Shown here: positions 1 through 64,000 of the stretch, piece after piece | Layout of the letters: each line of letters opens with the position of its first letter | How positions within the stretch are numbered: position 1 is the stretch's first letter | Assembly: GCF_000447795.1 (NCBI RefSeq) | Contig: NZ_AUNI01000021.1 | Span: 186,001 to 250,000, forward strand | Direction of reading: 5' to 3' | Length of the DNA stretch: 64,000 bases | From: Bacteriovorax sp. Seq25_V | GTDB lineage: Bacteria; Bdellovibrionota; Bacteriovoracia; Bacteriovoracales; Bacteriovoracaceae | Translations under genes and position numbers: made by a program | The notes under the pieces: generated by a model | Seen by the model: only the letters and a program-made list of their open reading frames with translations | Told to the model about the DNA's origin: nothing | The model's database searches: none

Positions 1-165
1 TTAAGCACGTGTGATCCAGGTTCTGAAATTGGCGACGTGGCCCTTAGTCGACTCGGTGGAACAAATAATGCTCTTAGTGGATTAGACGAGACAGACTCTA
101 TTTATAATCAAAATAAGAAAGTCTGTGAGTCAAATATTGAGTATTGGATGAAGAGATGTTGGTAA
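1..165 (+). CDS. C-terminal end of an unknown protein (partial)
   Basis: Frame 1 is open from the window edge to a TAA at 163-165, giving the last 54 codons of a gene that starts outside the window. The tail is polar with three cysteines and ends in Arg-Cys-Trp. Its stop shares one base with the ATG of the next gene (TAATG), the arrangement expected for translational coupling. No domain can be recognised from this fragment. Presence of an ORF end is well supported; function is unknown. Confidence 0.6.
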   Translation, partial: LSTCDPGSEIGDVALSRLGGTNNALSGLDETDSIYNQNKKVCESNIEYWMKRCW

Positions 166-650
166 TGAAGTATTGTTTGGCATTTCTTTTTACTTTCGCC
201 TTGTATGGAGCGGAATATTCTACATATACCAGGTGTAGTGATCCAAGAACTGGTGAGCAAGTAAGAGTTGTAAACGATAGTAGACTTGATAATATTGGAT
301 ACGCCCAAATGGGGCCTCGTGGTTACGCAGTTATAGTGTGGAATCCTACATTTGCAAACGCTCTTCATCCATTATTAGCAAGCTTCTTCGCTCATCATGA
401 ATGCGCGCATATTCAGCTATTTCATTCTCTTAGAGTTAATAAGCCTTACTGGACTCAATCGAAAGAACAAGAGGCTGATTGTGATGCTGTGGGAGCGATG
501 ATAGATAAAGGAATTTTGTCTGGTTATGATGATTACCAGTTTGAGATACTTAAAAGAGAATTATCAAAGTTGCAGCCACATTCTACTCATACTCATTATG
601 CTGGATACATTCGTGCATACAATCTAACAAATTACTGCCCTTTTAATTAA
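165..650 (+). CDS. Small exported zinc-metallopeptidase-like protein
   Basis: 161 aa. ATG 165 is preferred over upstream TTG 144 and ATG 156 because it forms a TAATG overlap with the preceding gene and places a signal peptide (MKYCLAFLFTFALYG) at the very N-terminus. Residues 77-87 read HHECAHIQLFH, containing an HExxH zinc-binding motif. About 20 residues on lies a Glu-Gln-Glu-Ala-Asp segment (about 101-105), a plausible third-ligand helix as in compact M48/M78-type peptidases. The protein is short for any standard peptidase family, so it may be a minimal catalytic domain. Motif is seen; peptidase activity is inferred. Confidence 0.55.
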   Translation: MKYCLAFLFTFALYGAEYSTYTRCSDPRTGEQVRVVNDSRLDNIGYAQMGPRGYAVIVWNPTFANALHPLLASFFAHHECAHIQLFHSLRVNKPYWTQSKEQEADCDAVGAMIDKGILSGYDDYQFEILKRELSKLQPHSTHTHYAGYIRAYNLTNYCPFN

Positions 651-1894
651 AGGGCACATGTATCAAATGTCCTCAGTGAGAGGTTGTTGTATTTTCCTAG
701 ATCTTTGTGACCAACTATTGATTCAAATTTACCATTTCGAACAAATATATTCGGTGTATTTGTAATAAGATTTGCTTTGATCTTAATTGAAGTATTCTGA
801 GAAATGTTCTTAAATGTTGGAGTTTGATTAAGTATATTCTCTTGAACATTTGTTGGAACAATTACCGTTTCCACGGCTTCTCCATTGAATGGGTTATAAT
901 GGTTTTCGATCGCTTCAAACAGAAAAAGATCTTTGCTCGTTTCAACTTCTCCTGCTGTAGCAATTTCACCAAAGGCATTAAGTGTTATTGGAAGCATTAA
1001 TTTATTATTGATCCAAAAATTTGGTTTCTTAGAAAAGCAATCGACTCTATCAGAGATAGAAATAGCATCCTCTGTGATATCTATGTCTGGCATTAATAAC
1101 GTGACCTCTTCATAGTCTGATGGTTTCATCATCATTGAGTTAAGGATCTGTGCCTTTTTTAGCGAAATATCCTTGAGATTCTTGTTTATTTTATTAATTG
1201 ATAAAAGCTCTGTGCTCTTGATTGAGTCAGACTTATTGCAAACTCCATAGCCAGTGAGGCATGATTGGTTTACTCCAATTGAGAGACGTCCTTCCTGAGC
1301 GCTAATAAGACCAAGAAATTTGCTGTTAGAGTTTATGATTCCGCTTTTTCCACAATCCTTTAAATTCAATTCTTCAAAAGACTCAGAGGCAGCTTTAAGG
1401 CGAAAGATAGATTTGAATGTGAGTTCGCAAAGTATGTTTTCTTGGATGTATTCAGTGCCAGAGTTTGTGATAGTGGCATTATTGACAAAAGTAAGGTTTT
1501 TATGAAGCTCCATACTGTCTACAGCAGTTCCAAGCTCTGAATCAAAAGTGACTAGTTTTAGATTTTGACCATTCTCAGAAGTATAAAAGTCAGAAACATC
1601 GGTACAGAGTCCATGATTATTCTTTATATCGTAACCACTGGTTATTTTACACGAAGAGATACATTCTGATGGAACAACAGCTGAATTCTTTTGTAGGACG
1701 ACACCCTCACAAAAGTGGTTACCTGATTTAATAAGTAAAACAGACTCAAGACAGTCATTACCATCGCATTTATAGTTAATTTGTTTTGTTGCAGTTGGTG
1801 CAATATTGGAAATTGACTTATTCTGACGAGACTCTTCGTTGTTGCAAGAAGAGAAAATAAGTATTGAAAATAGAATTAGGGAGTATTTTTTCAT
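647..1894 (-). CDS. Lipoprotein with degenerate trypsin-like fold
   Basis: 415 aa lipoprotein: signal peptide with lipobox Phe-Ser-Ser-Cys17. Residues 59-78 (start HFCEGVVL, end SAVVPSEC) match the first trypsin core motif, where active proteases read VLTAAHC; the His position is Glu. Residues 181-196 carry CGKSGI and FLGLIS, resembling GDSGGP followed by LVGI, so the Ser is kept but the motif is altered. About 120 residues after it have no recognisable domain. I infer a secreted trypsin-like pseudoprotease anchored to a membrane. Its stop codon shares TTAA with the convergent upstream gene. No Shine-Dalgarno is visible; the start is predicted to be leaderless. Confidence 0.55.
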   Translation of the reverse strand: MKKYSLILFSILIFSSCNNEESRQNKSISNIAPTATKQINYKCDGNDCLESVLLIKSGNHFCEGVVLQKNSAVVPSECISSCKITSGYDIKNNHGLCTDVSDFYTSENGQNLKLVTFDSELGTAVDSMELHKNLTFVNNATITNSGTEYIQENILCELTFKSIFRLKAASESFEELNLKDCGKSGIINSNSKFLGLISAQEGRLSIGVNQSCLTGYGVCNKSDSIKSTELLSINKINKNLKDISLKKAQILNSMMMKPSDYEEVTLLMPDIDITEDAISISDRVDCFSKKPNFWINNKLMLPITLNAFGEIATAGEVETSKDLFLFEAIENHYNPFNGEAVETVIVPTNVQENILNQTPTFKNISQNTSIKIKANLITNTPNIFVRNGKFESIVGHKDLGKYNNLSLRTFDTCAL

Positions 1895-1909
1895 AAGACT
1901 AATATATCA
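1895..1909 (-). promoter_or_regulatory. Leaderless-type promoter for the trypsin-like lipoprotein gene
   Basis: Read on the minus strand, TATATT (1906-1901) preceded by TGA (extended -10) lies exactly six bases before the ATG at 1894. No purine-rich ribosome site fits in that gap. Transcription would begin at or next to the A of ATG. A clear -35 is not visible. Confidence 0.4.
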
Positions 1910-2103
1910 ATCTGAGTAAAAAAAAGTACTAAACAAGGTAAATATGTAAGGCTGTACAAGCTTTTGACAACATTTTTAGGCACCGGCAAGTGAGTTGGTT
2001 TTTCGTAATTTCAGTAGGATAGCGTCAAAATGTTACATAGTTGATTAAAATACTAAACCATTTTTAAAAAATAACCGACTATAGACTTTAGAGGAGAATT
2101 CTT

Positions 2104-3072
2104 ATGAGAGAAGTAAAATTTGTATTATTAGCATCAGTTTTTATATCACAATTTTCTTTTGCTGATTGTAGCAAAATTAGTGATGCCTTTAAGAAATTTA
2201 AGTGTGAGAGAGAAGCGAAGTTTAATAGCTTTAAAAAAGAGAAAGAGCGCGTACAGCAAAATTCGGCAAAAGAAGAGGATGAAATTGTTGAGTTAAGTGA
2301 TGCAATAGACGAAGTTGGAGAGAAGTATCCAAAGTGTCCATATAGAAATAGTAAAGACCTAGGTGGTAAAAAAGTAAGAATGAAAGCATGTAAGCTTTAT
2401 GGAATGAAAATGGCCGCTTGTCAGGATTCCCAGGCAGAATGTAGTAATCAAATTACAGCCTATATGGACAAAAATATTCTTAATAAGAAACATGCACAAG
2501 CTGATTTTGAGGAATTCAAAAGGCAAAGAATGAAGGAGCTTGAGAATGTACACCCAAAGTGTCCTTTTAAAAATGTTGATGGAATCGATGTTAATGAGGC
2601 CTGTACTCGCTATGATTTTTTAATGGGTGACTGTGGAGATGAAAGCCAGGCAGAGTGTAGCAACAAAGCATATGAAAAAATAGCAAGTCAATATCGAGCA
2701 GAAAAAAAAGACATGTCAACTAGACTTATTGGCTATATCCCAAAAATAAGTGAAGAAGAAATGGCAAAGTGTTTAGAAGAAAATAGTTATGATCTCTCAA
2801 TGTGTCAGATGATCTTAATGGATGATAAGAGAACTCAATACATGAATGAAGTAAGTAAAAACGTAGGACAGGAAGATGTAGAGCTTGCTGGATGCACTAT
2901 TGAGGCACAAGTTAGTACTGTTACTTGCCCAGATGGAAGGGTCTACGTTTTGAAGTCTGATGTTTTAAATAATCTGACTCGTAAGTTAGCTATAGATATG
3001 AAGTCAAGTGCACCAGTTAGTGGTGGAGAAGACGACCGTGTTCAGTATAATGACACATCAGCTAGTAAGTAA
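2104..3072 (+). CDS. Secreted cysteine-repeat protein
   Basis: 322 aa with a signal peptide (cleavage probably after SQFSFA, residue 20) and a good GAGGAG ribosome site at 2091-2096. Residues about 75-120 and 149-190 are an internal duplication. Each copy starts PKCP[YF], has a Cys about 18-20 residues later, another Cys 8-10 after that, and ends with SQAECSN. A charged, probably helical segment (36-70) precedes the repeats and a further Cys-containing tail (about 275-300) follows. The conserved Cys spacing suggests paired disulfides in the periplasm. No known family recognised. Its 3' end overlaps the convergent membrane gene by 11 bp. Confidence 0.6.
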   Translation: MREVKFVLLASVFISQFSFADCSKISDAFKKFKCEREAKFNSFKKEKERVQQNSAKEEDEIVELSDAIDEVGEKYPKCPYRNSKDLGGKKVRMKACKLYGMKMAACQDSQAECSNQITAYMDKNILNKKHAQADFEEFKRQRMKELENVHPKCPFKNVDGIDVNEACTRYDFLMGDCGDESQAECSNKAYEKIASQYRAEKKDMSTRLIGYIPKISEEEMAKCLEENSYDLSMCQMILMDDKRTQYMNEVSKNVGQEDVELAGCTIEAQVSTVTCPDGRVYVLKSDVLNNLTRKLAIDMKSSAPVSGGEDDRVQYNDTSASK

Positions 3073-4387
3073 TACACAGAAAGCTAAAGTAATAGTCACA
3101 GTGAAGCTCGTCTAAGAAGATAAGATCATCAGATGTCTTCAAGAGTGGGTGCTCACTAGTCTTAAGCATATCGATTGAAAGCAGAAGCTGGTTTTTACTT
3201 AGATATGCTTGATTATTACTAATAGCACTAAGTCTATAAGCAAAATGAGGATCATTCATACTATAACTTAGATAGAGAACAAAATATACTAGACCCACCC
3301 CTATACTAATATTACGTACAATCCTCTTTCTTAGGATGTAAATTGCTGGAAAGCTCATAAGTGGTAATATGAAAAGAATGTAGCGCGGCCCGAGGCACCA
3401 ATCTCCATAAGTGTGAAAAAAGAGATTTGGAATCATTAAAATAATAAAGCTCGCGGTTAAAAAAATAAACTCAGGCTTATTATTTCTAAGAGTAAGTTTC
3501 ACTCCCATTAGTGCAGTGACCATTAATGGGAAATATGTGTATAGGCTTCTTTTGGGAAGAATAAAATAATCAAGAAAGCGATCTTTAAAGAAAACAAGTG
3601 AGAAATCTACCTCATCTGGGTTAGATGGGTGAGCTGTTCTTATCGGAAAAGTTGTTCCATATAGATAATTTTGTTGGATATAGTAGAGAAGAACGCAGCT
3701 GCAAAGAATTATTATTTCAGGTAAATATCTCTTAATGTTCTTTATTCCAAGATAGGGTATTACAAAGAGGCAGCTTAGAAAGAGTACACTTTTAGTGAAA
3801 ACCATCATAATAAAAAAAATATTATAGAGAATTCGATACCAATTTTTATTGGTATTCTTGAAGCGCTCAAGTGTTGAAAAAAAGCATGTGAAAAAAAGTA
3901 GTTGTAAAAACTCGTAGCTCTGTACACGAATGTATTGAAAAGTAACGGTTGAAAAACTTACCAGTGCAACATAGAGAATAGATTCATTTCTTTTAAATCC
4001 TAAATTCTCTAATGTTTTTAACAGAACTGTCAGAAATATTGAGAATAAGAGAAGTTGAAAAATGTTATGAAAAAGAACAGTCTGCGAATCAACATGTATG
4101 CTGTCATCAGGGTTCAGATATTCTGGGATTGCATATATGATTGTGTTTAATTGACCCCATCGATGAAAAAACTTTTTCTTCGTATCATTTTCAAAAAAAT
4201 ACTGTCCTTTGTTTTCCAGTAGAGGATATAAAACGTTCCTGTAACTATAGTCGATTCCAAGTGATCCTGTTTTGGCAAAATTATTGGCACTCAACTTTAT
4301 CGCATAAGCATCACCAGCATAGAAGCTCTTTGGCATAATCAGAAAGAAAAAAAGTGTGGCGAGCACGATAAAAACAGATTTCTTCAT
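3062..4387 (-). CDS. Polytopic GT-C-like glycosyltransferase (putative)
   Basis: 441 aa with an N-terminal hydrophobic segment, about ten membrane helices and a short hydrophilic C-terminus. The first periplasmic loop contains a Gly-Asp-Ala-Tyr near residues 25-28, the place where GT-C (PMT/ArnT-like) enzymes keep an acidic catalytic residue. A divergent neighbour 51 bp away encodes a soluble DPM1-like GT2. The pair therefore resembles systems in which a GT2 makes a polyprenyl-phosphate sugar and a GT-C enzyme transfers it outside the membrane. Family assignment rests on topology and context, with only weak motif support. The start is predicted leaderless. Confidence 0.45.
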   Translation of the reverse strand: MKKSVFIVLATLFFFLIMPKSFYAGDAYAIKLSANNFAKTGSLGIDYSYRNVLYPLLENKGQYFFENDTKKKFFHRWGQLNTIIYAIPEYLNPDDSIHVDSQTVLFHNIFQLLLFSIFLTVLLKTLENLGFKRNESILYVALVSFSTVTFQYIRVQSYEFLQLLFFTCFFSTLERFKNTNKNWYRILYNIFFIMMVFTKSVLFLSCLFVIPYLGIKNIKRYLPEIIILCSCVLLYYIQQNYLYGTTFPIRTAHPSNPDEVDFSLVFFKDRFLDYFILPKRSLYTYFPLMVTALMGVKLTLRNNKPEFIFLTASFIILMIPNLFFHTYGDWCLGPRYILFILPLMSFPAIYILRKRIVRNISIGVGLVYFVLYLSYSMNDPHFAYRLSAISNNQAYLSKNQLLLSIDMLKTSEHPLLKTSDDLIFLDELHCDYYFSFLCITY

Positions 4388-4438
4388 ATAAGAATTCTAA
4401 ACTTTCTTTAAAGTCAGGACAAGTGTTATAATGTTTCT
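4388..4438. promoter_or_regulatory. Back-to-back leaderless promoters
   Basis: Minus strand: TTGTCC (4422-4417), 17-base spacer, TAGAAT (4399-4394), then six bases to ATG 4387. Plus strand: extended -10 TGTTATAAT (4424-4432), then six bases to ATG 4439. Neither start has a Shine-Dalgarno. The two promoters interdigitate within 51 bp, so the two genes are probably co-regulated or mutually interfering. Confidence 0.5.
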
Positions 4439-5089
4439 ATGCAAAGTGTAGCCATTGTAGCACCATGTTTTAATGAAGTTGAAATAATTGAAGATTTTAT
4501 TAAGGCACTACTCTGTCTTCCAGAAGAATATACATTAGTACTTGTTGATGATGGCAGTACTGACGATACTGTTAATAACATAAAAAAGTATCCGAGAATA
4601 AGATTGATTCAGCTTGAAAAAAATGTGGGTCAGCAGCAAGCATTACTTAGAGGTCTCAAAATTGTAAGAGACTATGATTTAATAATAACAATCGATTCAG
4701 ATCTTCAGGATGATCCTACTTATATTAATGAAATGATTGCGCTAATTAATAGTGGGTATGATTATGTCGCTGCAGTTAGAAGCAATAGAGATAGTGATTC
4801 ATTTCTAAAGAGATTGTTTGCAAACATGTTTTATACATTGATCAAGCTTCAAGATAAGAAAGTGATTAAAAATCATGGAGATTTTCGTGCCTTGAGAGGT
4901 CAGCTCGTGAGAGAATACCTTCAAACACAAGAAGAAGTAGTGTTCTTGAGAGGACAGTTGCCTAGATTAGCTAAAAATATTGGAATAATTAATTTAAAAA
5001 GAGAAAAAAGAACTAAAGGGCATACGAAGTACACCCCTTTGAAAATGATGAGACTAGCTTTGGACGCTTTTAAAACCAGTCTAAGATAA
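4439..5089 (+). CDS. DPM1-like family 2 glycosyltransferase, soluble
   Basis: 216 aa GT2 domain. N-terminal PCFNE (about 9-13), LVDDGSTDDT (about 35-44) and IDSDLQDDP (about 84-92) are the nucleotide-sugar and metal-binding motifs of the dolichyl/undecaprenyl-phosphate sugar synthase group. The usual C-terminal pair of membrane helices of GtrB-type enzymes is absent, so this is the short form. Likely role: transfer of a sugar from an NDP-sugar to a polyprenyl phosphate at the inner membrane, feeding the divergent GT-C-like protein. The 3' end overlaps rmlB by 9 bp. Confidence 0.8.
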   Translation: MQSVAIVAPCFNEVEIIEDFIKALLCLPEEYTLVLVDDGSTDDTVNNIKKYPRIRLIQLEKNVGQQQALLRGLKIVRDYDLIITIDSDLQDDPTYINEMIALINSGYDYVAAVRSNRDSDSFLKRLFANMFYTLIKLQDKKVIKNHGDFRALRGQLVREYLQTQEEVVFLRGQLPRLAKNIGIINLKREKRTKGHTKYTPLKMMRLALDAFKTSLR

Positions 5090-6091
5090 CTTTCCCAAGT
5101 ACCAATTAATAGTTTGATCAATTCCCTCTTCAAAAGTTACAGAAGGCTTCCAGTCTAACTCAGTCTTAAGCTTTGTTGCATCGATCGCATAGCGACGATC
5201 ATGTCCAGGGCGATCTTTTACAAATGTAATAAGATCTTTATAACTTCCATTTTTTCGCGGACGAATATCATCGAGTCTCGTACAAATAACATCGACGACC
5301 TGAAGGTTGGTTTTCTCCTCATCGCCTCCAACGTTATAGGTCTCACCTAAGCGACCATTGTGAAAAACTTCATCAATTGCACTACAGTGATCAAATACAA
5401 ATAACCAGTCACGGATATTTTTTCCATCTCCATAGATTGGAATATTTTCACCGGCCAGCGCTTTTCTTAAAATAGTTGGAATTAACTTTTCATTATGTTG
5501 TCTTGGTCCATAATTATTAGAACAATTAGTGGTCACGACATTCATCCCATAAGTATGAAAATAACTTCTCACAAGCATGTCTGAGGAAGCCTTCGACGCA
5601 GAATATGGTGAGTTTGGAGCATAGGGAGTTGTCTCTGTAAAATATCCTGTCTCACCTAATGTCCCATAAACCTCATCGGTTGAAATATGGTGGAAGCGCG
5701 CGTTCTTATAATCTTCTTTATGATCAAACGGTCCATTCATCCAAAACTTTCTCGCAGTATCGAGTAGATTGAAAGTACCATTAACATTTGTTCTGACAAA
5801 TTCACCAGGACCTAGAATCGAATTATCAACGTGGGACTCTGCCGCAAAGTGGATAACTCCTGAAAATTTATATGTTTCAAAAAGCTCTTTCACAAGTGCT
5901 TCATCACAAATGTCACCCTTAGTGAACGTATGGTTATCACTAATACCTTCGAGGTTATTCATATCCCCTGCATAGGTAAGAGCATCAAGGTTCACAATAT
6001 GATATTCACTATATTTGCTAAGAAAATAATGAATAAAGTTGGAGCCGATAAACCCAGCTGCACCAGTAACTAAGATAGATTTTTTAGACAT
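5081..6091 (-). CDS. rmlB: dTDP-glucose 4,6-dehydratase
   Basis: Extended SDR enzyme converting dTDP-glucose to dTDP-4-keto-6-deoxyglucose, second step of dTDP-L-rhamnose synthesis. Visible motifs: NAD-binding TGAAGFIGS near the N-terminus, STDEVYG with the catalytic Thr-Asp-Glu, and YSASK with the Tyr-x3-Lys pair; the C-terminal substrate domain is complete. 336 aa, normal length. ATG 6091 chosen over TTG 6112 because it directly precedes the family N-terminus (KKSILVTGAAG) and has AGAGAG nine bases upstream. It overlaps rmlD by 22 bp, as the last gene of the rml operon. Confidence 0.95.
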   Translation of the reverse strand: MSKKSILVTGAAGFIGSNFIHYFLSKYSEYHIVNLDALTYAGDMNNLEGISDNHTFTKGDICDEALVKELFETYKFSGVIHFAAESHVDNSILGPGEFVRTNVNGTFNLLDTARKFWMNGPFDHKEDYKNARFHHISTDEVYGTLGETGYFTETTPYAPNSPYSASKASSDMLVRSYFHTYGMNVVTTNCSNNYGPRQHNEKLIPTILRKALAGENIPIYGDGKNIRDWLFVFDHCSAIDEVFHNGRLGETYNVGGDEEKTNLQVVDVICTRLDDIRPRKNGSYKDLITFVKDRPGHDRRYAIDATKLKTELDWKPSVTFEEGIDQTINWYLGKLS

Positions 6092-6891
6092 ACTTTTAAA
6101 CTCTCTTTCCAATGTGGTATTTCAATATTTAATGACTCTTTAATTTTTTTCTTGTTAAGAACTGAGTAGTGGGGACGGCTTGCCTTTTGTGGATAATCGC
6201 GACTCTCAATAGGATTAATTTTCATCTCTATATTTGAAAGTTCAAAAATTTCCTTTGCAAAATCATACCAAGAACAAACACCTTCATTAGAATAATGAAA
6301 TGTCTCTCCCCTAATCTTTGAAAATTTCTTTGTCGCTGCCAAAATTGCCACTGCAAGATCACCTGCATATGTTGGAGTTCCAACTTGATCATAAACAACA
6401 CTTAATGACTCACGATCCTTAAGTTTAAGCATCGTCTTTAAAAAATTTGATCGATATTCGGAATAAACCCAAGAAGTTCTAATAATCACAAAATTTGAAA
6501 ATTCTTCTAATAAAATATCTTCACCAGCAAGTTTCGACTTCCCATAAACAGATTTGGGATTAACACCATCATATTCGGTATAAGGAGTAGAGCTTTCCCC
6601 ATCAAAGACATAGTCAGTAGAAATATGGATAAGACTTAAATCATAATCCTCACAAGCTTTTGCAATATTCTTAACACCCATTTGATTGACAAGAAAAGCA
6701 CGTGAGGCATCTTCTTCGGCCAGATCAACAGCCGTAAATGCAGCTGCATTAATAATGAGAGCACCAGGTGAAAGAGACTGAAATTCTTTATCAATCGCCT
6801 GAGGATCTGTGATATCACAAATTATTGGTTGCACACCAAGCTTTTGTAAACTTAGGCCTAGCTGTCCGTTAGCTCCTAGAACAAAAATCAT
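6070..6891 (-). CDS. rmlD: dTDP-4-dehydrorhamnose reductase
   Basis: 273 aa SDR enzyme that reduces dTDP-4-dehydro-L-rhamnose to dTDP-L-rhamnose, the last pathway step. The N-terminus IFVLGANGQLG is the NAD(P)-binding loop of RmlD; STDYVFDG and YGKSKLAGE contain the catalytic Thr and Tyr-x3-Lys; a TSWVYS motif follows. Full length. It overlaps rmlC (23 bp) and rmlB (22 bp), so translation of the operon is coupled. Confidence 0.95.
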   Translation of the reverse strand: MIFVLGANGQLGLSLQKLGVQPIICDITDPQAIDKEFQSLSPGALIINAAAFTAVDLAEEDASRAFLVNQMGVKNIAKACEDYDLSLIHISTDYVFDGESSTPYTEYDGVNPKSVYGKSKLAGEDILLEEFSNFVIIRTSWVYSEYRSNFLKTMLKLKDRESLSVVYDQVGTPTYAGDLAVAILAATKKFSKIRGETFHYSNEGVCSWYDFAKEIFELSNIEMKINPIESRDYPQKASRPHYSVLNKKKIKESLNIEIPHWKESLKVCLKNLS

Positions 6892-7417
6892 CTAAGCTCC
6901 CAAGCTTCAAATCTTTAGCAGAAAGTTTAATATCAGTTTCTGAAACCTTCCAGTCGATATTAAGTTTTGAATCATTATATGCGATACCGTCTTCGCTTGC
7001 TTGATTATAAAAATTATCAACTTTATATTGAAAAGTCGCAGACTCACTCAAAACAACGAAGCCATGGGCAAATCCCCTTGGGATCATTAACTGTTTTCCA
7101 TTCTCCGCTGATAACTCAACAGAGAAGTGCTTCAGATAAGTTGGGCTATCTTCACGGAGATCAACCGCAACATCAAGAACACTTCCTTGGGTGACGCGGA
7201 CAAGTTTTGCTTGAGCATGCTCTCCACGCTGTAGGTGCAACCCACGAAGTGTTCCGTAAGTTGAAAAAGACTGATTGTCTTGAACAAAGTTATATTCAAG
7301 ACCGGCAAGCTTAAATGTATTTAAGTTATAGCTTTCAAAAAAATAACCACGCTCATCTTGAAAAATTCGTGGTTCAAATATTACTAAATCTTTAATTGGT
7401 GTTTCATTGAAACTCAT
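6869..7417 (-). CDS. rmlC: dTDP-4-dehydrorhamnose 3,5-epimerase
   Basis: 182 aa cupin-fold epimerase acting on dTDP-4-keto-6-deoxyglucose. The RmlC signatures FQDERGYFFES, LRGLHLQ (catalytic His), DVAVDLR and MIPRGFAHGF are all present. ATG 7417 is chosen because it follows the rmlA stop by one base and has AAGGA just upstream; a longer upstream extension would add a non-family N-terminus. The order A-C-D-B is a common rml arrangement. Confidence 0.95.
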   Translation of the reverse strand: MSFNETPIKDLVIFEPRIFQDERGYFFESYNLNTFKLAGLEYNFVQDNQSFSTYGTLRGLHLQRGEHAQAKLVRVTQGSVLDVAVDLREDSPTYLKHFSVELSAENGKQLMIPRGFAHGFVVLSESATFQYKVDNFYNQASEDGIAYNDSKLNIDWKVSETDIKLSAKDLKLGSLDDFCSRS

Positions 7418-7418
7418 A

Positions 7419-8285
7419 CTATTCCTTAATAACTCGCATGAGGTGCTTGCCGTAGTCACTGTTTTTCATTGTGGAAGCTGTCTCTCGTACTTGATCTTTC
7501 GTTATCCAATTCTTCTTGAATGCAATCTCCTCGAGGCAAGCAACTTTCAGACCTTGGCGTTTTTCAATTGTTTGAATAAAGTTAGAGGCCTCAAGTAGTG
7601 AAGTATGAGTTCCCGTATCAAGCCAAGCAATTCCACGTCCAAGAAGTTCCATGTTAAGATCTCCCCTTTCAAGATATGCCTGATTGACAGAAGTAATTTC
7701 AAGCTCGCCTCGTTTTGACGGCTTTATACTTTTTGCAATTTCAACAACCGAATTATCATAATAATAAAGACCAGTCACAGCATAGTTTGACTTCGGCGCC
7801 TCAGGTTTTTCTTCAATTGATATAACTTTTTGATTGTCATCAAATTCAGCGACACCATAACGTTCAGGGTCTTGCACGTAATAGCCAAAAATAGTCGCAC
7901 CCGACTTAAGCTCACTTGCCTTTTCTAGTTTCGTAGTAAGTCCATGCCCATAATAAATATTATCACCGAGAATGAGACAGACATTATCATCACCAATAAA
8001 CTCTTCTCCAAGAATAAAGGCCTGGGCCAGTCCATCTGGTGAAGGTTGTACTTTATAGGAAATATTGAGACCTAATTGTGATCCATTTCCAAAAAGATTT
8101 TCAAAATGAATAATGTCTCTAGGTGTTGATATAATAAGAATATCTCTGATATTTGAAAGCATTAAAACTGATAATGGATAATAAATCATCGGCTTATCAT
8201 AAATAGGAATAATCTGCTTTGAAATTGATAAGGTTGCAGGATTAAGCCTTGTTCCCGATCCACCGGCTAAAATAATACCTTTCAT
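7419..8285 (-). CDS. rmlA: Glucose-1-phosphate thymidylyltransferase
   Basis: 288 aa, the standard length. It makes dTDP-glucose from dTTP and glucose-1-phosphate, the entry step of the rhamnose pathway. N-terminal [14 protein letters not shown] is the nucleotide-binding loop, with [16 protein letters not shown] (sugar-phosphate lysine), [10 protein letters not shown] (metal Asp) and AWLDTGTH also present. It overlaps the upstream glycosyltransferase by 4 bp (ATGA). Confidence 0.96.
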
Positions 8286-9304
8286 TTTTGTGATACTCCT
8301 AAGCGTGATAATCTTAAAATTAATTGCATATCTTTTGACCAGTCCGTCGCGAGGTGAGATTCCATATTCACAGACTTTGGTTCATTGTAGAGGATTCGAT
8401 CAATTAGTCCTGGATTCATGTGCATAAAGAGTGCACCAGGAACTTTTTTATTCCAAATAATTTCCTTCGCATTAATTCGATCAAGCGTAGACTTTTGAAA
8501 ATCAAGTCGATTACCAAAAATACAAATTCTACCCGCTTCTGGAAGATCAAACATGTCACCAAGCCTTTCAATTCGCGAGCGCATAAATTCAGGGTGCTTT
8601 ATAAGAACGGGAGCAAGCTTTGTTTTTGCAAAAGCTTTTTTCTCACGCTTCCAATACTTATCAAATTTTTCTGCTGGACGAATACGTCTCATAATTTCTT
8701 CTTGCTTAGCCTTGTGCTGTTCCGCTGGCCTGACATGTCCGTAGTGTAGAAGAAGTACATCACTATCAATCTGTGAATTGAAACCAGAGAAACCTTGTGC
8801 GTCACCATGACAAACAATATTGGATTTTAGTTTAAACGCCCTAATTTCCATTGGCTGCCATCGCTTGTTAATCGCCATATGATAATGATCTTTCCAAAAA
8901 TGGATAAAGCGCACACGAACGGCATCGTGACCATTAGCCTTCGCTTCTTCAATCTTATCTTTTAATTCTTGATACTGATCTGGGTGAATGATTTCATCAC
9001 AGTGAAGAAATAATGCCCAAGCATCATCTTCATCCCCGTGCTCTGCGCGCAGTTTATCAAGAGCAATATTGGCCTGACGTGAAAAGATCGTGCCTCCATC
9101 CCCTGAGTACTTATCTTCCCAAGTCGTATCAATAACATCAACGTTTGGAAGCTTCCTTACATTCTCACCTGTCTTATCATCACTGTCACCAAGAGCAAGA
9201 TAGATTTTATCTGTAAGTCCAGACATTGACTCGAGCATCTCGAGATAAGGGTAATCAAGTTTGTCCACACCACGCATAAATGTGAAGCCATATAACTTTG
9301 TCAT
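8282..9304 (-). CDS. Putative GT-A type glycosyltransferase
   Basis: 340 aa soluble protein. Residues 95-110 include [13 protein letters not shown], an acidic motif at the position of the Asp-x-Asp/Asp-Glu of GT-A enzymes that act on sugar nucleotides. It lacks the usual GT2 N-terminal motif (it begins LYGFTFMRG, typical of a divergent GT2-like group). It lies between a UDPGP-type nucleotidyltransferase and rmlA with ATGA overlaps on both sides, implying a role in assembling a rhamnose-containing surface glycan. Domain class moderately sure; substrate unknown. Confidence 0.55.
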
Positions 9305-10584
9305 ATATTTTCCAAATGAAAATTTTCTTCGTTAAACTTTGAGTTCTTCCCAAAATACTGATCAAGGAAATCATCCATCGTCTTAATCGGTGAAAAAAAA
9401 CGACGACGATTCTTCGTCGAAACATTCATTATATTAACTACTGGAGTGTTAAATTTTTTTCTAAAGTACTTATCAAGATTTAAGAAGACAGAGCCCATTG
9501 CTCCTTCGAGTTGAAAGAAATTCTTCCCGTCTTGGACTTTCTTATTAAGGATCAAGTCCGGAACAATGGCCTGTAGAAGCTCTTCCTCTGATTCACACTT
9601 TGAAAAAAGTTCCGCAAGTACATCAATATTTAAAAGTACAAGATTAGTATTAAAAAAAGCAGCACTGTCAGTTGGCCTGAGCCCCAACTCTTTAAAGAGT
9701 TCTGACTGATTACATTCATCAGCCTGAGCTTTTTCAATGATCGTTAAGTACTGACCTTTTTCTCCGCGATCGTAAAGTGCAATTTGACCACCTTTAACAT
9801 CGCTTTTGGTTTTCGTTGTCGTTACCATGCAAATGGGCACTCGTTCTCTAAGCATCCAATTGACAACCGCACGATCGGGGGTTGAACTTAAGTCCTCACC
9901 ATTTCCAATGCAGCAAATGAGATTCTTCTCCTGTGGGCGATATTCCTTATGAAAAATCGAATAGAGAACCTCAAACCCAAAAAGACCATGTCCTGCAGGA
10001 GCTACCCGCTCTGTTGTAATATTATTATCTTCATCAAGTGTCGGTACATTGGTTTGAATGAGTGGAGTGAATCTCATAAAAGACTCATTTAGTAAGTCAG
10101 CATGTTTTGACCAAATTTCATCAAAAATCTCAGTGACCTCTTCATTTAAAATATCTTGAAGAATGACCTTTTCAAAGGATGTCGTCTTTTTCGAGGCCTG
10201 AATAATTTGTGCCTCTGCAATTGAGATTGGCCCCTTTGAAGTTTCAATATAAAGATCAGTTCCCTTAGAGCCAAGCTTTGTGCGATTATACTTTTTTAAA
10301 TACTCAGTACGATCAACACTAGAACCTATTCCTCCATGCATCTTTTTAAGCCAAAGTGTGGCAGGTACAATTCCCTCTGACGAATACTTCGCCTTAATTT
10401 CTTCGTAAGTTGAAATTGGGTAAGACTTCAAAAGATTTTGAGGTGCTATTGCGGTCGGGTAGAGTCCAGTTGGATTTTCTGACGTGTGAATAGAGAGAAA
10501 TTCTCTCTCTTCCCTACGTTTTTTTAAGAGGCCTGCAAAATAAGCCCTTTCAACTGGATTTTCAATAAGTTCAATTGTTGTCAT
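9301..10584 (-). CDS. UDPGP-family nucleotidyltransferase (UTP-sugar-1-P uridylyltransferase-like)
   Basis: 427 aa resembling the eukaryote-type UDPGP family (PF01704), unlike bacterial GalU. Visible signatures are KMHGGIGSS near residue 85 (nucleotide loop; the family usually has GGLGTxMG), KGGQIALYDRG, FFNTNLVLLNID (the conserved Asn-Thr-Asn) and LEGAMGS (the LExAMG motif). Predicted reaction: NTP plus sugar-1-phosphate to NDP-sugar. First gene of the six-gene envelope sugar operon. A TAGAAT (10598-10593) lies eight bases before the ATG and there is no convincing ribosome site, so it may be nearly leaderless. Confidence 0.65.
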   Translation of the reverse strand: MTTIELIENPVERAYFAGLLKKRREEREFLSIHTSENPTGLYPTAIAPQNLLKSYPISTYEEIKAKYSSEGIVPATLWLKKMHGGIGSSVDRTEYLKKYNRTKLGSKGTDLYIETSKGPISIAEAQIIQASKKTTSFEKVILQDILNEEVTEIFDEIWSKHADLLNESFMRFTPLIQTNVPTLDEDNNITTERVAPAGHGLFGFEVLYSIFHKEYRPQEKNLICCIGNGEDLSSTPDRAVVNWMLRERVPICMVTTTKTKSDVKGGQIALYDRGEKGQYLTIIEKAQADECNQSELFKELGLRPTDSAAFFNTNLVLLNIDVLAELFSKCESEEELLQAIVPDLILNKKVQDGKNFFQLEGAMGSVFLNLDKYFRKKFNTPVVNIMNVSTKNRRRFFSPIKTMDDFLDQYFGKNSKFNEENFHLENI

Positions 10585-10725
10585 AGATGGTAATTCTACC
10601 TAATTAGCATTGAAATTGATAGGTTAGGCGTTTCATTTCTGAAATATTTCAAGAGGGAAATCAGCAAAATCTGTCATCTTTTACAAATCTCCCCTATAAG
10701 CTTTCAAAAGCTGTAGGAGGTAGAG

Positions 10726-11760
10726 ATGAAAAAGGTATTTTTATTGATTGTTTGCGTTGCGTTGTCTTCATGTGGGAGTAAGAATGGCGAGAGAAAAAAT
10801 GGACTAAATTCTACGGTTACAGGCATGGTTAAAAAAGCGAAGAAGCCTGTGTTGTCCATAGATGCTGACGAACTAATAATCACGACTTCGGACAACACGA
10901 TCAATCTTAAGGTTGAAAAATTTGATGAAGAAAAAGGAGAGCTTATTTTTGAAAAGCTCACAGACGCTCAAAGATTAGAACTCTTAAAAGAAAAAAAGAT
11001 TATTGTCGAATATAGAATCTCAGGTCTTAAACTCTATGAGAACTTAACTCTAGAAAATTCTATCGTTCGAGATAGAGTAAGTAATAAAGAAATCAACTCA
11101 TCTGGAGAGCGTTCAGTAATTGAGTATAAAGGAGATGATGTCGCTCATTTTGTAGGTAAAAAACCAGGCTTTAGAATTCAGGAAGTCACATTTGTTACTG
11201 ATGTGAATGAAATGATTAATGTAATCTATCCAAGAATTGGTGAGTGTAGCTTTGGTAAGATTGATAGTGCGCCCTCTGAGGACTGCAAAAATAATCGAGT
11301 AATCATGAGAGATAAGGTTCAAGCGAAAACACCTGTTTTAGTTAACGAGAATATCAAAATCAATGTGACATACATACCTTCTAAGTTGAGTAATATATTT
11401 ACTGGCGGGCTGAATCTTAAAAAATTAAATATTTCAGGCGAATATAGAATGATTAAGGAGTGGAAATACTCAAATATTGAAAGTGTAATAGAAAGTGTTG
11501 AGCCATACTTTTATGAGCAAACAGGAAACAAGGAAGTAAATAACGATTATAAAATTCTAAAGAGATATGTATATAGAAATTTTATCAGTAGAAGTAAAGA
11601 ATCGGCTCGCGTAGTAAATGTAGGACTTATAACTCCAGTGAGTGTTGATGGTCAGGTAATGTCTATACATTTATCAAATGGAAATAAACCAGAGATGACA
11701 AATTACTTTTACAAAGAGGACTACCAATTAAAAACAGACGTTATCTTGCTTGAAGATTAA
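10726..11760 (+). CDS. Lipoprotein of unknown function
   Basis: 344 aa with a lipoprotein signal (VALSSC, Cys16) and a strong ribosome site GTAGGAGG seven bases before the ATG. The mature part is charged, with no recognised domain; predicted beta-strand-rich stretches alternate with Lys/Glu-rich segments, and a Cys pair sits near residues 174-186. Its TAA and the galE TAA share the palindrome TTAA at 11757-11760. Likely membrane-anchored in the periplasm. Confidence 0.6.
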   Translation: MKKVFLLIVCVALSSCGSKNGERKNGLNSTVTGMVKKAKKPVLSIDADELIITTSDNTINLKVEKFDEEKGELIFEKLTDAQRLELLKEKKIIVEYRISGLKLYENLTLENSIVRDRVSNKEINSSGERSVIEYKGDDVAHFVGKKPGFRIQEVTFVTDVNEMINVIYPRIGECSFGKIDSAPSEDCKNNRVIMRDKVQAKTPVLVNENIKINVTYIPSKLSNIFTGGLNLKKLNISGEYRMIKEWKYSNIESVIESVEPYFYEQTGNKEVNNDYKILKRYVYRNFISRSKESARVVNVGLITPVSVDGQVMSIHLSNGNKPEMTNYFYKEDYQLKTDVILLED

Positions 11761-12734
11761 ATTTTCTTCTCCCATTCAAGCGCAGTTTTGCAAATGGTTT
11801 CAAGATCATCATATTTAGGAACCCAGCCAATAACATCTCTAATTTTTAAAGCTTTCGAAATTAATTTCTCGGCATCACCGTCACGACGGGGTGCCATTTC
11901 TACTTTAAAATCTATTCCAGAAACTTTCTTCATTGTTGCAATAACTTCTTTTACCGAATAACCGTGTCCGTAACCACAATTTAGTCGCGTGGATTTTCCA
12001 CCTTTTAAAAGATAATTGAGTCCGTCAACGTGTGCCTGAGCTAGGTCATCAACATGGATATAGTCACGAATACAAGTGCCATCTGGAGTGTTGTAGTCAT
12101 CACCAAAAATTGCCATCTTTTCACGTTTTCCAACAATTGTCTGGGCCGCAATTTTGATTAAGTGAGTAGCATCGGGAGTACACTGGCCAATTTTTAAGTC
12201 AATATTCGCCCCGGCTACATTAAAGTATCTAAAGATGACGTAATTAAAATCGGGGTAAGCGTGAGAGAAATCTTCAAGCATCCACTCTGTCATATACTTG
12301 GTTTTACCATAAGGATTTAGTGGTGTTGCCGCAGTTTCTTCACTACAGATTCCATCAGGAGTATTTCCGTAAACAGCAGCAGTCGAAGAGAAGATGAAAT
12401 TATTGACACCGTATTTATGACATATTTTTAAAAGTTCATAAGTGTTCTTAGTATTGTTATCGTAGTATTTAATTGGGTTTGACACAGATTCAGGAACAAC
12501 AATGCTCCCTGCAAAATGTAGGCAAGCATCGAAATTCTTTTCCTTGAAAAGTTTATCGATAGCATCAGTATTTTCTAAGTTTTCAATAATCAATTCACCA
12601 AAGAGAACAGATTCTTTGCGTCCCGTTGAGAGATTATCAAGAATAGTAATTTCATGAGAACCATCTAAACCGAGAAGATTTAATACGTGAGAGCCAATAT
12701 ATCCAGCGCCGCCGGTAAGAAGTATTTTTGCCAT
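11757..12734 (-). CDS. galE: UDP-glucose 4-epimerase
   Basis: 325 aa extended SDR. TGGAGYIGSH is the NAD-binding loop, FSSTAAVYG contains the catalytic Ser/Thr, and YGKTKYMTE gives Tyr-x3-Lys. RYFNVAGA, GTCIRDYIHV and a complete C-terminal domain are typical of GalE. It interconverts UDP-glucose and UDP-galactose (or the GlcNAc pair) for surface glycans. There is no ribosome site; the start follows a leaderless-type promoter. Confidence 0.93.
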   Translation of the reverse strand: MAKILLTGGAGYIGSHVLNLLGLDGSHEITILDNLSTGRKESVLFGELIIENLENTDAIDKLFKEKNFDACLHFAGSIVVPESVSNPIKYYDNNTKNTYELLKICHKYGVNNFIFSSTAAVYGNTPDGICSEETAATPLNPYGKTKYMTEWMLEDFSHAYPDFNYVIFRYFNVAGANIDLKIGQCTPDATHLIKIAAQTIVGKREKMAIFGDDYNTPDGTCIRDYIHVDDLAQAHVDGLNYLLKGGKSTRLNCGYGHGYSVKEVIATMKKVSGIDFKVEMAPRRDGDAEKLISKALKIRDVIGWVPKYDDLETICKTALEWEKKI

Positions 12735-12746
12735 GAGAAGATATTA
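12735..12746 (-). promoter_or_regulatory. Leaderless-type promoter for galE
   Basis: Minus-strand TAATAT (12746-12741) lies exactly six bases before ATG 12734 with a pyrimidine-rich gap (CTTCTC) that cannot act as a Shine-Dalgarno. The -35 region is not clear. Confidence 0.4.
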
Positions 12747-12839
12747 CATTTCATAAGCGAAAAATACTAATAAAAAAAATTGGGACTAAAGAAGATAAAA
12801 GCCTTTTAAGCTATAAGAATTTGAGACTTAGGAGGTCAT

Positions 12840-13172
12840 ATGAAGAAATTAGAAAAGAAAATATTTATCAAATTATTTATCGGACAAATTTTAATAAGCT
12901 TAGTAGTATTTCCACTTCTTGCTACATATATCATGACTTTTGATAGTTCCTATTTTACAGCTACTTCACTTTCTTTTATGATTCCAATTCTAACAATATG
13001 TTTTAATGTTTATATATTCGCAGGTCGATTTCTGGATCTAGAGCTTTCCCCTTACTTTGGATTAATTGCGATTATTCCCACAGTCTCCTTTTTCGTTGGA
13101 ATTGCTCTATGTTTTATGGATAAAATTCACAGCAAAAACATACTTAACTTATTGAAAAAATTAGAAAACTAG
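12840..13172 (+). CDS. Small membrane protein, three to four helices
   Basis: 110 aa with an AGGAGG ribosome site six bases upstream. Hydrophobic segments at about 10-30, 42-60 and 73-92, with Lys-rich N- and C-termini, give a compact inner-membrane protein with both ends probably cytoplasmic. No family recognised. It lies between divergent galE and the rib operon and appears to be transcribed alone. Confidence 0.6.
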   Translation: MKKLEKKIFIKLFIGQILISLVVFPLLATYIMTFDSSYFTATSLSFMIPILTICFNVYIFAGRFLDLELSPYFGLIAIIPTVSFFVGIALCFMDKIHSKNILNLLKKLEN

Positions 13173-13197
13173 TCCTGTAATTATTTCAATCATTTAT

Positions 13198-13231
13198 GGT
13201 CGGAACATGTCATATGTGATAAGTTCCGACC
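13198..13231 (+). promoter_or_regulatory. Perfect 9-bp dyad over the predicted ribD promoter
   Basis: GGTCGGAAC (13198-13206) and GTTCCGACC (13223-13231) are exact inverted repeats separated by 16 bases, and the second arm ends immediately before the GTG start of ribD. A TGA-TAAGTT extended -10 (13217-13225) lies six bases before GTG, partly inside the second arm. This could be a repressor operator or an RNA hairpin blocking a leaderless start. No uridine tract follows, which argues against a terminator. Confidence 0.5.
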
Positions 13232-14338
13232 GTGACAAATCAAGAACATATCGACATTCAATTTATGAAACGAGCCCTTGCAAATGCAATGAAGGGTCTA
13301 GGTACAGTTTCTCCAAATCCTATGGTCGGAGCAGTTGTTGTTAAAGACAATATTATTCTAGGTGAAGGTCACCACATTCGTTCGGGCGAGGGCCATGCTG
13401 AAGTTAATGCTGTGGCAAATTGTGGGGAAAAGAACTTAGAGGATGCAACGATCTACGTAACTCTTGAACCCTGTTGCCATACAAATAAGAAAACTCCTCC
13501 TTGTACAAATCTTCTTTTACAGAAAAAATTTAAGCGCGTTGTTGTTGCTTGTCTTGATCCCAATCCAAATGTGGCTGGTAACGGTGTAAAAATTTTAAGA
13601 GATGCTGGAGTTGAGGTTGTTGTCGGTGTCCTCGAAAAAGAAGCAACGCTTTTAAATGAAGTCTTCTTTAAATATATCAAAGAGAAAAAACCATTCGTAC
13701 ATCTGAAGCTCGCGCAAACTCTTGATGGGAAGATGGCAACGATGAGTGGTGATTCAAAATGGATCACAGATGAGAATGCGAGAAAGATCGTTCATGAGAT
13801 GCGTTTGAAGTACGACGCTGTCATGGTTGGTCGTAGTACACTTAACGCTGATGATCCTGCTCTTGATATTAGGATGGGGATAAATTCAAAAGGTAAGACT
13901 CCATATCGAGTGATTGTAGGAAGTCCTAAAAACTTAAATTTGAAAGCTAAACTTTTGAATGATGAAAATGTTTCGAAGACGATTCTCGTCGTTCGCGCTA
14001 ATGAATATCAATCCGCACCAAATGATGTTTTAAATTTTTTAGATGAGAAAAAAATTAAATTAGTTTTTGCAAATGATCTAGGTGAAACTTTGGCTAAACT
14101 TGGTGAGATGGGAATTACATCAGTACTAATTGAAGGTGGGCCAATGCTTGCATGCTCTATAGTCGAACAGAAATTATTTGATCGCATATCAATTTTTATT
14201 GCACCTAAAATTTTAGGTGAGGGTTTGAGTTATTATAAAAAGCATTCTGAAAAGATGGCCGAAGCATTGAATTTTAAAAATTGTGAAGTGAAGGTTATTG
14301 GGAAGCAGGCACTTTTTGAACTGAGTGCTGGGGAATAA
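13232..14338 (+). CDS. ribD: Bifunctional riboflavin deaminase/reductase RibD
   Basis: 368 aa, normal for RibD. The N-terminal deaminase domain has GTVSPNPMVGAVV, the zinc/catalytic GHAEVNAV and PCCHTNKKTPPC. The C-terminal reductase has KLAQTLDGKMA, a Ser-Lys-Trp-Ile-Thr segment (SKWITDENAR), DAVMVGRSTLNADDP and a terminal LIEGGP. It deaminates and then reduces the pyrimidine intermediate of riboflavin synthesis. The start is GTG without a ribosome site, directly after the dyad. First gene of ribD-E-B-H; ribA (GTP cyclohydrolase II) is not in the window. Confidence 0.95.
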   Translation: MTNQEHIDIQFMKRALANAMKGLGTVSPNPMVGAVVVKDNIILGEGHHIRSGEGHAEVNAVANCGEKNLEDATIYVTLEPCCHTNKKTPPCTNLLLQKKFKRVVVACLDPNPNVAGNGVKILRDAGVEVVVGVLEKEATLLNEVFFKYIKEKKPFVHLKLAQTLDGKMATMSGDSKWITDENARKIVHEMRLKYDAVMVGRSTLNADDPALDIRMGINSKGKTPYRVIVGSPKNLNLKAKLLNDENVSKTILVVRANEYQSAPNDVLNFLDEKKIKLVFANDLGETLAKLGEMGITSVLIEGGPMLACSIVEQKLFDRISIFIAPKILGEGLSYYKKHSEKMAEALNFKNCEVKVIGKQALFELSAGE

Positions 14339-14339
14339 T

Positions 14340-14996
14340 ATGTTTACAGGCTTAGTTAAAGAAATTGGAATTGTTAGACGTGTAACAAAAAATGCCGAAG
14401 GAGCAATTCTCGAAATTGCTTCTAAGGTCCTTTTGCCAGAAATAGAAATCGATGATTCTATTAGTGTTAATGGAGCTTGTCAGACAGCAGTTGCCGTTTC
14501 TGATCAGACTTTTACGGTTCAAGCTGTCCATACGACATTGGAGAAAACTACTCTTGGAAACTTGCGCCCTGGTGATGAAGTAAATATGGAGTTGGCACTT
14601 CGTATGTCAGATCGCCTAGGTGGCCACATGGTTCAAGGCCATGTGAATGACAAGGGTACGATCACTAATATAACAAATACTGGAAATAACTATGTAGTTA
14701 CGTTGAGAGTTAATTCGTCTCAAATGAAATATATTGTGAAAGAGGGATCTGTTACAATAGATGGTATATCGTTAACAGTTTCTAATACTTTTAAAGAGGA
14801 TTGTTCGTTTCAAGTATCGATCATTCCGCATACTTGGAATAATACTGTTTTACGCAATCGAAAGGTTGGTAGTTTAGTAAATATCGAGGTTGATATCCTC
14901 GGAAAATATATTGAAAACTTGCTTTTTTATGGGCAAGGGGCTAACAATGGCCAAGGGCAAATCACTGAAGCCTGGCTTAAAGATAGAGGATTTTGA
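14340..14996 (+). CDS. ribE: Riboflavin synthase alpha subunit
   Basis: 218 aa made of two lumazine-binding beta-barrel repeats. The N-terminus [10 protein letters not shown] is invariant in the family, and [11 protein letters not shown] marks the second half. It dismutates two 6,7-dimethyl-8-ribityllumazine molecules to riboflavin. ATG 14340 is chosen for the family N-terminus; it follows the ribD stop by one base with GGGGAA upstream. The ribB ATG overlaps its TGA. Confidence 0.95.
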
Positions 14997-15655
14997 TGTA
15001 CGAATTTAATACCATAGAAGAAGCGATAGAAGATATCCGTCTTGGTAAAATAATTATCGTTGTGGATGATGAAGACCGTGAAAATGAAGGCGACTTTATC
15101 ATGGCTGCTGATAGAGTGACTCCTGAAGCCATTAATTTTATGGCCACTCATGGCCGTGGGTTAATTTGTGCTCCAATCACAAAGTCTCGTGCAGCAGAAT
15201 TAAAACTTCCATTAATGGTAGCTCAAAACGATTCTGTTCATCATACAGCATTTACTGTTTCTATCGATTCTGCAAAAGGTGGTACTGGAATTTCTTGTGC
15301 AGATCGCGCACTTACAATTTTAGAATTGGTTTCACCAACGACAGCACCAGAAGATCTGCTAAGACCTGGACATATTTTTCCACTCATTGCCAAAGATGGG
15401 GGTGTGTTAGTTAGAAATGGTCACACAGAGGCCGCTGTTGATCTTGCTCGTCTTGCGGGGTGTGCACCAGCTGGAGTTATCTGTGAGATTATGGATGTTG
15501 ATGGTGGAATGGAAACTGTTCCGGGATTATTTGAACTAGCGAAGAAATTTAATTTAAAATTTATAACAATAAAAGATCTCGTTATATACAGAAAAAAGAC
15601 GGCTGCGCTTAATGCTGATATAAACGAAAATGAAATTGGAGATATGCATGTATAA
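14996..15655 (+). CDS. ribB: 3,4-dihydroxy-2-butanone-4-phosphate synthase
   Basis: 219 aa. It converts ribulose-5-phosphate to the four-carbon riboflavin precursor. Family motifs are [10 protein letters not shown] (metal-binding Glu), [27 protein letters not shown] and GHTEAAVDL. Length shows a stand-alone RibB without the GTP cyclohydrolase II domain found in RibBA fusions, so ribA must be elsewhere. AGAGGA precedes the ATG, which overlaps the ribE stop (TGATG). Confidence 0.95.
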
Positions 15656-16112
15656 TACTTTAGAAGGTCACTTAAACGCTTCAAATAAAAAATTCGCCAT
15701 CGTAGCTGGTCGTTTTAATGAATTTATCACAAGTAAATTACTTGGTGGTGCAATTGATTGTATCAAAAGACACGATGGGGATGTTTCAAAAATTGACGTT
15801 GCTTGGGTTCCAGGTGCATATGAAATTCCACTTGTTGCTAAAAAACTTGCGGCTTCTAAAAAATATGATGCTGTAATCACTCTTGGCGCAGTTATTAGAG
15901 GTTCAACACCACACTTTGATTATGTTTCAGGTGAAGTTGCAAAGGGTGTAGCGAAGGCTTCTTATGATTTTGATACTCCAGTTGTATTTGGAGTATTGAC
16001 TGTTGATACAATAGAACAAGCAATCGAAAGAGCTGGTACAAAAGCTGGTAACAAGGGTTGGGAAGCAGCAATGACTGCAATTGAAATGGCAACTCTTTTA
16101 AAATCTCTTTAA
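15648..16112 (+). CDS. ribH: 6,7-dimethyl-8-ribityllumazine synthase
   Basis: 154 aa, standard for the icosahedral lumazine synthase. Motifs: [29 protein letters not shown] (catalytic His) and [11 protein letters not shown] 15648 is chosen over upstream starts because GGAG lies six bases before it and the family N-terminus fits; it overlaps the ribB end by 8 bp. Last gene of the rib operon, followed by a stem-loop. Confidence 0.95.
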
Positions 16113-16128
16113 TCTCAAATGTGAAATA

Positions 16129-16151
16129 GCTCACCTCTTTTTGGGGTGAGC
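16129..16151 (+). terminator. Stem-loop after ribH
   Basis: GCTCACCTC (16129-16137) pairs with GGGGTGAGC (16143-16151), nine pairs with one G-U and a five-T loop. No uridine run follows, so it is either a weak terminator or a 3'-end protecting hairpin for the rib operon mRNA. Confidence 0.5.
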
Positions 16152-16188
16152 AAATTACAAATCAATTTACATCTTTTAGAACTTGGTC

Positions 16189-16680
16189 ATGCCAAGGAAA
16201 AAACTAATTAGGTGTAGCAACACTTCTTACTACGTAACAATTAAATCAACAACATCATGGTTTTACCAACCGCTTCGTCGTGTTTGGAAGATTGCATGTG
16301 AGTCTCTTGCTAAGGCCGAAGATAAGTATCCTGTTAATGTTCATGCCTTTGTCTTAATGAGTAATCATTATCACCTCGTGCTTGATACACCAGACTCTAA
16401 CCTTGATAAATTCATGTATGAGTTTAATAAGAATTTTTCCTTGGCACTTCGACAGTATTCAAAAAATGGAGAGAGTACTTTTACTTCTCGCTACAAGTGG
16501 TGTCTTGTAGATGATGATCACATCCCTATTGTTCTAAGTTATATCTATCCCCCATTTGAGTATCAATATCAATTGAATAGAAATAAAGCCGTCAGAAATG
16601 AAATATGCTTACTCGCAGATGAAATGAAAATAAAAGTTGGAATTTCTCTTAGAAAACATCGTTTTAAATTAAATACTTAG
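16189..16680 (+). mobile_element. Y1 (IS200-like / RAYT-type) transposase, single copy
   Basis: 163 aa protein of the Y1 transposase superfamily. Residues about 57-72 contain HAFVLMSNHYHLVL, whose His-x-His is the metal-binding HUH motif of TnpA/RAYT proteins, preceded by a SYYVTIKS strand. The usual YIYRNP segment reads YIYPPFEYQYQ. ATG 16189 is preferred over TTG 16183; there is no ribosome site, and TAGAAC sits six bases upstream. No terminal IS200 hairpins or second copy are visible, so it looks like a domesticated RAYT rather than an active IS. Confidence 0.75.
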
Positions 16681-16711
16681 AAAATAGTAATAAGCCATGA
16701 GTTTGCAAAGA

Positions 16712-16793
16712 AACCTCATGAAATTCTCCATTCTTCTTTGTCACAATGATGTGACCCTAATAAAGAGGAAATCATGGACGAATTCATGAGGTT
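16712..16793 (+). promoter_or_regulatory. Structured leader around a tiny ORF
   Basis: The arm 16712-16726 (AACCTCATGAAATTC) is complementary to 16780-16793 (GAATTCATGAGGTT) over 14 pairs with one bulged A. This encloses the ribosome site and start codon of the downstream 27-codon ORF. An inner perfect dyad GTCACA-ATGA-TGTGAC (16740-16755) lies in the loop. Such long-range 5' structure is typical of tightly silenced small-peptide mRNAs. Confidence 0.5.
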
Positions 16794-16857
16794 CTTAAAG
16801 CTTTTGGTTCTAATACTTCAGTTTTTACTGTTGATATTAGAGCTTAGAAAACTTTAG
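16774..16857 (+). CDS. 27-residue hydrophobic peptide, type I toxin-like
   Basis: ATG 16774 follows AAAGAGGAA by a good spacing, and the frame ends with TAG at 16855-16857. The peptide has a charged N-terminus (MDEFMR), a core made mainly of Leu/Ile/Val with one Gln (about residues 8-22), and a charged C-terminal tail (ELRKL), so it would form one short membrane helix. With a structured leader and its own terminator it looks like a complete small transcription unit. Toxin function is inference; it could also be a regulatory membrane peptide. No homologue is recalled. Confidence 0.5.
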   Translation: MDEFMRFLKLLVLILQFLLLILELRKL

Positions 16858-16863
16858 GGTAAT

Positions 16864-16889
16864 AGAGGTGATGTACCCGCATCACCTCT
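16864..16889. terminator. Terminator after the small-peptide gene
   Basis: AGAGGTGATG (16864-16873) and CATCACCTCT (16880-16889) form a perfect 10-bp stem with a six-base loop. A short pyrimidine stretch follows on the plus strand. It may also help stop transcription arriving from the convergent methyltransferase gene. Confidence 0.6.
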
Positions 16890-16955
16890 TCCTTATGTAA
16901 CTTTATCAGTTTTAAAAATTCGATGCAATTAATTTTAAAAAGGTTCCTGGACACC

Positions 16956-17723
16956 TTAGGTATCTAGTGCATGATATAGGAATATAGAAGCGGCTGAAGC
17001 GGCATTTAAATGTGCAACGTAATTAGAAATTGGAATAAATAACTTTTCGTCGCATGCATCGATCACTTCCCTATCCATACCATTTCCTTCATTACCAATG
17101 ACGATACATGTTTTGGAAGGGTATTTAATGTCTTTAATACTCTTAGCCCCGTCTTCATTTGCTGTTGCGAAGACTTGATAACCACTGGCCTGGAGTTTTG
17201 CGATCGTTCTAGGTAGATACTCGCTTCGGGCAACACGTACTTCAAATACATTACCCATAGATACACGAATACAACGACGCAGATAAGGTGAAGCACTTTT
17301 GTAATCATAAATAATAGAGTCGAATCCAAATGCTAAAGCTGCACGAGTCATTGTTCCAACATTTTCAGCACTCATGACACCATTGAAAATAAGAATGCGA
17401 TCACCAAGATTATCGAGTGACGTAAAGTCAGGAAGTTCAATCAATGCCATGACACCATGGTGAAGATTAAACCCCACAATTTCTTCCATGATTTCTTTTG
17501 AAGCAACAAAGCTTTTCGTTGTATTTGCATCGATCACTTCCCTATTGGCTTCGTAGAATTCATGAGTCGATAAGGTTGCATGAACCATGAAATCTGAATT
17601 AAGGGCTTTGAGAACAACTTTCTCACTTTCTGCGATTGCAAGACCCTTATTGATTAGGTTCTTGTCTTTTACATTTTTAAAAATGTCTATTGCTTCGATA
17701 TTTGAACTTGTTACTTCAATCAT
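16956..17723 (-). CDS. SpoU-family RNA 2'-O-methyltransferase
   Basis: 255 aa SPOUT enzyme. An N-terminal substrate-binding segment is followed by the catalytic trefoil-knot domain with motif 1 ENVGTMTRAALAFG, motif 2 IVIGNEGNGM and motif 3 IPISNYVAHLNAASAASIF. These bind S-adenosylmethionine and methylate a ribose in rRNA or tRNA (RlmB/TrmH-like; exact target not decidable). Motif 3 deviates slightly from the usual SLNVSVA. Its start overlaps the end of uvrA by 4 bp. Confidence 0.85.
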   Translation of the reverse strand: MIEVTSSNIEAIDIFKNVKDKNLINKGLAIAESEKVVLKALNSDFMVHATLSTHEFYEANREVIDANTTKSFVASKEIMEEIVGFNLHHGVMALIELPDFTSLDNLGDRILIFNGVMSAENVGTMTRAALAFGFDSIIYDYKSASPYLRRCIRVSMGNVFEVRVARSEYLPRTIAKLQASGYQVFATANEDGAKSIKDIKYPSKTCIVIGNEGNGMDREVIDACDEKLFIPISNYVAHLNAASAASIFLYHALDT

Positions 17724-20542
17724 TTCTTTAAAACTTTTTTGAGGAAGAATCCTGTGTGTGAATTCTTAATTTTGCTAACTTCCTCTGGTGTACCAATAGC
17801 GACGATTTGACCGCCTCCTGAGCCACCTTCTGGGCCTAGGTCGATGATGTGATCAGAAACTTTAATAACATCCAGGTTGTGCTCGATAGTTAACACAGTA
17901 TTGCCTTGATCCACAAGTGAGTTTATGGCCTTGAGTAAAACTTTAACATCCTCAAAATGAAGACCTGTTGTTGGTTCATCAAGAACATAGAGAGTGTGAC
18001 CTTTTGTCTTTTTAGCGAGCTCAGTTGAGAGTTTTAAGCGCTGTGCCTCCCCTCCTGATAATGTCGTCGCAGGTTGACCTAGCCTCATATAGCCTAAACC
18101 AACGTCATTCATTGTCTTTAGAATACGTGAGACACGAGGATGGTTAGAGAAGAATTCGTAGCCCTCCTCTATTGTCATCTCTAGTACATCTGCAATATTT
18201 TTCCCACGATAGAGAACTGAAAGAGTTTCATTGTTGTATCTCTTACCGTTACATTCTGGACAAGTTACAAAAACATCTGGAAGAAAATGCATTTCAATTT
18301 TCTTGACGCCGTTACCTTCACACTCCTCACAACGTCCACCTTTTACGTTAAAACTAAATCTTCCCTGTTTGTAACCACGGATTTGGGATTCAGGAGTCAT
18401 TGCGTAGAGTTTTCTTATGTCGTCAAAGAGACCCGTGTATGTTGCAGGATTAGAATGCGGTGTTCGACCGATTGGGCTTTGGTCAAGTTCGATAACAGAT
18501 TTAAATTTTGATATACCTGTGATCGTTTTATAGTTTTTCTTATCATATAAAGACTTGTTCGCACGTGTTAAGGAAGTTTTAACAGCAGGAATTAAAATCT
18601 CATGTACTAACGTCGACTTCCCTGACCCACTCACACCTGTGATGCATGTTAAAATCCCATGAGGTATTTCGATGTCGAGATTTTTTATATTATTTTGGGT
18701 TGCACCTTTGAGTTTAATGGTTTCAGAATAAGGCTTACGCTCTTTTGGCACAGGTATGCATGTTTGTTCGTTTAAATATTTTGCAGTGATAGAGTTTTTA
18801 GCTTTTATGAACTCATCTTTGGTTCCAAGAGCAACGATCTCTCCACCGTGTACACCGGCTCCTGGGCCGATATCAATTATAAAGTCACTTGCCATCATTG
18901 TATCTTCATCGTGTTCAACAACCAGAACAGTATTACCAAGATCTCTTAAATCCTTTAATGTTTGGATGAGTTTCACGTTGTCACGTTGATGTAGTCCAAT
19001 ACTTGGCTCATCAAGAACGTAAAGAACACCAGATAGTGCTGAGCCAATTTGAGTTGCAAGACGAATACGTTGCGCCTCACCTCCAGACAAAGATCCAGCC
19101 GAACGATTGAGTGTAAGGTAGTCTAAACCTACGTCTACAAGGAATGATAGGCGGTTTTTAATTTCTTTTAAAAGTTTTTCTGCAATCTGCGCTTTAATGC
19201 CATCGAATTGAATTTTCTCGACAATTTGTTGTGTTTCTCCAATAGAAACTTCACAGAGGTCAATAATATTTTTATCATTGATCTTTGTAGAAAGGGCTAT
19301 TGGGTTTAGACGACGACCATTACAGCTTGAACATAATTTAATCTTCATATAGTTTTCAAGTTCAATGCGAACTTTTTCAGATGAAGACTCCTTATACTTT
19401 TTATCAAACCAGTCTAGAATGCCAGGAAATGGCTTAGAGAATTCAAAATTAGAATTCTCTGATTTGAATTTATATTTATATACTTTGTCTGTCCCGTTGA
19501 AAATAATATCAAAATGTTTTTTTGAAATTTCCTTCAAAGGGATTTTAAGATCAATTTTTTCTTCCTTACAAACTGTTTCAACCATTTTGTTTAAAAAAGA
19601 ATTCTTTTTTAAAATTGCTGGGATTGAACCAGAGAGGATAGGGAGGTTGTCATCAAAAATTAGCGAATCAATATCAAACTTTTTAGATTCAGCAAGACCG
19701 TTACATTCAGGACAAGCGCCAACAGGGGAGTTGAATGAGAAGAGACGTGGCTCAAGGTCTGGATATCTTTCACCTGTAATAGGGGAGAGGTTATGTTCAG
19801 AAAATCTTTTGATTTCGTCTTCGATTGCAATATGTGCAATGCCATTACCTAATTTATAAGCGTATTCAATAGAATCGGTGAGACGCTTTTCAACACCATC
19901 CTTTACAAGTACACGATCGATAACACAGTAAATCTCTTGGGATGCTTTGAGTTTGTTAACATCGGCGTCTTCAAGAAGATTAACCTCTCCATCTACCATA
20001 AAGCGCGAAAAGCCCATGGCACGGTACTTTGAAACCTGATCTTTTGTAGCCTTGATTGTTGATTCAGCAATTTGAATCATTATTTGTAACTTTGTTTTCT
20101 CTTTATTCTTTAGAAGTTCAGTCGTAATCTGGCCAGGTGTATAGCTTCTAATAATTTCCCCACTTTCTGGACAGTAGAGGTCTCCGGCACGTGCAAAAAG
20201 AACACGAAGGTAGTCATAGACTTCAGTTATCGTTCCAACGGTAGAGCGTGGATTTTTATTTGTCGTTTTTTGATCGATAGCAATAGCAGGGGAGAGCCCG
20301 GTGATAGACTCAACATCTGGAGCTTGTTGTTGTCCTAAAAACTGTCTTGCGTATGAAGAAAGGGATTCAATGTAGCGACGTTGTCCTTCAGCATATATTG
20401 TATCGAAAGCAAGTGAACTTTTTCCTGAACCAGAAGGGCCAGTAATAACTGTTAATGTATTTTTAGGAATGTTAACGGATACATCCTTGAGATTATGTAC
20501 ACGCGCTTTGTGGACTTTAATAAAATCATTTTGATTCTTCAT
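17720..20542 (-). CDS. uvrA: Excinuclease ABC subunit A
   Basis: 940 aa, full length. Two ABC ATPase modules: Walker A GPSGSGKSSLAFDT near residue 35 and GVSGSGKSTL in the second half, each with an LSGGEAQR signature. Zinc-binding Cys pairs occur at CPECNG, CSSCNGRR and the CEEC...CPECNGKRYN module. It recognises DNA lesions with UvrB in nucleotide excision repair. It overlaps pdxA by 17 bp in a minus-strand run, so no dedicated LexA-type promoter lies immediately upstream. mfd, which recruits UvrA, is nearby. Confidence 0.97.
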   Translation of the reverse strand: MKNQNDFIKVHKARVHNLKDVSVNIPKNTLTVITGPSGSGKSSLAFDTIYAEGQRRYIESLSSYARQFLGQQQAPDVESITGLSPAIAIDQKTTNKNPRSTVGTITEVYDYLRVLFARAGDLYCPESGEIIRSYTPGQITTELLKNKEKTKLQIMIQIAESTIKATKDQVSKYRAMGFSRFMVDGEVNLLEDADVNKLKASQEIYCVIDRVLVKDGVEKRLTDSIEYAYKLGNGIAHIAIEDEIKRFSEHNLSPITGERYPDLEPRLFSFNSPVGACPECNGLAESKKFDIDSLIFDDNLPILSGSIPAILKKNSFLNKMVETVCKEEKIDLKIPLKEISKKHFDIIFNGTDKVYKYKFKSENSNFEFSKPFPGILDWFDKKYKESSSEKVRIELENYMKIKLCSSCNGRRLNPIALSTKINDKNIIDLCEVSIGETQQIVEKIQFDGIKAQIAEKLLKEIKNRLSFLVDVGLDYLTLNRSAGSLSGGEAQRIRLATQIGSALSGVLYVLDEPSIGLHQRDNVKLIQTLKDLRDLGNTVLVVEHDEDTMMASDFIIDIGPGAGVHGGEIVALGTKDEFIKAKNSITAKYLNEQTCIPVPKERKPYSETIKLKGATQNNIKNLDIEIPHGILTCITGVSGSGKSTLVHEILIPAVKTSLTRANKSLYDKKNYKTITGISKFKSVIELDQSPIGRTPHSNPATYTGLFDDIRKLYAMTPESQIRGYKQGRFSFNVKGGRCEECEGNGVKKIEMHFLPDVFVTCPECNGKRYNNETLSVLYRGKNIADVLEMTIEEGYEFFSNHPRVSRILKTMNDVGLGYMRLGQPATTLSGGEAQRLKLSTELAKKTKGHTLYVLDEPTTGLHFEDVKVLLKAINSLVDQGNTVLTIEHNLDVIKVSDHIIDLGPEGGSGGGQIVAIGTPEEVSKIKNSHTGFFLKKVLKK

Positions 20543-21443
20543 TACTAATCCTATTAGAAATATTGTGGGCCATCTTTAAAACATAGTAACAGCCCATGTA
20601 GTCAGCTACGTTCTTACCATAGAGTTCGAATGCTGTCCCATGATCAACACTTAGACGAATGTAAGGCAGACCGAGTGAAATATTTGCACCAATGGTCTTA
20701 TGTAGACTTTTAAAGGGCGCTAGGCCTTGATCATGATACATATAAACGAATAAACGATCGTGACTAAATTTATTTGTAATAAGAAGACCATCGGCAGCTA
20801 GTGGACCTTTAATCGTTACGCCATCAATAGGGGATAGCTGAATTGCGAGCTCTTCCTTTCCAAGGCGTCCACCCTCGCCAGCATGGGGGTTAATTCCTGC
20901 AACAAAAACTTCCTTGATGATGCCAAAATATTTTTTATATTTATCAACACAGAGTTTTATTTTTGTGTTGATAAGTTCAGAAGATAAAGCCGTTGGAACT
21001 TCAGCAAGACTGATGTGGTCAGTGATGAGAAGAACATTAGCATCTTCGGACTTAAAGAACATATCAACTTCTGTCTGATAAACAGCTCTGAAATATTCTG
21101 TGTGACCATTGTAGAAATGGTCTTTGTATTTTACCTGATCTTTAGTAGTAGGAAGAGTCACCAGAATATCATTGGCGCGACAAAGCTCAACCGCTTTATC
21201 CAGCGCTAGTGTGGTTTGGTAGTCATCGCCAATAAAAATACAGCTGAGTTTAAATCCGCATATATCAAAAGATTTTCCATCACATGAGATGGGCAGATTT
21301 AGAATTTTGGCCGTACTTAGTACAGATTTCTTGTTACAGATGAATATAATTTCAGATTGCTTAGCAGGGGACAGGAGTAGGAAGCTTTTTAAAAAGACTT
21401 CGATTCCTATTCCTTTTTCATGTCCCTGCGTTACATAGATCAT
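20526..21443 (-). CDS. pdxA: 4-hydroxythreonine-4-phosphate dehydrogenase
   Basis: 305 aa, slightly shorter than the usual 320-330. PdxA motifs are clear: GINPHAGEGGRLGKEE, GPLAADGL, YHDQGLAPFKSL and GLPYIRLSVDHGTA, with the metal-binding His and Asp residues. The N-terminal motif is QGHEKGIGIEV where most PdxA have GDPAGIGPE, a divergence worth noting. It catalyses an NAD-dependent step of pyridoxal phosphate synthesis. Lying next to a SurA-like gene recalls the surA-pdxA order of enterobacteria. Confidence 0.88.
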   Translation of the reverse strand: MIYVTQGHEKGIGIEVFLKSFLLLSPAKQSEIIFICNKKSVLSTAKILNLPISCDGKSFDICGFKLSCIFIGDDYQTTLALDKAVELCRANDILVTLPTTKDQVKYKDHFYNGHTEYFRAVYQTEVDMFFKSEDANVLLITDHISLAEVPTALSSELINTKIKLCVDKYKKYFGIIKEVFVAGINPHAGEGGRLGKEELAIQLSPIDGVTIKGPLAADGLLITNKFSHDRLFVYMYHDQGLAPFKSLHKTIGANISLGLPYIRLSVDHGTAFELYGKNVADYMGCYYVLKMAHNISNRISNEESK

Positions 21444-21449
21444 TTTGAT

Positions 21450-22349
21450 TTAGTATTTTTTGACGTAGTTGTTACCAAGTTCTCTTTCAAACCAAAGGCG
21501 AGTAACTTCAATTGCTTTCTTTTCATAAAGTTTTCCGCGGAGACGGTCTTTCGCGCTTAAGAAAAGTTCAGACTCAACAACATCTCTATTTTTTACAAAG
21601 AAGATATGTACTTTCCCAAACATCATTAGTGGGTCTGTAAATTCACCTTCTCCGGCCTTCTTGATAAGGTTCTGTAGTTCTTTAGTAAGACCTTCTTCAG
21701 AGATGTCACCAAGCGTATTGGACTCGATAGAGTTATATTTTCTTGGTAGTGGAGATCCCTTTTGAAAGTCGATCATTGTCTTCTTGAAGTCATTCCAATC
21801 TTTAGCTGGAAGCTTTTCAGGTTCAATTGCAAAATCAACAAGTGTGTATTTAAAAGAAATTGTTTTGTTGTTTACGTTTTCTTTGAAAAACTCGTTTTTG
21901 ATTTCTTGTTCTCCAACAGAAACTAGAGGGATGATTACACGTGAATTAAAAATATTAAATTCGATTGCTTCACGTGTGATTTCAAAGAACTCATCATAGT
22001 TTGTTTTGTTGCCTTTTAAGAATGCAAGAAGTTCTGTTCTTGAAAGACCAAGCTTTTGCTCTCTTTCTTTAATCTCTGATTCTACTTGAGCATCACCGAT
22101 GACATAACCAAGTTCTTTGAGCTTGTCGCGAATAATGTATTTTCTAATGACAAGATCAATAATTTCATCGTCACTGTATGATTGCTTACCGTAAATAAAC
22201 GGTGAAACGCTTCTGCGAGCATCAAGACTTGCTTGAATTCTTTTAACTGATGAAAGTGTGATGATTTCGCTATTAATTACAGCAGATATTTTATCTAATA
22301 ACTTAGCTTGAACTGTGAAAGTGATGGCTAAAATGAGCAAAAGCCTCAT
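21450..22349 (-). CDS. SurA-like periplasmic chaperone without a clear PPIase domain
   Basis: 299 aa with a signal peptide (ending about TVQAK). Residues about 20-130 have the SurA N-terminal chaperone pattern (DKISAVINSEIITLSSV..., then IRKYIIRDKLKELG). The following ~170 residues have a diverged rotamase-like layout (LGDISEEGLTKELQNLIKKAGEGEFTDPL...) but lack parvulin active-site residues. Likely an outer-membrane-protein chaperone. It sits 6 bp upstream of pdxA. Its start codon and ribosome site are inside a predicted leader hairpin. Confidence 0.7.
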   Translation of the reverse strand: MRLLLILAITFTVQAKLLDKISAVINSEIITLSSVKRIQASLDARRSVSPFIYGKQSYSDDEIIDLVIRKYIIRDKLKELGYVIGDAQVESEIKEREQKLGLSRTELLAFLKGNKTNYDEFFEITREAIEFNIFNSRVIIPLVSVGEQEIKNEFFKENVNNKTISFKYTLVDFAIEPEKLPAKDWNDFKKTMIDFQKGSPLPRKYNSIESNTLGDISEEGLTKELQNLIKKAGEGEFTDPLMMFGKVHIFFVKNRDVVESELFLSAKDRLRGKLYEKKAIEVTRLWFERELGNNYVKKY

Positions 22350-22401
22350 GAGAACTCCTATCTTATAAACTTAGTTAAAAGATAGCCTTTCAATGAGGCT
22401 T
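22341..22401 (-). promoter_or_regulatory. Nested leader hairpin hiding the start of the SurA-like gene
   Basis: On the minus-strand transcript, AAGCCTCAT (22401-22393) is perfectly complementary to the first three codons ATGAGGCTT (22349-22341). Inside it, CTATCTT-type and AAGATAG arms (22385-22379 and 22364-22358) form a second 7-bp stem adjoining the GGAG ribosome site. The upstream parvulin gene stops just before this structure, which may couple translation or respond to temperature. Confidence 0.5.
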
Positions 22402-22413
22402 ATTCAAGTGAAA

Positions 22414-23223
22414 TTACTTTAGATTAGGGTCTAGAACTTTAACAGTTGCGCTTTTTCTTAGCTTTGCAAAATAATTATCGATTATCTTGTCACGCTTTTG
22501 GTCATAGACAAATTTTTGGTAAGCTGGCTTATTAATGTCCTTAAATTCTTTTACCCCAAGAATTTTCACAATGTGGTAACCATATTGAGTTCTTACTGGA
22601 GTTGTAATAAATCCAACTTCTTTACCCTTGATTGCCTTGTAGTATTCTGGCGCATAGAAAAATGCTGGTTGGTATCCAACATCTCCACCAGTTTCGGCGT
22701 TAGGCGACTGAGAATATTTATTTGCTAATTCAGCAAATTTCTTTGGATCTTTTTTAACTTGTTCGTAAATTTCAAATATTTTCTTTTGAGCTTCACTAAC
22801 TTCTACCTCCGAAGGTGCAACTCTAACTCTTAAAAGAATATGAGCTGTTCTATATTCAGGGAAGTCTTTGTAGAAAGCCTCTACGTCTTTATCTGTTACG
22901 TTAATTCTTTGAAATTCAGGTTCAAGATCTTTCGATACCTGTGCATTGAATAGAACTTCTTCCATTTTTTCTAAAACAACAGGATCTTTGTCGAGCTTGC
23001 TTTTCTTCGCACGATCAATTCCAATTTCCTTGTTGATGATATCATCAAGAACTTTTTTCATCGTTACGACTTCATTAGAAACTACATATCTATTAAGTAG
23101 GTATGCCTTATCTAAATCTGATTTTGTAATTTTCTTTCCGTTTACTTCAGCAACGACAGGGTCTTTTGTTTCAGCAAAAGAAATTAGTGCGATTGCAGAA
23201 ATAAGAACAAATTTTCTAAGCAT
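22414..23223 (-). CDS. Parvulin-type periplasmic peptidyl-prolyl isomerase
   Basis: 269 aa with a signal peptide (LISAIALISFAE). An N-terminal SurA-like helical segment (about 25-115) precedes a parvulin rotamase domain (about 127-225) with RTAHILLRV, FAELANKYSQSPNAETGGDVGY and TQYGYHIVKI motifs. It accelerates proline isomerisation during envelope protein folding. AAGGA lies six bases before the ATG. It is paired with the SurA-like gene downstream, suggesting a split chaperone/isomerase system. Confidence 0.9.
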   Translation of the reverse strand: MLRKFVLISAIALISFAETKDPVVAEVNGKKITKSDLDKAYLLNRYVVSNEVVTMKKVLDDIINKEIGIDRAKKSKLDKDPVVLEKMEEVLFNAQVSKDLEPEFQRINVTDKDVEAFYKDFPEYRTAHILLRVRVAPSEVEVSEAQKKIFEIYEQVKKDPKKFAELANKYSQSPNAETGGDVGYQPAFFYAPEYYKAIKGKEVGFITTPVRTQYGYHIVKILGVKEFKDINKPAYQKFVYDQKRDKIIDNYFAKLRKSATVKVLDPNLK

Positions 23224-23280
23224 TGTTCAGTCCTTTTTAGTATTATCCTTATCCTATTGTAACAAGATCTAATAAAAACA

Positions 23281-26200
23281 CTAACATGGAACAATTTGCT
23301 CAGCAATCTCCTTACAAAACTCTACTAAATAACTCGGAGATACCTTTTCAGTGTGGGTATAAATGAGCTTAAAGTCCGGTGTGAACTTGTATTTACGCGT
23401 TCTTTTGATAAAGGCATCAACAATATTATTTCGAAGGTCTTCATTAACATCGAGTAAACTTTTTTCAAAAGTAAGAATGATACTTTTGTCGAGAACTTGC
23501 ACCGATTTAAGAGCAAGTGGTAGGAGTTGAACACGAGCATAGAGAATTGAGAAAAGGCTATTAAGCTCTTCTGGTAATGGTCCATAAATATCGTAAAATT
23601 TCTCTTCGATTTGTTTGATACTATCTTCTGATTTGGCATTAGAAAGTTGCTTGTAAAACTTAAGCCTTTCTGATGCATCCGAAACATAATGGGCCGGGAT
23701 AAACGTCGCAAAAGGAGTGTTGATTTCAATATCTTTATGAACGATCCTCTTTTCACCACGTAGCTCTTGAATCGCTTCAGTAAGTAATTCCATGTACAGC
23801 TCAAGACCAATTGCCTCTATATGACCAGATTGTTGAGCACCAAGAATATCTCCTGCGCCACGTATTTCAAGGTCGCAATTTGCGATTTGAAAACCAGCTC
23901 CCATATCTGCATATGTTTGTAACGCCTTCAATCTTTTTGCTGCAATTTCATTAATTGGTTTGGTACTAGGAATGACAAAGTAAGCGTATGCCTTCTTGTC
24001 TGAACGGCCGATACGACCACGAAGTTGGTGAAGCTGAGAAAGACCGTACATATCAGCACGATCAACAATCATTGTGTTTGCATTAGGAATATCAATCCCT
24101 GATTCGATAATCGTCGTCGAAACAAGAATTTGATAATGACCCTTATAAAAAGCTGAAATACGTTCTTCGAGTTCTTTCTCTGCCATTTGTCCGTGAGCAA
24201 AAACAATATTTGCTTCGGGGACAAGCTCTCTAATGTAGGCAACATAATTTTCCATGTCTTGCACACGATTATGAACAATAAAAACTTGGCCACCACGTTT
24301 AAGCTCACGTTTAATTGCTGTCTGAAGAGTGTGATCATCTTCTTTAATTAAATATGTCTTTATCGACTGACGACGAGGTGGAGCTGTCTTAATAAGTGCA
24401 AGATCCTTGAGACCAAGAAAAGATAATTGAAGAGTTCTTGGAATTGGTGTCGCAGTAAGAGTTAAAAAATCAACAGATGATTTTAAAAGTTGTAACTTGC
24501 TCTTGTGAGCAACACCAAATCGTTGTTCTTCATCGACAATAACAAGACCAAGGTCTTTAAACTTAATTTGGCTCGATAGAAGTTTATGCGTCCCAATAAT
24601 GATATCAATTTTACCCGATTCTAAATTTTCTTTTGTCTCTTTCTCTTCTTTGCCTTTTTTAAATCTCGAAAGGAAGTCGATTGAGACGGCAAAGTTTTTG
24701 AATCGTTTAACGAAAGAATTATAATGTTGAAGTGCTAATACTGTCGTCGGAACAAGTACAGCGACTTGTTTCTTATCAAGGACTGCCTTGTAGGCAGCAC
24801 GCATAGCAACTTCAGTTTTTCCAAAGCCTACATCTCCACAGACTAAGAAATCCATGGCCGTAGGGCTTTGCATTTTATCAATAATTGATTCTATAGCCTG
24901 ACTTTGATCTGGAGTTTCGTTAAACGGAAAGTCGAGCTCAAATTCTTTAAAATCATGATCTGGAGGTGAGAAAGAAAATGCTGGGGAAGATTGTCTTTCG
25001 GCCTGGAGTTTAATCAAATCGAAGGCAAGCTTTTTAACACTTTCCTTAGCCCGTGCTTTAACTGCAGAAAATTTATTTGTACGTAAACTATCCAAGGTAA
25101 CAGTAGCTGTCGCATCTGCATACTTTTGGATAAGATTCATTTTATAAATTGGAATGAAAACTTTATCTTTTTCTTTGAAAGTTAAAACCAGATAGTCAGT
25201 TTTGGATTCACCAACTTCCATTGCTTCAAGGCCTTGGTATTGACCGACTCCATGCTTGGCATGGATAACGTAGTCGCCAGGCTTAAGTGAAGCGAGCTGC
25301 TCAGCGAAGAGATCGTAGTTAACTTCTTGTTTAACTTTAATTTTGTCGCGTTTGACTGCAAAGAGGTCACTATCTGCAATAACCAGAGTTTTTTCGCTAT
25401 CGTAGTAAAATCCATGTTCTAACTTAAACTTCAAAAATTTAATTCTTTTTAAAATATCCTGAGGAAATTCTAGAACTTCGAGAATGTGAGAAATTTCATT
25501 CTTAGAGTTATCATTTTGATAGGTGAAAATAATATTTCCACTATGTTTAAATTCATCCTTGATGAAGGATAGAGTATTTCGAAGGAGTTCCTGCTTTGAA
25601 GCCCCAAGTTGAATATGGTTTGAAAAATATTGTCTCGAGTTTTCGATTCGAATATCAACATGATTATCATCTTCATCAAAATGTGTATGCACCTTAATAT
25701 GATTTACATCAAGCTTATGAAAAGCTTTAACTTTCTTAATAAGATCATCCTCAAAAAGATGTTCGTATGTAGGAAGAAGGGCTTCAGCATCGTGCTCAAT
25801 ATAATCTTCATAATCAACGCGAAGTGATTCCTTGAACTCAAGTAGTTTATCTTCAACTTCATCAGAGTTAATAAAAGTTATAATGTCGGTAGCTTCATTA
25901 AAGTAATCAAGTAGAGTTGAATTTGATTCAAAGAAAAGAGGTATATATACAGGATAGTTTTCAAATAACATCCCATCTGAAAGTTTCGAAAATAATTCTT
26001 TTCTAAATTCAAATTTTGTTTTTTGACCAGGTGTTGGCCTAAGCACCTTTTCACGAAGGACGTTGCTATATTTACTATCCGTTAAAATTCCTGGGGCTGC
26101 TGTAATTTTAACGGAATCAAGTTTTCGATCCTTGATTGTTTTTAAAGTCTCCTTGTCGACATGGAAAATCTCTTCAATCATATCGTCAAAATAATGAAGG

Positions 26201-26787
26201 CGAACTGGAGGATGCGAAATAGGGTAGATATCAAAAATTTCTCCCTTACGAGAGAAAGTACCTGGCTCTTCAACTGTATGACTTGAACTGTAACCACTTT
26301 GGACTAACTTACCTGCAAGCTCATCGGGAGAAATGATATCGCTTGTTTCAATCTTAAATGATGTTTCGTTGAAAAATGAGATTGGTGGCAACTTCATAGC
26401 TAGAGAGTCAATCGAAGTTATAAGGATATTCGTCTTGCTTGAGTCTAATAAAGTGTTAAGAACGCGAAACCTAAAAAATAAGCTCTTTTCTGAAGAGATA
26501 ATGCCAGAAAAAGGTGACGCATCTAGTCCTGGAAAGTGAAGAAAGTTAACACTGTCGGAAAATATTTCTTGAAAGGATTTTTTCGCATTGTGATAAAAAT
26601 TTTCGGCATCATCGTTAGTAGGAAATACTATTAATTTACTTTTCGTCGACAAGTGATGTTGTGACTCATGGCTAACATAGTTGATGAAATTCCATAGTGA
26701 GTGATCAAGACCATTGATCACTAAATGGCGAGAGCTCGATTGGGACCATGTGTTAAGTCTTGTGAGTAATGGGAGAAAAGTATTCAT
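23281..26787 (-). CDS. mfd: Transcription-repair coupling factor
   Basis: 1168 aa, full length. Order: UvrB-like N-terminal module, RNA polymerase interaction domain (KPGDYVIHAKHGVGQYQGL about 500), SF2 helicase/translocase with Walker A GDVGFGKTEVAMRAA, DEEQRFG, TATPIPRTL and QLRGRIGRSDKKAYAYF, then the TRCF C-terminal domain. It removes stalled RNA polymerase and recruits UvrA. Monocistronic, with about 57 bp to the next minus-strand gene. The start is ATG with AGGA nine bases upstream. Confidence 0.97.
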   Translation of the reverse strand: MNTFLPLLTRLNTWSQSSSRHLVINGLDHSLWNFINYVSHESQHHLSTKSKLIVFPTNDDAENFYHNAKKSFQEIFSDSVNFLHFPGLDASPFSGIISSEKSLFFRFRVLNTLLDSSKTNILITSIDSLAMKLPPISFFNETSFKIETSDIISPDELAGKLVQSGYSSSHTVEEPGTFSRKGEIFDIYPISHPPVRLHYFDDMIEEIFHVDKETLKTIKDRKLDSVKITAAPGILTDSKYSNVLREKVLRPTPGQKTKFEFRKELFSKLSDGMLFENYPVYIPLFFESNSTLLDYFNEATDIITFINSDEVEDKLLEFKESLRVDYEDYIEHDAEALLPTYEHLFEDDLIKKVKAFHKLDVNHIKVHTHFDEDDNHVDIRIENSRQYFSNHIQLGASKQELLRNTLSFIKDEFKHSGNIIFTYQNDNSKNEISHILEVLEFPQDILKRIKFLKFKLEHGFYYDSEKTLVIADSDLFAVKRDKIKVKQEVNYDLFAEQLASLKPGDYVIHAKHGVGQYQGLEAMEVGESKTDYLVLTFKEKDKVFIPIYKMNLIQKYADATATVTLDSLRTNKFSAVKARAKESVKKLAFDLIKLQAERQSSPAFSFSPPDHDFKEFELDFPFNETPDQSQAIESIIDKMQSPTAMDFLVCGDVGFGKTEVAMRAAYKAVLDKKQVAVLVPTTVLALQHYNSFVKRFKNFAVSIDFLSRFKKGKEEKETKENLESGKIDIIIGTHKLLSSQIKFKDLGLVIVDEEQRFGVAHKSKLQLLKSSVDFLTLTATPIPRTLQLSFLGLKDLALIKTAPPRRQSIKTYLIKEDDHTLQTAIKRELKRGGQVFIVHNRVQDMENYVAYIRELVPEANIVFAHGQMAEKELEERISAFYKGHYQILVSTTIIESGIDIPNANTMIVDRADMYGLSQLHQLRGRIGRSDKKAYAYFVIPSTKPINEIAAKRLKALQTYADMGAGFQIANCDLEIRGAGDILGAQQSGHIEAIGLELYMELLTEAIQELRGEKRIVHKDIEINTPFATFIPAHYVSDASERLKFYKQLSNAKSEDSIKQIEEKFYDIYGPLPEELNSLFSILYARVQLLPLALKSVQVLDKSIILTFEKSLLDVNEDLRNNIVDAFIKRTRKYKFTPDFKLIYTHTEKVSPSYLVEFCKEIAEQIVPC

Positions 26788-26973
26788 GTTTATGCATCCT
26801 ATAGGTGTGACTCCTTATTAACATAAAATTATATTTAAGGCATCATTTTGTTTTGTGCGTTATTTTAAGAGTTGTGCTAAGCATATAAAAAAAGGGAGGC
26901 CAAAACATTTCCAAAGTGCTAGTTTTCGTGTAATCTTTTGTAGCTTAGTTTACTTGTTCATGGAGTTTAAAGA
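26788..26973 (+). promoter_or_regulatory. Divergent intergenic region upstream of the nuo operon
   Basis: 186 bp between mfd and nuoA must hold the promoter for the 14-gene plus-strand unit and that of mfd. TATAAA (26884-26889) is the best plus-strand -10 candidate but no matching -35 is seen at normal spacing. GGAG eight bases before nuoA is a normal ribosome site. The predicted leader would be about 80 bases. Confidence 0.3.
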
Positions 26974-27390
26974 ATGTCGTCACACAATCTTGATGTGTAC
27001 ATGCCGGTATTAATACTATTGGCGTTTGCAGTCATTATGGTAATAGGAGCGCTTCTAGTAGGGAAACTTATAAGACCTTCTAACCCAACCGATTTAAAAT
27101 TAACACCATACGAATGTGGTGAGGAGCCTATTGGTTCTGCATGGTCTAACTTCAATGTTAGATTCTATGTTATCGCACTTGTGTTCTTAATCTTTGATGT
27201 TGAAGGTGCATTAATGTTTCCTGTCGCAGCAGTTTTTAGGAAGTTTGTAGAGATTGGTGAAGGCGGCGCAGTTTTAGCATCTTTTCTACTTTTCATTACG
27301 ATACTAGCACTTGGTGTTGTGTATTGTTGGAAGAAAGGTGATCTTGACTGGGTAAAAAGTTATCAAGTTTCAGGTAAAAAGGATAAATAA
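26974..27390 (+). CDS. nuoA: NADH-quinone oxidoreductase subunit A
   Basis: 138 aa with three membrane helices. The family signature RPSNPTDLKLTPYECGEEP (about 34-52) contains the Tyr-Glu-Cys-Gly of the quinone-side loop, and FDVEGALMFP has the conserved acidic pair of helix 2. Subunit A lies at the junction of the membrane and peripheral arms of complex I. The stop overlaps the nuoH ATG. nuoB-G and nuoI do not follow as they do in the standard nuo operon. Confidence 0.95.
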   Translation: MSSHNLDVYMPVLILLAFAVIMVIGALLVGKLIRPSNPTDLKLTPYECGEEPIGSAWSNFNVRFYVIALVFLIFDVEGALMFPVAAVFRKFVEIGEGGAVLASFLLFITILALGVVYCWKKGDLDWVKSYQVSGKKDK

Positions 27391-28592
27391 TGAACTCAAC
27401 GGTTGTATCTTATTTATCACAAGCACCAGGATATGGTTTTTTAACTTCAAGACTCTCAGAAGTTCTAGGTTTTGATGCCACTGGAATTGTGAATTTCTTA
27501 ATTTTCTTCATTGTTACATTTGTAATTGTAAACGTGATGGCCGCTATCGGTGGTTTAGGTACATATGCAGAGAGAAAAATTTCTGCCGATTTACAAATGA
27601 GACAAGGTCCAAACAGAGTTGGGCCTTTTGGTATTCTTCAATTCTTAGCTGACGGTGTGAAGATGATCCTTAAAGAGGACATCATTCCAAGACAAGCTGA
27701 TAAGTTCATGTTTCACCTTGCTCCATTTTTATGTCTTGGTGGTGTATTCATGTCACTTGCGGTTGTTCCGTTTTCTAGTGGACTAGCATTAACAAATTTA
27801 AATATTGGTGTTTTCTACCTTCTAGGTGTTTCTTCACTTGTTGGTGTTGGGATTTTTCTTGGTGGTTATTCTTCAAACTCTAAGTGGTCAATGCTTGGTG
27901 GTATGAGAGGTGCCTCACAAATCGTTTCTTACGAAGTTCCAGTAACACTTACGATTTTATCAGTTGTTCTAATGGCCGGAAGTCTTTCATTTGATGTAAT
28001 TACTGAGGCACAAGGTGGTTTCCCACACGAGTGGTTCCTACTTCATAATCCATTCACTTTTATTGGTTTCTTTGTTCTTTTTATTGGAGCACTTGCTGAA
28101 ACTAATAGAGCACCATTTGACCTTCCTGAAGCAGAATCGGAACTAGTATCAGGTTACCATACTGAATATTCTGGGATGAGATTTGGTTTCTTTGCTCTTG
28201 CTGAATATATTGAAGTATTTGTTGTGTGTGGTGTTTGTGCTGCGCTTTTCCTTGGTGGATATAAAGTTCCTTTTGATCTTGGTTCTGGTGATTTCCTAGT
28301 TAAGGCTTTCCCATCAATTGAGCCAATGCTTGCTAAGCAAGTTGGTAATATTCTTCAACTTGGAGCTTTCGTTACAAAAACGTTAGCTCTTTATTATGTT
28401 GTTATCTGGATTAGATGGACACTTCCAAGACTTAGAGTTGACCATTTAATGGTTCTTTGTTGGAAGTACTTAACTCCAATTGCATTATTTAACCTAGTTG
28501 GTTGTGCAGTTTGGTTATATGCCTTCGAAGGTAAATCAATTTGGTATTTAATTTTTAAAAGTGGTGCAGCAGCAGCTGGTGCTCATCACTAA
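27390..28592 (+). CDS. nuoH: NADH-quinone oxidoreductase subunit H
   Basis: 400 aa, longer than the usual ~330 because of an N-terminal extension and a longer C-terminus. The quinone-site loop ERKISADLQMRQGPNRVGP (61-79), WSMLGGMRGASQIVSYE (about 166-182), ETNRAPFDLPEAESELVSGY (237-256) and IRWTLPRLRVD (341-351) are intact. It forms the quinone entry channel and the first acidic residues of the proton axis. Directly coupled to nuoA. Confidence 0.96.
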   Translation: MNSTVVSYLSQAPGYGFLTSRLSEVLGFDATGIVNFLIFFIVTFVIVNVMAAIGGLGTYAERKISADLQMRQGPNRVGPFGILQFLADGVKMILKEDIIPRQADKFMFHLAPFLCLGGVFMSLAVVPFSSGLALTNLNIGVFYLLGVSSLVGVGIFLGGYSSNSKWSMLGGMRGASQIVSYEVPVTLTILSVVLMAGSLSFDVITEAQGGFPHEWFLLHNPFTFIGFFVLFIGALAETNRAPFDLPEAESELVSGYHTEYSGMRFGFFALAEYIEVFVVCGVCAALFLGGYKVPFDLGSGDFLVKAFPSIEPMLAKQVGNILQLGAFVTKTLALYYVVIWIRWTLPRLRVDHLMVLCWKYLTPIALFNLVGCAVWLYAFEGKSIWYLIFKSGAAAAGAHH

Positions 28593-28612
28593 AATAGGGA
28601 AAGGGATTAAAC

Positions 28613-29143
28613 ATGTTTTTAAATATTATGTTTCTCTTGGCTGCGGGCGCGACAATCGGTGGATCATTCTTAACGGCCACTGCTAAAAACTTAATGCACG
28701 CATGTGTTTACTTACTACTTACACTTTTTGGTGTAGCTGGTCTGTATGCAACTTTAGGAGCGGACTTCTTAGCGGCAACACAATTAGTTGTTTATGCTGG
28801 TGGTGTTATTATCCTTATGCTTTTCGCCATCATGTTAACTGGTGGAGTTAGAGAGTTCGTTAACAAGTTTGGAATTGATAAAGTAGCTTCAATGGGGACA
28901 GTGAAAACTTACTCGATTGCAGGTTTCATGGTTCTAATCATGTCATTTGTTATCATGAAGATATTAGCTCCTGTGTTCAAGACTTATGCTCCAGGAGAGC
29001 TTCCTGCTTTTACAACAACAGTTGAAAAATTAGGAACGCTTCTAATTACTGACCATGTATTAGCATTTGAAATTTCTTCAATCCTACTTCTTGGTGCACT
29101 TATTGGTGCAGCAGTTATTTCAAGACCGGGGAGAACAAAATGA
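28613..29143 (+). CDS. nuoJ: NADH-quinone oxidoreductase subunit J
   Basis: 176 aa with five membrane helices. Helix 3 contains QLVVYAGGVIILMLFAIML, the Gly-rich pi-bulge segment characteristic of NuoJ. A C-terminal EISSILLLGALIGAAVISRP is also standard. It helps connect the E-channel to the antiporter-like subunits. A GGGAAAGGG ribosome site lies upstream, and the end overlaps nuoK by 4 bp. Confidence 0.95.
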   Translation: MFLNIMFLLAAGATIGGSFLTATAKNLMHACVYLLLTLFGVAGLYATLGADFLAATQLVVYAGGVIILMLFAIMLTGGVREFVNKFGIDKVASMGTVKTYSIAGFMVLIMSFVIMKILAPVFKTYAPGELPAFTTTVEKLGTLLITDHVLAFEISSILLLGALIGAAVISRPGRTK

Positions 29144-29445
29144 TCAGTTTACCATCATATTTAATTATTTCATTTTGCCTTTTCATTGCTGGTTTAACAG
29201 TAATGATCGCAAGAAAGAATATCATTGCAATGCTACTTGGTATTGAACTTATTCTAAATGCGGCAGCACTTAACTTTGCTGCGTACACAAGATTTGTTAA
29301 TCAAAATCTTGATGGGCATTTAATGTCTTTATTTATTATTGTTATCGCTGCTGCTGAAGCTGCGGTAGGGTTAGCGATTGTTATTAGATTCTTCCAGATT
29401 AAAGAGTCTATTCACATCGATGACGCAACTGAATTACAGAGCTAA
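29140..29445 (+). CDS. nuoK: NADH-quinone oxidoreductase subunit K
   Basis: 101 aa, three membrane helices. GIELILNAAALNF in helix 2 and AAAEAAVGLAIV in helix 3 carry the two conserved membrane Glu residues needed for proton translocation. Normal length and position, between nuoJ and nuoL. Confidence 0.96.
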   Translation: MISLPSYLIISFCLFIAGLTVMIARKNIIAMLLGIELILNAAALNFAAYTRFVNQNLDGHLMSLFIIVIAAAEAAVGLAIVIRFFQIKESIHIDDATELQS

Positions 29446-29466
29446 TAGGATTATAAGGAAATATAT

Positions 29467-31659
29467 ATGGATTATACGATCTCAAGTGTAGCACCAATTG
29501 TTCTCTTGCCATTTTTTGCTTTCGTTATTAACGCGTTCTTAGCAAGAAAGGGTGGTAAGGCAACTGTCGCTGCTGTATTTTTATCATGTGCCGCTATTGT
29601 TGGTTCATCATTTTATGCAATTAAGATCTTCAAAGACTTTGTTTTTGGAAATTACGCTGCAGATTACTACATTCACAAAGTATTTACTTGGTTCGACCTT
29701 ACTGGTGGAGGGCAAGAATTTGCGGTGAATATGGGGATTTACATCGATAACATGGCAGCAGTAATGCTTCTTATGGTTACGGTTGTTGCAACGATGATTC
29801 ACATTTTCTCTACGTATTACATGCACCACGATATGCACTATGGAAGAAATGGTAGATTCTTTGTTTATATGTCTCTATTTACTTCTGCAATGCTCGGTCT
29901 TGTGCTTTCAGATAACCTTTTCTCAGTATTTATCTTCTGGGAACTTATGGGATTCTGTTCTTACTCTTTAATTGGTTTTTACTACGAAAAAGAAAAGACA
30001 GGAAACGCAAGTATCAAAGCTTTCATGACGACAAGAATAGGGGATGTTTTCTTCCTTTTAGGAATTGTTGCTCTTTGGACACATATTGGTTCAGTTTCTT
30101 TTGTTGATTTATATGCTGCGATTGCAAACGGACTATTTGATGGTGCTAGTGTACTTGGTATTCCACTTGCTACATTTATTGCAGTTTGTATCTTCCTTGG
30201 AACTATTGGAAAATCAGCTCAATTCCCATTAAACGTTTGGCTACCAGACGCGATGAATGGACCAACTCCATGTTCGGCCCTAATTCACGCTGCTACAATG
30301 GTTGCTGCTGGGGTTTACTTATCTCTAAGAATTTATCCATTAATTGAACTTGGAAACCTAAACTACTTTGTTGCTTGTATTGGTGGTATCACAGCTCTTG
30401 GTGCTGCGACGATCGCTCTAGTGCAAACAGACTTCAAAGCAGTTCTAGCTTTTTCAACAATTTCTCAACTCGGATACATGGTTTTAGGTGTTGGTGTTGG
30501 ATCATATAATGCTGCATTCATGCACTTAATTACTCACGCGATTTTCAAGGCTTGTTTATTCCTTGCTGCTGGATCGGTAATTCACTCGCTTCACGATCAC
30601 CACACTCATGAGCACGTACAAGAAATGCCAAGAATGGGTGGTCTAAGACATAAGATGAAATTCACTTGGTTTGCAATGTGGTGTTGTACTCTTGCAATCG
30701 CTGGTGTTCCATTCTTCTCTGGTTTTGTTTCTAAAGATAGAATTCTTGGTGACGCGCTTGTTATGGCAACTCACGGACCGAAGTGGATTATCCCAACAGC
30801 TCTAGGATTTATCGGTGCATTCCTAACAGCATTCTATATGTGTAGAATGATGTTCTTAGCTTTCCACGGGAAGCCAAGAGATAAAGAAGTTTATGACCAC
30901 TGTCATGAAGAGCACTTCTCTTGGAATAGAAACTTACCATTATTATTCCTTTCAGTGTTTACGCTAGGAGTTTGGTTTGCTGGATCTTTAACAGGTCAAG
31001 GACTTGTTAAGGTTGCTGATCCTCACCATGGAAAATATGAGTGGTTCCAGACATTAATTCAAAAGCCAGTTGTTTCGAAATTTGTTTCTTTACAAAAAGA
31101 ACCATTCTCGCAACTTGATACAAGAGTTAAAAATAGTGCTGAGAAATCACAATATGACCACACATATGGTTTACCAGAAGATGAGGCTCACCATGTACAT
31201 CACGTACATCAAATTGGTGCTATCGCTTCGATCTTTATTGCTCTCGGTGGTATCTTCGTAGCAGCGATGATGTATCTATGGAATAAGTGGAATCCAGGAT
31301 TTTGGGTTAACACTTTCAATAGATATTATAGAACATTACAAAACAAATACTATATGGATGATCTTTATATTAAAGGATTTATTCAAGGGATGCTTCTACC
31401 GTTTAATAATCTACTATCAAGATTTGATATGGGATTCTACGACAAGTACGTAGTAGATGGTTGGGCCGTAGTTACTCGTTACCTTATGAATGTCTCGAAG
31501 TGGTTTGATAACTTATTCGTAGACACGATTATGGTTGATGGTACAGGTGCATCGGTTAGATTTTTCAACGTGATACTTAGGACAATTCAATCTGGAAAGA
31601 TTCAGTTCTATATCATTATGATTGTATTAGTAATTTTTGGTTATATTTTAGCTTTATAA
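29467..31659 (+). CDS. nuoL: NADH-quinone oxidoreductase subunit L
   Basis: 730 aa, larger than the usual ~610-660. Antiporter-like core: FWELMGFCSYSLIGF (helix 5 Glu), GKSAQFPLNVWLPDAMNGPTP (helix 7 Lys), FSTISQLGYMVLG, HAIFKACLFLAAG (helix 8 Lys) and FFSGFVSKD (helix 12 Lys), then the long lateral helix and a final helix. Extra length lies in a His-rich segment (HSLHDHHTHEH, about 377-387) and another His-rich loop (HHVHHVH) before the last helices. A distal proton channel of complex I. Confidence 0.96.
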   Translation: MDYTISSVAPIVLLPFFAFVINAFLARKGGKATVAAVFLSCAAIVGSSFYAIKIFKDFVFGNYAADYYIHKVFTWFDLTGGGQEFAVNMGIYIDNMAAVMLLMVTVVATMIHIFSTYYMHHDMHYGRNGRFFVYMSLFTSAMLGLVLSDNLFSVFIFWELMGFCSYSLIGFYYEKEKTGNASIKAFMTTRIGDVFFLLGIVALWTHIGSVSFVDLYAAIANGLFDGASVLGIPLATFIAVCIFLGTIGKSAQFPLNVWLPDAMNGPTPCSALIHAATMVAAGVYLSLRIYPLIELGNLNYFVACIGGITALGAATIALVQTDFKAVLAFSTISQLGYMVLGVGVGSYNAAFMHLITHAIFKACLFLAAGSVIHSLHDHHTHEHVQEMPRMGGLRHKMKFTWFAMWCCTLAIAGVPFFSGFVSKDRILGDALVMATHGPKWIIPTALGFIGAFLTAFYMCRMMFLAFHGKPRDKEVYDHCHEEHFSWNRNLPLLFLSVFTLGVWFAGSLTGQGLVKVADPHHGKYEWFQTLIQKPVVSKFVSLQKEPFSQLDTRVKNSAEKSQYDHTYGLPEDEAHHVHHVHQIGAIASIFIALGGIFVAAMMYLWNKWNPGFWVNTFNRYYRTLQNKYYMDDLYIKGFIQGMLLPFNNLLSRFDMGFYDKYVVDGWAVVTRYLMNVSKWFDNLFVDTIMVDGTGASVRFFNVILRTIQSGKIQFYIIMIVLVIFGYILAL

Positions 31660-31684
31660 AATTTAGGAATTAAGGAGTTTACAG

Positions 31685-33217
31685 GTGAGCGGTCATTCTA
31701 ATTTGCTAAGTTGGATTCTGTGGATGCCGATTGTTGGTGTTCTTGGAGTATTATTAATCCCAAGAACTAAAGAGACTTTAATTAGATTTTGGTCTCTTAT
31801 TAACACGGTTATTACTCTAGCATTATCGGTTGTACTTTATATGAAGTTCGATACGACAACGCCAGGTATGCAAGCAGCTTTTACAATTAAAAAAGCATGG
31901 ATCAGTCAGTTTAATATTTTCTACCACCTTGCGGTTGATGGTATTTCACTTCCAATGATCTTATTAACATCTTTACTTTTCTTTATCTGTATCCTTTCTT
32001 CATGGACAGTAAAGAAACAAGTTAAAGGTTACTTTGCATTATTTTTATTTCTTCAGTCGACAGTATTTGGAGTATTCCTTTCAATGGACTTCTTCTTATT
32101 CTACGTTTACTGGGAAGTTATGCTTATTCCAATGTTCTTCCTAATCGGAATTTGGGGTGGAGAAAACAGAGAGTATGCAGCTGTAAAATTCTTCTTATAT
32201 ACATTCTTTGGTTCTATTCTAATGTTAGTTGGTATGGTTGCTCTATACTTCGTAACTGGTCAAGGTGTTGATTCTTTCAATATTCTTGCTCTATCGGGTG
32301 GGAAGTTTGCAAACGAAACAGTTAATATGTTCGGCATGGCACTGCCATTCGCGAAAATATTCTTTGTCGCTCTATTTATTGGTTTTGCGATTAAAGTTCC
32401 TGTTTTCCCATTTCACACTTGGTTACCACATGCTCACGTTCAGGCTCCAACTGCGATCTCAGTTATCCTTGCTGGTGTTCTATTAAAGATGGGTACATAT
32501 GGTTTCTTAAGAATTGCATTTCCAATCTTCCCAGGTGCTTCAGTTTACTTTGCTGATGCAATCGCTTGGCTAGGTTTAATTAATATCATCTACGGTGCAT
32601 TCTGTGCGATGGCTCAAACCGATGTTAAAAAACTTGTTGCATACTCTTCAGTATCTCACATGGGTTTTGTTATGCTAGGTCTTGCAGCTATGACTGTTCA
32701 AGGTGTTAATGGAGCTGTTCTTCAGATGTTCAACCACGGAACTTCAACAGCTATGATGTTCCTTCTAATTGGTATTCTTTATGAAAGATCTCACCACAGA
32801 TGGATTGTTAGACCAGATGGAACAAAAGGTTTTGGAGGTCTTTATACACAATTACCAAAATTCTCAATCATCTTTATTATCGCGATGTTCGCATCAATGG
32901 GATTACCAGGTCTTTCAGGATTTATCTCTGAAGCGCTAATCTTCCTAGGGATCTATAACAGATTTACAACAATTACTGTAATCGCGGTACTTGGTCTTCT
33001 TCTTGGTGCAGCTTACCTATTATGGATGTTCAAGAGAATGTTCTTTGGTGAAGTTATTGAAGAAAACAAATCATACACAGATGTAAATTCAAGAGAAATT
33101 TTCTACATGTTACCACTATGTGTTGCTGTTATCCTTTTTGGAGTTTACCCAGCACCACTACTTAACATTATGAAAGCTTCTGTTGGTAAATTAGTTTCTC
33201 TACTAGCTCAGTTCTAG
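31685..33217 (+). CDS. nuoM: NADH-quinone oxidoreductase subunit M
   Basis: 510 aa, normal length, GTG start with AAGGAG upstream. LAVDGISLPMILLT, YWEVMLIPMFFLIGIWGG (helix 5 Glu), FAIKVPVFPFHTWLPHAHVQAPT (helix 7 Lys), SSVSHMGFVMLG and GLPGLSGFISEALIF (helix 12 Glu) are intact. Middle antiporter-like proton channel. Confidence 0.96.
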   Translation: MSGHSNLLSWILWMPIVGVLGVLLIPRTKETLIRFWSLINTVITLALSVVLYMKFDTTTPGMQAAFTIKKAWISQFNIFYHLAVDGISLPMILLTSLLFFICILSSWTVKKQVKGYFALFLFLQSTVFGVFLSMDFFLFYVYWEVMLIPMFFLIGIWGGENREYAAVKFFLYTFFGSILMLVGMVALYFVTGQGVDSFNILALSGGKFANETVNMFGMALPFAKIFFVALFIGFAIKVPVFPFHTWLPHAHVQAPTAISVILAGVLLKMGTYGFLRIAFPIFPGASVYFADAIAWLGLINIIYGAFCAMAQTDVKKLVAYSSVSHMGFVMLGLAAMTVQGVNGAVLQMFNHGTSTAMMFLLIGILYERSHHRWIVRPDGTKGFGGLYTQLPKFSIIFIIAMFASMGLPGLSGFISEALIFLGIYNRFTTITVIAVLGLLLGAAYLLWMFKRMFFGEVIEENKSYTDVNSREIFYMLPLCVAVILFGVYPAPLLNIMKASVGKLVSLLAQF

Positions 33218-33231
33218 TTAAAGGTGAAATA

Positions 33232-34707
33232 ATGGCTTTAAAATATTTAGCAAGTATAAGTCACTACGTTCCAGAGCTGCTATTGTGTTTAACAATGGCG
33301 GCACTGATTCTAGTTGAATCAACTTATGATAATAATGTTAAAGGACGTTCGAAAGGACTTCTTTTTTCTACGGCCTTCCTTGGTTTAATTGCTTCTTTTT
33401 GCTACCTCGTAAAAGGACTTGGTGCTGCTCCTGTAAAGATCTTTACTGGTTCAGTTATAATCGATTCTTTTAGTACTTTCGCAAAAGGTATTATGTTACT
33501 TGGAACGGCTGCAGCGATTTACTTAGCTCAACAATCTAAGGATCTTTACGAAGAAACAAAAGCTGAATTTGTAATTCTAGCAATCGGTGTACTTATTGGT
33601 GGGATGCTACTAGCTTCTGCAAATAATATGCTAATCCTTTATATTGGTATCGAAACACTTTCGATCCTTTCTTATGTTCTAGCATCTTTAAGAAGAAACG
33701 ATGAGAGATCTTCTGAAGCTGGTCTTAAGTACTCACTTTACGGTGGGGTAACTGCAGGTATCATGCTTTTTGGTATGTCTCACATGTTTGGTGTTCTTGG
33801 AACAATCAACTTTTCAGAGATTATTCCAGCAATGGCGAACCTAACAACTGAGCAAGCTTTAATTCTTATGCCATCATTTGTACTTTTCTTTGCTGGTATT
33901 GGTTACAAAATTGCTTGTGTTCCATTTCATATGTGGTCACCAGATGTTTACGAAGGTTCTCCGCTTCCTGTTACTAACTTCTTCTCAATCGTTCCAAAGA
34001 TTGCAGGGATCGTGGCAGTTGTAAGAATAACAAACGTATTCTTTGCGGGTGATGCTTCAATCGTAAGAGAATCATGGGTTGTACTACTTATGATTATCGC
34101 AGCGATCACAATGACTGTTGGAAACGTATCAGCTATCGGCCAGAGATCAGTTAAGAGAATGTTAGCATTCTCAAGTATTTCGCACGCAGGTGTTATGCTA
34201 CTTGGTGTTCTTTGTATTGATGAATTAGGTTCTAGAGCGATCCTATTTTATGCAGTAACTTACTTATTTATGACACTTGTTGCTTTCTACATTACTTCTT
34301 TTGTTCAGGATCAATATGGAAACGATCACTTCGAAAGATTCAGTGGGCTAATTAAGAAGCACCCTCTAATGGCGATCCTAATGACAACTGTAATGTTCTC
34401 ACTAGCTGGGCTTCCTCCATTAGCTGGATTTGTGGCTAAGTTTAATATCCTCGCAGCAATTATTGCTAAGAAGTATTACGTACTGGCTGTAATCACTGCA
34501 CTAAACTCTGTTGTATCTCTTTACTACTACATGAAAGTTGTAAGACTAATGGTACTAAAAGATTCAGAGTCTGAAGAGAGCGTTACTGGATTTACTGTAC
34601 CAAACCAAATCGTTATTACTGTTTTCTCAATTCCAGTGTTTTTACTTGGTATTTTCTGGGAAAAGATCTTAATGATGGCCGGTGGAGCATTAATCCTTAT
34701 TAAGTAA
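33232..34707 (+). CDS. nuoN: NADH-quinone oxidoreductase subunit N
   Basis: 491 aa, normal length. IGIETLSILSYVLA (helix 5 Glu), YKIACVPFHMWSPDVYEGSP (helix 7 Lys), SSISHAGVMLLG and LAGLPPLAGFVAKF (helix 12 Lys) are typical. Third antiporter-like channel. Its TAA overlaps the ATG of the next membrane gene (TAATG), so the seven genes that follow belong to the same transcription and translation unit. Confidence 0.96.
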   Translation: MALKYLASISHYVPELLLCLTMAALILVESTYDNNVKGRSKGLLFSTAFLGLIASFCYLVKGLGAAPVKIFTGSVIIDSFSTFAKGIMLLGTAAAIYLAQQSKDLYEETKAEFVILAIGVLIGGMLLASANNMLILYIGIETLSILSYVLASLRRNDERSSEAGLKYSLYGGVTAGIMLFGMSHMFGVLGTINFSEIIPAMANLTTEQALILMPSFVLFFAGIGYKIACVPFHMWSPDVYEGSPLPVTNFFSIVPKIAGIVAVVRITNVFFAGDASIVRESWVVLLMIIAAITMTVGNVSAIGQRSVKRMLAFSSISHAGVMLLGVLCIDELGSRAILFYAVTYLFMTLVAFYITSFVQDQYGNDHFERFSGLIKKHPLMAILMTTVMFSLAGLPPLAGFVAKFNILAAIIAKKYYVLAVITALNSVVSLYYYMKVVRLMVLKDSESEESVTGFTVPNQIVITVFSIPVFLLGIFWEKILMMAGGALILIK

Positions 34708-34988
34708 TGATGAATATCTACTTAATTATCACAGTTCTTTTTATAATTTCACTCGGGGTAGCTTTGATCTACCCCTTGTTTTTCTCACGACCAAATATTC
34801 AAACAAATCTAAGAATTAAACAAAGAGCAATCTATAAGTCTGAGATGTCTTCTCTTGTTAAAAGTGCTCTTTGGGCAATATCACTGCTTTTAATATCTTG
34901 CTTCTTTGGATCTGTAACTATTGATTATTCGAAAGAGTTCTATTCAATTTTGATCATCGCTGTTACAATTTTAGCAGTTATTCTTTAA
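34707..34988 (+). CDS. Diverged NuoA-like membrane protein
   Basis: 93 aa, two to three membrane helices. Residues 28-37 read RPNIQTNLRI and match nuoA residues 34-43 RPSNPTDLKL (Arg, Pro, Thr, Leu identical; Asn/Asp, Arg/Lys and Ile/Leu similar) at the same place after helix 1. The invariant Tyr-Glu-Cys-Gly that follows in NuoA is missing, as is the helix-2 acidic pair. Overlaps nuoN (TAATG). First of seven genes mirroring nuoA-H-J-K-L-M-N. Homology is by eye and needs a profile test. Confidence 0.5.
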   Translation: MMNIYLIITVLFIISLGVALIYPLFFSRPNIQTNLRIKQRAIYKSEMSSLVKSALWAISLLLISCFFGSVTIDYSKEFYSILIIAVTILAVIL

Positions 34989-34991
34989 AAG

Positions 34992-35885
34992 TTGGTATCA
35001 ATGTTTAACTTATTAGTATTATCTTTTTTAATACTTTTAATAGTATTCGCAACATTTAAAATCTTCAAAGTCGAAGGTCTTCGTTCGATCTCTATTCAGA
35101 GATATATATCTCTCTCTAAGCAGAGTCGTAGTTATGATTTTTCATCATATATAGTAAGAGTATTTCAAATTATAATCTCTTTAATAATGTTCTTTGTGAT
35201 TATTTATGATTTTGGTGAATCGAATATTCTTTACAGAAAGATATCCATTACAGAGTTGCTTTTATTTTTTACATTCGATTTTATTTGCTTAAGCTATTTA
35301 AACTTCAAAAGTATTAAGCAGAAAATTGATCTACTCTCACATATTAGATCGACACTCTACATAATCTCTACACTGATTATTATTTCGATGATTCTGCACT
35401 TCTATAGTTTAAGCCCAGTAATCTCGCAAATTATCACCAAGCAAAATCAGTTAATGTTCTTTGTTCCAAAGTGGAATGCAATAATGTTAGCTCCAGTATT
35501 TTGGATATTCATTTTGATTATTAAAGATAGTCAAAGACAGATAATTAAAAGTCCTGGCGAGTATGAGATTATTGATTACCAAAATATGATTTTGCTTTAT
35601 GCAAGGCTAATGATTTACGGAGTTGTTTTGGTTCTCCTGTTTGCAGGAGGAGATACTTCACTTGGTCTGTTTGATCGGTTTAATATGAACTCATTTCAAC
35701 TTGAATTACTTCAGAAATTTGTATTCTTAGTTAAATATATAGTCATGATTTATATTTTAAAGTGGACACATAATCTTACAGTTTCTAAATCACTTTCTGA
35801 GGCTTTGAAGTCCAGCCGGTTATATGTTCTTGTAACAATGCTTACATTTATTATTGTATGTGTAATTAAGGTGTATCAACTATGA
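34992..35885 (+). CDS. Diverged NuoH-like membrane protein
   Basis: 297 aa, about eight membrane helices. Residues 113-126 (DLLSHIRSTLYIIS) align with NuoH 167-180 (SMLGGMRGASQIVS), keeping Leu, Arg, Ile and Ser. Residues 189-220 (GEYEI...LLFAGG) align with the acidic loop and following helix of NuoH 250-290. Lys248 followed by KWT (257-259) mirrors NuoH K330 and RWT (342-344). The quinone-loop motif ERK...GPNRVGP and the ETNRAPFDLPE motif are lost. It cannot be a functional quinone channel as known. Start taken as GTG 34992, with ATG 35001 as an alternative. Confidence 0.55.
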   Translation: MVSMFNLLVLSFLILLIVFATFKIFKVEGLRSISIQRYISLSKQSRSYDFSSYIVRVFQIIISLIMFFVIIYDFGESNILYRKISITELLLFFTFDFICLSYLNFKSIKQKIDLLSHIRSTLYIISTLIIISMILHFYSLSPVISQIITKQNQLMFFVPKWNAIMLAPVFWIFILIIKDSQRQIIKSPGEYEIIDYQNMILLYARLMIYGVVLVLLFAGGDTSLGLFDRFNMNSFQLELLQKFVFLVKYIVMIYILKWTHNLTVSKSLSEALKSSRLYVLVTMLTFIIVCVIKVYQL

Positions 35886-36331
35886 TCGCTATTCAAATTT
35901 TGACAATTATTATACTGGTCGCTTTTTATACAATGAAGGATTCAAAAATTTCAACTGCTCTTTCACTTGTTGGAACAATCTTGTTAGTTATATCACTCGA
36001 AAATAATTCAGAAGTTTTTATGACATACTTCTGTATCTTATCGTTGGTGTTTTTCCTTGTGCTATCTACTTTTGCACATACCTTCCCATCACTACAAGAA
36101 GAGAAGTCATTTGGTATGAATAGATATGGGCTTGTAACAAAACTGATAGTTATTATTTTACTTATTGCCTTATTGAATATTTTAAACTCGTCATCATTTA
36201 ACTTCTTTGAACCTGATAAGGCCGTTGATATTTCACAGAAGCTTACAGCACAAAGATTAATTAAGATATTTGCTCCAATGCTAATGGTAATATCTATCGT
36301 TTTCTCACAGTTGAGGGATTCTAATGACTAG
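35882..36331 (+). CDS. Diverged NuoJ-like membrane protein
   Basis: 149 aa, five predicted helices with the NuoJ layout: three close helices, a loop, helix 4, a long loop, helix 5. KDSKISTALSLVGTILL aligns with the TAKNLMHACVYLLLTLF region of NuoJ. The Gly-Gly pi-bulge of helix 3 is replaced by CILSLVFFLVL. The terminal LIKIFAPMLMVISIVFSQ occupies the place of NuoJ helix 5. Overlaps the NuoH-like gene by 4 bp (ATGA type). The call depends mainly on position, length and topology, with weak residue matches. Confidence 0.45.
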   Translation: MIAIQILTIIILVAFYTMKDSKISTALSLVGTILLVISLENNSEVFMTYFCILSLVFFLVLSTFAHTFPSLQEEKSFGMNRYGLVTKLIVIILLIALLNILNSSSFNFFEPDKAVDISQKLTAQRLIKIFAPMLMVISIVFSQLRDSND

Positions 36332-36584
36332 TACGATATTAGAATATTTTCCATATATATCTATGTTGTTAATCATTGTAACAGTACCACTTCTTTTAAC
36401 GACAAGTTACAAAAAGAGAGTAAGCTCACTTTTTCAAATAATTATTATATTAGTATCGATGGTGGATAAGAAAATGATGGAAATAGGGGAAGTCTCTGAA
36501 TACAGATTTCTTATTTATTTAATTCCTACCCTGGTTCTCTTTTTCTATTTTTATATCTACGCAAAGGCGAAGCTAAAAGTATGA
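36324..36584 (+). CDS. Diverged NuoK-like membrane protein
   Basis: 86 aa, three membrane helices, close to NuoK size (101 aa here). The short basic loop YKKRV after helix 1 matches ARKNI of NuoK. Neither of the two NuoK membrane Glu residues is present: helix 2 reads LFQIIIILVSMVD and helix 3 IYLIPTLVLFFYFYIY. Overlaps both neighbours. The NuoK assignment is positional. Confidence 0.45.
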   Translation: MTSTILEYFPYISMLLIIVTVPLLLTTSYKKRVSSLFQIIIILVSMVDKKMMEIGEVSEYRFLIYLIPTLVLFFYFYIYAKAKLKV

Positions 36585-37882
36585 TTTATCTAATATTGTT
36601 TTTAATATTTACAGTTAGTGTCTCATTCTTAGCGAATAAGCAAAGTTTTGAGAAATATATATTTCCTGTGATCAGCATTATCTTGTTTATGACCCTAGGA
36701 TTTAAAACTTGGGCAAATGAGAGCGTGACGATTGGTTTGGTTGCGATTTCAATTTATACGCTTTTTGGTTTCAAGAAAATTTCTTCACCTGCTGCAATGC
36801 TTGGGCTTGCGAGTCTTTTGGGGTCTTACCTGGGAATTTCTTTTGCAGAATCGATTGTGATGACGCTGATATTTACCAGTATCGATTATATTGCTCAAAA
36901 GCGAGCGAGAACACTTGTTCCACTGGCACTGGCTTCGTGCGCTTTAATCTTTAGTTCATTTGTTTTTAGCGTGCTTTTCGTGGTTTATGTTTTAATTTTC
37001 TTAGAGGACAAGGATACCCATTGGGCCATCTTTATGATGCTACTTTTAAGTTTAAACAACCAAATATTTTACCACTTTAAATATGCACAATTTTTAATAC
37101 CAGTATTTTCTTTGGTCGCAGTCGTTTTATACAATCATAAAAAGAATAATAATCTACAAATATTTACAATCTCATACTTTAGTTTGTTGAGTTTAAATGA
37201 ATATAATGCTGTATTGCTACTTTGTACGACATATTTTGTATCAGTTTCGGTTTTTGAGTTATTAAGACTTGAGCTTAAGAGAAATGATTTTACTAAATTC
37301 AAGGCTATAGATCTTGCGAAGAATATGTCATCTCTTATAAATCCTTGTGTAATAATCTCATTAGGTCTTCTTGCTGATCATGGAATGGCCCTAGGCTTGG
37401 TTGTTCTAGTGCTTGCAATAATGAATATAAAGAGGGTTAAGTCATTTGATATCAAGGCTTATGACTTCTACATAACATGTATGATTAGTTTCTTAATTCT
37501 TATTACTATCCTACAACCATATACAGAAGGTTTTTATGCCTTTGGTTTTTCTAAAAAATACGGAGTAAGTTTCTTCTACAAGAGTTTGTATCTTCCGTTT
37601 CTTTTACAAATCTTTTTCTTGTTCTCGGGTGCTCTTTGGAATTATTTTAAAATCGATAAGACAAGATTTAAGTCACTACTTGTACAATATGAGATTGTGA
37701 ATAGTTATAGACATCGATATTTGAATGAAAGCTTGGAAAGAACATTTAATTCTGAAATTAGAATGCAACCTATATCATTTAAACCATTCCCAAAAGCGAA
37801 GCTTCCATTTGGTGATGCATGGTCTCTTTTGTCATTTTTTGCTGTTTTATTTCTTGCGATAAAACTGGTGGTTAGTCTATGA
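36581..37882 (+). CDS. Diverged, shortened NuoL-like membrane protein
   Basis: 433 aa against 730 for the canonical NuoL, about eleven helices. The segment NLQIFTISYFSLLSL then EYNAVLLL aligns with NuoL AVLAFSTISQLGYMVLG then SYNAAFMHLITHAIFKACLFL; the helix-8 Lys is absent (TTYFVSVSVFEL). A polar amphipathic stretch (about 365-405) followed by a final helix recalls the lateral helix and last helix of NuoL. The helix 5 Glu and helix 7 Lys motifs are not found. Overlaps the NuoK-like gene by 4 bp. Confidence 0.45.
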   Translation: MIYLILFLIFTVSVSFLANKQSFEKYIFPVISIILFMTLGFKTWANESVTIGLVAISIYTLFGFKKISSPAAMLGLASLLGSYLGISFAESIVMTLIFTSIDYIAQKRARTLVPLALASCALIFSSFVFSVLFVVYVLIFLEDKDTHWAIFMMLLLSLNNQIFYHFKYAQFLIPVFSLVAVVLYNHKKNNNLQIFTISYFSLLSLNEYNAVLLLCTTYFVSVSVFELLRLELKRNDFTKFKAIDLAKNMSSLINPCVIISLGLLADHGMALGLVVLVLAIMNIKRVKSFDIKAYDFYITCMISFLILITILQPYTEGFYAFGFSKKYGVSFFYKSLYLPFLLQIFFLFSGALWNYFKIDKTRFKSLLVQYEIVNSYRHRYLNESLERTFNSEIRMQPISFKPFPKAKLPFGDAWSLLSFFAVLFLAIKLVVSL

Positions 37883-38727
37883 AAAAGACTTATTTAATCA
37901 AGAGTATAATAGTCTTAATGTATGCCATAGTTTCATTGATTGTATTTACTTTTATGAATATCAATGAGGCTAGTAAGTTGGCTCTTGTTGAGTATTATGG
38001 AATTCTTAAGAACTTTGATTTTGCACTAGCTGTAAATATTAATACGATTCTTTTTCTTCCTTTTGTTCCAATCTACTTCATTAATGGACCATTAAAAAAA
38101 TTTTTACTGGCTTCAGTTTTTGCAGTGTTTTTATTACTGACTTTTAGTGGCTGGTTGTATGTTGTGTTAGCTATTGCGGTTGTTGATCAGCTAGAAAATT
38201 TTGGGAAAGTACAAGTATATAAAAACTTATTGATGCAGATAATTCTCGTGGTTGGTATGAATATTATGTTCGGCCAAGATCTAAAGTTGTCTTTAGTTTA
38301 CATAAGCGCGATTTACTTACTGCTAATGAAGAGGAATATCCTTATTGATTTTATCTTTGCTGTTTGGTTAATCAATATAAGCTTCACTCCAGTTGAATAC
38401 TGGATTTTATTACCATTCTTGGCCATTACGATATTCAAAGAATTAGTTCTAACGAAGTCTAGTGACTATATGCGAGCAATTTTTTGGGCCTTCTTATTAC
38501 TTGGAGTTGCTAAAGAGTGGATTGCTTTGTCATTCTTAATTCTTCTGATCTCCTCAAAGAGAAATGAGCTTGGCCTGACGACAAGGGTGATGAATACGCT
38601 TTCGATTGTGTTTATTACGTTCTCTTTAGTATTATTAAATTTTCCGAATGAATTGAAAATTTTTATCTGTGGTGGCTTACTAGCATATTTATTTGCGAAA
38701 GAGACAGAGGTTGAATATGGATATTGA
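37879..38727 (+). CDS. Diverged, shortened NuoM-like membrane protein
   Basis: 282 aa against 510 for NuoM. LAVNINTILFLPFVPIYF aligns with NuoM LAVDGISLPMILLTSLLF, and VYKNLLMQIILVVGM with VKFFLYTFFGSILMLVGM. The helix-5 YWE is replaced (LYVVLAIAVVD), so the key Glu is gone. A terminal LNFPNELKIF is a possible relic of MGLPGLSGF. The last helices of NuoM seem to be deleted. Overlaps the NuoL-like gene by 4 bp and the NuoN-like gene by 11 bp. Confidence 0.45.
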   Translation: MKKTYLIKSIIVLMYAIVSLIVFTFMNINEASKLALVEYYGILKNFDFALAVNINTILFLPFVPIYFINGPLKKFLLASVFAVFLLLTFSGWLYVVLAIAVVDQLENFGKVQVYKNLLMQIILVVGMNIMFGQDLKLSLVYISAIYLLLMKRNILIDFIFAVWLINISFTPVEYWILLPFLAITIFKELVLTKSSDYMRAIFWAFLLLGVAKEWIALSFLILLISSKRNELGLTTRVMNTLSIVFITFSLVLLNFPNELKIFICGGLLAYLFAKETEVEYGY

Positions 38728-39694
38728 GTTTTACTCTTTATTTCTTTGTTACCCATTAATGCTTTTATTACAGAAAGTATTCTCTGGACATGAGAGTATT
38801 AAAAGAGCATTCTTAAAAGTTGCTCCTTGGCTCTTACTAGTTATCTTTCACTTACTTTTCATTCCTTATATGGTGAGAAATAGTGAATACATTCTCTTAA
38901 CAATTCTTTCTTCAATTTATTTATTTGCTGTGCATGAAAACCGTACAACCCTATCATCAATCTTTAGAGATTTTACGATTTTTTGGATGTCGGCTACTTG
39001 TCTTACCGTTTTCTTAAAATTCTCGAATGCGATTTACTTGATTGGTATTCTTCCAATATTTGCAATGAAACAGGATTCAATTAGATCTACAACTCGCTCA
39101 CTTTTGTGGATTGTTTGTATATTTTTAATGTTACTTATATCTGAGATTGATGTCGGGAAAGGTCTATTCATTAAGGAATATTTCCTTGAGATATTATTTC
39201 TCCTTATATTTATATTTTTCACTAACATTAAAAGTGGAAATATTAGATCACTACAATACTATGTTTTAACTCTCGGGTGTTTTAATTCATTGATCACACA
39301 TTACTCATATATTCCTTATACTTTTAAGTATATTTTTATTGGGGTACAAGTGTTTACCCTGCTACGATTCTACGTAGAAAAAAGAGTTCAGAATCTGATT
39401 CTTACCACACTGTGTTTTACAATCTTAATAATCCCTTCAATATCTGCAATTTCTAATCTACAGATTTGTTTGATGATTTATGTCGGTTTTATGGTGATGA
39501 AAGAGTTCATTAAGAATGTTCAAATTCAGCGTTATGTACAGGTAATCTTGAGTACATTTGTAATTTATTTAGTTTTTGCAGGTATAGAAAATATCGATAT
39601 GCTAACTAAATTTTCTGGATTTATCTTAATTGTAAATATTTTGATAGCAGGCTATCAAAAGCTCATGATATCAGATACTTTTGTCCATTCTTGA
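38717..39694 (+). CDS. Diverged, shortened NuoN-like membrane protein
   Basis: 325 aa against 491 for NuoN, nine to ten helices. Codons at 39578-39613 read AGIENIDMLTKF, which matches NuoN AGLPPLAGFVAKF with one deletion; the helix-12 Lys-Phe is kept. MKEFIKN just before it parallels FSGLIKK of NuoN. The helix 5 Glu and helix 7 Lys motifs are absent. ATG 38717 is chosen for its AGAGG site seven bases upstream; it overlaps the previous gene by 11 bp. Last gene of the paralogue run. Confidence 0.45.
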   Translation: MDIEFYSLFLCYPLMLLLQKVFSGHESIKRAFLKVAPWLLLVIFHLLFIPYMVRNSEYILLTILSSIYLFAVHENRTTLSSIFRDFTIFWMSATCLTVFLKFSNAIYLIGILPIFAMKQDSIRSTTRSLLWIVCIFLMLLISEIDVGKGLFIKEYFLEILFLLIFIFFTNIKSGNIRSLQYYVLTLGCFNSLITHYSYIPYTFKYIFIGVQVFTLLRFYVEKRVQNLILTTLCFTILIIPSISAISNLQICLMIYVGFMVMKEFIKNVQIQRYVQVILSTFVIYLVFAGIENIDMLTKFSGFILIVNILIAGYQKLMISDTFVHS

Positions 39695-39719
39695 TTTTTA
39701 TGCGCACTGCAAAGATAAT
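39691..39719 (+). promoter_or_regulatory. Promoter for the GYF_2/TPR gene
   Basis: TTGATT (39691-39696), 17-base spacer, GATAAT (39714-39719). The start codon lies only eight bases further on, so the leader would be zero to two bases. This separates the TPR gene from the nuo-derived operon that ends at 39694. Confidence 0.55.
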
Positions 39720-39727
39720 GGGATGGT

Positions 39728-42700
39728 ATGAAAAAATACCGCGTAAAAAACGATGATGGTAGAATCATTGGCCCATTGCTTTTAACTGACCTTGTACAAT
39801 TACAAGAGCAGAATGAAATATCAGCAACAAGTTTGTTTCAGGTTTTTCCTCTAGGTGACTGGGATAATATTTCTAATTTTCAAGAGATCAAAAAAGCATT
39901 TTCAGAAAAAAAGGAAGAAGATTCAACTCGTACTATTACAGAACAGGTCGAACAGCCATCACGCCCAGCTGAAGATGCAACTGAATTTAGAGAGTTTAAG
40001 TTTGACCGTCGAGTAAATAATCTTGTCGACTATGGAGAACTTGAAAGGCGTCATAAAGTTGAAAAAGAAAAAATTCGTGAAGCGGAAGAGAAAAAAGAAG
40101 TAGAGCTTGAGAAAACGCGAATTGTTAAATTACCAGATGTTGAAAGCGTAGAAAAGACAAGAATAGTAAGAAGAGATGACCTCGTTATGGATGATAACGA
40201 AGGAGCGGCTGATGAACCTGAAAAGTCAGATGCTCCTGTTGTGGGAAAAAAAGAAGTTGTTCAACCCCCAGAGGAAAAGATAGACGTTAATGAAAAGACG
40301 ATGATGGTAAGTCTGAATGACCTGATGCCAGCAGTACCAAAGAAGGATGATTATAGAGATCTCGAGAAAGAGTTACTTGTCATTGAAAAACAAGAAAAAA
40401 TAAAAACTAGATCTGCCAAACAGGGCGCTAAGAAAGCTAAGAAAACAACAGTTGAACCGATCAAAAACAAAAAGAACCTTTCTATAATTTTATTTGTAAT
40501 CGTCTCTCTAATATTTTTACTCCCAGATAGTAATGAAAAAGAAGAAACTGTATTTAGGCCTAAAATTCAATTTCCTATTGTGGCAAAAATTGAAAACACA
40601 CAACTAGCTAAGCAAGATTTTGAAAAAGGACTTAAGCTATATCAAAAAGATAATTATAAAGATATTGTCGCTGCCTCATTATTATTTAATAAATCACTGG
40701 TAAATAAGTTCAGAGGGAATGAAGCACTTCCATATCTCATAATTTCGTATTCTGAGTTACTTCCAGCTGCTCAAAATCAAATTGAGTATGGAAAAGTTTT
40801 AAATCAACTAATTACGATTGCAGGGCCAGCAGTCTTGAGTGATTCGAATGTCGCTCTCGGGGCAGCAAACTATTTTGCAAACTTTAATAAAAAGCATACC
40901 GCTGTAACAATTCTTGAAAGATATCTAAGACTTAATAGACCTACTCCTAAAGTATATGCCAAGTATCTTTCGCTGTTGATTGATATTGGTGATTTTGTAA
41001 AGTCGAAAAGTGCATTTGAAAAACTAGAGAAAGCACCTAAGTCAGATGTAGACGTTATAGAAGCGATGGGGAAATATCTTATCCTAAATGAGCAGCCAGA
41101 AAAGGCATTAGAGCTTTATAAGCAAAGTCATGAAAAATTTAAAGATAACCTTAGATTCTTAGCGATATATGGAAATGTCTTATTAAAGCTTAGGGATATT
41201 GAAACACTAAAACCACTTACTGTTATATTATTAGCAAAGAAAGGTGGAGGATCTCCAATTATCTACGCACAGGCTCTAAAGTTTATGGGCTATATTCAAA
41301 TTGCGCAGAATAAATTCAAAGAAGTTCCTAAGTACTTCAAAGCATCACTTGAGCTCTATGATTCAAGAGAGCTTAAGGAAGTTCTGGCTACATTAGATGT
41401 CGGTGGAGATAAGATTGGCGAAGAAATCATTACTAAAAGTAAGATTGATCTATTAATTACCAAATCAAAACGAGAAGTGAGTCTTTTGAATTGGGAGAAA
41501 GCTTTTCAGTATGCGATTCAAGCGAGTGACTTGAGTGAAAGTAATCTTGATGCAAAGCTTTATCTCGCAGAACTTCAGTCGAGAAGAGGGTATTATAACT
41601 CAGCTATTAGTACATTAAGTAAACTTAGAGAATACTATCCATTAAATATTGATGTAAATTATGAATTGCTTATGGCCAACTTAAGAGCTTACCGCGTCGG
41701 TGAAGTTAAGAGGCTTATTCAGAGTTTCTCTACAATTAAAACATTTCAGGATTCTTTTGAATACCTCGCTGTTCTTGGTCATTATTATAACTTAATTGGA
41801 AACGATAAACTTGCCTTTGATCGATATCAAGGAGCTTTACAGAAGAATCCTCTTCGAGATGATATTTACTTTGAAATGGCTAAGATTGCTTTCTCTTTGA
41901 AGAAGTTTGCTCGCTGTAAGGAATTCCTTGGAGAGGCGATGAAGCTTGATCCATTTAATTATGACTATAAGATTCTATATTCTCGAGTGATATTTGAAAT
42001 GGATGACGTTACAACAGCAATAGGTTATCTACGTAACGAATTAGAGAAGTCAGTGGATAATCCAAAGCTTGTTGGACAAATTGCAATTTTTTACTTTAGG
42101 GATCAAAATTTTGCTGAATACAAATTGTATCGTGAAAAACTAGAGCGACTTTCGAAATCTGACGAGTCACTTTATGAATATCTTGTTGAGTCAGCAGAAT
42201 TAGAAAAAGACTTTAAGGCGATTGTTGAAAATGCAGAAAAGTTGCTACTTGTAGCACCTGGAAAAATTGATATAAGGATGAAGCTAGCATCAGCTTATAC
42301 TGAACTTGGTAAATACTCAGATGCGATAAGAATTTTAAACTCAGTTGAAGAGAGACTTAGTGCTTATCCAAGAGTTAATTACTACAAAGCTAATATTTTC
42401 CTAAAGCAAAATGATTTAAAATCAGCAGAAGAGGCCGCTAAAAAAGAAATTGAAGTTAATTCTGGATCACATCTTGGTTACTACATTCTTGGAAAGATAT
42501 ACATGCAGGCTAAAGACTATACCGAGGCAAAGAAGAGCTTGGAAAAGTCGATACAGATCAAGCCAGACTTTTATGAGTGCTTACTTGAGCTAGGTGAATT
42601 AAAAGAGAAACAAGGGCATTTTGCAGCTGCTAGAGAGTTATACCTGAGAGCATTAAGGCAGAATGATCTTGATCCTGAATTGCATAAGAGACTTGGATTT

Positions 42701-42820
42701 ATCTATAAAGAAATTGGACAAGGTCAAATGGCCATCGAACAATTTAAAACTTATTTAAATTTAAACCCTGCAGCACAAGATCGAGCAAAAATTAACAGAA
42801 TTATTCTTCAATTGCAGTAA
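39728..42820 (+). CDS. GYF_2 domain and TPR repeat membrane protein
   Basis: 1030 aa. N-terminal GYF_2-like domain (about 1-58: YRVKNDDGRIIGPLLLTDL, then GDWDNI) expected to bind proline-rich or other peptides. A charged linker (60-250) repeats short Thr motifs: STRTI, EKTRIVKL, EKTRIVRRDDL and EKTMMVSLNDL, resembling phospho-Thr sites for FHA partners. One membrane helix (about 256-272) follows, then about 750 residues of TPR-type helices, with canonical repeats at the C-terminal end (LGYYILGKIYMQAKDY, ELHKRLGFIYKEIG). Cytoplasmic sensor N-terminus and periplasmic TPR scaffold are inferred. Confidence 0.75.
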   Translation: MKKYRVKNDDGRIIGPLLLTDLVQLQEQNEISATSLFQVFPLGDWDNISNFQEIKKAFSEKKEEDSTRTITEQVEQPSRPAEDATEFREFKFDRRVNNLVDYGELERRHKVEKEKIREAEEKKEVELEKTRIVKLPDVESVEKTRIVRRDDLVMDDNEGAADEPEKSDAPVVGKKEVVQPPEEKIDVNEKTMMVSLNDLMPAVPKKDDYRDLEKELLVIEKQEKIKTRSAKQGAKKAKKTTVEPIKNKKNLSIILFVIVSLIFLLPDSNEKEETVFRPKIQFPIVAKIENTQLAKQDFEKGLKLYQKDNYKDIVAASLLFNKSLVNKFRGNEALPYLIISYSELLPAAQNQIEYGKVLNQLITIAGPAVLSDSNVALGAANYFANFNKKHTAVTILERYLRLNRPTPKVYAKYLSLLIDIGDFVKSKSAFEKLEKAPKSDVDVIEAMGKYLILNEQPEKALELYKQSHEKFKDNLRFLAIYGNVLLKLRDIETLKPLTVILLAKKGGGSPIIYAQALKFMGYIQIAQNKFKEVPKYFKASLELYDSRELKEVLATLDVGGDKIGEEIITKSKIDLLITKSKREVSLLNWEKAFQYAIQASDLSESNLDAKLYLAELQSRRGYYNSAISTLSKLREYYPLNIDVNYELLMANLRAYRVGEVKRLIQSFSTIKTFQDSFEYLAVLGHYYNLIGNDKLAFDRYQGALQKNPLRDDIYFEMAKIAFSLKKFARCKEFLGEAMKLDPFNYDYKILYSRVIFEMDDVTTAIGYLRNELEKSVDNPKLVGQIAIFYFRDQNFAEYKLYREKLERLSKSDESLYEYLVESAELEKDFKAIVENAEKLLLVAPGKIDIRMKLASAYTELGKYSDAIRILNSVEERLSAYPRVNYYKANIFLKQNDLKSAEEAAKKEIEVNSGSHLGYYILGKIYMQAKDYTEAKKSLEKSIQIKPDFYECLLELGELKEKQGHFAAARELYLRALRQNDLDPELHKRLGFIYKEIGQGQMAIEQFKTYLNLNPAAQDRAKINRIILQLQ

Positions 42821-42825
42821 TTCGC

Positions 42826-42890
42826 TTGACAACTTTTTGTAATAGTTTTATTAATTTAGGACTTGCTTTTTTTAGCAGCTCTTTTAAAAT
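42826..42890 (+). promoter_or_regulatory. Promoters for the tRNA-Ser pair
   Basis: Two candidates: TTGACA (42826-42831) with TATTAA (42849-42854) at 17-base spacing, and TTGCTT (42863-42868) with TAAAAT (42885-42890) at 16-base spacing. The second would start RNA about 15 bases before the tRNA. Confidence 0.5.
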
Positions 42891-42911
42891 GTTTTTACGT
42901 CATTTATATGC

Positions 42912-42999
42912 GGAGGATTGGCTGAGTGGTCGAAAGCGGCGGTTTTGAAAACCGTTGACTCGCAAGGGTCCGCAGGTTCGAATCCTGTGTCCTCCGCCA
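42912..42999 (+). tRNA. tRNA-Ser (anticodon TGA)
   Basis: 88 nt including an encoded CCA. The acceptor GGAGGAT pairs with GTCCTCC, discriminator G. The anticodon loop within GGTTTTGAAAACC gives TGA. A long variable arm and the T-loop GGTTCGAATCC are typical of class II tRNA-Ser. Confidence 0.96.
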
Positions 43000-43029
43000 T
43001 TTTTTTTTCATATAATTATACAAGTTGTT

Positions 43030-43119
43030 GGAGACGTGGCCGAGTGGTCGAAGGCAGCACCTTGCTAAGGTGTCGTACGGGCAACTGTACCGAGAGTTCG
43101 AATCTCTCCGTCTCCGCCA
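43030..43119 (+). tRNA. tRNA-Ser (anticodon GCT)
   Basis: 90 nt with CCA encoded. The acceptor GGAGACG pairs with CGTCTCC. The anticodon stem-loop CACCTTGCTAAGGTG gives GCT. A long variable arm and GTTCGAATC T-loop are present. It follows the first tRNA-Ser by 30 bp and shares its terminator. Confidence 0.96.
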
Positions 43120-43124
43120 TCTAT

Positions 43125-43156
43125 AAAAAAGCTAGGTTCTGCCTAGCTTTTTTTTT
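43125..43156 (+). terminator. Rho-independent terminator of the tRNA pair
   Basis: A-rich 5' arm plus GCTAGG (43131-43136), five-base loop, CCTAGC (43142-43147), then nine T. A textbook intrinsic terminator. Confidence 0.9.
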
Positions 43157-43241
43157 GTTCTAGTCTCAACCTCACATTCATAGACTTTCATTCTAAACAC
43201 CATTAAAATTACGCATGATACAAATTTTATATGGATTTTAA

Positions 43242-45998
43242 ATGAAAAAGATTCTCATCCTAATGCTTTTGGCATTCTCTAGTTCTGCACAATTATTTTA
43301 CTCGTTCCCTACGAATTCACAGAGCTCACCTTCAATAAAATGGAAAAAAATTGAAGATGCGCATTTTAAAATTATATATCCAGACTATATTGAAGCAGAT
43401 GCTGATTATGTTTATTCACTACTCGATCATTATCGATTGATTGAAGGTGAGTCATATGGAATTACGCCTCCATCGATGCAATTTATTATACGTCCCGAAA
43501 TGTCACAGCCGAATGGATTTGTAACTAGAGGACCATTTAGATCAGAGTTCTTTGCTTCTTCAAGCTTCAATCCTTTTATCGGTGGGCTTGATTGGTATCA
43601 TGCTTTAGCTGTACATGAATATAGGCATATTGTTCAATATCAGGCATTAGATTCTGGTGGTTTTAAATTTTTCAAAATGTTATTCGGTGATAATGGTCTA
43701 AGTCTTTTAACTTTTTGGACAACATCAGCTTGGTTCTTTGAAGGTGATGCCGTTTGGACTGAAACTAAATATACAGACGCAGGACGAGGGCGATCTCCTC
43801 GCTTTATGGCGTATGCCAGAGCATTAGTAGAGGCCGGAAAATTTCCTACATTAGATCAGTTATTAGCAGGCAGTTATACACAACCATATCCAAATCACTA
43901 TGTGTGGGGGTATCTGTTGATAACGAGAGCAAGAAAAATCTATGGTGATGAAATTTGGCAAATGATTATCCCAAAGATCACACGAAGAGGTTATAACCCT
44001 TTTGCCATTTATACCGCCTTCGAAGTTGTAACAAAGAAAAACTTTAATGAATTTTATGAGGAAACTATAGCAGAACTCGTCAAAAAATGGCCTCCTAAGA
44101 AAGTTACTGAAAAAGAGTATGAAATAGATTCTTATCCGATCCCAACTAAAGATGGATTATATTATTTAAAATCGACGATGAATGATCTGAGAGCTCTTTA
44201 TTTAAATAAGTCTGGAAAACCAGAAAAAATAAAAGAAATCAATATAGAAACAGGTCTATCAAAAATCGATTATAACGAAAATAGGATTGTTTATACGAGA
44301 AACCAGCCAGATAGTCGTTATGCGTTTAAAGGCTTCTCAGACGTTTATATATATAACATCAAAGAAGATCGAAATACACGAATAACAAATGGAAAGAGGT
44401 TATATCACCCAAGCTTTGGATTAGATGGCAAAACGTTTATGGCCATTGAATTTACAAGCGATAATAAATGGATACTAGCAAGATACAATTTAAATGGAGA
44501 TTACTTAGGGGAAATTTCTCACCAAGGTAGAATTTATGAGGCCATTTATTTTAATGACCAAATTACATATATTAGCGCGGATAAAGAAGGCTATCGCTCA
44601 ATTTACATTGGGGATAAAAGGATCATTTCCAGAACAAGAAATAATATATTTAACTTAAGCACAGATGGAAACGATCTTATATTTGAATGTGATCTTAATG
44701 GGCGTGTGAATATTGTTAGATATGATATAAAAACTGGCGAATTCTATTCTTTGACAGGTCTGGATGAAGATGCTTTCGAGGGGCGAGTTTTTAATGGGAA
44801 TTTGTTTTACGTAAAACAAACAGCTTTTGGAAAAAAAGTTGCAAAAAAAACAGCTCTTGGTATCAAAATATCAAAAAACAAATTAGAAACTGATTATCTC
44901 TCTAAAGATGATTACTCTGATAATTATTTACAATCTAAACCAGTAGTTCAGAAGATTGCACAGAAGCAAAATATAGAACACAAAGATTACGGAAGAATGG
45001 AAGATTTTTTGAGACCTCATTCGTGGTCATTCTTTGGGGGGCGAGGGTTAATGCTGACGGGGATATTCAAAAATTACTTAGGTGATAATACTGCAGATCT
45101 TTCCATTGGTCGAAACTCTGAGAATGGTAAGCCAATCTTTGGAGGAAATTATTTCTTTATGAAATATTATCCAATTTTTGGAATCGGTGGACTTTATGAG
45201 GATAGAGAAGAAGATTTTCAAGGCGCAAAGAATAAGTGGGCGGAAACATCTATTGTTCCAAGTATTACTCTTCCATATGTCGACAGATTTGGGTTTTACA
45301 ATTTAAAATTGCTCGTAACCGGAGTTGCAAGAGCAATAAAAGTTACTAATGACCTTAATACTGCAGATTACGAATTACAGAATGATAGAGTTCTTGAGAA
45401 GGTAGGACAATTCTCTTTTAGTTTAACAAAAGACAAAACTTGGCGAAGAATTTTTCCAGTGTGGGGAATTGATTCATATATTAAATATGTTGATGCTGAT
45501 TTGAAGAGAGGTCGCGATAGTAGATTAGTAGATATACAAGCAGATATTTATATACCAGGCATATTTACAAATGCAGGGCTTAAGATGTCTTATAAAAGAA
45601 TTAAGCAGGAAGATTCAGCTAGTGCTTATCGAATTAGCCTTAGTCAGTCATTGACGGCAGATTATAAATATTCTCGTGGATTTAATTATTTTTTCTTTCC
45701 AAATTTTGAAATTTATAGATTTGACTATAGCTTCCCTGTTGTTAATACTGAGCTTCGTTTGTTGGGAGATTGGTTATACCTAAATAGAATCACTGCTAAT
45801 TTTTTCTATGATAAAACTAAATTCTTTTCAAAGAATTATTTTGTACCAGATAACAAAGAAAGTAATGGTCTTGAAATCGGACTTGAAACAAATATTATGA
45901 GAAAATTACCTCTTAAGTTGATGATGAGTTATATTCATCCACAGGGTTCTGATAAAAGATTATATGAGTTTTCAGTAGGATCATATGGAGAATTTTAA
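43242..45998 (+). CDS. Outer-membrane metalloprotease-propeller-barrel protein (predicted)
   Basis: 918 aa with a signal peptide. Residues 125-129 HEYRH form an HExxH zinc site, and FFEG (Glu167) about 40 residues on is a gluzincin-type third ligand, similar to peptidase MA-like domains. Residues about 290-560 contain repeated short beta motifs (NGKRLYHPSFGLDGKTFMAIE...), suggesting a TolB/WD40-like propeller. From about 620 the sequence has alternating-residue beta strands and ends in SVGSYGEF, a C-terminal Phe signal for outer-membrane barrel insertion. I infer a surface protease tethered by a C-terminal beta-barrel. The parts are family-level guesses; the HExxH is seen. Confidence 0.65.
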   Translation: MKKILILMLLAFSSSAQLFYSFPTNSQSSPSIKWKKIEDAHFKIIYPDYIEADADYVYSLLDHYRLIEGESYGITPPSMQFIIRPEMSQPNGFVTRGPFRSEFFASSSFNPFIGGLDWYHALAVHEYRHIVQYQALDSGGFKFFKMLFGDNGLSLLTFWTTSAWFFEGDAVWTETKYTDAGRGRSPRFMAYARALVEAGKFPTLDQLLAGSYTQPYPNHYVWGYLLITRARKIYGDEIWQMIIPKITRRGYNPFAIYTAFEVVTKKNFNEFYEETIAELVKKWPPKKVTEKEYEIDSYPIPTKDGLYYLKSTMNDLRALYLNKSGKPEKIKEINIETGLSKIDYNENRIVYTRNQPDSRYAFKGFSDVYIYNIKEDRNTRITNGKRLYHPSFGLDGKTFMAIEFTSDNKWILARYNLNGDYLGEISHQGRIYEAIYFNDQITYISADKEGYRSIYIGDKRIISRTRNNIFNLSTDGNDLIFECDLNGRVNIVRYDIKTGEFYSLTGLDEDAFEGRVFNGNLFYVKQTAFGKKVAKKTALGIKISKNKLETDYLSKDDYSDNYLQSKPVVQKIAQKQNIEHKDYGRMEDFLRPHSWSFFGGRGLMLTGIFKNYLGDNTADLSIGRNSENGKPIFGGNYFFMKYYPIFGIGGLYEDREEDFQGAKNKWAETSIVPSITLPYVDRFGFYNLKLLVTGVARAIKVTNDLNTADYELQNDRVLEKVGQFSFSLTKDKTWRRIFPVWGIDSYIKYVDADLKRGRDSRLVDIQADIYIPGIFTNAGLKMSYKRIKQEDSASAYRISLSQSLTADYKYSRGFNYFFFPNFEIYRFDYSFPVVNTELRLLGDWLYLNRITANFFYDKTKFFSKNYFVPDNKESNGLEIGLETNIMRKLPLKLMMSYIHPQGSDKRLYEFSVGSYGEF

Positions 45999-47352
45999 AA
46001 ATAATAAAAACATCTTTTGGACTGCCGTCATTATTATCGTGACGGCATTTTTTAGTTCAGGATTTCTTCATCCAGATGAGCACTATCAAATTTTAGAATT
46101 GTTACAGCTAAAAATATCGAGTTGGCCTAGGCCTGATCTACTTAATTGGGACTTTCACGAAAAAATTAGACCCTGGTTTCAAACCTATGTTTATTATCTT
46201 CTAACGAAGATCTTATTCTTAGATGATCCGTATATCATCGCTTTTATCATTCGTGTGTTTAATGGTGTATTGGGTATAGTATCAGTGCGTCTTCTTTTAA
46301 ATGAGTTCGATTCAAAGAATAAGAATAGTTTACTTATTTACTTTCTACTCTGGTTTGTTCCGTTCTTATTTGTCAGAACTAATTCGGAATCATTATCAAC
46401 AAGTTTGTTTTTGTTTGGAGCATACTTTCATCATAGAGGTAACAAGGTTTCAAATAAGATGATTTCTGGAATACTTTTTGGGGCGAGTTTTTTAGCGAGA
46501 TATCAAATGGGTGTTCCTGTTTTCTTTGTTAATATTTGGGAGTTATTTAAAAAGAAAAATTATAAAGAATTTATTGTTCATTCAATCTTCATTGGTATCG
46601 CTATAATAATCGGTATTATTGTTGATTATTGGGGATATGGTACATTCAATCTCTCTTTTTGGAATTACTTTAGAGAAAACATTCTTCATTCGAGAGCTTC
46701 AGGTTTTGGAACGTCGCCATTTTATTATTATTTCTTTATGCCGATATTTAAAGGAGGAGTACTTATTCCTCTCGTTATTTGTTATGGGATTTATCGCTAT
46801 CATCGCGAGCATAAACTCAATTTCTGGGTGATTGCCTTTTGGTCATTCTTTATTATCCATAGTCTGATACCACATAAAGAAGTAAGATTTATTACATTTA
46901 ATTTTCTTATTGGTTCTTTGATGGCATTGCCATACATATCAGAACTTCTTAGGGGAAAATATTCAAAAATATTCAAGTCGCTAATTGTATTAAATTTTCT
47001 GATTATGATTAGAACTTCACTATTCCCAGCGAATTCGTATATGAACCTATATAAATATATGTACGATAATAAAATTGATCGCATTGGTGTTTACACAGAT
47101 CAGGCAGATAGGCATTTTGGATTTTCCATGCCATTTTATCAGAGAGATTTAATTAAAACATTTGGTGTGGTAGATGCAAAAAAACTGAATGCAGGATTTT
47201 ATCTATCCACAAAGTATAAAGAGTATGATGATTTTGCTTCTAACGCCAATTGTGTTCCCAAGTTTAAATCATATCCAAATTGGATAACTTTTTTTAACAT
47301 AGGCAATTGGCTTTCTAGGTCATCCTACTTTGTTGTTTGGAAATGTGACTAG
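45985..47352 (+). CDS. GT22-family (ALG9/PIG-B-like) mannosyltransferase
   Basis: 455 aa, about ten membrane helices. HPDEHYQILE (29-38) is the catalytic loop-1 motif of GT22 dolichyl-phosphate-mannose dependent mannosyltransferases, and IPHKEVRFI (about 295-303) matches their conserved HKExRF. Predicted to add mannose from a polyprenyl-phosphate donor to an outward-facing glycan. It could use the product of the short GT2 at 4439-5089, though that is far away. It overlaps the preceding gene by 14 bp; AGGA lies just upstream of the ATG. Confidence 0.8.
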   Translation: MENFKNNKNIFWTAVIIIVTAFFSSGFLHPDEHYQILELLQLKISSWPRPDLLNWDFHEKIRPWFQTYVYYLLTKILFLDDPYIIAFIIRVFNGVLGIVSVRLLLNEFDSKNKNSLLIYFLLWFVPFLFVRTNSESLSTSLFLFGAYFHHRGNKVSNKMISGILFGASFLARYQMGVPVFFVNIWELFKKKNYKEFIVHSIFIGIAIIIGIIVDYWGYGTFNLSFWNYFRENILHSRASGFGTSPFYYYFFMPIFKGGVLIPLVICYGIYRYHREHKLNFWVIAFWSFFIIHSLIPHKEVRFITFNFLIGSLMALPYISELLRGKYSKIFKSLIVLNFLIMIRTSLFPANSYMNLYKYMYDNKIDRIGVYTDQADRHFGFSMPFYQRDLIKTFGVVDAKKLNAGFYLSTKYKEYDDFASNANCVPKFKSYPNWITFFNIGNWLSRSSYFVVWKCD

Positions 47353-47654
47353 AGAAGATCTTGAACAATTTCCTGTGGTATTGCTTTTGAGCAATCGTTT
47401 TTATCTACTATGGCTTGCTTGTGATTCTCATCCTTGCAAGTCCCATAATTCTTCCCAGGTATAAAGTCACAGTAAGAACCGGCATAGATTGTAAAGCAAC
47501 GCTCTTCACATTGATTCTTTCCAGTTGATACTAGATAACATGCTGTAGTTTCATCTGTTAAAGATTGACACTGGCCATGTGAAAGACAAAATCCTCCTGC
47601 GAAGATGTTGCTGGTAAAGAAGAGTGTTAATCCCAAAGTTAAGTTACGTAGCAT
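47349..47654 (-). CDS. Small secreted cysteine-rich protein
   Basis: 101 aa with a signal peptide ending near NIFAG and an AGGAG site. The mature ~82 residues hold ten Cys, suggesting a compact disulfide-rich fold. Family unknown. Its TAG shares the palindrome CTAG with the convergent mannosyltransferase stop. Confidence 0.65.
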   Translation of the reverse strand: MLRNLTLGLTLFFTSNIFAGGFCLSHGQCQSLTDETTACYLVSTGKNQCEERCFTIYAGSYCDFIPGKNYGTCKDENHKQAIVDKNDCSKAIPQEIVQDLL

Positions 47655-47831
47655 AATTAAGAACTCCTAATAATGTGTATACTTGTCTTATCGGCAGAAA
47701 TTACCCAACTTTAATTTGGAATAACTGTGCAAAATACTTTCGTCGGATAAAGAAAAAAATACCGTGACCACTATTGGGTTGTAATCATTTAAAATAAATA
47801 TAAATTAATTAAGCAAAATAACGGGAACAAA

Positions 47832-49373
47832 TTGAACTTCTTTAAAGATAGCTCACTTTCATTCAAAACACTCTTGATTACTTGGACGATTACAAGTGTG
47901 TTTACAATTATATTTACTGCTCTTCAAATCTACTATGAATATCGTGGTGAGAGGAAAGAGCTCTTTAATACATACACTATTATTAATGACCTCTATGTTG
48001 CACCGATTTCAGAAAGTTTGTGGATTATGAATAAGAGCATAATTAAAACACAGGCAAACAGTTTATTAGGTTACCCATTTGTTTCGTATGTAAAAATCTA
48101 TGATGATTCTTCGACTTATTTCGAGGGAGGGTCAATCATAAATTCTGAAGTTAAGGCATTTAATCTAAAATACTCTAATGAAAAAATTGGTATTTTAGAA
48201 ATAGCCCTTGATGATACAGGTTTAAATCAAAAATTCTTAAAACGCGTAATGGTGACGGTAATTATTCAAGGAATAAAAGCTCTTGTCGTTTGTATTCTTC
48301 TCTTCTTTACTTATGAATTGCTTATCACAAGAAGTTTACGTCGTGTTAGTCGCTATCTAATTTCTAATCCTGAAGCAACGATGAGAGGAGAAAAAATTCC
48401 ATTTGATTTTGATAGAGAAGACGAGATTGGAGTCCTTGTTCGAAACCTTAACAGCTTCATTGAATACATCCATGGATTGAATAAGAACTTGAAAGAGTTA
48501 AATGATAGTCTCGAAAAGAAAGTTGACGAGAGAACTTATGAACTTAAAGAGAAAAATAGACAATTGCTTTCTGCCATTGATGATCTTGAAAGAGCACATA
48601 GCCAGATTGCAATGAGTGAGAGAATGGCCTCTCTCGGTAAAATGACAGCAGGTATAGCTCATGAGATTAAGAATCCTGTTTACATTATTGTAAACTCAGT
48701 GTCGTTAGTGCGTGAGTTATTAGACGATATGCTCGCAGAAGTTCCTGAAGACGTTAAAGCAAAAATGGATTTAACAATTGTTGATGATATCAAAGATTTA
48801 TGTAGCCGCTCAGAGGTATCATGCGAGCGTGTTGGAAATATTATTAATTCAATGCTTTCTTTAAGTCGTACAAATGAAGATGAGAAACTTGCTGTTAATC
48901 TTGGTGTTCTTGTTGAAAAGGCGGTTCAGTTTGCTTACGATGCGACAATGGCCAAGAACATATTTCAATGTGAGCTCGAGCTTGATCTTCCAAGAAAATT
49001 TGATGGAGTGAGCGTTTATAAAACAGAACTTACCCGTGCATTAATTAACATATTCGATAACTCATTTTATTCGATGTTTAAGAAGTATAGCGAAAATAAG
49101 AAATCAACTTCTGTATTAACGGTTAAGTTATCAAGTGATGATAAGCAGTATGTGATTCAGATTAATGATACTGGACTTGGTATCCCTGATGAAGTTCTTA
49201 AAAATATGTTTTATCCATTTTTTACAACGAAACCTGCAGGAGAGGGAACCGGCTTGGGGATGTCGATTTCTTTTGATATAATTAAAAAGCATGGTGGTGA
49301 CATCAAGGTTGAATCTGAAGTCGGTACAGGAGCACGTTTTATTATTACGCTGCCGAAAGGAGGAGTTGCCTAG
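47832..49373 (+). CDS. Sensor histidine kinase
   Basis: 513 aa. Helix at about 12-34, a periplasmic sensor region (35-140), second helix (143-163), HAMP-like linker (165-215), long coiled coil (215-265), HisKA domain with GIAHEIKNP (His277), then HATPase_c with an Asn box NIFDNSF, DTGLGIP, FFTTKPAGEGTGLGM. All catalytic boxes are intact. TTG start with GGGAAC upstream. It overlaps the receiver gene by one base, forming a two-component pair. The signal is not identifiable. Confidence 0.93.
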   Translation: MNFFKDSSLSFKTLLITWTITSVFTIIFTALQIYYEYRGERKELFNTYTIINDLYVAPISESLWIMNKSIIKTQANSLLGYPFVSYVKIYDDSSTYFEGGSIINSEVKAFNLKYSNEKIGILEIALDDTGLNQKFLKRVMVTVIIQGIKALVVCILLFFTYELLITRSLRRVSRYLISNPEATMRGEKIPFDFDREDEIGVLVRNLNSFIEYIHGLNKNLKELNDSLEKKVDERTYELKEKNRQLLSAIDDLERAHSQIAMSERMASLGKMTAGIAHEIKNPVYIIVNSVSLVRELLDDMLAEVPEDVKAKMDLTIVDDIKDLCSRSEVSCERVGNIINSMLSLSRTNEDEKLAVNLGVLVEKAVQFAYDATMAKNIFQCELELDLPRKFDGVSVYKTELTRALINIFDNSFYSMFKKYSENKKSTSVLTVKLSSDDKQYVIQINDTGLGIPDEVLKNMFYPFFTTKPAGEGTGLGMSISFDIIKKHGGDIKVESEVGTGARFIITLPKGGVA

Positions 49374-49768
49374 TGAGTGTTGATATAGTTTTTATTGATG
49401 ATGAGGAAGATATTCTTAATCTGGTAAGGTTAAGGTTTAGAAAACTTTCGAAAGTTGAAGGAGTTAATATTCATTTATTCTCAAATTCTCCAGATTTCGA
49501 AGACTACATAAAAACCACGAATGCTGAAATAGTGTCTGTTATTACAGATATTAACATGCCAAATAATAAGGTTTTGAAAACACTTGAGGGAGAGCGTTCA
49601 AGATTTAGGTTTTCATTAACATATCTGTGTTCAGCATATGACCAAAGTGATTATCAAGAAATGATAAGTGCGCATAGCATAATTCATTTTTTTAAAAAAC
49701 CTCTTAATATTGAGAGTATTCGTGATAAGATTTTAGGGGACTTAGCCGAAAGGGGTGTTAAAATTTAA
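49373..49768 (+). CDS. Stand-alone response regulator receiver
   Basis: 131 aa single receiver domain with no output domain. The acidic pocket IDDEED (about 8-13), phosphoacceptor Asp59 in VITDINMP and the conserved Lys in FFKKPL (about 106-111) are present. GTG start overlapping the kinase stop (TAGTG). Likely transmits the signal by protein binding, as CheY-like regulators do. Confidence 0.92.
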   Translation: MSVDIVFIDDEEDILNLVRLRFRKLSKVEGVNIHLFSNSPDFEDYIKTTNAEIVSVITDINMPNNKVLKTLEGERSRFRFSLTYLCSAYDQSDYQEMISAHSIIHFFKKPLNIESIRDKILGDLAERGVKI

Positions 49769-49797
49769 TTGACATTGTGCCCTAGAGACAATATAAA
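49769..49797 (+). promoter_or_regulatory. Consensus promoter of tRNA-Arg
   Basis: TTGACA (49769-49774), 17-base spacer, TATAAA (49792-49797). The predicted start near 49804 is five bases before the tRNA. TTGACA begins right after the receiver stop codon. Confidence 0.85.
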
Positions 49798-49808
49798 TTC
49801 AATTCAAT

Positions 49809-49885
49809 GCACTCGTAGCTCAGCTGGATAGAGTATTTGACTACGAATCAAAAGGTCGCAGGTTCGACTCCTGCCGAGTGCGCCA
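49809..49885 (+). tRNA. tRNA-Arg (anticodon ACG)
   Basis: 77 nt with CCA encoded. The acceptor GCACTCG pairs with CGAGTGC. The anticodon loop CTACGAA gives ACG, whose A34 must be converted to inosine by TadA, encoded 1.6 kb downstream. D-loop and T-loop (GGTTCGACTCC) are normal. Confidence 0.96.
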
Positions 49886-49888
49886 TTC

Positions 49889-49912
49889 ACCTTGGACATC
49901 CAAGGTTTTTTT
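49889..49912 (+). terminator. Terminator of tRNA-Arg
   Basis: ACCTTGG (49889-49895), loop ACAT, CCAAGGT (49900-49906), followed by a run of T through 49912. It makes translation starts inside this hairpin unlikely for the next gene. Confidence 0.9.
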
Positions 49913-49936
49913 ATATCTACTTTTCAAGGTCAGCCC

Positions 49937-50710
49937 ATGGAAACAATAGACTTAAGATTTAAAGGTTACGCTTCATTAGTAGGTGAGGATAAATTCGCTC
50001 GCGTTGCTAATTCTAAAATTTTAATCATTGGCCTTGGTGGTGTTGGAACTTGGACAGTTGAATCTTTGGCCCGCAGTGGGGTCGGTACAATTGCTCTTGT
50101 TGATCTTGATGATATCTGTGTTTCAAATACTAACCGTCAAGTTCATGCACATGAAGGTAATTACGGAAAATTTAAAATCGATGCACTTGAAGAGAGAATT
50201 AAGTTAATTAATCCTGACTGTAAAGTTATCAAGCATCATTGCTTCTTCAATAAGAAGAATGTTGATGAAATTTTTTCTAATCCATATGATGTCGTCATCG
50301 ATGCCATGGATAGTGTTGGTGAAAAATCACTTTTAATCAATACTTGTTATACAAAAAATATTCCAGTTATTTGCGCTGGTGGTGCCGGTGGTAAAGTTGA
50401 TCCACGTGCTATCGAAATTCAAGAGCTAGGGAAGACTAAGAATGATATGCTTCTTAAAAATGTAAGAAAGAAGCTTAGAAAAGATTATCGTTTTCCTATT
50501 GGGCGCGCTAGGGCTAAGGTTCAGTGTGTTTATAGTCATGAGCTTGGAAAACAATTTGAAGTATGTGAGATTGAAAAGTCGACTGTTAAGCTCGACTGTG
50601 AAGGCGGACTTGGTTCAGCAGCTCATATTACAGGTATTTTTGGACTTATGCTTAGCAGTCTCGCTCTTGAGATTTGTTTAAAAGACAAAGATGAGAACGA
50701 AGAAGATTAG
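49937..50710 (+). CDS. tcdA: tRNA threonylcarbamoyladenosine dehydratase
   Basis: 257 aa E1-like (ThiF/MoeB superfamily) enzyme. N-terminal RFKGYASLVGED, ATP loop IIGLGGVGTWTVESLARSGVG, DLDDICVSNTNRQ, and AGGAGGKVDPRAIEIQELGKTKNDMLLKNVRK are the TcdA/CsdL pattern. It cyclises the t6A37 modification of tRNA to ct6A. ATG 49937 is chosen for the family N-terminus; upstream frame starts would lie in the tRNA terminator. Confidence 0.92.
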   Translation: METIDLRFKGYASLVGEDKFARVANSKILIIGLGGVGTWTVESLARSGVGTIALVDLDDICVSNTNRQVHAHEGNYGKFKIDALEERIKLINPDCKVIKHHCFFNKKNVDEIFSNPYDVVIDAMDSVGEKSLLINTCYTKNIPVICAGGAGGKVDPRAIEIQELGKTKNDMLLKNVRKKLRKDYRFPIGRARAKVQCVYSHELGKQFEVCEIEKSTVKLDCEGGLGSAAHITGIFGLMLSSLALEICLKDKDENEED

Positions 50711-50748
50711 TCAAAAATTTCCACTTCGCCCAAAGACATTTAAGAGTG

Positions 50749-50760
50749 TAAAATAGTCTT
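50749..50760 (+). promoter_or_regulatory. Leaderless-type promoter for the PilZ-like gene
   Basis: TAAAAT (50749-50754) is exactly six bases before ATG 50761, with no ribosome site between. It has the same geometry as the promoters before the genes starting at 1894, 4387, 4439, 12734 and 13232. Confidence 0.45.
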
Positions 50761-51486
50761 ATGTTTATAGGCGTATCAAAAATTAAATTTAAAGATGAAT
50801 TCGATCGCGTGAAGATATTTTTCATTCTTCATTCTTTTCTATTTATATTAGCAAAAATTCTAGAACTCTTTACTCATGAGTTTAGTTTTATATCATTTAT
50901 TGGATTTGTAGCTTGGCTTGTTTACTATAGATTTTTCTATCGTATGCTTAAATTTTTACATTACTCATTTTGGACTATGCTCTTTATTTCATTGGCCGTC
51001 ATATTTTCCGATATGTTTACGTCTTTGATAACATATGAAGATATATCTTTATTCTATTTATACTTACTCTCATTTGTCGCAATTATTTTGTCTGCGTACT
51101 TTGTCCATTCTCCAATTTTTTATCCAATTGTAAGTTGGTGGGAATATGATTTTAGATATCGTAATGATCTTGAAGCAAGAGTAGTTATTGGAGAAGAGGA
51201 ATTTACTGCAAGATTAGTTGACCTTCGTCGCAGCGCCGGCGGCCTATCACTTTTTAAAGATTTAGACATCGGCACAAAGATTGTCATCAAGCTTGAAGAC
51301 AATCAATTTAGCGAATCACTTCATGGGGAGATCGTTTCTAAGCGCCGTCATACTCTGGGGCGTCCATTTACATATGGGATTAAGTTTCGCTTTGAAGAAG
51401 AAGATGATAGAAAGAATTTTATTAAGTTACAAAAGTTTTGGACTTTTGAACGGAAGTCGAAGCAAAAAGAAAAGTTTTCTCTATGA
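50761..51486 (+). CDS. Membrane protein with PilZ-like C-terminal domain
   Basis: 241 aa. Four membrane helices (about 18-125) precede a cytoplasmic domain starting YRNDLEARVVIGEEEFTARLVDLRRSAGGLSL, a PilZ layout with an N-terminal Arg-containing motif and the DxSxxG strand turned into DLRRSAGG. It probably binds c-di-GMP, or is a degenerate PilZ domain. Its end overlaps tadA (ATGA). Confidence 0.65.
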   Translation: MFIGVSKIKFKDEFDRVKIFFILHSFLFILAKILELFTHEFSFISFIGFVAWLVYYRFFYRMLKFLHYSFWTMLFISLAVIFSDMFTSLITYEDISLFYLYLLSFVAIILSAYFVHSPIFYPIVSWWEYDFRYRNDLEARVVIGEEEFTARLVDLRRSAGGLSLFKDLDIGTKIVIKLEDNQFSESLHGEIVSKRRHTLGRPFTYGIKFRFEEEDDRKNFIKLQKFWTFERKSKQKEKFSL

Positions 51487-51965
51487 TCGAATTAAAGAAT
51501 GATATTTGGAATATGAGGATTGCCCTTGAAGAAGCTGAAAAGGCTTATCGTGAGGGTGAAGTTCCTGTTGGTTGTGTAATTACAAATTCATCTGGCGAGA
51601 TAGTCGCCAAAACTCATAACACTAAAGAGACAAATAAGGTTGCTACTGAGCATGCTGAAATCTTGGCTATCGTTGAGGCCAGTAAGGCACTTGGCGAATG
51701 GCGACTGACTGACCATGATGTCTATGTGACGCTTGAGCCGTGTCCTATGTGTCTTTATGCTTTGATGCAAGCTAGGGTCTCAAGAGTTATTTTTGGGGCT
51801 TATGATTCTAAGGGGGGAGCAATCTCTTTAGGGTATGAGTTTCAAAAAGATAAGAGGTTTAATCATTCTTTTGATATCATGGGTGGCGTAGAACATTTTC
51901 AGTGTTCAAAAATTCTCTCTGACTTCTTTCGCGAGAGAAGAACTCTTTATAAATCTAAATTTTAG
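51483..51965 (+). CDS. tadA: tRNA-specific adenosine deaminase
   Basis: 160 aa cytidine-deaminase fold. Catalytic HAE in TEHAEILAI and zinc Cys in TLEPCPMCLYALMQARV are typical of TadA; EGEVPVGCVI precedes them. It converts A34 of tRNA-Arg(ACG) to inosine, and that tRNA is encoded just upstream. The C-terminal DFFRERR motif is the usual RNA-contact tail. Overlaps the PilZ-like gene. Confidence 0.94.
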   Translation: MIELKNDIWNMRIALEEAEKAYREGEVPVGCVITNSSGEIVAKTHNTKETNKVATEHAEILAIVEASKALGEWRLTDHDVYVTLEPCPMCLYALMQARVSRVIFGAYDSKGGAISLGYEFQKDKRFNHSFDIMGGVEHFQCSKILSDFFRERRTLYKSKF

Positions 51966-51990
51966 TTGTATTATCTTGTGAATCTCATTT

Positions 51991-52003
51991 ACGGAGAATT
52001 GGC
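51991..52003 (+). repeat. 13-base copy of the tRNA-Ser(GGA) 5' end
   Basis: CGGAGAATTGGCC matches the first bases of the intact tRNA-Ser(GGA) at 52152-52164; sequence then diverges, with no D-loop or anticodon arm. It may be a scar of an earlier partial duplication or recombination at this tRNA. The 150 bp between it and the tRNA hold no gene, only a GGAAAGC/GCTTTCC hairpin (52082-52101). Confidence 0.4.
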
Positions 52004-52152
52004 CTAAGCTTTGCGGCGAAATACCAAAGGTGTTTCAGACGCAATGCCTGCACCCACTTTTGAAGTGAAGGTTATTCGAGAGGAAAGCGTTTATGCTTTC
52101 CGGTTCGCTAGGTGCAAAAAAGCTTTTTATTGCTCTTTGTTTTTTAGATTGC

Positions 52153-52240
52153 GGAGAATTGGCCGAGTGGTCGAAGGCGCACGCTTGGAAAGCGTGTATA
52201 CCGAAAGGTATCGAGGGTTCGAATCCCTTGTTCTCCGCCA
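52153..52240 (+). tRNA. tRNA-Ser (anticodon GGA), integration target
   Basis: 88 nt with CCA. The acceptor GGAGAAT pairs with GTTCTCC. The anticodon loop CTTGGAAAG gives GGA; long variable arm and GGTTCGAATCC T-loop are intact. Its 3' end forms the left edge of a 92-bp direct repeat. Confidence 0.96.
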
Positions 52241-52326
52241 TTCCTCTTTATTCACTAAATTCGCTTTTCAATATGTTACGGCAGCACTAACGTTTGCCTT
52301 CTCTCGCTGAAAGCTTTCGCTTTCAG
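52235..52326 (+). repeat. 92-bp direct repeat, left copy (att-like)
   Basis: Begins with the tRNA-Ser 3' end CCGCCA and ends with a perfect hairpin CTGAAAGC-TTTC-GCTTTCAG (52307-52326). An identical copy lies at 55163-55254. The ~2.9 kb between the repeats is an inserted element. Confidence 0.85.
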
Positions 52327-52683
52327 TATTCTCCGCCATTTTTCTATATTTTCCATATCAACAAACATATCAAACGGTTTTTTGTAATCATAACGAACAC
52401 TTGCATCTTCTATGACAGGGTTCGATAGTACCAAACTAATGAGTTCTCGCTTTTCTTCATTTTCCATGTGAGGAAAGATTTCGGCCGCACTATTGGCAAT
52501 CTCCATCAACTTTACCCCTTCCATCATGTAAGCAGTATTAGAGCGTCTAAGAGCATCAATCTCTGTTGCAATCTCATCTTGCTCAGCTTTGTACTCTTGG
52601 TTTCTTCTTTGCCAATCAGAGAGTTCGATAATGCCCTCAAGTTTATCTTTGTAGAGTCTGTCGATATAAGTCTCAAGAGTCTT
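52276..52683 (-). pseudogene. C-terminal remnant of a large serine recombinase
   Basis: The frame is open for 135 codons, starting after an in-frame stop at 52684-52686. It reads TLETYIDRLYKDKLEGIIEL, then a Lys/Glu-rich coiled region, then LISLVLSNPVIEDASVRYDYKKPFD. This is the pattern of the C-terminal end of large serine site-specific recombinases. The catalytic N-terminal domain and zinc ribbon are missing. The frame runs through the tRNA-Ser 3'-end duplicate and into the direct repeat. Likely the inactive integrase of the element. Confidence 0.65.
52329..52340 (+). repeat. 12-base duplicate of the tRNA-Ser 3' end
   Basis: TTCTCCGCCATT repeats the end of the tRNA-Ser(GGA) gene (52231-52242) 98 bp downstream, right at the end of the recombinase remnant. 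This looks like an attachment-site core from a separate integration. Confidence 0.6.
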
Positions 52684-52689
52684 TTACCA

Positions 52690-53261
52690 GGCCGTGAGTG
52701 TTTTACCTTAGCTTCACGAAACTCTTTCTCTTCCTTGGAACTTTTTCTTTTAAAGTCGTATCGAGCTATAAAGTTAAATGCTTCTTTAAAATCGCTATTG
52801 GCCATACCTTTGTCGTATTTATCAACTAGATACTAAGTATCATAGTTAAAATCTTCATCGTTTAATGAGTTATAGCAAAAGCCAGTATAATAAGTGAAAT
52901 AAATGATGAAGATAGCGTTGTCCCAGAATCTACTGTGATGCTCTTTTAACATTCTTGATAGGAGAAAGGTGTAAATCATTGCGTATTCTCTTGTGCCACC
53001 TTTTAGAAAAGGCTAGCTTGTAAGTTCTTTGAACTTCTTAAACGCTTCTTTCTTTTCTTCGCTATCTTCTATTCTTTTGAACTTTTTGGATAAATCGTTG
53101 GACCACTTTTTGAGTTCTAATATTTTATAAGAGTGAAAGTTATAAAAACAAAACTGGTATAAGTTACTTGCTCGACTAAGAATGTCATCACCATACTTTA
53201 ATCTAAGTTGTTTGATTTTTGAGAGTATGACTTTAGGTTCTTTAGCAAGTTTACGAGGCAT
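52690..53261 (-). pseudogene. Broken hypothetical gene with two in-frame stops
   Basis: Reading from ATG 53261 (MPRKLAKEPK...), the frame meets TAG at 53015-53013 and TAG at 52835-52833 yet continues as plausible protein (GGTREYAMIYTFLLSRMLKE, then DKYDKGMANSDFKEAF) until it abuts the recombinase remnant near 52690. The reconstructed product, about 190 aa, is basic and helical, unlike any family I recognise. The decay shows the element is old. Confidence 0.55.
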
Positions 53262-53263
53262 TA

Positions 53264-54295
53264 TTATTCAACAAAAGAGTCGAGGATCTTAAATACTACA
53301 TTATAACCATCACTTGCTTCAATACTAACTCTACATCGCTCACCAATGGTATGCATCGGAATGGTGTGGGAGCAATCAAATTCTGAAATAACAGGATATG
53401 GTCTTTTCCCAATAATTTCTAAAAGTAACTCATTCAAATCAAATGGTGCACCTTCGTTATTTGGCATTTCAACTTTTCCCATTACAAGACCTGTAATTTT
53501 ATCGAATACCCCCATGATTTGAAGTTGTCTCAAACTTCTTTCTTCTTTTGACCAAGGGGCTGACATCTCTTCTATAAGTAGTATTTTTCCTTCTATGTCT
53601 GGAAAGTAGTCTGTTCCAGCGGAACTCATAAGTGTGTTTAGGTTTGCGACAACAATTTCACCCTCAACTTCACCAGAGTTTAAGACCTTCCAACCCTTAT
53701 TTTCATTCCATTCTCTTGGGATATTCTTCCAGTCACCATTTGACCAGTCTCTAAAATGATTACTCCACCTATGAAATGGCTTAATCTCTCTCGTCTTATT
53801 ATCATTTTCCATAGAGGCAGTTAGAAATGACTCTATGCTTTCTTCAATACCATTCGGGTATTCACCAAACCATGTCATAATAGCTGGGCCATATAGTGTT
53901 TTAAGCCCTGAATACTTTAAGATTGAAAGGTGAAGTGACGTTACATCACTGTAGCCACATATTACTTTTCGCTTTTCTCTAATTAAATCGAAGTCAAGGA
54001 ATGGAATCATACTATTTGAGTTCATTCCACCAATCGTTGAGATTAGTGCCTTAACTTCATCGTCTCTAATAAGGTCCATAAACTCTTTAGCCCTATCTTG
54101 TGGTGAACCTGAGCGATAACCTTGAGATGCTCTATTTTCTGTTAAAAAACCTAATTTAACTTTAAACCCGAGTTTCTCTATATTTTTAATACCATTTAAA
54201 AACAGTTCTTCATTTGCACAATAAGCTGGTGATGATGGAGTGAAGATTCCTATTGTGTCACCTTTTACAAGTTTTAAAGGTTTAATCAAATCCAT
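53264..54295 (-). CDS. MccF-like S66 LD-carboxypeptidase family protein
   Basis: 343 aa. Nucleophile motif CGYSDVTSLH (Ser-Asp), the Glu in LLIEEMSAPW and the His in DCSHTIPMHTIGE form the Ser-Glu-His triad of family S66. A Trp-rich loop (FHRWSNHFRDWSNGDW..., then GWKVLNSGE) is typical of the MccF subgroup, which cleaves aminoacyl-nucleotide antibiotics such as processed microcin C, rather than the murein LD-carboxypeptidase LdcA. ATG 54295 chosen: it overlaps the acetyltransferase stop (TAATG), with GGGAG upstream. Confidence 0.85.
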   Translation of the reverse strand: MDLIKPLKLVKGDTIGIFTPSSPAYCANEELFLNGIKNIEKLGFKVKLGFLTENRASQGYRSGSPQDRAKEFMDLIRDDEVKALISTIGGMNSNSMIPFLDFDLIREKRKVICGYSDVTSLHLSILKYSGLKTLYGPAIMTWFGEYPNGIEESIESFLTASMENDNKTREIKPFHRWSNHFRDWSNGDWKNIPREWNENKGWKVLNSGEVEGEIVVANLNTLMSSAGTDYFPDIEGKILLIEEMSAPWSKEERSLRQLQIMGVFDKITGLVMGKVEMPNNEGAPFDLNELLLEIIGKRPYPVISEFDCSHTIPMHTIGERCRVSIEASDGYNVVFKILDSFVE

Positions 54296-54804
54296 TATAA
54301 ATTCTCCCAATAATACAAATCCTCTAATAACTCTTTACCACCAATCTCATCTATTTTTTCAGTACCTTTTAATCCTCCCATTCCTTGATAGAAGTTCACT
54401 GTTGAGTTGTCTCTAAGAACCCATAAGTACATATCTTTCATAGAATCTTTCTTTAATGATTCTGACAACTTTTGGAACATGGTCTTGCCAATCTTCTTTC
54501 CTTGATGACTTTTAAGAAGGTAAATTGCGCAAAGTTCGCCTTCATACCCATGTTCTTTTTCTCTGGCTTCACCACCATTAACAAATCCAACAATTTCACC
54601 ATTTACTTCGGCTACAAAAGTATATTGTTTTGCTGTATTACTAGAAATGATGTTCTCCCACATCTCTTGTCTTTTAGCTTTAGAAAGAGTTGATAGGTAT
54701 GAGTCAGGAACAATTCCTGTATATGTCTCTATCCAAGAATCAACATGGACTCTGGCGATTCCACTCGCATCCTGAACATTCGCTTCTCTAATTAAAAATT
54801 CCAT
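54295..54804 (-). CDS. GNAT acetyltransferase coupled to the MccF-like gene
   Basis: 169 aa GNAT fold: RVHVDSWIETYTGIVPDSYL near the N-terminus, strand FVAEVNGEIVGFV, acetyl-CoA motif LLKSHQGKKIGKTM and a C-terminal LWVLRDNSTVNFYQGMG. AGGAG six bases upstream of the ATG. MccE of microcin C clusters is also a GNAT enzyme, acting on the same toxic aminoacyl-adenylate as MccF, so the coupled pair suggests antibiotic detoxification. The substrate is inferred from context. Confidence 0.85.
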   Translation of the reverse strand: MEFLIREANVQDASGIARVHVDSWIETYTGIVPDSYLSTLSKAKRQEMWENIISSNTAKQYTFVAEVNGEIVGFVNGGEAREKEHGYEGELCAIYLLKSHQGKKIGKTMFQKLSESLKKDSMKDMYLWVLRDNSTVNFYQGMGGLKGTEKIDEIGGKELLEDLYYWENL

Positions 54805-54857
54805 AAATTTCTCCTATATATGGAATATCAGAGCATAGCCAAAATGTCACGGTGCAA

Positions 54858-55082
54858 CTAAGCAGGACGGCTTAATTTGGACTCAGCTTTTTTGATAATA
54901 GGCCTTATTAGCGTTTTTGATTTTGGATTGTGGTCAAGAAGTCTCTCTAGTGATGATAGGTGACCAAGTAGCTCACCACGAGATACTGACTTAGATTCAA
55001 CCTCTTTTTTAATTAAATTGACTCTCTTGCTTAAACTTAACCCTTCATCTAGCATGTGCAGGATTTTATCGGCGAGTTTCAT
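54858..55082 (-). CDS. Small helical protein of unknown function
   Basis: 74 aa, highly charged and predicted all-helical (two Leu-patterned helices), with GGTAGGG before the ATG. No family recognised. It lies at the right end of the integrated element, upstream of the GNAT/MccF-like pair, and could be a small regulator or just cargo. Confidence 0.45.
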   Translation of the reverse strand: MKLADKILHMLDEGLSLSKRVNLIKKEVESKSVSRGELLGHLSSLERLLDHNPKSKTLIRPIIKKAESKLSRPA

Positions 55083-55420
55083 AGGACCCTACCTTGGAGT
55101 AGCTTTTGATTTTTAGTGACAAAGAGTTCACGGCAAACGGTTCGAAATTCGTCCACTTTGCCCCGCCATTCCTCTTTATTCACTAAATTCGCTTTTCAAT
55201 ATGTTACGGCAGCACTAACGTTTGCCTTCTCTCGCTGAAAGCTTTCGCTTTCAGCTGTTCAATTATGAAACACTTAATATGCCATTTTTGAAATTCTAGA
55301 AAAAGTAACTGTTTAAAATCAAGACTTTACATAAATGAAATAAATCACCTCTTTGCATTGATTCTTCGTGTGTTGCCAATTCATAGCAACTCGTGTTGCA
55401 CTAATAGAAGGGAGAGATTT
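55083..55420 (+). other. Intergenic stretch holding the right end of the element
   Basis: 338 bp without a gene. It contains a tRNA-3'-half-like segment (GGTTCGAAATTC about 55139-55150, ending CCCCGCCA at 55161-55168), the second 92-bp repeat (55163-55254), and the presumed promoter and AGGGAGAG ribosome site of the next gene. I see no clear -10/-35 pair. Confidence 0.5.
55163..55254 (+). repeat. 92-bp direct repeat, right copy
   Basis: Identical to 52235-52326 including the terminal hairpin (55235-55254). It marks the right boundary of the inserted element. Confidence 0.85.
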
Positions 55421-56746
55421 ATGTTGAGTTCAAAGTTTATTTTATTAATAAGCATAGTGTTTAGTACGCAAGTTTTTGCGGCAGACGATTACATGTATTT
55501 CCTAGTTGATTCGATGAAATTAACTAAGGCCCAAACTGACTCGAGGCTTGAAGGACTAACAGTTGCCAAAAAGATTCTCGTTCTTATGGATGATAATGAA
55601 GTTGAAATTGATGTGGGCCCGGATAGAGTTTTCGAAGCCAAGACATTTCTAGAGAATGATAAATTTACATTTTATAAAGATGGAATCAAGTTTGCGACAC
55701 CATTGGGTTCTTCAAATCCTGTTCTACAAATTACTCATCTCGATATTGAGCAAGCTGAAGTAGAACTTGCGACAAGTGGTATTAGTATCAAGGGAGATCA
55801 TCTCAATACTAACTTTGGCGACTTAAATTTCTATGTTGATAATCTTGATATGTATTGTGATACAAAGGGAAAATTTACGACAGATATTGATGTTGCTTGT
55901 ATTGCAAACACTAAGATTGTTCCATTTAATACAAACAAAAACAGTACAATCCTCGCAAAAGATGTTTCAGATAAAAATGAATTTGAAATTAAAATTGAGA
56001 GTCGTGAAGTTTCAATTAATGAAGATCGTTTATTTATTGAAAGTGAGAATATTGCAGGCTTTTATAAAAAATCACATTTCGGTCTTGGTAAGGGAACATT
56101 AGATTGCTTCAAAGATATCAACATGACAGATATTGATGTTGATAAGATCGTGCTTGGTTGTTTACAAGAGTCGAATATAACAGGAAAAAAATTAAAGTTT
56201 AAAGAGTCTGGAATCAACCTTCACATTAATACAGCAGAAGTTGTTTTTGCTCGCGATCATTTTACGATGAAGGCTGATTATGCGAGCTTCAAGACAGATT
56301 CATCGCCAACTTATGTCGCAGGAATGAAGTTTGAATGTGACAAGGATGAGCTTGGAATGGGTGAGAGGATGCCGTTTTCACAGAGTTCATTTTTAAATGG
56401 ATGTATGAGACATAGTTTATTTAAGATAGAGAGACTTGATAATGATTTAAGTGATATCAATTATAGAGAAGCAATTGTCGATGCTACAGATATTAAAGAT
56501 CTAAAGCTGGAAATTAAGAATGGAAGATTTAATTTAGTTGGTAAGCCGAAAGTTGTTTTTAGAGTGCCGATTAGAGTTAGTGGTCAAATTACGCATAACG
56601 CACTAATAGATGAAGTAGAAATAAAGGTCAATAAGGCTACGGTAGCTGGGATAACAGCAAAAGCGTACACTTTAAAGCTTATAAGAAAATTTATTGATAG
56701 TGATCGCGTTAAGATTAAGGGTGATTCGATAATCATTCAATTATAG
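55421..56746 (+). CDS. Exported protein of unknown function, beta-rich
   Basis: 441 aa. ATG 55421 chosen: it has AGGGAGAG upstream and starts a signal peptide (FILLISIVFSTQVFA) cleaved near residue 20. The mature protein is acidic, with many short alternating beta segments and repeated layered phrases (for example IQASEVELATSG-type strands), suggesting a repetitive beta-sandwich or barrel-like scaffold. Cys occur in pairs near 143-152 and in the middle. No family recognised. Confidence 0.6.
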   Translation: MLSSKFILLISIVFSTQVFAADDYMYFLVDSMKLTKAQTDSRLEGLTVAKKILVLMDDNEVEIDVGPDRVFEAKTFLENDKFTFYKDGIKFATPLGSSNPVLQITHLDIEQAEVELATSGISIKGDHLNTNFGDLNFYVDNLDMYCDTKGKFTTDIDVACIANTKIVPFNTNKNSTILAKDVSDKNEFEIKIESREVSINEDRLFIESENIAGFYKKSHFGLGKGTLDCFKDINMTDIDVDKIVLGCLQESNITGKKLKFKESGINLHINTAEVVFARDHFTMKADYASFKTDSSPTYVAGMKFECDKDELGMGERMPFSQSSFLNGCMRHSLFKIERLDNDLSDINYREAIVDATDIKDLKLEIKNGRFNLVGKPKVVFRVPIRVSGQITHNALIDEVEIKVNKATVAGITAKAYTLKLIRKFIDSDRVKIKGDSIIIQL

Positions 56747-56755
56747 TTATGTTCA

Positions 56756-56785
56756 TTGACACATCTTGGCCCGTATGATTAATAT
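56756..56785 (+). promoter_or_regulatory. SRP RNA promoter
   Basis: TTGACA (56756-56761), 18-base spacer, TAATAT (56780-56785). The predicted start lies near 56791, at the 5' end of the RNA. Confidence 0.65.
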
Positions 56786-56790
56786 TGCTT

Positions 56791-56887
56791 AGGTAGCTGG
56801 GCCAGGCAAGTGTATTCAGGGTGAACTCCGCCAGGTCGGGAACGAAGCAACGGTAGCTTTTGTTGCATTGTGTCTGTGTTCAGCTAC
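56791..56887 (+). ncRNA. ffs: Signal recognition particle RNA (4.5S type)
   Basis: About 97 nt. The conserved domain IV core is visible (GGTGAACTCCGCCAGGTCGG, then GAACGAAGCAACGGTAG), and terminal arms GTAGCTG (56793-56799) and CAGCTAC (56881-56887) pair. It lies immediately upstream of dnaX, a common bacterial arrangement. With Ffh and FtsY it targets membrane proteins. Confidence 0.9.
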
Positions 56888-56967
56888 TCCTATTTCAAAT
56901 ATCTATTTGCCTACCCTTAGCTAATATTTTAGATTATTCATATCACAAATTTTATATTGGGAGCTTC

Positions 56968-58752
56968 ATGTCATATCAAGTCCTTGCAAGGAAATGGCGT
57001 CCTCAGAAATTAGAAGACGTTGTTGGACAGGAACACATTATTAGATCATTACAAAATTCTCTAAGAGAGGATCGAGTTGGTCACGCATATATCTTTTCAG
57101 GAACTCGTGGGATTGGAAAAACATCGGTAGCAAGACTTTTTGCGAAGTCGCTTCGTTGTACAGAAAGACTTGCTGATGGTAATGCTTGTGGCAAATGTTC
57201 TGCTTGTGAAGATTTCAATACGAGCTCATCAATGAACATTATCGAAATCGATGGTGCTTCGAATAATAGTGTTGAAGATGTACGTGATTTGATTGGAAAT
57301 ATTCAATATGTTCCAACGACAGGTAAATATAAAGTTTATATTATCGATGAAGTTCATATGTTATCGACAAGTGCATTCAACGCACTTTTAAAAACGTTAG
57401 AAGAACCACCAAGTCACGCAGTATTTATTCTCGCAACAACTGAACCAGATAAACTTCTTGGAACAGTTCTCTCTCGTTGTCAGAGATTTGATTTTAGAAA
57501 TGCGGAGATTAAAGATCTCGTTGCACATATTAAGCATATTGCTTCAGTTGAGAATATTAAGTTTGAAAATGATAATTTAATTACTGAGCTTGCAAAACTT
57601 GGGAGTGGATCTTTTAGAGACACACTTTCACTACTTGATCAGGTATTAAGTTTTTCTATTGATGGAAATATTACTGAAGAAATTTTTGCGAGATCATTAG
57701 GGATTGCAAGAATTGAGACAATGAAGTCAATTATTGATGGAATTGTTAATGGAAATGTAGAAGCATTATCCGCAGCATATAGAAGTGCTCTATATGAAAA
57801 TGTAAGCGCAAAAAATATTGCGAAAGCAATTCTTGAAACAGCATTTCAAATTGTCATTGCAAAAGACTACAAAGACTTTAATAGAGTAAGTAGCAAGATC
57901 AGCGCAGAAAATTTCGAAAAAATTGGGCGTGCAGAAATTTATTGGATCTATGAAGTTCTTTCTACTGATATCACTTGGGCCATTTCATCAATGTGTCCAG
58001 AGGATGCCCTCGAACTAGTATTTAGAAAAGTTGCCTTAAGACATGAGTTTATGGCCGAGGTTCAAGGGGGTGCGCAAGTCGCACAGGGAAAGCCGGTAAC
58101 TAACTCGGTTGCTGCTCCTATTTCAAAGTCAGTTCCAGTTGAGCAACCAGTTTCTAAACTAGAAGTTGTTGAGGCTCCTGTTGAAGTTGTGAAGCCTGAA
58201 GCCGAGCCAATTAAAATTGTAATTCCAATGCCAGAGCCCGAATCTACTACTGAAAAGATAGAAGAGGTTGTGGAGGAAGTACAAGCTCCATCAATTGAAA
58301 AAGAAAAGTCTAATGAGCCAAAAGATTGGAATGGCTTCTTATCATTTTTAAGATCTGTTTCTCCTGCTGCTAGTGCAAACCTTGAGCAAGGAAACTTACT
58401 TTCACCAATTTCGTATACAGCTGAGATGTTATCTGTGGAGCTTGGTTATCCAATGAGCTCAAAAGTTTTTTATGACTATCTCAATGAGAAAGAGGCTTTC
58501 GATAAATTGATGAACAATCTTTCAAATTATTTTCAGATTGATCATGGAAAGATTGATCTTAAAATTCAGCTGGTAGGGAAAGAAGAAGCTGAAGAACAAC
58601 AGTTCAAGTCAAAAATAGAAATTAAGTATGAAGCCGAGCAAGAGCGTTTAAAGCAAATGGAAACTAACTTGGTAAACGATCCAGTGATTAAACATGCTGA
58701 GACGATATTTAATTCGAAAGTAGATAAAATTACACTAAACGATAAAAAATAG
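56968..58752 (+). CDS. dnaX: DNA polymerase III gamma/tau subunit
   Basis: 594 aa clamp-loader ATPase. ATG 56968 is chosen for the invariant MSYQVLARKWRPQ N-terminus and the GGGAG site. Walker A GTRGIGKTS (45-53), zinc Cys 64/74/77/80, IIDEVHML, and TTEPDKLLGTVLSRCQRF (sensor and Arg finger) are intact. A Pro/Glu-rich linker (about 375-450) and a tau-like C-terminal domain follow. I see no A-AAA-AAG slippery site, so a frameshifted gamma form is not evident. Confidence 0.95.
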   Translation: MSYQVLARKWRPQKLEDVVGQEHIIRSLQNSLREDRVGHAYIFSGTRGIGKTSVARLFAKSLRCTERLADGNACGKCSACEDFNTSSSMNIIEIDGASNNSVEDVRDLIGNIQYVPTTGKYKVYIIDEVHMLSTSAFNALLKTLEEPPSHAVFILATTEPDKLLGTVLSRCQRFDFRNAEIKDLVAHIKHIASVENIKFENDNLITELAKLGSGSFRDTLSLLDQVLSFSIDGNITEEIFARSLGIARIETMKSIIDGIVNGNVEALSAAYRSALYENVSAKNIAKAILETAFQIVIAKDYKDFNRVSSKISAENFEKIGRAEIYWIYEVLSTDITWAISSMCPEDALELVFRKVALRHEFMAEVQGGAQVAQGKPVTNSVAAPISKSVPVEQPVSKLEVVEAPVEVVKPEAEPIKIVIPMPEPESTTEKIEEVVEEVQAPSIEKEKSNEPKDWNGFLSFLRSVSPAASANLEQGNLLSPISYTAEMLSVELGYPMSSKVFYDYLNEKEAFDKLMNNLSNYFQIDHGKIDLKIQLVGKEEAEEQQFKSKIEIKYEAEQERLKQMETNLVNDPVIKHAETIFNSKVDKITLNDKK

Positions 58753-58761
58753 GAGACATAT

Positions 58762-59076
58762 ATGTCAAAGAACATGAATAACTTAATGAAACAAGCACAA
58801 CAAATGCAACAGAAGATTGCAACACTTCAAAAGGAACTTGAGTCGCGTGAGATGGAAGTAAGTTCTGGTGGTGGTGCTATTGTTATTAAGATCAATGGTA
58901 AGCAAGAACTTCTTGGAATTAAAATTTCTAAAGAAGCTGTTGATCCAACTGATGTCGAAACACTAGAAGATTTAGTTCTAACTGCAGTTAACCACGCTGT
59001 TAAGGAATCACAAGATATGGTTTCTAAAGCAATGAGTAAGGTAACTGGTGGATTAAATATTCCTGGATTATTCTAG
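58762..59076 (+). CDS. ebfC: YbaB/EbfC nucleoid-associated protein
   Basis: 104 aa, typical length. N-terminal coiled coil (NLMKQAQQMQQKIATLQKEL), GGGAIVIKINGKQELLGI beta core and a C-terminal helix ending TGGLNIPGLF. Binds DNA as a dimer. Sits between dnaX and recR, the classical order. Confidence 0.95.
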   Translation: MSKNMNNLMKQAQQMQQKIATLQKELESREMEVSSGGGAIVIKINGKQELLGIKISKEAVDPTDVETLEDLVLTAVNHAVKESQDMVSKAMSKVTGGLNIPGLF

Positions 59077-59670
59077 ATGAAATTGCCAGATAAGATTTTA
59101 AACGTCGTTGATATGTTTTCTAAGGTACCAGGTATTGGTGAGAAGACAGCTCTTCGTAATGTTTTAAAAATTACAACATGGGAACCTAGAGAACTCATGG
59201 CATTTAGTGAAGCACTAAGAAACCTTGCTGAAATTCAAAGTTGTAAGGAATGTGGTGCTTATTCTGATGATGAAATTTGTCTTATCTGTAGCAATGAAAA
59301 AAGAAAGCATTGTGGTGATCTGTGTGTTGTAGAGTCAATAACGGATTGCCTCGCCATTGAGAGAAGTAATCAGTTTCATGGAGTTTATCATATTCTAGGT
59401 GGAGTATTAAATCCTCTATTAGGGATTGGCCCTAGTGAATTAAAACTCGATGTATTAGAAAAACGAGTGAGAGAACTTGGAGTTGAAAATTTAATCCTGG
59501 CAATTAGTCCATCCGTGGAAGGTGATGCGACTTGTGGATATATAAAATCAATCTTACCAGAGAGTGTAAGTGTTGATAGAATTGGTTTTGGTATCCCGAT
59601 GGGTGGAAATTTAGATTATCTTGATTCGATGACGATTTCTAAGGCCCTTGAGAATAAAAGAAAAGTATAG
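59077..59670 (+). CDS. recR: Recombination protein RecR
   Basis: 197 aa, full length. Helix-hairpin-helix KVPGIGEKTALR, zinc finger CKECGAYSDDEICLIC, TOPRIM domain (LCVVESITD... GGVLNPLLGIGP) and a C-terminal Walker-like GFGIPMGGNLDYLD. Acts with RecO/RecF in gap repair. ATG immediately follows the ebfC stop. Confidence 0.96.
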   Translation: MKLPDKILNVVDMFSKVPGIGEKTALRNVLKITTWEPRELMAFSEALRNLAEIQSCKECGAYSDDEICLICSNEKRKHCGDLCVVESITDCLAIERSNQFHGVYHILGGVLNPLLGIGPSELKLDVLEKRVRELGVENLILAISPSVEGDATCGYIKSILPESVSVDRIGFGIPMGGNLDYLDSMTISKALENKRKV

Positions 59671-59679
59671 GAGTACGTT

Positions 59680-60186
59680 TTGGATAAACTGGAAGTTATC
59701 ATTCACGAATTTTTTAAGGAATATGCTGGTCTTGAAAGCTTAAAGAACGCAGCACTTTTAGTTTGTCGTCGTGATGGAGTTCCTCTCTTTTCATATAAAA
59801 CATTCGAGTCATCTTGGAATGATTCAACTGCAGGAGCATTAATCGGCGGGATGTGGCAAGCAGCTGAAACGTTGACTCAATTTATACCTGAAGTTAGAGA
59901 TGAAGATTTTAGATTTTCCTTTGATACTTCATCTCGAGGCATATTCATTATTGAGTTGAGTGGAAATTTTGAACCATTATATCTAAGCTATATTTATTAT
60001 AATTTAGATAATCCTGCTCGTATGAAATCTCGTGTAAAATCAATTAAAGATAAATTAGATTTATACCTCGACGACCACTTAAGTAATCAGGTTGCGAGAG
60101 TAGATAAAAAAGATAAAGAAGTATTCCTCTTCTCTGATATTTCAGATGATGAGATGGATGATTTATTTTCAGAAGTGATTGCCTAA
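59680..60186 (+). CDS. Roadblock/LC7-like protein, possible MglB-type partner of MglA
   Basis: 168 aa with a TTG start and AGGAG upstream. Pattern LKNAALLVCRRDGVPLFSYKTF, then an amphipathic helix (GALIGGMWQAAETLTQF), then FIIELSGNFEPLYLSYIYYN fits the roadblock fold; length matches MglB. Directly upstream of mglA, as mglB is in myxobacteria, where MglB is the GTPase-activating partner. An acidic tail (about 150-168) is unusual. Fold assignment is moderate. Confidence 0.6.
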   Translation: MDKLEVIIHEFFKEYAGLESLKNAALLVCRRDGVPLFSYKTFESSWNDSTAGALIGGMWQAAETLTQFIPEVRDEDFRFSFDTSSRGIFIIELSGNFEPLYLSYIYYNLDNPARMKSRVKSIKDKLDLYLDDHLSNQVARVDKKDKEVFLFSDISDDEMDDLFSEVIA

Positions 60187-60201
60187 TCATTTGGAGGAAG
60201 A

Positions 60202-60789
60202 GTGTCTTTTGTAAATTACAAGACTAAAGAAATTAATTGTAAGATAGTTTATTACGGCCCAGGCCTGGGTGGTAAGACGACTAATATTCAATACGTATAT
60301 AAGAAGTCTGCTGGAGAGAATAAGGGAGAGATGGTTTCTCTTAATTCAGAGAATGAAAGAACTATCTTCTTTGATTTTCTTCCATTAGATTTGGGAGAGA
60401 TTAGAGGATTTAGAACTCGCTTTCATCTCTATACTGTTCCAGGGCAAGTTTTCTATGAATCTTCACGTAAGTTAATCTTACGTGGTGTTGATGGAGTGGT
60501 TTTCGTTGCAGATAGCCAGCTTGAAAGAATGGAAGCAAATATCGAAAGTTTAAAAAGCTTGCAGTCTAATCTTGCTGAGCAAGGTTATGATATTGAAAAA
60601 ATCCCTCTTGTTTTTCAGTGGAACAAAAGAGATCTTCCAAATGTTTCGTCTGTTGAAGATATGAGCTTAACTCTTAATCAGTATCAACGTCCTGAGTTTG
60701 AAGGTGTTGCAACTAAGGGCGACGGAGTTTTCACAACTCTAAAATCAATTACGAAGCTTGTTCTGATGAATTTAAAAGGTGGTCTATGA
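60202..60789 (+). CDS. mglA: MglA-family small GTPase
   Basis: 195 aa Ras-like GTPase of the MglA group. P-loop GPGLGGKTT (19-27), switch-II TVPGQ (78-82, where Ras has DTAGQ) and NKRD (141-144) are the expected MglA variants. GTG start with GGAGGAAGA. In myxobacteria and Bdellovibrio, MglA sets polarity of motility and invasion machinery. It closes the dnaX-ebfC-recR run and its 3' end overlaps the convergent hydrolase by 6 bp. Confidence 0.93.
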   Translation: MSFVNYKTKEINCKIVYYGPGLGGKTTNIQYVYKKSAGENKGEMVSLNSENERTIFFDFLPLDLGEIRGFRTRFHLYTVPGQVFYESSRKLILRGVDGVVFVADSQLERMEANIESLKSLQSNLAEQGYDIEKIPLVFQWNKRDLPNVSSVEDMSLTLNQYQRPEFEGVATKGDGVFTTLKSITKLVLMNLKGGL

Positions 60790-62046
60790 AACTAGACCCT
60801 TGTAGTTCAGATATATAATTAAAGATTCTAGAAGCGCTTCTTGGCAGAAATAGCTAGAGCGCGTTCCAACTAAGTGATGACCACGAATAATTCCAAGATT
60901 TGTTCCCTTATCAAAATAATAAGGGAATAAAGAATTTTCAGCATCAACAACACCATCATTTTTCATGTTACTTTTTAAAAAACCCTTGGCAAGCATCATC
61001 CAAACATGACTTTGGTACCATTCACTTTCAAAACCAATTGCAGTGTAAAAAAGCTTGCTAGGAAGTTTCTCATGATTTTTTCTAAGCCATGGACGTTGAA
61101 ATGTAGATGAGATTGATTTTTGAAACTCTTTTGCCATTACATCTGTTTTTTCATTCAACGCTTTATAAATTTTTGTATCTGAAAAATTATGAACTGAGTT
61201 TAAAACTTTGAACATTCTACTGTTTAGATGATCAGAGCCTAGTAGAGGTGAAGCGATAGTCGATATTCCAAGTATATGTTGATTTGCAAAATCAGCATTC
61301 TCTTTTAAGAAATGAAGAGAATCAAGTCCACCTTTAGAATAACAAATAAACCAGAGTTTTTGCTTTGGATGTTTTCTAACGTAGGACTTAACTTGTCTGT
61401 CTAGTAGCTTTGCATTGTGTTCACAAGACTTGAACCCATTCACGCGAGGAGTGAAATATTCAATACCATATTTCTCTTGAAGGTGAATTGCCGCTCTTTC
61501 AAATGCCGCCGAAGAAAACAACTCATTAAATACTCCTGGTACTAATACCAGTGTGCAATTAAGACGTGGAATTTCAAGCATTGGCTTGTGATCTGGATAG
61601 TAGAACGAGTACTCAATCTCATTATAGATAGTTTTAAAAATTTCTTCATCGCTAAATTCTTCAATGGTATTACCTTGAGACACTCTTTTAAGAATGCTCG
61701 CCTGGCTAGGTGTCATTTCAGCAAGATCACCCTTATTTGTGAAGTCGATCATTGAAACAAGATAACGAAGAGTTGACTGACCAATCCATACACCAGAGTT
61801 TAGTAGGTTTCGAAGAAGGAAAACCGCCTCTCGCGGGCTTGGGTTTGACGTCAGCGATTTTAATTTATTCTGAAGATCAGTTTTTGAAAACTTTGTCGCA
61901 TCTCTAAGAAATGACTTTGAGCGTGAAATGCGTGATTTATACCGACTCGTTTTGTTCTTAACGAGGTCAATATTTTCATAAAAATGTTTATTCAATTTAA
62001 AGTCTAAATCAGTCATATTCTTTATAAGAAAAACTTTAAAGATCAC
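60784..62046 (-). CDS. Alpha/beta-hydrolase (lipase-like) protein
   Basis: 420 aa without a signal peptide. Nucleophile elbow ICYSKGGLD (Ser237), preceded by LVLVPGVFNEL (oxyanion strand), with NDGVVDAEN (Asp about 367) and GHHLVG (His about 392) completing a triad. A ~160-residue charged helical N-terminal region is extra. Start taken as GTG 62046, with AAGG just upstream; ATG 62016 is the alternative. TATAAT (62067-62062, minus strand) is a plausible -10. Confidence 0.75.
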   Translation of the reverse strand: MIFKVFLIKNMTDLDFKLNKHFYENIDLVKNKTSRYKSRISRSKSFLRDATKFSKTDLQNKLKSLTSNPSPREAVFLLRNLLNSGVWIGQSTLRYLVSMIDFTNKGDLAEMTPSQASILKRVSQGNTIEEFSDEEIFKTIYNEIEYSFYYPDHKPMLEIPRLNCTLVLVPGVFNELFSSAAFERAAIHLQEKYGIEYFTPRVNGFKSCEHNAKLLDRQVKSYVRKHPKQKLWFICYSKGGLDSLHFLKENADFANQHILGISTIASPLLGSDHLNSRMFKVLNSVHNFSDTKIYKALNEKTDVMAKEFQKSISSTFQRPWLRKNHEKLPSKLFYTAIGFESEWYQSHVWMMLAKGFLKSNMKNDGVVDAENSLFPYYFDKGTNLGIIRGHHLVGTRSSYFCQEALLESLIIYLNYKGLVS

Positions 62047-62125
62047 TACCTTCGAAGTAACATTATACAGAATTAAAATTTTGGCACTCTAATAGGCCAG
62101 AAGTCAAATTTGTAGGAGAGACTGT

Positions 62126-62965
62126 ATGCAAAAGTTAGGTATTATTGGTGGAAGTGGTATTTATTCTTTAGATAATATTAAGATTGTTGCAGAGCATATT
62201 GTTGAAACACCATTTGGAGCACCAAGTGATGCAGTTATTCAGGCTGAGGTTAATGGAGCTGAGTGTTACTTTTTGCCAAGGCACGCACGCGGTCATAAAA
62301 TTCTCCCACATGAAGTAAATTATAGAGCGAATATATATGCCCTTAAAAAATTAGGTGTTGATGTGATCATTAGTGTGTCAGCTGTTGGATCACTGAAAGA
62401 AGAGCATGCCCCGACTCACTTTGTACTTCCTGATCAGTTTATTGACTGGACAAAAGGTAAGAGAGAGAGAACTTTCTTTGGTGAAGGTATCGTTGCTCAT
62501 GTGTCGACAGCTTACCCTGTAGAAAAAGTTCTTCAAGAAAGAATTCATAAAACTTGTATGGAGCTTGATATTAATGCCCATAAAGGCGGAAGTTATATCT
62601 GTATCGAAGGCCCACAATTTTCTTCGAGAGCAGAGTCGGAACTATATCGTTCATTCGGAGCTTCAGTTATTGGTATGACAAACGTACCAGAGTCTTATCT
62701 TGCGAAAGAGGCGGGAATTGCTTATGCAACAATTGCAATGGTTACAGATTATGACTGTTGGAAAGAAGAGCATTGTGCTGTTGATGAAATTATGAAAGTT
62801 ATGACAACTAATAATCAAACAGTGCAGAAGTTAATTCTAAAGCTCATCCCAGATCTGGTAGCAAACCCAATTTCATTTGTAAAAGAGAATGCTGTGGGTG
62901 TGATGACTCCTAAAGACCTTTGGACAGAAGCTCAAAAAGAGTGGATGGAAGTGATTTTAAAATAA
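62126..62965 (+). CDS. mtnP: S-methyl-5'-thioadenosine phosphorylase
   Basis: 279 aa purine phosphorylase family 2. N-terminal GIIGGSGIY, RHARGHKILPHEVNYRAN, SAVGSLKEE, IEGPQFSSRAES and GMTNVPESYLAKEAGI are MTAP motifs. It splits methylthioadenosine to adenine and methylthioribose-1-phosphate in methionine salvage. GGAGAG precedes the ATG. The TAA overlaps the rsmH ATG. Confidence 0.92.
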   Translation: MQKLGIIGGSGIYSLDNIKIVAEHIVETPFGAPSDAVIQAEVNGAECYFLPRHARGHKILPHEVNYRANIYALKKLGVDVIISVSAVGSLKEEHAPTHFVLPDQFIDWTKGKRERTFFGEGIVAHVSTAYPVEKVLQERIHKTCMELDINAHKGGSYICIEGPQFSSRAESELYRSFGASVIGMTNVPESYLAKEAGIAYATIAMVTDYDCWKEEHCAVDEIMKVMTTNNQTVQKLILKLIPDLVANPISFVKENAVGVMTPKDLWTEAQKEWMEVILK

Positions 62966-63975
62966 TGACATATACGGAACACTACTCTGTATTAAAGAAA
63001 GAATGCCTTGATCTATTGTATGAAGGTATTAGTGATGATCCTTCGTATCGTCCGCTTTTTGCTGACTGTACATTTGGGGGAGGCGGTCACTCACTTGCGA
63101 TTGTCGAAAGAGATAAACGTTCTTCGCTTATTTCTTTTGATCAAGACCCTGATGCATTAAGAAATGGTCGTGAACTAATTGCGGCGAGAAATATTGGGGA
63201 TAGACTTCATCTCGTCGATTCAAACTTTGTTCATTTTGAAGAAGTGGTAAAGAACCAGAAAGCTGAACTTCTCGAAGGCCATGGTGGTCTCGATGGCGTG
63301 TTACTTGATCTCGGTGTTTCCTCTCATCATTTCGATGCTGGTGATAGAGGTTTTTCGTTTCGAATGGAAGCACCTCTCGATATGAGAATGGATTTTGATA
63401 ATGATGAAATCCAAACAGCAAAAGATATTATTAATAACTATAGTGGTGAAGAACTTTCAAAAATCTTCTATGCCTTTGGTGAAGAGAAATTTACAAAGAA
63501 GATTGTTGCAAATATTCTCGAGAAGAGATTAATTGCCCCTATAGAGACAACAACTGAGTTAGCGGAACTTATTCGTGAGAGTTATCCCGCTAAACTACGT
63601 TATGGAAAGATACATCCTGCTACTAAATGTTTTCAGGCCTTGAGAATTGAGGTGAATAAGGAGTTATCGGTATTAACCGACGTGATTCCTCAGATAATTC
63701 CTTTATTAAAAAAAGGTGGTAAACTATTAGTAATAACATTCCATTCTCTTGAGGATAGGATTGTGAAGCATGAATTTAAAAATTATGAACTTAAAGAAGA
63801 TGGTGTTCTTTGTGAAGTGGTGACGAAAAAGCCGATTATTCCATCCGATGAGGAAATAAAAGAAAATTCACGCTCAAGAAGTGCTAAACTAAGAGTGCTA
63901 AGAAGAATCGAAAGCAAAAGAGTAAAGAGCAAGAATAAGTATGCTCAGTTTTCTAAGATAGGAGAACAAGAATGA
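62965..63975 (+). CDS. rsmH: 16S rRNA m4C1402 methyltransferase
   Basis: 336 aa. HYSVLKKECLDLL N-terminus, SAM-binding DCTFGGGGHSLAI and FDQDPDAL, then GVLLDLGVSSHHFD, RGFSFRMEAPLDMRMD, HPATKCFQALRIEVN and ITFHSLEDRIVKHEF are complete RsmH motifs. ATG 62965 is chosen because it overlaps the mtnP stop (TAATG) and gives the family N-terminus. First gene of the usual division/wall cluster. Confidence 0.96.
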   Translation: MTYTEHYSVLKKECLDLLYEGISDDPSYRPLFADCTFGGGGHSLAIVERDKRSSLISFDQDPDALRNGRELIAARNIGDRLHLVDSNFVHFEEVVKNQKAELLEGHGGLDGVLLDLGVSSHHFDAGDRGFSFRMEAPLDMRMDFDNDEIQTAKDIINNYSGEELSKIFYAFGEEKFTKKIVANILEKRLIAPIETTTELAELIRESYPAKLRYGKIHPATKCFQALRIEVNKELSVLTDVIPQIIPLLKKGGKLLVITFHSLEDRIVKHEFKNYELKEDGVLCEVVTKKPIIPSDEEIKENSRSRSAKLRVLRRIESKRVKSKNKYAQFSKIGEQE

Positions 63976-64000
63976 CCTCAGGGACGAGAGCTCAAAGAAG
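63972..64000 (+). CDS. Start of next gene, possibly ftsL (partial)
   Basis: ATG 63972 overlaps the rsmH TGA (ATGA); nine codons plus two bases remain, starting Met-Thr-Ser-Gly-Thr-Arg. In most bacteria ftsL follows rsmH; that is the only basis for the suggestion. Confidence 0.4.

Follow-up and report, generated by a model that had tools for sequence, protein, structure and literature searches.

Immediately downstream of the canonical complex I genes of Bacteriovorax sp. Seq25_V, seven consecutive membrane-protein genes form a block that is probably the membrane arm, in reduced form, of a second, NuoCD-type (14-subunit) complex I, which would now be a non-redox, non-pumping envelope complex. 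Homology to complex I subunits and their erosion are shown for the family by profile comparisons and gene order, and for the Bacteriovorax block itself by its position and a NuoH match.

A seven-gene membrane block follows nuoN

The window, i.e., the whole 64,000-nt stretch of DNA analysed here (NZ_AUNI01000021.1, positions 186,001-250,000 of the forward strand; assembly GCF_000447795.1), contains a canonical nuoA-H-J-K-L-M-N set on the + strand (26974..34707; 138, 400, 176, 101, 730, 510 and 491 aa) whose products score far over the Pfam and NCBIfam cut-offs. The block lies downstream on the same strand and in the same transcription unit, and comprises X1 (NuoA-like, 34707..34988, 93 aa), X2 (NuoH-like, 34992..35885, 297 aa, with a TTG start), X3 (NuoJ-like, 35882..36331, 149 aa), X4 (NuoK-like, 36324..36584, 86 aa), X5 (NuoL-like, i.e., antiporter-like, 36581..37882, 433 aa), X6 (NuoM-like, 37879..38727, 282 aa) and X7 (NuoN-like, 38717..39694, 325 aa from the ATG at 38717, or 333 aa from a TTG at 38693). 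X1 shares base 34707 with the end of nuoN, and the junctions of X2-X7 are a 3-base gap or overlaps of 4-11 bases. All seven products are hydrophobic, with a mean hydropathy of 0.8-1.2, and none matches Pfam or NCBIfam over any cut-off. A further + strand gene (39728..42820), encoding a 1030-aa protein with a GYF_2-like domain, a transmembrane (TM) helix and Pfam-detected TPRs, begins 33 bases after X7. ORF mapping thus bears out the first-pass annotation in its description of seven abutting or overlapping + strand membrane ORFs of these sizes after nuoN. The short motifs that it had likened to those of the upstream nuo products are visible, but alone they are insufficient as proof of homology.

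One syntenic slot holds intact, intermediate and reduced blocks

When X5 was searched against 57 relatives, the sole match was X5 itself. Because X5 is undetectable by sequence search in relatives, we used synteny instead, with nuoN and the TPR gene as anchors, and mapped the ORFs in about 100 loci. A single slot, running from nuoN or mfd to the TPR gene, occurs in four states. In the first, it carries an intact second NuoA-H-J-K-L-M-N set of about 120, 349, 172, 98, 660, 494 and 460 aa in genus g14 (L057, L092-L096, L122, L123, L125 and L126); other families of the same phylum have a similar second-type set (L069, L071-L074 and L076), with the TPR gene directly after it in L069, L073 and L076. 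The second state consists of 11 intermediates (L088, L086, L113, L114, L099, L104, L064, L133, L059, L065 and L078), and the third of 33 reduced seven-ORF blocks, including that of the window, whose sequence identity goes down to about 10-20%. In the fourth, found in genera g24, g61, g53 and some others, the block is absent. Judged by gene order and sizes, the intact (16 second sets), intermediate and reduced blocks form a continuum, and in most loci the TPR gene adjoins either the block or the intact second set.

The parallel in size order with the upstream nuo set, pointed out in the first-pass annotation, recurs throughout the family, and its suggestion that the same block be sought in related genomes proved fruitful, with 33 reduced blocks found in this family (class Bacteriovoracia). 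The recurring seven-ORF arrangement exceeds chance, because the same order of sizes is kept in the same slot in 33 loci despite an identity of only about 10-20%. Family members among the matches listed (at least three loci) are Bacteriovoracia or Bdellovibrionales MAGs, e.g., JAUIBX010000004 and JABGUH010000029. Four genomes (G014, G016, G019 and G021) keep the block, flanked by mfd and the TPR gene, and have no close canonical NuoN: a NuoN search returned none in G016 and G019, and distant antiporter-type matches only in G014 and G021.

Profile comparisons assign the seven positions to complex I subunits

Profiles of the intermediates match those of the intact second set position by position, with HHalign probabilities of 98 (A), 100 (H), 98 (J), 99 (K), 99 (L), 100 (M) and 100 (N), and strong off-diagonal matches are limited to the paralogous L, M and N. 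When the 33 reduced loci are compared with the intermediates, H (98), J (92), K (92) and N (48, over 310 columns) are matched, A reaches 6 and is the best in its row, and reduced L and M have no detectable match. When nine strictly selected reduced loci were compared directly with the intact set, only NuoH matched (66%), and deeper pooled profiles had to be built. Blind iterative assignment of 52 protein groups placed 46 at their own position and six L or M groups at N, with no cross-family assignment. For the window genus, only H is significant against the seven position profiles (97, over 232 columns); A (20) and N (8) are weak, though best in their rows, and J, K, L and M are individually undetected by these profiles.

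PDB-wide searches return the corresponding subunits. The 33 reduced H proteins gave five hits, all ND1 (E 0.14-5.4). Profiles mixing intermediate and reduced members retrieved NuoA/ND3 for position A (22 proteins including X1; E 8e-4), NuoJ for J (E 0.008), NuoK/ND4L for K (E 0.05) and NuoL/ND5 for L (E 2e-8), the last consistent with the antiporter-like matches of the larger X5 homologues of other genera, while profiles built from intermediates only retrieved NuoM/ND4 for M (E 2e-26) and NuoN for N (E 2e-29). Scanned singly against Pfam, reduced H and N proteins gave almost no matches. AlphaFold models of X5 and X6, based on an alignment of three sequences, had a pLDDT of 39 and pTM values of 0.28 and 0.19, respectively, and were set aside.

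The first-pass annotation had proposed NuoA, H, J, K, L, M and N in this order, and had named unrelated families or a scrambled order as the contrary outcome of profile searches; at the family level, both the HHalign diagonal and the PDB-wide profiles give matching subunits in the right order. The reading of the seven window ORFs as counterparts of these subunits, in order, is supported by these comparisons. Within the window, position and relatives point to the J-, K- and L-like identities of X3, X4 and X5, whereas X6 is putatively NuoM-like by its position, reduced M members in general being placed by position and size.

The second complex is a separate lineage

In a NuoM tree computed without the intermediates, which have very long branches, canonical and second sets fall on opposite sides of a 100/100 branch with other phyla between them. 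This placement rules out a tandem duplicate of the neighbouring nuo genes, one of the two origins that the first-pass annotation wanted to tell apart by trees, and on the tree the block is instead a separate, ancient complex I lineage. The earlier reading of a degenerate complex I membrane arm therefore stands on family profiles and synteny, while that of a copy of the neighbouring genes does not.

The canonical set of the window is probably an 11-subunit complex I without NuoEFG. The block resembles this type in its seven membrane subunits and their order, and NuoF is absent from the genome; however, the canonical set keeps all tested catalytic residues (18/18) and branches elsewhere in the tree. 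The second complex resembles the 14-subunit complex I (NDH-1) with fused NuoCD in its set of A, B, CD, H, I, J, K, L, M and N and in its membrane gene order, and genus g14 retains an intact version that includes E, F and G. It differs from that complex by the absence of NuoF from the window genome, by antiporter-like subunits about 30-45% shorter than those of the intact second set, by broken channel residues in the intermediates, by partial loss of Fe-S ligands and by very fast evolution. Mrp antiporters and group 4 membrane-bound hydrogenases also contain complex I-related membrane subunits. An Mrp-type antiporter does not fit the A-H-J-K-L-M-N order, the NuoH-like X2 or the NuoB- and NuoCD-like partners, and a group 4 [NiFe] hydrogenase was rejected because 15 NuoCD-like proteins have no invariant cysteine column and thus no [NiFe] site.

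Peripheral subunits and partners of the second complex

A NuoD search showed that most genomes encode a second NuoCD fusion protein, whose conservation is graded like that of the membrane block. Its profile matches 121 of 125 genomes, a count that also includes canonical NuoD, so the true NuoCD-like number is lower. In G018 (L219) and G035 (L247), the genes are ordered lipoprotein-NuoB-NuoCD-NuoE-NuoF-NuoG-NuoI; elsewhere NuoE, F and G are usually gone from this locus. In the window genome, the locus lies outside the window on the minus strand (C14, about 240426-244125) and encodes a lipoprotein (481 aa) and NuoB-like (137 aa), NuoCD-like (507 aa) and NuoI-like (104 aa) proteins. The NuoB-like protein matches PF01058 (35.3 bits, cut-off 27) and the NuoCD-like protein PF00346 (69, cut-off 24) and PF00329 (23, cut-off 22.5). 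NuoF (PF01512) has no match in the window genome, with 9 of 14 control genomes positive. Erosion is therefore not confined to the membrane arm, as first assumed, but extends to NuoB, NuoCD and NuoI homologues at another locus. The NuoB/CD/I locus and the membrane block are not strictly inseparable, because genus g24 keeps the former with no detectable membrane block.

Two partners accompany the second complex, including its intact version. The TPR protein consists of a GYF_2-like N-terminus, one TM helix (about residues 250-268) and a long TPR C-terminal part; the Pfam GYF_2 domain is matched in 8 of 9 homologues, the window copy having no GYF_2 score. The lipoprotein is detected in 106 of 125 genomes and has eight invariant cysteines in addition to the lipobox cysteine. 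Five of its six PDB hits are to soluble inorganic pyrophosphatase, to which the likeness is weak, if collinear.

Catalytic residues and helices are lost under continuing selection

Canonical sets (18, or 17 for K) conserve the proton-channel residues of NuoN, M, L and K, as do 16 intact second sets, with one D for E in NuoL. Among the intermediates, the E/K/H residues are broken in 11 of 11 and lost in different combinations in each lineage, with some E/K residues surviving in part in some of them; the window proteins are too divergent for reliable alignment at these positions. A conserved substitute was sought in the reduced NuoN-like family and none was found. The N2 ligands of NuoB are kept in G000, G001, G007, G010, G012, G018, G021, G024, G026 and G027 and are lost or incomplete elsewhere. 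In the window genome, the NuoB-like protein keeps all four (CC, C and C motifs), and both 4Fe-4S motifs are absent from the NuoI-like protein. Because channel and Fe-S residues are lost and the NADH module is missing, we infer that the second complex has given up redox and pumping function; since the four N2 ligands are kept, some electron chemistry may persist in the window genome.

Predicted TM helices of L, M and N fall across the family from about 16, 13 and 13 to 11, 8 and 9, respectively, J and A lose one each, and H and K are nearly unchanged. In the window, X5 has about 10 predicted helices (about 16 in the full-length subunit), X6 about 8 (about 12-13) and X7 about 8 (about 13). Omega for the reduced block is about 0.10-0.27 in close pairs and up to 0.48 in more distant pairs, compared with 0.01-0.10 for canonical nuo and 0.02-0.06 for the intact g14 second set, and its dN exceeds that of canonical nuo by a factor of several to more than ten; with dS high and often saturated, these omega values are rough. 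Within that precision, they show the reduced block to be under purifying selection.

Alternative explanations

Graded shortening, loss of catalytic residues, several complete losses and a strongly raised dN would be expected of a relic, i.e., a redundant second complex I that shrinks under relaxed selection and is functionless today. We consider this unlikely: seven open frames persist in 33 loci across many genera, where identity of canonical NuoN goes down to 53-79%; omega in close pairs is about 0.1-0.3, not near 1; and the lipoprotein is widely retained. Low omega, together with retention of the block where canonical NuoN is gone, argues against simple decay. The shared operon and the overlap with the end of nuoN might suggest that the block serves the adjacent canonical complex I as an accessory or regulatory subcomplex. 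Retention of the block in four genomes with no close canonical NuoN makes this very improbable, and the second complex moreover has its own NuoB/CD/I homologues.

A remodelled ion channel or antiporter, in which the proton-motive force would drive the periplasmic TPR and lipoprotein parts via new residues, could account for the three retained antiporter-like subunits, the partly kept E/K residues of some intermediates and the coupling to periplasmic partners. It is rather improbable given that the canonical E/K/H residues are lost in lineage-specific combinations with no conserved replacement in the reduced NuoN-like family, and that L, M and N are each short of about four to five helices. Lastly, the window proteins, unmatched in Pfam and NCBIfam and individually undetectable in six of seven cases, might be unrelated small membrane proteins whose nuo likeness is a coincidence of size and order. 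This is hardly credible, as a graded series in the same slot leads to an intact nuo set and blind PDB searches return the correct subunit, contradicting coincidence at the family level.

Proposed role and significance

Our preferred reading, that the block is the shrunken membrane arm of another complex I, entails that an anciently separate complex would have lost its NADH module, complete proton channels and, in many lineages, Fe-S ligands, while retaining the seven membrane subunits and, unlinked, the NuoB-, NuoCD- and NuoI-like subunits with the lipoprotein. The seven proteins would still assemble as one inner-membrane complex that neither oxidizes NADH nor pumps protons and that would serve its two better conserved partners, the GYF-TM-TPR protein and the Cys-rich lipoprotein, as a platform in the membrane. 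With the GYF domain in the cytoplasm and the TPRs in the periplasm, such a platform would link cytoplasm, inner membrane and periplasm. We put forward tentatively, at slightly less than even confidence, that complex I has been exapted here as a non-redox, non-pumping scaffold for the GYF-TM-TPR protein and the pyrophosphatase-like lipoprotein, a type of machine that would be new to description; that it serves cell-envelope assembly or transport is a guess, and a more doubtful one. The closest conceptual parallel is offered by pseudoenzymes, catalytically dead scaffolding paralogues in which catalysis is lost and purifying selection continues, but the loss here would concern an entire complex of about ten subunits, not a single protein. 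We know of no described pseudoenzyme case on that scale, and no description of such an eroded complex turned up among the papers covered by our literature searches.

Although complex I is the textbook example of a redox-driven proton pump, it is still debated which parts are needed for which task. Members of this family line up in a natural series, with an intact complex at one end and, at the other, a complex that lacks the NADH module, the channel residues, the Fe-S ligands and about one third of its antiporter helices. The series reveals what persists once catalysis is no longer selected and the subunits still are. It further illustrates that homology can extend well past the point at which standard annotation detects it. 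As both partners already accompany the intact second complex, the series points to a function of complex I, together with the lipoprotein and TPR partners, that would be older than the erosion. Collectively, our findings suggest that complex I has been put to a different use in this member of the Bacteriovoracia and in dozens of related bacteria.

The unlinked NuoB/NuoCD/NuoI-like locus

Outside the window, on the minus strand of C14 of the same genome, co-eroded NuoB-, NuoCD- and NuoI-like genes lie behind a lipoprotein gene (~240426-244125, corresponding to 8427-12126 of the fetched locus L218), an arrangement common to most genomes of the class Bacteriovoracia, with graded conservation. The Cys-rich lipoprotein (gene at L218:10681-12126) and its homologues in relatives weakly resemble family I inorganic pyrophosphatase, in collinear fashion (five of six PDB profile hits); the catalytic aspartates of that enzyme are apparently missing from these lipoproteins.

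Despite retaining the lipoprotein-NuoB-NuoCD cluster, the genomes of loci L238, L239 and L240 (genus g24) and L241 (genus g53) lack the membrane block of seven reduced Nuo-like ORFs after nuoN, and a NuoH-type profile search elsewhere in these genomes found no such block.

Genomic surroundings and other complex I-related clusters

3' of the block, at 43242-47352, the window encodes a 918 aa protein that matches no Pfam family and, after it, an Alg9-like protein of the mannosyltransferase type. Two tRNA-Ser genes occupy 42912-43119, and an 81 aa ORF at 42918-43163 is spurious; a tRNA-Arg (49809) and another tRNA-Ser (52153) lie further on.

Apart from the membrane block, relatives carry Mrp-like antiporter clusters (L062, L077) and a hydrogenase-4-like cluster with NuoL/H-type genes (L063). 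An additional complex I cluster in G023, G008 and G009 (L066, L067 and L068), comprising H, J, K, L, M, N and adjoining soluble subunits, was probably acquired separately. Since the window genome has no NuoF at all, its canonical complex I would probably be an 11-subunit enzyme.
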